From an uncultured Rhodospirillales bacterium (GTDB taxonomy: Bacteria > Pseudomonadota > Alphaproteobacteria > Acetobacterales > Acetobacteraceae), in NCBI GenBank assembly GCA_903844785.1, contig CAIMVB010000217.1, positions 1 through 22,701 on the forward strand: a DNA stretch of 22,701 nucleotides, in the 5' to 3' direction. The notes beneath the pieces were generated by a model that had not been told where the DNA came from, made no database searches, and saw only the letters and a program-made list of their open reading frames with translations. Positions 1-22,701 of this stretch are shown in pieces; position 1 is the stretch's first letter, and each line of letters opens with the position of its first letter. Both the position numbers and the translations under genes were made by a program.

Positions 1-572
1 CCCGAGCCCATCATCTCGGTCACGCCGCGATTGGGATCGGTCTCGGCCAGGCGTTCCGGCATGATGAAGGGCACGGCAGCATCGGGCTTGGCCAGCGCAT
101 CCAGCAGCAGCGGGAAGGCACGCTTCAGGCGGATTTCCAAAGTGCGGTCATCCACAGCGCGCCATTCATCCACTTGGCGGGCCAATAACTGGCCATAAGG
201 TTCGCGCGCGCACCAGCGCTTCAGGCTGGCGATGCAATCGCGCGCGCGCACAGGCTCCCCATCATGAAAGCGCAGGCCCGGGCGCAAGGTGATGCGCCAA
301 CGCTTGCCATCATCCAAAGCCTCCGCCCCTTCGGCCATTTGCGGCTTGGGCTTCAATTCGGCATCCACGCCATAAAGCGTGTCAAACACATGCCAGCCAT
401 GATTGCCGGTGACAGTTGCCGTGGTGAAAACCGGGTCAAGCACGCTCAGATTGGCCTGCGGCACGAAGCGGAGCGTTTGCGCGCGCATATCCTGCGCCAG
501 TGACGGCGCGGGCAGCGCTGCGGCCGCCCCCATGGCCAGGATGGACCTGCGGCCAATTCCGGTAACTGTCAT
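1..572 (-). CDS. ABC transporter substrate-binding protein, family 5 (SBP_bac_5), C-terminus cut by window edge
   Basis: This is the N-terminal 190 codons of a periplasmic solute-binding protein of the dipeptide/oligopeptide/nickel type. It would bind its ligand outside the inner membrane and deliver it to an ABC permease. The reading frame is open from the ATG at 570-572 to base 1 without a stop. The start is preceded by a strong GGAGG about 7 nt upstream. Residues 1-27 look like an export signal: GRRSIL followed by an alanine-rich hydrophobic stretch ending in PSLAQ. The paired arginines suggest Tat export. The segment LRPGLRFHDGEPVRARD (about residues 97-113) is the family hallmark. The gene is divergent from mutS, and its transporter partners must lie left of the window. 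The family call is firm; the substrate cannot be told. Confidence 0.88.
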   Translation of the reverse strand, partial: MTVTGIGRRSILAMGAAAALPAPSLAQDMRAQTLRFVPQANLSVLDPVFTTATVTGNHGWHVFDTLYGVDAELKPKPQMAEGAEALDDGKRWRITLRPGLRFHDGEPVRARDCIASLKRWCAREPYGQLLARQVDEWRAVDDRTLEIRLKRAFPLLLDALAKPDAAVPFIMPERLAETDPNRGVTEMMGS

Positions 573-644
573 GGAAAGCTCCTCCCTCCCTGGTGTTCTT
601 ACCCGCACTCTGGAACCTCTGGCGGCAATGCGCCAGCCCAGCGT

Positions 645-673
645 TTGGCGCCTGCGCCGCGCACCTGTATCCT
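645..673 (+). promoter_or_regulatory. candidate sigma70-type promoter for mutS-glnD operon
   Basis: TTGGCG (645-650) and TATCCT (668-673) are separated by exactly 17 bases in the 109-base divergent region between the binding-protein gene and mutS. Transcription would start around 680, almost on the proposed mutS ATG at 682, which would make the message nearly leaderless. No Shine-Dalgarno sequence is visible before 682, which fits. This is a motif reading only. Confidence 0.3.
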
Positions 674-681
674 GCCCCGCG

Positions 682-3339
682 ATGCCCCCTGCCCAAGCCC
701 CCTCAGGCCCGATTCCCGATGCCACCGGCGCCACGCCGGCAATGGCGCAATGGTTCGCCGCCAAGGCCACGCATCCGGATGCGCTGGTGTTCTTCCGAAT
801 GGGCGATTTCTACGAATTGTTCTTCGCTGACGCCGAAGCCGCCGCCGCCGCCCTGGATATCGCCCTTTCCTTCAGGGGGGAGCATCGCGGGCAGAAAATC
901 GCCATGTGCGGCGTGCCGGCCCATGCGCATGAAAACTATCTGGCGCGGCTGATCCGCCAAGGCTTTCGCGTTGCCATTTGTGATCAGTTGGAAACGCCGG
1001 AACAGGCCAAGGCGCGCAAGGCGCCCACCATCCGGCGCGATATCACGCGCCTGGTCACCCCAGGCACCGTCACGGAAGAAACCCTGCTGGAAGCCGCGCG
1101 TCCCGCCTGGCTTTTGGCTTTGGCGCCCTTCGAAGATCGCCTGGGCGCGGCCTGGCTGGATGTTTCAACCGGCGCCTTCGGCACGGAAAGCCTGCCGCGC
1201 GAAGATATCCATGCCTTGCTTGCGCGGCTGGAACCCGCGGAAATCCTGGCCCCGGAAGGCGTGTTGGAAGGTGAGGCTGCTGGGCGCATCACACCGCTTG
1301 ACCCGCCCCGCGATGCGGCCCGGCGCTTGGCCGAGGCGTTTGATGTCTCAACCCTGGATGGTTTTGGCAGTTTCAGCACGGAAGAAATGGCCGCCGCCGC
1401 CATGGCGGTGGATTATGTGCGCGCCACACAAGCCGGCGCCCTGCCGCGCCTCGCCCCCCCGAGCCCCATGGGCGGGCGCGGGCTATTGCACATGGATGCC
1501 GCGACGCGCCGCTCACTCGAAATCCTGAAAAGTGAGCGGGGGGAAGCGCGCCATTCCCTGCTCGCCGCCGTGGACCGCACCGTGACCGCCGCCGGGGCGC
1601 GGGAATTGGCCGCGCGGCTTGCCTCGCCACTTGCCGAAGCGGCGCCCATCCTCGCGCGGCATGAGGCGGTGGCCTGGATGCTGGGCAATGAGGCGGAACG
1701 CCAAGCGCTGCGCGCCGCCTTGAAGGGCTCGCCAGATATGGCGCGGGCCTTGGCGCGGCTTTCGCTTGATCGCTTCGCGCCACGGGACCTGGCCGCCATT
1801 CGTGATGGGTTGGCGCGGGCGGAAGCCATTGCCAGCACGCTGGATGCCGCGGGCGGGCTGCAACCGGCGCTGGTTGAAGCAGCGCGTGGCGCCCTGGTGC
1901 CTGAAGCTTCACCCCAGGCGGAATTGCAGCGCGCCTTGGCGGAAACCCTGCCGGCGCGCCTGGAAGATGGCGGGCTGATTGCCGCTGGCTATGACGGCGA
2001 ATTGGATGCGCTGCGCCGCCTGCGTGATGGCGGGCGCGATGCCATTGCCGCGCTGCAATTGGATTTGGCGCAGGCCTGGGGGGTGGCGGCTTTGCGCATT
2101 CGCCACCATCAACAATTCGGCTTTCTGGCAGAAATGCCCTTGGCCGCCGGGGAAAAACTCCTGCGCGCCGCCATTGCGGAAGGCCCGCATGGCCCGATCC
2201 ATCGCCAGACCATGTCAAACGCCATGCGCTTCACCTGCCCTGCGCTGGCTGAACTTGACCGCAAAGTGGCCGAAGCCGGGGATAAGGCGGCGCGGCGGGA
2301 AAGGATGGTCGCGCAGCATCTGAGCCGACTATGCCTGAATGCCGCGCCAGCCATTGCTGCGGCGGCTTCCGCCATGGCAGCGCTTGATGTGCATGCAGCG
2401 GCCGCAGAATTGGCAGCAGGGGGTGGCTGGTGCCGGCCTGAAATCACCGAAAAGCCCGATTTCGCCATCAAGGCGGGGCGGCATCCGGTGGTAGAAGCAG
2501 CCCTTGCCCGCGCCCGTGGTCCGGCCTTTGTACCCAATGATTGTGATCTTTCAGCAGGCCAGCGGCTTTGCCTGCTAACTGGGCCGAATATGGCCGGTAA
2601 ATCCACTTATTTGCGGCAAAACGCGCTTTTCGTGATTCTGGCCCAGGCGGGGCTTTTCCTGCCCGCGGAATCCGCGCGGCTTGGTCTGGTGGATCGGTTA
2701 TTCTCCCGCGTTGGTGCCGCGGATGACATTGCCGGCGGGCGTTCCACCTTCATGGTGGAAATGGCCGAGACAGCCGCCATCTTGAACCAGGCCAGCGCGC
2801 AATCCCTGGTGGTGCTGGACGAGGTCGGGCGCGGCACCGCCACCTGGGATGGTCTGGCCATCGCCTGGTCCGTTTTGGAAGCACTGCATGACCGCATGCG
2901 CTGCCGCACCATCTTCGCCACGCATTTCCATGAATTGACATCGCTTGCCGCCAAATTGCCGGAACTTGCGCTTGCCACCATGCAGGTGCGCGAATGGCGC
3001 GGGCAGGTGATTTTCCGCCATAGTGTCGGCCCCGGTGCGGCAGAGAAATCCTGGGGCCTGCATGTCGCGAAGCTTGCTGGCGTGCCGCGTGATGTGCTGC
3101 GCCGGGCAGAATCTGTGCTGGCCTCACTCGAAGCCCGCGCCAAGGGGCTTGATCCCCTGGCTGAGGAAATGCCGCTTTTCGCCCGCCCCGGGCCCGCCGC
3201 CGCACCATCCAACCCCGCTTTGGAAGCGCTTGCGGCGCTCGACCCCGATACACTCAGCCCGCGAGAAGCGCAGGAGTTTCTCTACCGCGTGAAATCGCTT
3301 TTGGAGACTGTCGCAGCGGCGCCGGACAAGTTAGTGTGA
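682..3339 (+). CDS. mutS: DNA mismatch repair protein MutS
   Basis: MutS recognises mismatches and small loops in newly copied DNA and, with MutL, starts strand repair. The 885-aa product has the usual length. The mismatch-reading Phe-x-Glu motif sits in RMGDFYELF (Phe43, Glu45). The C-terminal ABC-type ATPase has Walker A GPNMAGKST (634-642), Walker B LVVLDE (Asp713-Glu714) with the following GRGT signature, and the downstream ATHFHEL. The C-terminus carries the DPDTLSPREAQEFLYRVK segment expected of full-length MutS. The frame is open back to 403, but that extension runs antisense to the neighbouring binding-protein gene and has no family similarity. The ATG at 682 places 20 residues before the conserved ATPAMAQW block. 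ATGs at 628 and 742 are alternatives. Its stop overlaps the glnD start by four bases. Confidence 0.96.
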   Translation: MPPAQAPSGPIPDATGATPAMAQWFAAKATHPDALVFFRMGDFYELFFADAEAAAAALDIALSFRGEHRGQKIAMCGVPAHAHENYLARLIRQGFRVAICDQLETPEQAKARKAPTIRRDITRLVTPGTVTEETLLEAARPAWLLALAPFEDRLGAAWLDVSTGAFGTESLPREDIHALLARLEPAEILAPEGVLEGEAAGRITPLDPPRDAARRLAEAFDVSTLDGFGSFSTEEMAAAAMAVDYVRATQAGALPRLAPPSPMGGRGLLHMDAATRRSLEILKSERGEARHSLLAAVDRTVTAAGARELAARLASPLAEAAPILARHEAVAWMLGNEAERQALRAALKGSPDMARALARLSLDRFAPRDLAAIRDGLARAEAIASTLDAAGGLQPALVEAARGALVPEASPQAELQRALAETLPARLEDGGLIAAGYDGELDALRRLRDGGRDAIAALQLDLAQAWGVAALRIRHHQQFGFLAEMPLAAGEKLLRAAIAEGPHGPIHRQTMSNAMRFTCPALAELDRKVAEAGDKAARRERMVAQHLSRLCLNAAPAIAAAASAMAALDVHAAAAELAAGGGWCRPEITEKPDFAIKAGRHPVVEAALARARGPAFVPNDCDLSAGQRLCLLTGPNMAGKSTYLRQNALFVILAQAGLFLPAESARLGLVDRLFSRVGAADDIAGGRSTFMVEMAETAAILNQASAQSLVVLDEVGRGTATWDGLAIAWSVLEALHDRMRCRTIFATHFHELTSLAAKLPELALATMQVREWRGQVIFRHSVGPGAAEKSWGLHVAKLAGVPRDVLRRAESVLASLEARAKGLDPLAEEMPLFARPGPAAAPSNPALEALAALDPDTLSPREAQEFLYRVKSLLETVAAAPDKLV

Positions 3340-6140
3340 CAGTAATGAGACTGACCGAGGCAAAACCCGAAACCATCCCGGCACCGCATCGGCGCGGCGC
3401 CTCTCATCCTGGCGTGGTGTCCGAACAGCCGTTGGTGCTGGCTGATCTGCTGGCCGAATTGCTGCCGCAGGGCCAGCCGCTGCCGCGTGATGAAGCGCTA
3501 GCGCTACTGCGCCGGCATTGGGGGCGCATTCAAGCGCGCGTGCAGCAGGCTTTTGAAGCGCGCGAATTATCCGGGCTTGCCGCAGCGCGCTGGCTAGCCG
3601 CACTGACCGATACGCTGATGGTTGGCATTCATCGCTATACCGAAGCGCTGCACCCGCCCGAACGTGGCGAAAAATCCCACGCGCTTGTCGCAACCGGCGG
3701 CTATGGCCGCGGCGTCTTGGCGCCATTTTCCGATATTGATCTGCTGTTCCTGACCGATAACAGCATGAGCGCCAGGGGCAAGAAGGCGGTCGAATTCATG
3801 CTCTACCTGCTCTGGGATCTGGGGCTGAAGGTGGGGCACGCCACAAGATCACGATCGGAATGCCTGCAGGAAGCGAAGCAAGACGCAACCGTGATGACGG
3901 CGCTTTTGGATGCGCGGCTTGTCGCGGGTGATCCAGCGATTTTCGCCCGTTTTGATGAGGCATTCCGCGCCGCGCGCGCGCGTTACGGCTTGAAGCCCTT
4001 TCTTGAAGCCAAGCTGGCGGAGCGGCAAAAGCGCCATCGCCGTTATGGTGACAGCCCTTACATGGTTGAACCCCATGTGAAGGAAGGCCGCGGCGCGCTG
4101 CGCGATTTGCAAACACTGTATTGGCTGGCGCGCTATGCCTTCAATGTGCAGCGCATGCCGGAATTGGTGGGCCCTGATAGCCCAGGCGGTGGGCTACTCA
4201 CGGCCACTGAAGCGCGCGCCATTCGCCGCGCCTGGGATTTTCTGTGGACCGTGCGGTTTCATTTGCACATGGTGACAGGCCGCGCGGAAGAACGCCTGAC
4301 CTTTGATTTGCAGCCGGTGGTAGGCGCCCGCATGGGCTATACGCGGCGCGGGCTTCAGGATGGCGTTGAACGCTTCATGAAGCACTTCTTCCTGACCGTG
4401 CGCGATGTGGCGCGTTTCACGCGCATTCTGGAACCCGCCATTATTCGCGCAGCACTCGGCCGCCCTGCGGTGCTGCCGGCGCCTGATAAGGCACTCACTG
4501 AAGCGGGCTTTGGGCTGGCGGATGGCAAGATCATCGCCGCCCCTGGCTTTGATTTCACCATCGAACCCGTGCTGATGCTCCGCATCTTTCGGCTCGCGCG
4601 CGATCGGGGGCTTGATATCCACCCGCTCGCTTTCCGCGCCATTGTGCGCCATGCGCGGCATTTGGCGCGGCTGCGCGGGGACCCGGCGGCGAGTGCGGAA
4701 TTCCTTGACCTCCTAACCGGCAGGGAACCGCATATTTGGATGCGCATGCTCAATGAAGCCGGCTTAATCGCGGCCCTTCTGCCCGATTGGCAGCGCGTGG
4801 TCGGGCTGATGCAGTTCGACACCTATCATGTGTTTACGGTCGATGAGCATACGATTGAAGCGATCGGCGTGCTGGGGGCCATGGAACGCGGCGAATTGAC
4901 CGAAGTGGCGCCGGTGGCCAGTGAATTGATCGGCCAGGTGCAATCCCGCCGTGCGCTTTTTGTTGCGATGCTGCTGCATGATGCCGCCAAGGGGCGCGGC
5001 GGTGATCATTCCGAATTGGGCGCGGAATTGGCGCTGCATGTCTGCCCCGCGCTTGGCCTGACACCTGAGGAGACGGAGACCGTTTCCTGGCTGGTGCTGC
5101 ATCATTTGCTGATCAGCGAAACCGCCTTCCGCCGCGATATCGAAGACCCGAAAACCATCCTGGACATCGCCGAGGTTGTGCAAAGCCCGGAACGGCTGCG
5201 CCTTTTGCTGGTGCTGACGGTTGCCGATATGCGCGCTGTCAGCGCCAAGGTCTGGAATGGCTGGAAAGCCACGCTGCTGCGCGAACTCTATTGGCGCGTT
5301 GCCGAAGTACTGGCCGGCGGTCTTTCCGTACCTGAACGCGATGTGCGTGTGGCGCGCGCCAAGGATGCTGCGGCCAAATTGCTGGCCGGCCATCCGCGGG
5401 CGGAAATCGATCATTTCCTTGGCCTTGGTTATCCTGGCTATTGGCTTTCCTTTGATCCTGAAACCCATGCGCGCCACGCCGCCATGATCCAGGAAGCGCG
5501 CGCCGCAAAGGCGCCGCTCACGGTACGCACGCGCGTTTTGGAAAATCGCGCCGTCACGGAAGTGACGGTCTATTGCACCGACCATCCCGGGCTTTTCAGC
5601 AAAATCGCCGGCGCTTTGGCGGTGGCAGGGGCCAGCATTGTGGATGCGCGCATCCATACCATGACGGATGGCATGGCTTTGGATACTTTCTGGGTGCAGG
5701 ATTACCAGGGCGGGGCGCTCGATGCGCCGCATCGTCTGGCGCGGCTTTCTGTACTGGTGGAACAGGCGCTTTCAGGTCGGCTCAGGCTGCGCGATGAAAT
5801 CCGCAAGCTGAAGCGCGAACCGGCGCGGCTGCGCGCCGTAACCGTGCCGCCGCGCGTGGTGATTGATAACCACGCCTCTAACACCCACACCGTGATTGAG
5901 GTGAATGGCCGCGACCGCCCTGGGCTTTTGCATGATGTGACCGCGGCAATGAGCGATCAGGGCATGCAAATCGCCTCAGCCCATATCACCACCTACGGCG
6001 TGCGCGCGATTGACGTTTTCTATGTGAAGGACGTGTTCGGCCTGAAGGTGGAGAATGAACGCAAGCTGGCGTCGCTGCGTGCTGCCTTGGATGCCGCGCT
6101 GGTGCCGCCAGACTCTGAGGCAAAAGCAGCGATGAGATGA
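3336..6140 (+). CDS. glnD: bifunctional [protein-PII] uridylyltransferase / uridylyl-removing enzyme GlnD
   Basis: GlnD senses glutamine and adds UMP to, or removes it from, PII proteins, so setting nitrogen metabolism. The 934-aa product shows the full architecture. The nucleotidyltransferase motif is GGYGRG (121-126) followed by SDIDLLFL with Asp133 and Asp135. The HD hydrolase domain has LLHDAAKGRGGDHSELG with His548-Asp549. Two ACT domains lie at about 740-815 (TDHPGLFSKIAG) and 850-925 (GRDRPGLLHDVTAAM). The GTG at 3336 overlaps the mutS stop as GTGA, implying translational coupling; an ATG at 3345 is the alternative start. The stop overlaps the next gene as ATGA. All key residues are present. 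A mutS-glnD pair is, from memory, also seen in rhizobia and related alphaproteobacteria. Confidence 0.96.
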   Translation: MTVMRLTEAKPETIPAPHRRGASHPGVVSEQPLVLADLLAELLPQGQPLPRDEALALLRRHWGRIQARVQQAFEARELSGLAAARWLAALTDTLMVGIHRYTEALHPPERGEKSHALVATGGYGRGVLAPFSDIDLLFLTDNSMSARGKKAVEFMLYLLWDLGLKVGHATRSRSECLQEAKQDATVMTALLDARLVAGDPAIFARFDEAFRAARARYGLKPFLEAKLAERQKRHRRYGDSPYMVEPHVKEGRGALRDLQTLYWLARYAFNVQRMPELVGPDSPGGGLLTATEARAIRRAWDFLWTVRFHLHMVTGRAEERLTFDLQPVVGARMGYTRRGLQDGVERFMKHFFLTVRDVARFTRILEPAIIRAALGRPAVLPAPDKALTEAGFGLADGKIIAAPGFDFTIEPVLMLRIFRLARDRGLDIHPLAFRAIVRHARHLARLRGDPAASAEFLDLLTGREPHIWMRMLNEAGLIAALLPDWQRVVGLMQFDTYHVFTVDEHTIEAIGVLGAMERGELTEVAPVASELIGQVQSRRALFVAMLLHDAAKGRGGDHSELGAELALHVCPALGLTPEETETVSWLVLHHLLISETAFRRDIEDPKTILDIAEVVQSPERLRLLLVLTVADMRAVSAKVWNGWKATLLRELYWRVAEVLAGGLSVPERDVRVARAKDAAAKLLAGHPRAEIDHFLGLGYPGYWLSFDPETHARHAAMIQEARAAKAPLTVRTRVLENRAVTEVTVYCTDHPGLFSKIAGALAVAGASIVDARIHTMTDGMALDTFWVQDYQGGALDAPHRLARLSVLVEQALSGRLRLRDEIRKLKREPARLRAVTVPPRVVIDNHASNTHTVIEVNGRDRPGLLHDVTAAMSDQGMQIASAHITTYGVRAIDVFYVKDVFGLKVENERKLASLRAALDAALVPPDSEAKAAMR

Positions 6141-6466
6141 GCGCAGGCTTCAAGAATTTTGCTGAATTCTGGCCTTACTATCTTGGTGAACACGCCAAGC
6201 CCACCACGCGTGCCCTACATTTTGCGGGCACAGGCGCTGGGCTTTTGCTGACCGCGACTGCGCTGATCTCGGGCCAATATTGGTTGCTGCTGGTGGCGCT
6301 GGTCTGCGGCTATGGCCCGGCCTGGGTCGGGCATTTCTTTGTAGAAAAGAATCGCCCTGCCACTTTCCGCCACCCGCTTTGGTCGCTGGCGGCGGATTTT
6401 CGCATGTTCTTTTTCTTCATCACCGGGCGGCTCAGCGCAGAGCTTGCCCGCCACGGTATTCGATAA
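6137..6466 (+). CDS. DUF962 / Mpo1-like membrane protein
   Basis: This 109-aa small membrane protein starts with an ATG overlapping the glnD stop (ATGA). The opening FAEFWPYYLGEHAKPTTRALHFAGT and the later VGHFFVEKNRPATFRHPLW match the conserved blocks of the DUF962 family. Two or three hydrophobic segments lie at about 30-60 and 85-102. The best known relative, yeast Mpo1, is an iron-dependent dioxygenase acting on 2-hydroxy fatty acids. The conserved histidines (in EH, LH, GH and RH) are kept here, so a lipid-oxidising role is possible but inferred. It is the last gene of the mutS operon and ends two bases from the convergent permease gene, with no obvious terminator between them. Confidence 0.85.
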   Translation: MSAGFKNFAEFWPYYLGEHAKPTTRALHFAGTGAGLLLTATALISGQYWLLLVALVCGYGPAWVGHFFVEKNRPATFRHPLWSLAADFRMFFFFITGRLSAELARHGIR

Positions 6467-6468
6467 AA

Positions 6469-7383
6469 TCAGCCCTTCACATCCATCGCCTGACGCAGCC
6501 CATCGCTGACCAGGTTAAAGCAGATGGAGGTGATGAAAATGCAGGCCCCCGGCAGCACCGCCACCCAAGGCTGCACATAAATCGCGGTGCGCAGCGTATT
6601 CAGCATCAGCCCCCATTCGGGTTCCGGCGGCTTGGTGCCGAGCCCGAGGAAGGAAAGGCCCGAGGCCAAAATCATCGAAACGCTGATCAGTGATGTGGCG
6701 TAGACAAAGATTGGCCCAAGCACATTGCCCAGCACATGTACGCGCACAATGGTGAAGGCATTGGCGCCCGAAGCCCTCGCCGCATCCACGAAATCCAGAT
6801 TGCGCACGCCGGTTGTCACCGTTTCCGCCACGCGAATAATGGGCGGGATAAATACCAGCGTCAGCGCGAGGATGGCATTCATGATGCCGGCACCGAGAGC
6901 ACCCGAAATCGCCACCGCCAGCAGCACGGATGGGAAGGCGTAGAACACATCCGTCACGCGCATAATGGCCATATTGGTTTTGCCGCCCGTATAACCCGCC
7001 AGCACGCCCAGCACCGTGCCTATCACGAAAGCCAAGGCAACCGGCGTAATACCCATGAACCAGGAAAGCCGCCCGCCATAAAGCAAGCGCGTCAGCATAT
7101 CGCGCCCAAGTTCATCCGTGCCCAGCACATAATTCGGCGTGCCAATGGCGCGCAGGCGGCGGAGCATGCTGCCCTGATAGGGATCATGCGGCGCGATCAA
7201 AGGTGCAAAAACGATCGCGAGCAGCATCAGCAATAAAATCGACGCGCAGAAGATCGTCACCGGGTCACGGCGCACGCGCTTCCAGACACCGGCCCAATAG
7301 CCTGTAGAGCTTTCTGCCGCCTGACGTGCCTGAACCGCGAGTTCAGCTTCCGCCGCCGATGGGGTGGTTGCGCTATTCGCCAT
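6469..7383 (-). CDS. ABC transporter permease, DppC/GsiD type
   Basis: This is an inner-membrane permease subunit of a family 5 peptide-type importer, 304 aa. The N-terminal cytoplasmic tail leads to TM1 (FCASILLLMLLAIVFAPLIA), followed by LGTDELGRDMLTRLLYGGR, the DppC-family signature. The EAA-type loop for ATPase contact is VDAARASGANAFTIVRVHVLGN, and GLSFLGLGTKPPEPEWG follows. I take the ATG at 7383, which has a GAGG close upstream and leaves a 4-nt gap after the upstream permease gene. The frame is open to 7413, but that start would overlap the neighbour by 26 nt. It is the third gene of the operon binding protein - DppB type - DppC type. Confidence 0.92.
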   Translation of the reverse strand: MANSATTPSAAEAELAVQARQAAESSTGYWAGVWKRVRRDPVTIFCASILLLMLLAIVFAPLIAPHDPYQGSMLRRLRAIGTPNYVLGTDELGRDMLTRLLYGGRLSWFMGITPVALAFVIGTVLGVLAGYTGGKTNMAIMRVTDVFYAFPSVLLAVAISGALGAGIMNAILALTLVFIPPIIRVAETVTTGVRNLDFVDAARASGANAFTIVRVHVLGNVLGPIFVYATSLISVSMILASGLSFLGLGTKPPEPEWGLMLNTLRTAIYVQPWVAVLPGACIFITSICFNLVSDGLRQAMDVKG

Positions 7384-7387
7384 GGCC

Positions 7388-8341
7388 TCAGCCCCGCTTA
7401 ATGCGCGGATCAAGCGCGGTTTGCATCAGATCCACCAGAAGATTGAGGATGACGAAGAACATCGCCAGCACCAGGATGGTGCCTTGCAGCACCGGCAAAT
7501 CACGCTGGAAAATCGCGTTGTTCAGCAAAAGCCCCGTGCCGGGCCAGGAGAATACGGTTTCCACCAGAATGGAACCGCCCATCAGATAGCCAAGCTGCAA
7601 GCCCATCACCGCAAGCGCGGTGGGCGCAGCATTCTTGACCACATGCAGGAAAACGCCGCCACGTGTCAGCCCCTTGCCGCGCAAGGCCGTGACGAATTCC
7701 TGGTTCATGATTTCAGCAACAATGCCGCGCACCGTGCGCGTCACAATCCCCATCGGGATCACGCAGAGCGTCACAGTCGGCAAGACAAGATGCTTGATAT
7801 GTTCCCAATCCCAGGCCCAATCGGCAGACCCGCCCGGCCCCGCGCCCATGGCTGGCAGCCAATTCAATTGGACGGAGAAGATCACCACCATCACCATACC
7901 AAGCCAGTAATGCGGCACCGAAACGCCACCCACCGCCAGCGTCACCGCCGCGCGATCAATCCAAGAACCGCGGAAAGTACCAGCCAAGCCGCCCAGCAGG
8001 CAGCCCAGAATGAAACCAAGCAGCGAAGCGCAGGTGGCCAGCATCAGCGTGTTGCCAATGGCGCTGGAGAGATCAGACCAAACCGGACGACCAGACGCGA
8101 GTGAGCGCCCCAAATCGCCCTGCACCACCTTCAAAAGCCAAAGCCCGAATTGCACGGGCAAGGGCTTATCAAGCCCATAATCGCGCCGCACCTGTTCCAC
8201 CACATCGCCTGGTGCATCGGGCGGCACGATGGCATTGATGGGATCGCCCGGCGCAATCTGCACCAGCATGAAGCAGACAAACCCAACCGCAAGCGCGATT
8301 GGGATGCCATAGGCAATACGACGGATCAGGTAGAAAAACAT
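7388..8341 (-). CDS. ABC transporter permease, DppB/GsiC type
   Basis: This is the partner permease of the importer, 317 aa. It begins MFFYLIRRIAYGIPIALAVG, the typical DppB N-terminal transmembrane helix. FMLVQIAPGDPI and YGLDKPLPVQFGLWL follow, both family signatures. The cytoplasmic EAA loop is FVTALRGKGLTRGGVFLHVVKN. The C-terminal half has ILVETVFSWPGTG and ends LVDLMQTALDPRIKRG, as is usual. The substrate of the transporter cannot be read from the permeases. The gene lies 49 bases downstream of the binding-protein gene, across a strong hairpin. Confidence 0.93.
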   Translation of the reverse strand: MFFYLIRRIAYGIPIALAVGFVCFMLVQIAPGDPINAIVPPDAPGDVVEQVRRDYGLDKPLPVQFGLWLLKVVQGDLGRSLASGRPVWSDLSSAIGNTLMLATCASLLGFILGCLLGGLAGTFRGSWIDRAAVTLAVGGVSVPHYWLGMVMVVIFSVQLNWLPAMGAGPGGSADWAWDWEHIKHLVLPTVTLCVIPMGIVTRTVRGIVAEIMNQEFVTALRGKGLTRGGVFLHVVKNAAPTALAVMGLQLGYLMGGSILVETVFSWPGTGLLLNNAIFQRDLPVLQGTILVLAMFFVILNLLVDLMQTALDPRIKRG

Positions 8342-8354
8342 TGTCTCTCCGGCA

Positions 8355-8384
8355 ATCGCCGGGCGGTCATTGCCGCCCGGCGAT
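8355..8384 (-). terminator. intercistronic hairpin between binding-protein and permease genes
   Basis: A perfect 12-bp inverted repeat (ATCGCCGGGCGG, 6-base loop, CCGCCCGGCGAT) fills most of the 49-base gap. No run of T follows on the minus strand. It is therefore more likely an RNA-stabilising or attenuating stem than a full terminator. Such stems after a binding-protein gene commonly let the binding protein be made in excess over the permeases. Confidence 0.6.
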
Positions 8385-8390
8385 CAAGTG

Positions 8391-10007
8391 TTACTGGATA
8401 TAGGGCAGGCGCAAATCCACGAACCAGCTTTGCGGCTGAACATAGCCACGCACGCGTGGGCTCATGGCGCGCGGGGAAACGTCATGCGCAATCCAGATGA
8501 ACAGCGCCTCATCCACGCCGGCGGCATGCAGGCGGGCAAGCGCGGCATCACGCGCGGCGGGTTCAAAGGCGTTGCGGGCTTCCGCGATCATCGCATCGAA
8601 GCGCGGATCGTTGAAGAAGCCCCAGTTATTGGAAACCGGCGGCGCCATTTTCGAATCCCAGAAGCGCACCATGGCAAAGAAGGGGTCCATGGCAGCGAAG
8701 GACACGTTGGTGGCATGCGCACCGCGCGCGGCGGCATGGGTGCAGCCCTGGCGCCAATTGGCGAACAAGGTGTTCCATTCCACCACATCGAATTCCACAT
8801 TCACGCCGATCCCCTTCAGGTCTTGCTGAAGGAATTCATTCATCGGCAGCGGCTGCATCTGGCCCGAACCGGAAGCCGAGATCTGCACCTTGAGCGTGAG
8901 CGGACGCTGCGGCGTATAGCCCGCTTCCGCGAGCAAGCGGCGCGCTTCGGCCTTATCCGTGCGGATATTGAAGCTTGGGTTACCGAACCATGGATGCCCG
9001 CGCGGCACTGTGCCAACGGGTACAGACATCATGCCGCCCAGCAGCGTCTTCAGCCCTTCACGGTCAATGCCCAGATTGATGGCGCGGCGCACGCGCACAT
9101 CACGCAAAGGCGAATTTTCCGCAAAGCAGGGCTGCCACGGCCAGACATGTGGCTGCGCATTGCTGGTAATCACCATGCCGCGCTGACGCAGCTGCGGAAT
9201 GGCATCCGGCGCCGGCGCTTCAATCCAATCCACCTGGTTGGACAGCAAGGCCGCGGTGCGCGCATTGGCTTCCGGGATGGGCAGGATCACAATGCGGTCA
9301 AGCTTCGCCTTATCAGTCCAGTAGGCATCATTGCGCGCATATTCGGCACGCTCACGCGGCACGAAGCGCGTCATGCGGAAGGGGCCGGTGCCCGAAGGTT
9401 CGCGCGCAAAGGCGTTCCAGGTCGCTTCCGCGGTAGGGTTCGCGGCGCGCAGGCGTTCCCACTGCGTCGGGCTTGCCATGAACAAATTGGTCAGGTTGAT
9501 CGGCAGCAGGCTATCCGGTTCCGCTGTGAACAGCGCCACCGTGTAATCATCAATCTTTTCCGCGCGGCGCAGCGTTGGCATGCGGGTCGCGGTAACGCCA
9601 ACTTGGCGCGGGTCGTAATGCGGCGCTTCACGGTCCAGAACTTTGCGGACATTCCACACAACGGCATCGGCATTGAAATCCGAACCATCATGGAATTTCA
9701 CGCCGCGCCGCAGGCGAAACACCCAGCGCGTCTTGTCATTGGCATCCACGGCCCATTCGGTCGCAAGACCAGGGATCACCACAGAAGGCTTATCGGCCGC
9801 CGAGAGATCCCACATTGTCAGGCTGTCAAACAGCGGAATGCCGGTGAAGCGGTTGCCTTCAAAGCCCTGGTCGGGCTGGCCGTTGGTCAGCGGAATATCG
9901 GCCGCCGTCATGCCGATGCGCAGCGTGCCCTGGGCGTCAGCCACAGAAGCCCCCAACACGGGCAGCGCCACCAGGCAGGCTGCCATCAAGAATTTCTTCA
10001 ATCGCAT
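8391..10007 (-). CDS. ABC transporter substrate-binding protein, family 5 (GsiB/DppA-like)
   Basis: This is the periplasmic binding protein for the adjacent permeases, 538 aa and full length. Residues 1-26 are a clear Sec signal peptide: MRLKK, a hydrophobic core LMAACLVALPVLGAS, then VADAQ. Family signatures include LATEWAVDANDKTRWVFRLR, GVKFHDGSDFNADAVVWN (about 106-123), GTGPFRMTRFVPRE, and AEARRLLAEAGY in the C-terminal lobe. The start has GGGAGAG about 9 nt upstream. It leads the operon, so it should be the most abundant product. The divergent racemase-family gene suggests an amino-acid-like or amide ligand, but that is inference from position only. Confidence 0.93.
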   Translation of the reverse strand: MRLKKFLMAACLVALPVLGASVADAQGTLRIGMTAADIPLTNGQPDQGFEGNRFTGIPLFDSLTMWDLSAADKPSVVIPGLATEWAVDANDKTRWVFRLRRGVKFHDGSDFNADAVVWNVRKVLDREAPHYDPRQVGVTATRMPTLRRAEKIDDYTVALFTAEPDSLLPINLTNLFMASPTQWERLRAANPTAEATWNAFAREPSGTGPFRMTRFVPRERAEYARNDAYWTDKAKLDRIVILPIPEANARTAALLSNQVDWIEAPAPDAIPQLRQRGMVITSNAQPHVWPWQPCFAENSPLRDVRVRRAINLGIDREGLKTLLGGMMSVPVGTVPRGHPWFGNPSFNIRTDKAEARRLLAEAGYTPQRPLTLKVQISASGSGQMQPLPMNEFLQQDLKGIGVNVEFDVVEWNTLFANWRQGCTHAAARGAHATNVSFAAMDPFFAMVRFWDSKMAPPVSNNWGFFNDPRFDAMIAEARNAFEPAARDAALARLHAAGVDEALFIWIAHDVSPRAMSPRVRGYVQPQSWFVDLRLPYIQ

Positions 10008-10036
10008 TGCGTCACTCTCCCTTCATCGCGTTCGGA

Positions 10037-10054
10037 CGGTTTCGGGGGAAACCG
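10037..10054 (-). promoter_or_regulatory. hairpin in leader of the binding-protein operon
   Basis: CGGTTTC and GAAACCG form a perfect 7-bp stem with a GGGG (plus-strand) tetraloop, about 30 nt upstream of the binding-protein ATG. It could sit in the 5' leader of the transporter message or be part of an operator. No T-run makes it a terminator. Confidence 0.35.
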
Positions 10055-10253
10055 CCGCCTAAAGGCAATTCATCGCCTTGCTCACCGCCCAGACCCAAGG
10101 TCTCAACAGCGCAACAAGATCTGAAGGCAGCAAAGCCTGTGCCACCCCCCAGCCCTAGGCCGGCGGTCAGAGATGTTCATCCCTGCCTATTTTATTGGCA
10201 GCACTGCCCGACCATGCGGCGGCACGCGCCAAGGTGCAACAGAAAATTGCCTT

Positions 10254-10272
10254 GGGCTTGCCAGGCAAGCCC
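10254..10272. promoter_or_regulatory. 19-bp perfect palindrome, candidate operator
   Basis: GGGCTTGCCAGGCAAGCCC is two 9-base arms around one central base. It lies 20 nt upstream of the racemase ATG and 247 nt upstream of the divergent importer operon. This symmetry and placement suit a dimeric regulator controlling the racemase gene, or an mRNA leader hairpin. No regulator gene is adjacent. No other clear copy was noticed in the window. Confidence 0.4.
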
Positions 10273-10292
10273 GGCCGAGGCCAGAAACACCC

Positions 10293-11036
10293 ATGCGCAT
10301 CCTGCTTCTGAACGGCAATACCGACCCTGCCATCACCGATCTGATCGCCAAACGGGCGCAGGAAGCCCTCCCCCGGCTTGGCCTGCCCGCCTGTGATCTG
10401 GTGCCAGCAACCGCCCCCTTTGGCGCGCGCTATATTGCGACCCGCGCTGCGGTCGCCATCGCCGGCCATGCAGTGCTGACAGGCTTGGCCCAGCATATCG
10501 GCCCCACCAATCCGCAGGGCTTTGATGCCGCCATCATCGCCTGTTTCGGTGAACCTGCCATTGAAGCCGCGCGCGAGCTTCTGCCCATCCCCGTCCATGG
10601 CATGGCGGAAGCTTCCATCACGCTTGCCCTGGAACAGGCGCCACGCATCGCATTGCTGACCGGCGGCACCGCCTGGGTGCCGATGCTGGAAGAATTCGCC
10701 CTGATCCGCGGCCATGGCCGCGATAAAGTGCAGGTCCGCAGCGTGCCCCCCACCGGCGATATGATTGCGCGCGAACCCGAAAAGGCACTGCACCTGATTG
10801 CAGAAGAAGCCCAGCAAGCGGTGGCCGAAGGCGCCGGCGTGGTGGTGCTGGGCGGCGCGGGGCTGGTGGGGCTGGCGCCGAGGCTTGCCGCGCAACTGCC
10901 GGTGCCTGTGCTGGATAGCCTGGATTGCGCGCTGATCATGGCCTGCCGGGGTGGCCCCGCTGCTCGCCGCGTGGCGCAGGCGCCGCAAACCGGGCTTGAA
11001 CCGCAGCTTGCGGCCATGATGGGGTCACCCGCATAA
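10293..11036 (+). CDS. Asp/Glu/hydantoin racemase-superfamily protein with one catalytic cysteine replaced
   Basis: The 247-aa product has the fold-typical start MRILLLNGNTDPAITDLIAKRA and the length of hydantoin racemases. The frame is open to 10173, but the first 40 codons do not resemble the family, so I start at the ATG at 10293. The family normally uses two cysteines. The first is present in IIACFGEP (Cys84). At the second, usually in an LGCAG context, the sequence reads VVVLGGAGLVG, with Gly188 in its place. A nearby Cys212 (LDSLDCALIM) is not at the usual position. The protein may thus be a non-racemising member, such as a decarboxylase- or isomerase-like enzyme. It faces a peptide-type importer operon, suggesting uptake and processing of an amino-acid derivative. 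Confidence 0.8.
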   Translation: MRILLLNGNTDPAITDLIAKRAQEALPRLGLPACDLVPATAPFGARYIATRAAVAIAGHAVLTGLAQHIGPTNPQGFDAAIIACFGEPAIEAARELLPIPVHGMAEASITLALEQAPRIALLTGGTAWVPMLEEFALIRGHGRDKVQVRSVPPTGDMIAREPEKALHLIAEEAQQAVAEGAGVVVLGGAGLVGLAPRLAAQLPVPVLDSLDCALIMACRGGPAARRVAQAPQTGLEPQLAAMMGSPA

Positions 11037-11044
11037 AAAACTAT

Positions 11045-11084
11045 GTAAGGACTACTTACCTTTCACCCCAACCCGCGCTAACCT
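11045..11084 (+). promoter_or_regulatory. candidate ilvE promoter with overlapping inverted repeat
   Basis: TTACCT (11056-11061) and TAACCT (11079-11084) are spaced by 17 bases ahead of ilvE. The inverted repeat GTAAG-GACTA-CTTAC (11045-11059) overlaps the -35 hexamer and could be a repressor site. The hexamers match the consensus only moderately. The element also lies just after the racemase stop. Confidence 0.25.
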
Positions 11085-11120
11085 GATCACGCTTAGAAAA
11101 AACCCCGAGGATACGCAGCA

Positions 11121-12194
11121 ATGGCCTCCTTCCCGATCACCCGCACCACCACCCCCAAGGTGAAGCCCGCCGATGATGAGCTTTCCTTCGGCAAGGTGCT
11201 GACGGACCACATGTTCCTGATGGATTATCAGGAAGGGCTAGGCTGGCATTCCCCGCGGATCGTGCCCTATGGGCCGCTCAGCCTGGATCCAGCGACTTCC
11301 GTGCTGCATTACGGCCAGGCGATTTTCGATGGGCTGAAGGCGTTTCGCGGCGATGATGACCAAATCCGCCTATTCCGCCCAGACCGCCATGCGGAACGCT
11401 TCAATCGCTCCGGCCAGATCATGTGCATGCCGGAATTGCCGGTGGATATCATTCGCCAAAGCTTTGATGCGTTGGTTGGGCTTGAACATGAATGGGTGCC
11501 ACGCAAGCCCGGCACCGCGCTTTACCTGCGCCCCACCATCATCGCGACCGATGTGATGCTGGGCGTGCATCCGGCGCATAATTACATCTACTTCCTGATC
11601 CTTTCACCCGTTGGCACCTATTACAAGGAAGGCGTGAAGCCGGTGAAAATCCTGGCGTCAGACACGCATGTGCGCGCCGTGAAGGGCGGCACCGGCGAAG
11701 CCAAGACCGCCGGGAATTACGCCGCGAGCCTGGCTGGCCAGCGTGACGCCGCCAAGGCTGGCTATTCACAAGTGCTCTATCTGGATGGCGTCAACCGCAA
11801 ATACCTCGATGAAGTCGGCACGATGAATATCATGCTGAGGATCGGTGATGAGGTGATCACGCCGCCGCTGACCGGCACCATCCTGGATGGCGTCACGCGC
11901 GCCAGCACCTTGCAATTGATGCGTGATTGGGGGCTCAAGATCTCGGAACGCCCGATTGCCATTGAAGAAGTCATGGCGGCGGGGCGCAACGGCACGCTCA
12001 AGGAAATGTGGGGCACGGGGACGGCGGCGGTTGTCTCGCCGGTCGGGACGCTTGGCTATAAGGGCGAGGATGTGCTGATCAATGGTGGTGAGATCGGCGA
12101 TGTCACGCGCCGGCTTTATGATGCCATCACCGGCCTGCAATATGGCCGCAGCAATGACCCGCATGGCTGGACCAGCATTGTGCGTAAGGGCTGA
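11121..12194 (+). CDS. ilvE: branched-chain amino acid aminotransferase
   Basis: This PLP enzyme catalyses the last step of leucine, isoleucine and valine synthesis, and the first step of their breakdown. The 357-aa length and motifs fit the class II (BCAT type 2) branch. These include LHYGQAIFDGLKAFRGDD (about 62-79), the PLP lysine in GGTGEAKTAGNYAAS (Lys195), YLDEVGTMNIM (about 229-239), and the phosphate-binding TGTILDGVTR near 253-262. MWGTGTAAVVSPVG near the C-terminus is also typical. The ATG at 11121 is preceded by CGAGG about 10 nt upstream. It is a single gene, ending 7 bases from the convergent DUF4169 gene. Confidence 0.95.
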   Translation: MASFPITRTTTPKVKPADDELSFGKVLTDHMFLMDYQEGLGWHSPRIVPYGPLSLDPATSVLHYGQAIFDGLKAFRGDDDQIRLFRPDRHAERFNRSGQIMCMPELPVDIIRQSFDALVGLEHEWVPRKPGTALYLRPTIIATDVMLGVHPAHNYIYFLILSPVGTYYKEGVKPVKILASDTHVRAVKGGTGEAKTAGNYAASLAGQRDAAKAGYSQVLYLDGVNRKYLDEVGTMNIMLRIGDEVITPPLTGTILDGVTRASTLQLMRDWGLKISERPIAIEEVMAAGRNGTLKEMWGTGTAAVVSPVGTLGYKGEDVLINGGEIGDVTRRLYDAITGLQYGRSNDPHGWTSIVRKG

Positions 12195-12201
12195 GTAACG
12201 C

Positions 12202-12378
12202 CTAATCTTCCTTCTTCGCGCCGTCCGTCACGGCGCGAAGCTTGGCTTTCTCCGCCGCCAGCCGCGCGCGTTCTGTCTTGCTCTGCCCGTATCTGGCGCG
12301 GTTTTCCGTGGCTTTCGCTTCGGCGGCGTCGCGTGCCTTGGCCTTTCGGGCGCGATTGAGGTTGACGATTTCAGCCAT
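12202..12378 (-). CDS. DUF4169 family small basic protein
   Basis: This 58-aa protein starts MAEIVNLNRARKAKARDAAE and ends DGAKKED. The EIVNLNRARKAKAR start and the later TENRARYGQSKTER match the DUF4169 family, small highly charged helical proteins of alphaproteobacteria with no known function. Nearly the whole chain is predicted to be helical and rich in Lys, Arg and Ala. It is convergent with ilvE and divergent from the dienelactone hydrolase gene, whose start is 41 nt away. No strong ribosome-binding site is visible. The 3' coding end contains an 11-bp inverted repeat. Confidence 0.82.
   Translation of the reverse strand: MAEIVNLNRARKAKARDAAEAKATENRARYGQSKTERARLAAEKAKLRAVTDGAKKED
12214..12240. 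terminator. hairpin between ilvE and DUF4169, inside the DUF4169 coding end
   Basis: CTTCGCGCCGT and ACGGCGCGAAG form a perfect 11-bp stem with a 5-base loop, 20 bases after the ilvE stop. Its position suits termination of ilvE transcripts. It is entirely inside the last codons of the convergent DUF4169 gene. The T content after it on the plus strand is modest (CTTGGCTTTCT). Confidence 0.5.
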
Positions 12379-12419
12379 GCCCGCAGGATAGCCCCATCTC
12401 TTTTCGAAGGAAAACGCCC

Positions 12420-13085
12420 ATGCCCATGATCTCGCTCACTGCTGCTGATGGTTTCCGCCTGCAAGCCTATCGCACCGGCCCGCAGGATGCCGCGCGCGCC
12501 CTGGTGGTGACGCAGGAAATCTTTGGCGTGAACCACCATATCCGCAAGCTATGCGATAATTTCGCCGCGGCTGGTTACGCAGTAATCGCGCCGCAGCTTT
12601 TTGATCGCGCTGAGCGTAATGTGGAACTGGGCTATGATGCCGCCGATCTGGCGCGCGGGCGCGAATTGCGCGGCAAGATTGATGCAGGCAAAACGGTGCT
12701 GGATATTCTGGCCGCCGCCGCTGCCCTGCCGCGCCAGGCGAAGCGTGGCATTGTTGGCTATTGCTGGGGCGGCACCGTCGCCTGGCATGGCGCAACCCGT
12801 ACCAGCGCCTTTTCCGCTTCCGTCGGCTGGTATGGCGGTGGCATTGCGGCGGCGAAGGATGAAGTGCCGAATTGCCCGACGCAGCTGCATTTCGGTGAAA
12901 CCGATGCTTCAATCCCCATGAGCGATGTGGAAGCCATCCGCGCCGCGCGCAAGGAAGTGGAAATCTTCGTCTATATGGGCGCGGGCCATGGTTTCGGCTG
13001 TGATGAACGCGGGTCCTACGTGGCGAAGGATGCTGCGCTGGCGCAGGAACGCACGCTTGGCTTCTTCGCCAAGCATCTTGGCTGA
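12420..13085 (+). CDS. dienelactone hydrolase family protein
   Basis: This 221-aa alpha/beta hydrolase belongs to the carboxymethylenebutenolidase group, which opens lactone rings such as dienelactone in chlorocatechol breakdown. The nucleophile elbow is GYCWGG with Cys115 in place of serine, as in true dienelactone hydrolases. Asp162 (GETDASIP) and His190 (GAGHGF) complete the triad. The opening QEIFGVNHHIRKLCDNFAAAGY is also diagnostic. GAAGGA lies about 9 nt before the ATG. No other aromatic degradation gene is nearby, so the true substrate is unknown; many members act on other esters. Confidence 0.9.
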   Translation: MPMISLTAADGFRLQAYRTGPQDAARALVVTQEIFGVNHHIRKLCDNFAAAGYAVIAPQLFDRAERNVELGYDAADLARGRELRGKIDAGKTVLDILAAAAALPRQAKRGIVGYCWGGTVAWHGATRTSAFSASVGWYGGGIAAAKDEVPNCPTQLHFGETDASIPMSDVEAIRAARKEVEIFVYMGAGHGFGCDERGSYVAKDAALAQERTLGFFAKHLG

Positions 13086-13094
13086 AAAGACAAA

Positions 13095-13118
13095 CCGCGC
13101 AGGCCCAAGCCTGCGCGG
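13095..13118. terminator. intrinsic terminator between dienelactone hydrolase and phasin genes
   Basis: CCGCGCAGGC-CCAA-GCCTGCGCGG is a perfect 10-bp stem with a tetraloop between two convergent genes. On the minus strand it is followed by TTTGTCTTTT, so it best terminates the phasin transcript. On the plus strand it lacks a T-run and may work less well for the hydrolase gene. Confidence 0.75.
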
Positions 13119-13124
13119 CTCACA

Positions 13125-13562
13125 TCAGGCCTTCGTGTCGGTGGAGAGGTTCTTCACCTCCTCCATCGCCTCGGCAAAGCGCGTATGCAGCACGGATAGC
13201 GCTTCGCCGCTTGATTTCTGGATCAGATCAGCCAATTCCTGCATTTGCCCGACCGCGCGTTCATAGGCAGCCTTGGCCATTTCCGCCTGCTTGGCGGCCT
13301 GTTGCTGGGCATCGCCAGGGCTTGCCATGGACCGCATGGCATCCTGCATTTCGGCCACTGATTGCTGCACAATTTCCATATGGCGTTCAGCAACCGCACG
13401 GGCACCTTCCAGCGCCACCTTATTGGCCGCCGTAATGGCTTCCAGATTTTTCTGCTGGGCCTTTGCCAGCGCGGTCATATCCGGCATGGCGGGCAGACGG
13501 AAATCCGCCAGGATTTTAGAGATATCCATATTGGGCTTGAAGCTGAAGGGATCAGTCATCAT
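13125..13562 (-). CDS. phasin family protein
   Basis: Phasins coat polyhydroxyalkanoate granules and control their number and size. The 145-aa product has the typical layout: a short N-terminal part (FSFKPNMDISKILADFRLP), then a long helical, Ala/Gln/Glu-rich stretch including AQQKNLEAITAANKVALEGARAV and the C-terminal EEVKNL. Length and composition match the alphaproteobacterial phasin family. The frame is open to a GTG at 13568, but GGAG at the right spacing favours the ATG at 13562 or the one at 13559. A TetR regulator gene ends 47 bases upstream in the same direction, so the two may be co-transcribed. No PHA synthase gene is in the window. Confidence 0.85.
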   Translation of the reverse strand: MMTDPFSFKPNMDISKILADFRLPAMPDMTALAKAQQKNLEAITAANKVALEGARAVAERHMEIVQQSVAEMQDAMRSMASPGDAQQQAAKQAEMAKAAYERAVGQMQELADLIQKSSGEALSVLHTRFAEAMEEVKNLSTDTKA

Positions 13563-13609
13563 TGGCACTCCGGTTGAGGGAAATGACTATAGACTGCTCC
13601 CCGGTCAGG

Positions 13610-14233
13610 TCACGAAGTTTCCGCAGCAGGCCCCACCGGCGCCGCTTCAACATCTCCGCGCAGCAGGCCAAGCGGTCGGGCGATACGTTCCGCCCGATCA
13701 AGCGCGTTATCCAAAGCCGCCATGGTGGTGCCCATATCGGGGCTTTCATCCTTGGCCCAGGCGCGGATCGTCGCCAGCCAAACGCCGGCAAGGCCCAAGG
13801 CCAGCAACCGCGCTTCGCAGCTTTTCGCCTCAACCTCGGCAGCTTCCAGCATCCAGCGCATGGCAACGCCGATATGCGGCGCCAGCGCCAGCGCAATGGC
13901 AGGATCGCGGCGCATATCCTCAAACAGGCGCAGAATGCCGTCACGATGCGGTTGCATCGCGTCCAGCCGGCGCATCAGCACATCAAAAATCCGGTCCCGC
14001 GCGGAACCACCCTGGCCCGGAATGGTGCCGGCCAGCACGGCCTGATCCATCACCCGGCCATGCAACAACAAAAGATCCAGCCGCGTGGGAAAGCGTTCCC
14101 GCAAGGTAGCGGTATCGGTGCCCGCTTCGGCGGCCAGGCGGCGCATTGTCAGCCCCGGCCAGCCATGCGCGGCAATCACGCGCCATAGCGCGGCAATCAG
14201 GGTTTCGTCATTGGCAAGGGTCATAATGACCAT
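13610..14233 (-). CDS. TetR family transcriptional regulator
   Basis: This is a one-domain-plus-ligand-domain repressor of 207 aa. Residues 10-55 contain the helix-turn-helix: WRVIAAHGWPGLTMRRLAAEAGTDTATLRERFPTRLDLL. The C-terminal domain, with MRRDPAIALALAPHIG and a helical ARLLALGLAGVWLATIRAW segment, resembles the COQ9-like TetR proteins of alphaproteobacteria; this second comparison is from memory. The start is uncertain: the ATG at 14233 or the one at 14224 (MTLANDE), neither with a clear ribosome-binding site. Two inverted repeats lie on the start, suggesting autoregulation. The downstream phasin gene is the likely target or partner. Confidence 0.85.
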   Translation of the reverse strand: MVIMTLANDETLIAALWRVIAAHGWPGLTMRRLAAEAGTDTATLRERFPTRLDLLLLHGRVMDQAVLAGTIPGQGGSARDRIFDVLMRRLDAMQPHRDGILRLFEDMRRDPAIALALAPHIGVAMRWMLEAAEVEAKSCEARLLALGLAGVWLATIRAWAKDESPDMGTTMAALDNALDRAERIARPLGLLRGDVEAAPVGPAAETS

Positions 14234-14243
14234 TCTTTAGAAT
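14219..14243. promoter_or_regulatory. two abutting inverted repeats over the TetR gene start
   Basis: GGTCAT-A-ATGACC (14219-14231) is directly followed by ATTCT-TT-AGAAT (14232-14243). Together they cover the two possible TetR start codons and the sequence just upstream. TetR proteins usually bind such palindromes at their own promoters, so this is a candidate self-operator. Confidence 0.4.
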
Positions 14244-14359
14244 ACTTCACCCTTGGGGCGCCAGCAGTAAGCTGAGCCATGGCCTGTGGCAGGCGGGGTT
14301 TTGATAAAACGGCTTTGCGGTGCCGAAGCCACCAAGCCAGATGAAAATCCGCCAGCCGG

Positions 14360-15013
14360 TTACTTGCTTGGCTGCAGGGCAGGCTGCGCTTCTTTCACGC
14401 TTCTGACCAGCGCCGGGAAAAGCGGTTTGCGGGCTAAGTAGAGCTTTGTGTCATCAGGGTTGATCGGGCGCTGCAAGCGGAAATCAACCTCCATCAACAA
14501 GGCCTCCGGCGCATAGCAATATTGGCCCGCAAGATGCGCCAGCCAGGTCAGTTCCTCATCAGCGCGGTGGGTGCGATAGGCTTCATGGAAAATGCGCCCC
14601 TGGCCGTAGAAAGCCTCGGCAAAGCTGCAGCGCACCAGGCCGAAAGTGGCAAGCTTGCCGGCAAATTTCCCGTCATTGAAGCCACATAGCCCAGCTTGGG
14701 CAGAAGTGATGCGTTCATGGGCAAGCCTGAGCCAATCTTTTCCCGCCAATGCATCCTGCGCGACATAAGCCACGAACTCCGCCTCCAAGGCAGCGGCCAT
14801 CATATTCGCGGTTTTGATGAAGCCTTGCCGAATGGCATCATGGGCAATGATGATCCGACAGGCCATGCCAGCGAAATCCATCATGCGCCGGGCAGTTTGC
14901 AGCGCCATGGCAAGATCCGTCGCGGGCATCAGCACTGCCACACCACGCCCCCGCATGGGCAGCGGCTTTTCCTTCAACCCGTCATGATAAATTTCGAAGA
15001 TTTCGATATTCAT
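14360..15013 (-). CDS. hypothetical protein, possibly glycosyltransferase-like (GT-A fold)
   Basis: I do not recognise this 217-aa protein with certainty. The stretch AAALEAEFVAYVAQDALAGKDWL resembles the part of family 2 glycosyltransferases where a nucleotide-sugar-binding Asp sits, here QDALAG. GLCGFNDGKFAGKLATFGLV, then FHEAYRTHRADEELTWLA, resemble acceptor-side regions. A strict DxD motif is absent. There is no signal peptide or membrane segment, so it is likely cytosolic. The start is uncertain: the ATG at 15013 lacks a ribosome-binding site, and Met20 (MRGRGVAVLMP) is an alternative. The gene stands alone, between the TetR gene and proC, all on the minus strand. Confidence 0.5.
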   Translation of the reverse strand: MNIEIFEIYHDGLKEKPLPMRGRGVAVLMPATDLAMALQTARRMMDFAGMACRIIIAHDAIRQGFIKTANMMAAALEAEFVAYVAQDALAGKDWLRLAHERITSAQAGLCGFNDGKFAGKLATFGLVRCSFAEAFYGQGRIFHEAYRTHRADEELTWLAHLAGQYCYAPEALLMEVDFRLQRPINPDDTKLYLARKPLFPALVRSVKEAQPALQPSK

Positions 15014-15261
15014 GCACCGGCGCGCCGCCCAAAGGGCATCTTTACTTCACGGCCATTAGTTACGGTAATTGATAAATTTTTTCAATGATTAATTCGAAAA
15101 TACAAAGGCCGTGGCTCCATGATCAGCGGCGCCGCGCCAATGGCGCGCAAGCGATCAAAGGACTTAACCTTCGCCACAACTACGCAGCACACGCATCTGG
15201 GGAATATAGCCCAAACGCAATGGGTTCAGGCGGAAGCCATCCACCCGTTAATCTCATGCGG
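15014..15261. other. intergenic region with an AT-rich core
   Basis: No gene is supported in these 248 bases between proC and the glycosyltransferase-like gene. Bases 15055-15105 are strikingly AT-rich for this backbone and probably hold the promoter of the minus-strand gene at 14360. A weak TTGAAA lies there, but no good -10 at the right spacing. GCGCCA-A-TGGCGC (15134-15146) is a short palindrome without a T-run, downstream of proC. Confidence 0.4.
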
Positions 15262-16074
15262 CTAGCCCGCCAATTCCCGCGCCCGATCGGTCGCGGCCTG
15301 AATGGCGCGCGACATCGCCTTCGGCCATGCATCGGCTTCCATCAACACCGCCAAAGCGCGTTCCGTGGTGCCTTTCGGGCTGGTTACCGCGCGGCGGAGG
15401 TCAGCGGCATCCTGTTCACTTGCCCCAAGCAGCGCGCCGGAACCGGCCACGGTGGCGCGCGCCATGCGCCGGGCCAAGTCACGCGGTAGGCCCTGTTCCA
15501 CAGCGGCGGCTTCCAGAACCTCCGCCAATAGAAACACATAGGCCGGGCCGCCGCCCGATACCGCCGTCACGGGATTGATCTGATCTTCCTGATCCACCCA
15601 GGCCACTTCGCCAATCGCGGCGAGCAGCGCATCAGCCAGCGCCTTTTGCGCCGCGCTCACCCCCGGCCCGGCGAAAGCGGCGGTGAAACCCTGGCGGATG
15701 GCGGCCGGCGTATTCGGCATGGCGCGCACCACTGCCGTACCCGCGCCAAGTGCCGCCTGCATGGACGCAATGGAACGCCCCGCCATGATGGTAAGAAACA
15801 GCGCCCCTTGCGCCGAAAAACGCGCATAGGCCGGAAGGCTGGCTGGTGCTTCCTGCGGTTTGATGGCCGTCACCACGGCGGCGGGGCGGAAATCAGCCGG
15901 GATGGCAGCGGCATCTGCCACTACCCGCACGCGCCCGGTAAAGGCCGCCACCGCAGCCGCATGGGGTTCCACCACCACGGCATCAGACAAGCCCTGTTCC
16001 AGCCAGCCGGACAGCATCGCGCCGCCCATCTTGCCACAGCCAATGAGAAGGATCGGGGGGAGTTTTTCGCTCAT
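15262..16074 (-). CDS. proC: pyrroline-5-carboxylate reductase
   Basis: ProC catalyses the last step of proline synthesis, reducing pyrroline-5-carboxylate with NAD(P)H. The 270-aa length is typical. The N-terminal Rossmann motif is LLIGCGKMGGAMLSGWL (about 9-25). VVRAMPNTPAAIRQG and the family signature AVSGGGPAYVFLLAEVLEAA follow. The C-terminus has TSPKGTTERAL, also conserved. It follows the YbjN gene by 55 bases on the same strand, with a short hairpin between them. Confidence 0.95.
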   Translation of the reverse strand: MSEKLPPILLIGCGKMGGAMLSGWLEQGLSDAVVVEPHAAAVAAFTGRVRVVADAAAIPADFRPAAVVTAIKPQEAPASLPAYARFSAQGALFLTIMAGRSIASMQAALGAGTAVVRAMPNTPAAIRQGFTAAFAGPGVSAAQKALADALLAAIGEVAWVDQEDQINPVTAVSGGGPAYVFLLAEVLEAAAVEQGLPRDLARRMARATVAGSGALLGASEQDAADLRRAVTSPKGTTERALAVLMEADAWPKAMSRAIQAATDRARELAG

Positions 16075-16098
16075 GCCCCCAGAGTGCCGCCGAAATCA

Positions 16099-16122
16099 GG
16101 CGCGGGCAATCACCCCCGCGCC
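16099..16122 (-). promoter_or_regulatory. short hairpin between YbjN and proC genes
   Basis: GGCGCGGG and CCCGCGCC form an 8-bp stem with an 8-base loop, between the end of the YbjN gene and the proC start. There is no T-run after it on the minus strand, so it may attenuate or process the message rather than end it. Confidence 0.35.
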
Positions 16123-16129
16123 GGAAAGC

Positions 16130-16633
16130 TTATGCTTCGCCCACACAATCCAGCATGGCGGCGGCCAGCGCGTCATTCGGGCTTTTCCCGCCCCAAAGCA
16201 CGAATTGGAAGGCTGGGAAGAAGCGCTCACATTCCGTCAGCGCGATATCCACCATATCCTCCAGGCTTTCGGCGGAGGCACCAGGCGCGCCGCGCAACAG
16301 CACGGAATGGCGGAAAACCGGCACGCCTTCTTCGGATTCGATACCAAAATGCCCAATCCAAAGCCGGTCATTCGCCAAGGCCAGCAATTCATAAAGCTTG
16401 TCACGCCGCGCCGCCGGCACCTTCAAGTCAAAGGCGCAGGTGAAGGCCATGGCGCTCATTTCGGAAGACCAAGAAAAATGCAGCCCGTAATCGCACCATT
16501 TCCCCGGCGCCTCAGCCGCCATTTCATGGTCTGAACGGCGTTCGAACACCCATTCATTGCCGGCAATAATCTGTTCCAGCACATCCAAAGGATTGATGGT
16601 GTGTTCAGATTCAATACGCAGAGAGGCGGACAT
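16130..16633 (-). CDS. YbjN domain-containing protein
   Basis: This 167-aa soluble protein resembles the YbjN family (a type III secretion chaperone-like fold). The features are a start such as NPLDVLEQIIAGNEWVFER, then LHFSWSSEMSAMAFTCAFDLKVP, a helical LYELLALANDRLWIGHFGI, and a C-terminal MVDIALTECERFFPAFQFVL. In E. coli the family affects motility and stress, but no biochemical role is settled. The frame is open to 16675. GGGGGAG, 6 nt before the ATG at 16633, fixes the start there. It leads the two-gene unit with proC. Confidence 0.85.
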   Translation of the reverse strand: MSASLRIESEHTINPLDVLEQIIAGNEWVFERRSDHEMAAEAPGKWCDYGLHFSWSSEMSAMAFTCAFDLKVPAARRDKLYELLALANDRLWIGHFGIESEEGVPVFRHSVLLRGAPGASAESLEDMVDIALTECERFFPAFQFVLWGGKSPNDALAAAMLDCVGEA

Positions 16634-16710
16634 TGAAACTCCCCCTTTCCGGTCACCCAGCCTGCACCCCCACATATGGTGTGCGAATCGGGCCGGCGAC
16701 CACTAGCGGG

Positions 16711-16740
16711 AGATTACGCAGGTGCGGAATCCCGCCGCAA
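16711..16740 (-). promoter_or_regulatory. candidate promoter for YbjN-proC unit
   Basis: On the minus strand TTGCGG (16735-16740) and TAATCT (16711-16716) are 18 bases apart, upstream of the YbjN gene. This would give a leader of roughly 70 nt. It is a motif match only, in the 132 bases before the gene. Confidence 0.3.
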
Positions 16741-16765
16741 GGGCGAATAGGTTACAATCCTGTCT

Positions 16766-17116
16766 TCACGCGCCGGATGAGGATTTGCCGCCTGATTTTG
16801 GGACCGGCTTCGATTGTTTTGTCGCATTTTCCGAGTCGCCAAGTGTTTCCACTTGGCTTGAAAATGCTTTGGCCTCCAGCGCCGCTACCCGCGCCGCTAG
16901 GTCTTCCGCCTGTTCCCGGGCGCGGCGCGCCACATCCATGGCGGCGTCCAATTCTTCCCGCCGGACCAGGTCCAGGCGGCGGATAATGGCCTCCGCCTGC
17001 GCTTTGGCGATGGCCTCAATCTCCGCACGAATGCCTGTCAGCACGGAAAAGGCGCCGCCGGCTACCCCCGCCAGATCGTCCATGAGGCGCGCACGCCCGC
17101 CGCCCTGATCCTTCAT
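16766..17116 (-). CDS. UbiK-like accessory factor (BMFP domain protein)
   Basis: The 116-aa product has MDDLAGVAGGAFSVLTGIRAEIEA, then RLDLVRREELDAAMDVARRA and a C-terminal coiled coil AREQAEDLAARVAALEA. That is the BMFP/UbiK arrangement: an amphipathic helix followed by a trimeric coiled coil. In Enterobacteria UbiK helps the ubiquinone synthesis complex UbiJ-UbiK and binds lipid. The tail (SGGKSSSGA) is low complexity. The frame is open to 17422, but those codons lie opposite hldD. The ATG at 17116, with GAGG nearby, matches the family start. It is divergent from hldD. Confidence 0.85.
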   Translation of the reverse strand: MKDQGGGRARLMDDLAGVAGGAFSVLTGIRAEIEAIAKAQAEAIIRRLDLVRREELDAAMDVARRAREQAEDLAARVAALEAKAFSSQVETLGDSENATKQSKPVPKSGGKSSSGA

Positions 17117-17139
17117 CGCCTCACCCTTTCGGCACTTGC

Positions 17140-17169
17140 TTGCCGGTCTATCCCACCAAGGCCTATACC
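17140..17169 (+). promoter_or_regulatory. candidate promoter for hldD-lgt
   Basis: TTGCCG (17140-17145) and TATACC (17164-17169) are 18 bases apart in the 96-base divergent region between the UbiK-like gene and hldD. Confidence 0.35.
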
Positions 17170-17173
17170 CTAG

Positions 17174-17198
17174 AGCCTCGTCGCTCAAGATCGAGGCT
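17174..17198 (+). promoter_or_regulatory. stem-loop in hldD leader
   Basis: AGCCTCG and CGAGGCT form a 7-bp stem with an 11-base loop, ending 14 bases before the hldD ATG. It would be in the 5' leader of the transcript and could affect ribosome access, since no clear ribosome-binding site is seen. Confidence 0.35.
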
Positions 17199-17212
17199 GC
17201 AGAAATCCGCCC

Positions 17213-18196
17213 ATGCATATTGTCACTGGCGGGGCCGGTTTCATCGGCTCCAATCTGGTTGCCGCACTTTGCGCCCGCGGGGCGGAGGTGATGGTGGTGG
17301 ACCGCCTGCGCCAAGGGGTGAAATGGCGCAATCTGGCCAAGCACCTGATTGCCGGCGTGATCCCGCCTGAAGCGCTGTGGGATTTCCTGCATGCCGGCGC
17401 GCCGGTGGAAGCGGTTTTCCATATGGGCGCCATTAGCGCCACCACGGAAACCGATGGCGATCTAGTGGCGGCGACGAATATCGCCCTGCCGCAGCGCCTG
17501 TGGGATTGGTGTGCGAAGCGCGGCGTGCCTTTCATCTACGCTTCCTCCGCCGCCACTTACGGCGATGGTGCGCTTGGCTTTGATGATGATGCTTCCGCTG
17601 CGGCTTTGGCAAAGCTGCGCCCGCTTAATCTTTATGGCTGGTCCAAGCTCGCTTTCGATCGGCGCGTGACGCAAATGCTGGCGCTGGGCGAAGCGCGGCC
17701 ACCACAATGGGCGGGGTTGCGCTTCTTCAATGTCTATGGCCCGAATGAACACCATAAGGGCCGCATGGCGAGTGTGGTGCTGCATAAATTTCAGCAAATC
17801 ATGCGCGGTGAGGCCGCGACACTTTTCGCTTCAGACCGCGAAGGTGTTGCGGATGGCCAGCAGATGCGCGATTTCGTGCATGTGGATGATTGCGTTGCCG
17901 CGATGCTGTGGCTGCATGACAATCCCGGCACTTCAGGCTTGTTCAATATCGGCAGTGGTGCGGCGCGGAGCTTTCTTGACCTGACCCACGCCATTTACGC
18001 GGCCTTGGACCGCGCGCCCGATATTCGCTTCATCCCCATGCCGGATGATCTGAAGGGCAAATACCAATATTTCACCGAAGCGCGCATGGAACGCCTGCGC
18101 GCGGCTGGCTTTCGCAAAAACCCAATCACGCTGGAAGCGGGTGTGGCTTCCTATGTGCGTGATGTGCTGCTGAATGCCGAGGATCCCTTCGCCTGA
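17213..18196 (+). CDS. hldD: ADP-L-glycero-D-manno-heptose-6-epimerase
   Basis: HldD inverts carbon 6 of ADP-heptose, giving the sugar used in the LPS inner core. The 327-aa protein is an extended short-chain dehydrogenase. The NADP-binding motif VTGGAGFIGSN lies at the N-terminus. The catalytic region has ASSAATYGDG and YGWSK (Tyr141, Lys145). FFNVYGPNEHHKGRMASVV and MPDDLKGKYQYFTEA are specific to HldD rather than to other sugar epimerases. The ATG at 17213 begins directly with the Rossmann strand. The stop overlaps the lgt start by one base (TGATG). Confidence 0.93.
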   Translation: MHIVTGGAGFIGSNLVAALCARGAEVMVVDRLRQGVKWRNLAKHLIAGVIPPEALWDFLHAGAPVEAVFHMGAISATTETDGDLVAATNIALPQRLWDWCAKRGVPFIYASSAATYGDGALGFDDDASAAALAKLRPLNLYGWSKLAFDRRVTQMLALGEARPPQWAGLRFFNVYGPNEHHKGRMASVVLHKFQQIMRGEAATLFASDREGVADGQQMRDFVHVDDCVAAMLWLHDNPGTSGLFNIGSGAARSFLDLTHAIYAALDRAPDIRFIPMPDDLKGKYQYFTEARMERLRAAGFRKNPITLEAGVASYVRDVLLNAEDPFA

Positions 18197-18990
18197 TGTT
18201 CTTCGCCATCCCCTTCCCGATGATTGATCCGGTGCTTGTCCAGATTGGGCCATTCGCCATTCGTTGGTATGCGCTGGCCTATATTGGCGGCATTGTGCTG
18301 GGCTGGTGGCTGGCGCGGCGGCTTGTTGCGCTTGCCCCCAAGGTGGCCACACGCGAACAGGTGGATGATTTCGTCACCTGGGTGACGCTTGGCATTATTC
18401 TGGGCGGGCGGTTTGGCTATGTGCTGTTCTATCGCCCCGGCCATTACCTGACCGCCCCGTGGGAGGCTTTGTATCTATGGCAGGGCGGCATGTCCTTCCA
18501 TGGCGGGGCTTTGGGTGTGATCCTGGCGCTGTTTTTATTCGCGCGCCGCTATGGCTTGGATTGGGTGGCCTTTGCTGACCGCGTGGTGTGCGTGGTGCCG
18601 ATTGGTATTTTCCTTGGCCGCTTGGCGAATTTCATCAATGGCGAGTTGTGGGGCCGCGTGGCTGATGTGCCCTGGGCCATGGTGTTTCCGGGCGCCGGCC
18701 CTGATCCACGCCACCCATCACAGCTTTACCAGGCGGGGCTTGAGGGGTTGTGCCTTTTCATCCTGCTGATGCTTTTGGTCTATCGCCCCACGATCCGCGC
18801 CCGCGCGGGCGTGCTTTCTGGCGTTTTCCTGGCAGGCTATGGCGTGGCGCGCTTCATTGGCGAATTCTTCCGCCAGCCCGATGCGCATCTTGGGTTTTTA
18901 TTCGCGGGTGCGACCATGGGGCAATTGCTGTCACTGCCGATGATGGCGGTGGGCGCTTGGTTGGTGCTGCGGGGGATGCGCAGGGCTTGA
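18196..18990 (+). CDS. lgt: phosphatidylglycerol-prolipoprotein diacylglyceryl transferase
   Basis: Lgt adds diacylglycerol to the lipobox cysteine of prolipoproteins in the inner membrane, the first step of lipoprotein maturation. The 264-aa protein has about seven hydrophobic segments. The catalytic-region GGMSFHGG (97-104) and the family signature GRLANFINGELWG (141-153), with Arg142 and Glu150, are intact. RHPSQLYQ (172-179) is also conserved. It is translationally coupled to hldD. Its stop at 18988-18990 is two bases before the tRNA-Thr fragment, so it is the last backbone gene before the inserted element. Confidence 0.95.
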   Translation: MFFAIPFPMIDPVLVQIGPFAIRWYALAYIGGIVLGWWLARRLVALAPKVATREQVDDFVTWVTLGIILGGRFGYVLFYRPGHYLTAPWEALYLWQGGMSFHGGALGVILALFLFARRYGLDWVAFADRVVCVVPIGIFLGRLANFINGELWGRVADVPWAMVFPGAGPDPRHPSQLYQAGLEGLCLFILLMLLVYRPTIRARAGVLSGVFLAGYGVARFIGEFFRQPDAHLGFLFAGATMGQLLSLPMMAVGAWLVLRGMRRA

Positions 18991-18992
18991 GA

Positions 18993-19037
18993 TGGTGCTG
19001 TTGGAGAGGATTGAACTCTCGACCTCTCCCTTACCAA
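18993..19037 (-). tRNA. tRNA-Thr(GGU) 3' fragment, attachment-site remnant
   Basis: Read on the minus strand this is the 3' 45 nt of a tRNA. It comprises the full 7-base anticodon loop TTGGTAA (anticodon GGU, threonine), 3' anticodon stem GGGAG, variable loop AGGTC, T-stem GAGAG/CTCTC around loop TTCAATC, 3' acceptor strand CAACAGC, discriminator A and encoded CCA. The expected 5' anticodon stem CTCCC (plus-strand GGGAG after 19037) is missing; AT-rich unrelated DNA begins at once. The D-arm and 5' acceptor are absent from the window. It cannot be a functional tRNA. The break at the anticodon loop is where integrases of tRNA-targeting elements commonly cross over. Confidence 0.9.
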
Positions 19038-19204
19038 TAAAAGGTGCCCGTTTCATTCATTGATTTTACTAGGGTTTTTTATCATAAAGGCGCCTGTAAT
19101 AGTCTTTCGCCTATTTGTAATACGATTTGCTTTCCATATTTCATCTGTTATTTCCACTTTCATCCCTATAACTGAATACGCGGCTTCAACCAAGGAGACG
19201 CACA

Positions 19205-19618
19205 ATGACCTTCATCAAAAACCTCAAACTCGTAGCAATCACCACACCCAAAAGCGATCCGATCATTCGGAGACGCGAAGCACTTGTAAGCCGTCTACGC
19301 GATCAGATTGAACGCATCTCTAACCCCCACCACGCGCGATTGAGGCACAGCTGGATCAAGATCAACGGCGAGCGCAAATCCCGCGACCGTCATATTCCCG
19401 TTCGCCCATGGTGGCGGCAGCAGCGCGACGGCAGCGTGGTCTTTACCCTGACGGTCGGCATGAAGCGGATCGAGCTGGAAACGGGCAAGGCAGGGATTGT
19501 GATCCCTAATGCCAATGAGCTGCCGAAGCTGATCGAGGGGTTGATCGCAGCGGTGGGTCGCGGAGAGCTTGATTCGCAGCTCCAGGCGGTTTCGATGGGC
19601 AGGCTAGGTAAAGGGTAG
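19205..19618 (+). CDS. DUF6641-like hypothetical protein
   Basis: This 137-aa soluble protein is the first gene inside the element. Its pattern is an N-terminal LKLVAITTPKSDPIIRRREAL, a basic middle, VRPWWRQQRDGSVVFTLTVG, KRIELETGKAGIVI and a C-terminal LIAAVGRGELDSQLQA. This fits my memory of the DUF6641 family, found in mobile regions of proteobacteria, with no known function. AAGGAG lies about 8 nt before the ATG, so the start is firm. There is no signal peptide or membrane segment. A weak hairpin follows the gene. The family call is from pattern only. Confidence 0.6.
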   Translation: MTFIKNLKLVAITTPKSDPIIRRREALVSRLRDQIERISNPHHARLRHSWIKINGERKSRDRHIPVRPWWRQQRDGSVVFTLTVGMKRIELETGKAGIVIPNANELPKLIEGLIAAVGRGELDSQLQAVSMGRLGKG

Positions 19619-19659
19619 GGGAGAAAGCGGCGGCAGATTCTGCGGCGCTCAGAACCCAC

Positions 19660-19679
19660 ACAAAATAACCCTATTTTGT
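19660..19679 (+). terminator. weak hairpin terminator after the DUF6641-like gene
   Basis: ACAAAATA-ACCC-TATTTTGT is a perfect 8-bp stem with a 4-base loop, ending in a T-rich arm followed by TCGTTTATT. It is AT-rich and so weak, but its place 41 bases after the stop suits a terminator. Confidence 0.4.
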
Positions 19680-19822
19680 TCGTTTATTATTTAATAATTT
19701 CCGTTATCGAAATGACATACTAGCCATATTTGTCCATGATTTCAGCTACTTATGGCCCACAATATTACTGTAAAATCCAGCAGAATAAGGGATGCCGCCC
19801 GCCCAAAATTACATCGACAGAC

Positions 19823-19879
19823 GCGTAGTAATCAGTTGCCCAACGCTCATGCCGCACGAAAGCGTAGTAATCAGTTGCC
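19823..19879. repeat. 18-nt direct repeat, two copies 39 nt apart
   Basis: GCGTAGTAATCAGTTGCC occurs at 19823-19840 and again, exactly, at 19862-19879. TCATGCCG (19847-19854) and CGGCATGA (19886-19893) are inverted relative to each other. TCATG-ACGG-CATGA (19880-19893) is a small palindrome. With only two copies it is not a CRISPR. Iterons, a recombinase subsite pair or a regulator site are the likely readings. Confidence 0.75.
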
Positions 19880-19955
19880 TCATGACGGCATGACCTTATC
19901 CAGATCATTTAACTGTATTGAATCAAGCAGAACGCATCTAGTTAAGAAGACAATA

Positions 19956-20876
19956 TCAGCGTCTTATACTGCTTATAATGTATCCGCGCTTATCCCGACG
20001 TCTGCGCATGAGCCATACATAGAGCTCATCAAGCTGCTTGACCTCGTGGATTGTGAGACCGCGCTCATCCTCAGTAGTCTCACCACCACGTGCTGCGCGT
20101 CCAGAACCACCTCCACGCCAGATCTTTGCGTCTAAATCTTCATCAAGGTCGCGACCGAAGCCAGCAGTATAACGAAGTTTCTCGTTGCCGCCTTTCGTCA
20201 CATAATCTGCTATTTTATTGAGGTTCTTTGCTGTGCTCTTATCGCGAAAGAGCTTCTTCAGCTCGACCTGATAGCTGCTCCTGCTCCAGCGCCTCACCTG
20301 CTTCATGCGCTTTCGGATGTCTGCCTCGTTCGAATCCGTGTCTGCGCCGAGGTCTATGACCACATGAGCATGGACGAGTATCTGCGCAGCGTTCTCTTGT
20401 GAGATGCGCTTGCTGCTCAGCCTCTCCAGCACATCCAGCTTTCGAACTTCATCCTCCTTTGTGCCTTTGATCCGACGCAGGAGGTCGACGTTCACCATCT
20501 CAAGCTCGATGGCGCCGCGCGACCATAGCCGCATGCCACCTACGACATCTTCAAAAGCTGCCTCGAGCTTCGTGACAGCGGCTTCCACTGCCTTGATGTT
20601 CGGATCTACGAGAGCGTCGAGCACGGTCATGAAGCGTAGCCGATCTTCTGCTGCGCGACCTATCGTCTTCGCATGACGCTTTAGCTCACCACTGAGCTTC
20701 TTCGCGTGCGCTTCTGCTACCGCTCTGTGTAGCAAGGAGCCGCTGCCTGCTGCGCCTGCTCTGGCTAGGCGCGTGCGCTTATGCATGCCGAGGTTAAATC
20801 GCAGCAGCTCCCCAAGCTGCTCAAGCGTCTCACCGCTTTTTGATTTTCTCTTCAGCTCACTGAATGTCTGCGCCAT
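19956..20876 (-). CDS. putative HUH-type replication initiator (Rep-like)
   Basis: This 306-aa protein is not a confident family match, but it shows the motif order of rolling-circle Rep endonucleases. RLRFMTVLD (80-87) matches the first strand, usually FLTLT. RGAIELEMVN (120-129) matches the strand before the metal site. VHAHVVIDL (168-176) has the His-x-His pair (His169, His171). ADYVTKGG (223-230) supplies a Tyr225-x-x-Lys228 motif at the normal distance after it. The N-terminal 75 residues are helical and basic; the C-terminus has a glycine/arginine-rich linker (254-265) and a basic tail. Such enzymes nick a double-strand origin and covalently hold the 5' end. AAGG lies 8 nt before the ATG. 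It is divergent from the RHH cassette. Confidence 0.6.
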   Translation of the reverse strand: MAQTFSELKRKSKSGETLEQLGELLRFNLGMHKRTRLARAGAAGSGSLLHRAVAEAHAKKLSGELKRHAKTIGRAAEDRLRFMTVLDALVDPNIKAVEAAVTKLEAAFEDVVGGMRLWSRGAIELEMVNVDLLRRIKGTKEDEVRKLDVLERLSSKRISQENAAQILVHAHVVIDLGADTDSNEADIRKRMKQVRRWSRSSYQVELKKLFRDKSTAKNLNKIADYVTKGGNEKLRYTAGFGRDLDEDLDAKIWRGGGSGRAARGGETTEDERGLTIHEVKQLDELYVWLMRRRRDKRGYIISSIRR

Positions 20877-21076
20877 AGATTTACCTTTTGTATACTATTT
20901 AAACCCACAAGGCGGGCAGAAAATTATTTTCTCTCTATTTTTACTATCATTTTTACCGATTATCCATAACCATTTCTAATCGGACGGATCCCCATCCTCC
21001 CGAGCCCCCCGATTTTCCTAAATACACGCAGCACACACGGCACATCGCCGGTGAAGCGGAAAGAAATGGGGGTATC
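20877..21076. promoter_or_regulatory. divergent control region between HUH-like gene and small-ORF cassette
   Basis: This is a 200-base gene-free region that must hold promoters for both directions. AGAAAAT-T-ATTTTCT (20918-20932) is a perfect 15-base palindrome followed by T-rich DNA. GTATAC (20890-20895) is another symmetric site. The half near the HUH gene is very AT-rich, and a GC-richer stretch at 20986-21060 precedes the cassette. The RHH protein encoded next door is the obvious candidate to bind here. No single promoter could be fixed. Confidence 0.45.
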
Positions 21077-21292
21077 ATGTCAGGAAGATTGAGCGCAGCA
21101 GAAGAGAAAGAAGTTCTTATTAATCTCCTCTGCAACCCAGATGACGCGGTGTCACTCCGCCTCCTTCAGCTTCACCACGATGAGCTAATCAAAGGAGAAA
21201 GTCAGATTGTCGACACACAGCTCACAGAACACCATCATCAATATTCGAATGCCAATCGATCTAGCTATACGCGCACGCGAAGCGGCGAATGA
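21077..21292 (+). CDS. small hypothetical protein, first ORF of island cassette
   Basis: I do not recognise this 71-aa ORF. It is acidic and helical at the start (LSAAEEKEVLINLLCNPDDA), then LRLLQLHHDELIKGE. Its last 29 codons overlap the RHH gene in another frame and read as unstructured, Ser/Thr/His-rich sequence, so the true product may be shorter or the region may hold a frameshift. A GGGGG lies just upstream of the ATG. It is the first of four overlapping frames that look co-translated. Confidence 0.45.
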   Translation: MSGRLSAAEEKEVLINLLCNPDDAVSLRLLQLHHDELIKGESQIVDTQLTEHHHQYSNANRSSYTRTRSGE

Positions 21293-21419
21293 CCAAGGCA
21301 TGACCCGAGCATCCTTCATCCGCCAAGCAATGAGACGTAACCTTGAGACCTACACGCTACATGAGCGCGACCTGCTCTCACATGCACACGCATTCCGCAC
21401 AGCAGGAGTTCCAAAGTGA
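21207..21419 (+). CDS. ribbon-helix-helix (CopG/Arc-like) DNA-binding protein
   Basis: This 70-aa protein carries the RHH fold at residues 9-46: strand TIINIRMPIDLAIRA, helix REAANDQGM, then TRASFIRQAMRRNLE. The T/S-x-A-S-F-I-R pattern is the usual RHH second helix. RHH proteins bind DNA as dimers and often repress plasmid copy control, toxin-antitoxin or conjugation operons. The start is a TTG, supported by AAAGGAG about 9 nt upstream; Met15 would cut into the strand. The stop overlaps the next start as GTGA. It is a good candidate to control the divergent HUH-like gene. Confidence 0.65.
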   Translation: MSTHSSQNTIINIRMPIDLAIRAREAANDQGMTRASFIRQAMRRNLETYTLHERDLLSHAHAFRTAGVPK

Positions 21420-21703
21420 TAGGCTTCGCACAAAACCACCGAAATCGCAGTGATGCACTAGAAGCGCAGGATCAAATCCTGCTCGACGAACAGTCTGCTA
21501 CTGTCACCTCACTCGCATACGAAATTGCTTCCCAAATCAGACATGCGCGCTCACAGCTACTGTCCGCGCGTGATACAAAGCAGATGAATGATCGCTTGGC
21601 GACGGTCTTGCTTGGCAGCAGTGCTGCCTCGTTCCTTGCTATTGCCGTAGCAACAGGTGATCAGCAATTCATTAACCTCTGCCGACTACTGGTGCACTCA
21701 TGA
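21416..21703 (+). CDS. small hypothetical protein, third ORF of island cassette
   Basis: This 95-aa ORF starts with a GTG overlapping the RHH stop (GTGA) and ends overlapping the next start (ATGA). That arrangement implies translational coupling and supports it as real. The centre is helical and polar (LAYEIASQIRHARSQLLSARD); the C-terminal third has a mildly hydrophobic patch SSAASFLAIAVATG that is short for a membrane helix. I recognise no family. Confidence 0.5.
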   Translation: MIGFAQNHRNRSDALEAQDQILLDEQSATVTSLAYEIASQIRHARSQLLSARDTKQMNDRLATVLLGSSAASFLAIAVATGDQQFINLCRLLVHS

Positions 21704-21888
21704 CGCTAACATCGACAGAGCGACGAGAGCTGGCATCACAGATGGAGAAAGCGCGTGAGCTTCGCGTCGTGCAATTGAACCCTACAATGGGAACCGAAGC
21801 AGCAGGGCGCATAGCTCGCAGCTTTGTGGAGGACGCGAGAACTGCCGCGCGCAGTAGAATCATCACGATATTAATGATTATAAAATAG
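21700..21888 (+). CDS. small hypothetical protein, fourth ORF of island cassette
   Basis: This 62-aa ORF begins with an ATG coupled to the preceding stop (ATGA). It is helical and charged (STERRELASQMEKARELRVV), followed by GRIARSFVEDARTAARSR, and ends with the short hydrophobic tail IITILMIIK. No family is recognised. Together with its partner it could be a small two-protein module under the RHH regulator, but nothing shows a toxin or antitoxin directly. Confidence 0.45.
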   Translation: MTLTSTERRELASQMEKARELRVVQLNPTMGTEAAGRIARSFVEDARTAARSRIITILMIIK

Positions 21889-22023
21889 CCAATTGTAGTA
21901 TTAATGTGAAACGAAACGATATCACAGTTATTTGTATAACGATCCAACACAATTTCTGCCAAATAGCTTCTTAGGACAAATATTACCATAGTGTTTTAAT
22001 CTCAGGGAAGGAGCTGTTTTATT

Positions 22024-22146
22024 GTGGACTCTCACGATGAGCTTCGCCGTAAACTTGACATACATAACAAACGCCTTGGTGCGTTTCTCTGCGCAATATT
22101 TCTGCCTGCGATCCTTGCGATGATAGCTTTAATTATTATGGATTAA
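22024..22146 (+). CDS. 40-aa single-pass membrane miniprotein
   Basis: This short frame starts at a GTG preceded by AAGGAG about 10 nt upstream, one of the best ribosome-binding sites in the island. The product begins with a charged segment (MDSHDELRRKLDIHNKR) and continues with a 20-residue hydrophobic stretch, LGAFLCAIFLPAILAMIALI, ending IMD. The charge pattern predicts a single inner-membrane helix with the basic N-terminus in the cytoplasm. Its stop overlaps the convergent recombinase stop by four bases. It is too short for most gene finders. The function is unknown; small phage or element membrane proteins are possible relatives. Confidence 0.5.
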   Translation: MDSHDELRRKLDIHNKRLGAFLCAIFLPAILAMIALIIMD

Positions 22147-22701
22147 GCAATACGCTTTTCTTGTTGCCGACACACCCTCCAGACAGTCCCGAAACCTACT
22201 CCCAGCTCCCGCGCCACCTCCACCAGCGTCTTGCCTTGCCTCCGAAGCTCCAAGATCCGCACCCTGACAGCATCATCATGGATTCGCGGGCGTCCAAATC
22301 GAACCCCCGCCGCCTTCGCCCGCGCGATGCCCGAAAGGATTCGTTCAATAATTAGCGATCTTTCATATTCCCCAAGTGCGCCGAAGATGCTGAATGTCAT
22401 CCGCCCTGCCGGCGTTGCCGTGTTAATGTTTTGCTGATGGCAATAAAGCTCCACCGAATTGCGCTGAAGCTCCTTCATGAGCGCGACCAAATCCTGCAGT
22501 GAGCGTCCAATTCTATCGACACTCCATGCCATCACTGCACCCACCGCTTTCTGCTCGACCAGCTCAAAGATCCGGTCAAACCCAGGACGATCTGATCTGC
22601 CTTTGCTGCCAGAGATGCCTTCGTCGACGATCTCATGGGAAACCGTCCAACCCAAACGCTTCGCGGCGTCGCGTAGCTCGATGAGTTGGTTTTCTACCGT
22701 C
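22143..22701 (-). CDS. serine recombinase (resolvase/invertase family), N-terminus cut by window edge
   Basis: This site-specific recombinase is read without a stop to the right edge of the window. The first residues visible are TVENQLIELRDAAKRLGWTV, so only the extreme N-terminus with the catalytic serine is missing. Family marks follow: EGISGSKGRSDRPGFDRI, AWSVDRIGRSLQDL with its catalytic arginines, the long E-helix GALGEYERSLIIERILSGIARAKAAG, RFGRPR, and a C-terminal helix-turn-helix TLVEVARELGVGFGTVWRV. The internal TTG at 22655 is not the start. It is of the short resolvase/invertase type, suiting dimer resolution or inversion rather than large serine integrase action. It runs convergent with the 40-aa gene. 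Confidence 0.9.
   Translation of the reverse strand, partial: TVENQLIELRDAAKRLGWTVSHEIVDEGISGSKGRSDRPGFDRIFELVEQKAVGAVMAWSVDRIGRSLQDLVALMKELQRNSVELYCHQQNINTATPAGRMTFSIFGALGEYERSLIIERILSGIARAKAAGVRFGRPRIHDDAVRVRILELRRQGKTLVEVARELGVGFGTVWRVCRQQEKRIA

Follow-up and report, generated by a model that had tools for sequence, protein, structure and literature searches.

We have identified the displaced 3' half of a tRNA-Thr(GGU) gene directly after lgt in the draft genome of an uncultured Rhodospirillales bacterium (G000; 3.39 Mb, 517 contigs, 91.7% complete). We consider it very probable that an integrative element, estimated at about 5.3 kb, was inserted by its own tyrosine integrase into the tRNA-Thr(GGU) gene between lgt and accD, and that this half gene marks one of its ends. 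The window, by which we mean the whole 22,701-nucleotide stretch that was analysed, is the complete contig C217 of this genome, and its border region contains the following features.

18196..18990, plus strand: lgt (prolipoprotein diacylglyceryl transferase, a name taken from the sequence-only reading), the chromosomal flank
18993..19037, minus strand: displaced 3' part of tRNA-Thr(GGU), positions 31-75, identical at 45/45 positions to the full gene at G000:C124:1903-1977; the attachment-site copy at the lgt-side element end
19038..22701, no strand: the window's share of the inserted element (3664 bp; 50.9% GC), marked by a GC shift and absent at the corresponding junctions of the relatives G006 and G026

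The half tRNA lies 2 bp from the stop codon of lgt and comprises everything from the first anticodon-loop base through the encoded CCA. Since tRNA position 31 is the first of the seven loop bases, the cut is located where the sequence-only reading had placed it, at the 5' end of the anticodon loop. That reading had also described foreign AT-rich DNA in place of the 5' half, and this was borne out. The G+C content is 62.0% in positions 1-18992 and 50.9% in positions 19038-22701, and a comparison with the uninterrupted site of G006 shows 80% identity for the 200 bases to the left of the 45-nt core and 44% for the 200 bases to its right. Considering that 50 random pairs of 200-mers showed a mean identity of 48% and a maximum of 54%, the G+C drop and the fall in identity indicate that the border is real and not due to chance. 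As expected for a half gene, ARAGORN called no complete tRNA in the window, and Rfam gave no match there at the gathering threshold. A 5' half close by had been named as a sign against an insertion; the missing 30-nt half is not in the window, where its best match anywhere is 17/30.

A genome search with the 45-nt core gave two matches in G000. The other match, C124:1933-1978, is on a contig of 3532 bp that carries accD on the minus strand, a complete tRNA-Thr, and a tyrosine integrase.

C124:1903-1977: complete tRNA-Thr, 75 nt, anticodon ggt at position 33, between accD and the tyrosine integrase gene
C124, starting 119 bp downstream of tRNA-Thr: tyrosine recombinase, 406 aa, Pfam Phage_integrase PF00589, E 5.4e-12

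This tRNA-Thr(GGU) is the only such gene detected in the draft, and the direct repeat between C217 and C124 is 45 bp, plus one further common T. The sequence-only reading had predicted a restored tRNA-Thr(GGU) sharing this 45-nt 3' half, together with a matching direct repeat at the far end; both were recovered on C124, the tRNA beside the integrase gene. In comparison with G006, C124 showed the reverse of the pattern of the window, the 400 bases towards accD being 71% identical and the 200 bases in the opposite direction 46%, and the G+C content of its element part is 48.4%. Because the far end lies on another contig, we infer the pairing, in which C124 and C217 would be the two ends of one element.

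In the proposed mechanism, the element would arrive with the 3' 45 nt of tRNA-Thr as part of its own sequence and would recombine with the chromosomal gene, the crossover presumably falling inside the common 45-nt core. On the accD side, a full working tRNA would be rebuilt from the chromosomal 5' part and the 3' part of the element. On the lgt side, the original 3' part would be displaced, and this would be the half tRNA in the window. The element may still be able to excise and to replicate as a circle by means of an HUH-like Rep protein.

The lgt protein is 77-92% identical in 32 of the 34 other genomes of the genus (89-92% in the nearest), and the epimerase-lgt order is conserved in relatives. 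In G006, the lgt stop is followed by 4 bp, the complete tRNA-Thr, and then accD, which represents a clean uninterrupted site. In G026, the junction has the same layout (4 bp, complete tRNA-Thr, accD), but the contig includes only the last ~92 bases of lgt; accordingly, we consider it a supporting junction and not a clean empty site. A comparison with relatives lacking the insert had been proposed in the sequence-only reading, and 19038..22701 is indeed absent at both junctions. Within about 1.5 kb of lgt, ARAGORN detected a complete tRNA in one of 29 relatives' loci (G006). When the 3' flank of lgt was compared in 16 relatives, two showed the junction (G006 and G026), 13 had other DNA, and one, G031, had the tRNA 3' end in the expected place after lgt, where the contig ends. 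In four of the 13 (G007, G014, G019, and G033), the tRNA lies 1.5-4.8 kb further on the same contig. Since most relatives have other DNA after lgt, the locus appears generally unstable and much rearranged, and other histories, with several insertions or rearrangements, are possible for it. In G026 itself, the 3' end of lgt stands at the tRNA-Thr with other DNA before it (L077, 1773-1871), and the rest of lgt ends another contig (the end of L020) with a 53-bp overlap. This lgt is either broken or partly duplicated, or it reflects an assembly fault.

Identical flanks in all relatives had been the other sign named against an insertion, and the flanks were found to differ among relatives, the flank downstream of tRNA-Thr in L085 (G025) and L093 (G024) being different from lgt. 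In these two loci, a tRNA-Thr 3' piece stands beside genes that resemble, by eye, those of a TctC-type binding protein and an M3-type peptidase.

The element would carry an integrase, a serine resolvase, a DUF6641 protein, a probable HUH rolling-circle Rep, and small ORFs. Its features in the window are as follows.

19038..19204, no strand: AT-rich element end beside the core; the same end in G025, 71% identity over 200 bp
19205..19618, plus strand: DUF6641 protein, 137 aa, matching Pfam PF20346 at 32.9 bits (cut-off 27)
19956..20876, minus strand: Rep-like protein, 306 aa, uncharacterised, HxH and YxxK motifs, 86 homologues
21207..21419, plus strand: 70-aa ORF, weakly CopG/Arc-like (ribbon-helix-helix), a possible regulator, best PHROGs E-values 0.006-0.03, without a Pfam match
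21416..21703, plus strand: 95-aa ORF, conserved in the G025 element (68%)
22143..22700, minus strand: serine resolvase, truncated by the contig end and lacking its first 14 codons, Pfam Resolvase E 1.3e-30

In G025, the core (44/45) is followed by the same element end and then by a DUF6641 gene, whose product is 80% identical over residues 16-104 and is encoded in the same place. The chromosomal flank there is another one (52%, near background); it is common to G024 (82% over 200 bases), in which the 80 bases after the core differ (43%). The same element end beside another flank indicates that the border is reproducible and independent of lgt.

The tRNA-Thr gene is targeted repeatedly in the genus. 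Of 35 genomes searched, 34 gave an uninterrupted 75-nt tRNA-Thr match, and 11, including G000, contain 3'-only pieces. Six of these pieces begin at position 26-34, in the anticodon region (G000, G024, G025, G028, G032, and G034), and five at position 49-53, in the T arm (G001, G005, G013, G020, and G031). Among 30 complete tRNA-Thr loci examined, ten have an integrase-type ORF 45-120 bp downstream. Four of the ten belong to the family of the C124 integrase (G000, G027, G029, and G025). The three relatives are 86-91% identical to it and two of them are incomplete, the G029 integrase being cut by a contig end and the G025 frame being open for only 142 aa. This 142-aa frame (L083, 5451-5870) is followed by a TPR-repeat-like gene, the start of which also occurs in L085. 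The other six ORFs (G001, G005, G013, G020, G022, and G031) have a DUF6538 N-terminus. Because integrase domains gave weak scores or none in the 473-485 aa scanned, these six are putative integrases, the assignment depending partly on the occurrence of DUF6538 in integrases. A different integrase of 349 aa lies near tRNA-Thr pieces starting at position 28 in G024 (L092, 2388-3437, with PF00589) and G034 (L095, 4857-5906), and this locus is perhaps a prophage-type element.

The size of the element is estimated from the resolvase. A contig of G027 has the order tRNA-Thr, integrase (91% identical), and serine resolvase directly after it, and the window resolvase is 87% identical to the G027 protein over residues 15-192 of the latter. 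The last bases of C124, ATGGA, fall where the resolvase gene would start, and the minus strand of the window opens at the codon matching residue 15. If the resolvase starts are of equal length, the gap between C217 and C124 would be 36 nt, and the element between the core copies would measure 3664 + 36 + 1555, or about 5255 bp. The orientation of the two contig ends agrees with the gene order of G006. The G027 order and a resolvase split across C124 and the window point to a small element and not to a large island. Accordingly, of the island border that the sequence-only reading had set directly after lgt, the precise border and the insertion stand, and the large island gives way to an element of probably ~5.3 kb. 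C124 and C217 are separate contigs of the draft and their join was deduced, not read, and it would be compatible with this that the two ends come from different elements, or that the element is much larger than 5.3 kb with other contigs in between. Such distances occur in the genus, as a 3' piece lies ~51 kb from the full gene in G032 and ~20 kb in G028, and G024 and G025 each have two extra 3' pieces. We nevertheless regard these arrangements as unlikely, considering that C124 stops at the resolvase start where the window resumes at codon 15, that the resolvase directly follows the integrase in G027, and that only one resolvase of this kind (a single match to residues 15-192 of the G027 protein) was found in G000. 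Beyond the resolvase, some 400 bases of the G027 contig show no similarity to the window, indicating that the rest of the element may vary.

The half tRNA could also be a decayed duplicate or a rearrangement scar with no link to an integrating element, as the gene order around lgt and tRNA-Thr varies among relatives. Decay or rearrangement is hard to reconcile with a half identical at all 45 positions to a full copy that adjoins an integrase, with a cut at a standard integration subsite (PMC4383910), and with the uninterrupted site kept by G006, and we consider it very improbable. A split or permuted tRNA gene, with halves joined after transcription, would likewise leave only a 3' half cut at the anticodon loop in the window, but the full unsplit copy on C124, the lack of a 5' half in the window, and the uninterrupted match in nearly all genomes of the genus (34/35) leave this reading with hardly any probability. 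Integration into tRNA-Thr, in turn, is supported by the presence of the 45-nt sequence twice, by a relative that has the site uninterrupted, and by the integrase beside the full tRNA. It is further supported by the low G+C content of the element on both sides (50.9% and 48.4%), by the recurrence of this element end at the tRNA core of G025, beside a different chromosomal neighbour, and by the related integrases beside tRNA-Thr in G027, G029, and G025.

The 306-aa protein is probably an HUH-type rolling-circle replication initiator, judging from its motifs and a weak fold match. In an alignment of the query with 36 of the 86 homologues, H171 of the HUH motif and K228 of the downstream YxxK motif are invariant, and H169 and Y225 are conserved in at least 90%. 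It resembles HUH Rep proteins (microvirus initiators, AAV Rep, and SIRV1 ORF119) in having HxH and YxxK in the right order, and fold comparisons of its model gave weak matches only; it differs from them in that its sequence gave no significant match in Pfam or PHROGs or among solved chains.

The insertion into tRNA-Thr is in itself ordinary textbook integration at a tRNA site, and what is mildly new is only the occurrence of the uncharacterised Rep-like family in such a small element. The classification of tRNA-gene integration by Williams in 2002, as cited in PMC4383910, reportedly includes an anticodon-loop subsite. The Islander paper describes the tRNA 3'-fragment signature and, among 3919 islands, counts 3760 that have a 3' fragment and 2083 whose site is centred on the anticodon (PMC4383910). 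Partial tRNA genes are described in another source as a pervasive by-product of integration (PMC9897764), and a third reports an island in which the repeat takes in 45 bp from the tRNA-Lys 3' end (PMC2647930). As in Islander-type islands, a tyrosine integrase lies by the restored tRNA, the 3' fragment is displaced to the far end, a direct repeat (45 bp here) starts from the anticodon loop, and a relative has the uninterrupted site. In contrast to those islands, the element is very small (~5.3 kb by our estimate), and no accessory cargo was recognisable among the element ORFs scanned.

A further parallel in gene content may be the pSAM2-like AICEs of actinomycetes, for which one paper describes a tRNA-integrating tyrosine integrase and the HUH rolling-circle initiator RepSA, with one group using tRNA-Thr (PMC3218068). 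The present element likewise has a tyrosine integrase at tRNA-Thr, and its candidate HUH-type Rep may be a counterpart of RepSA, judging from motifs and a weak fold match. On the other hand, its host, probably a member of the Acetobacteraceae, is alphaproteobacterial, a serine resolvase stands beside the tyrosine integrase, and Pfam showed no FtsK/SpoIIIE-like translocase (TraB, an AICE feature) in the five main element ORFs or the 70-aa ORF.

These results map an integrated element to the base and show that at least two types of integrase use tRNA-Thr(GGU) as an insertion site in the genus. They also illustrate how, from a half tRNA at a contig edge, the opposite end of an element can be traced to a different contig. 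The Rep-like family may characterise a group of very small replicons that integrate. With somewhat less than even confidence, we suggest that an undescribed lineage of rolling-circle replicons is represented here by a minimal integrating form, which combines integrase, resolvase, a new HUH Rep family, and DUF6641 in ~5.3 kb and switches between integration at tRNA-Thr and an autonomously replicating circle. In G177, which belongs to a different family, a comparable arrangement with no tRNA nearby hints that such elements recur: on L121, a 401-aa integrase-like ORF (9512-10717) is followed by a remote relative of the Rep-like protein (12652-13581), and a GTATCT repeat array comes right after the latter. 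In the window, an exact 18-bp direct repeat, GCGTAGTAATCAGTTGCC, occurs at 19823-19840 and 19862-19879, 39 bp apart and just downstream of the Rep-like gene, and its copies are possible protein binding sites.
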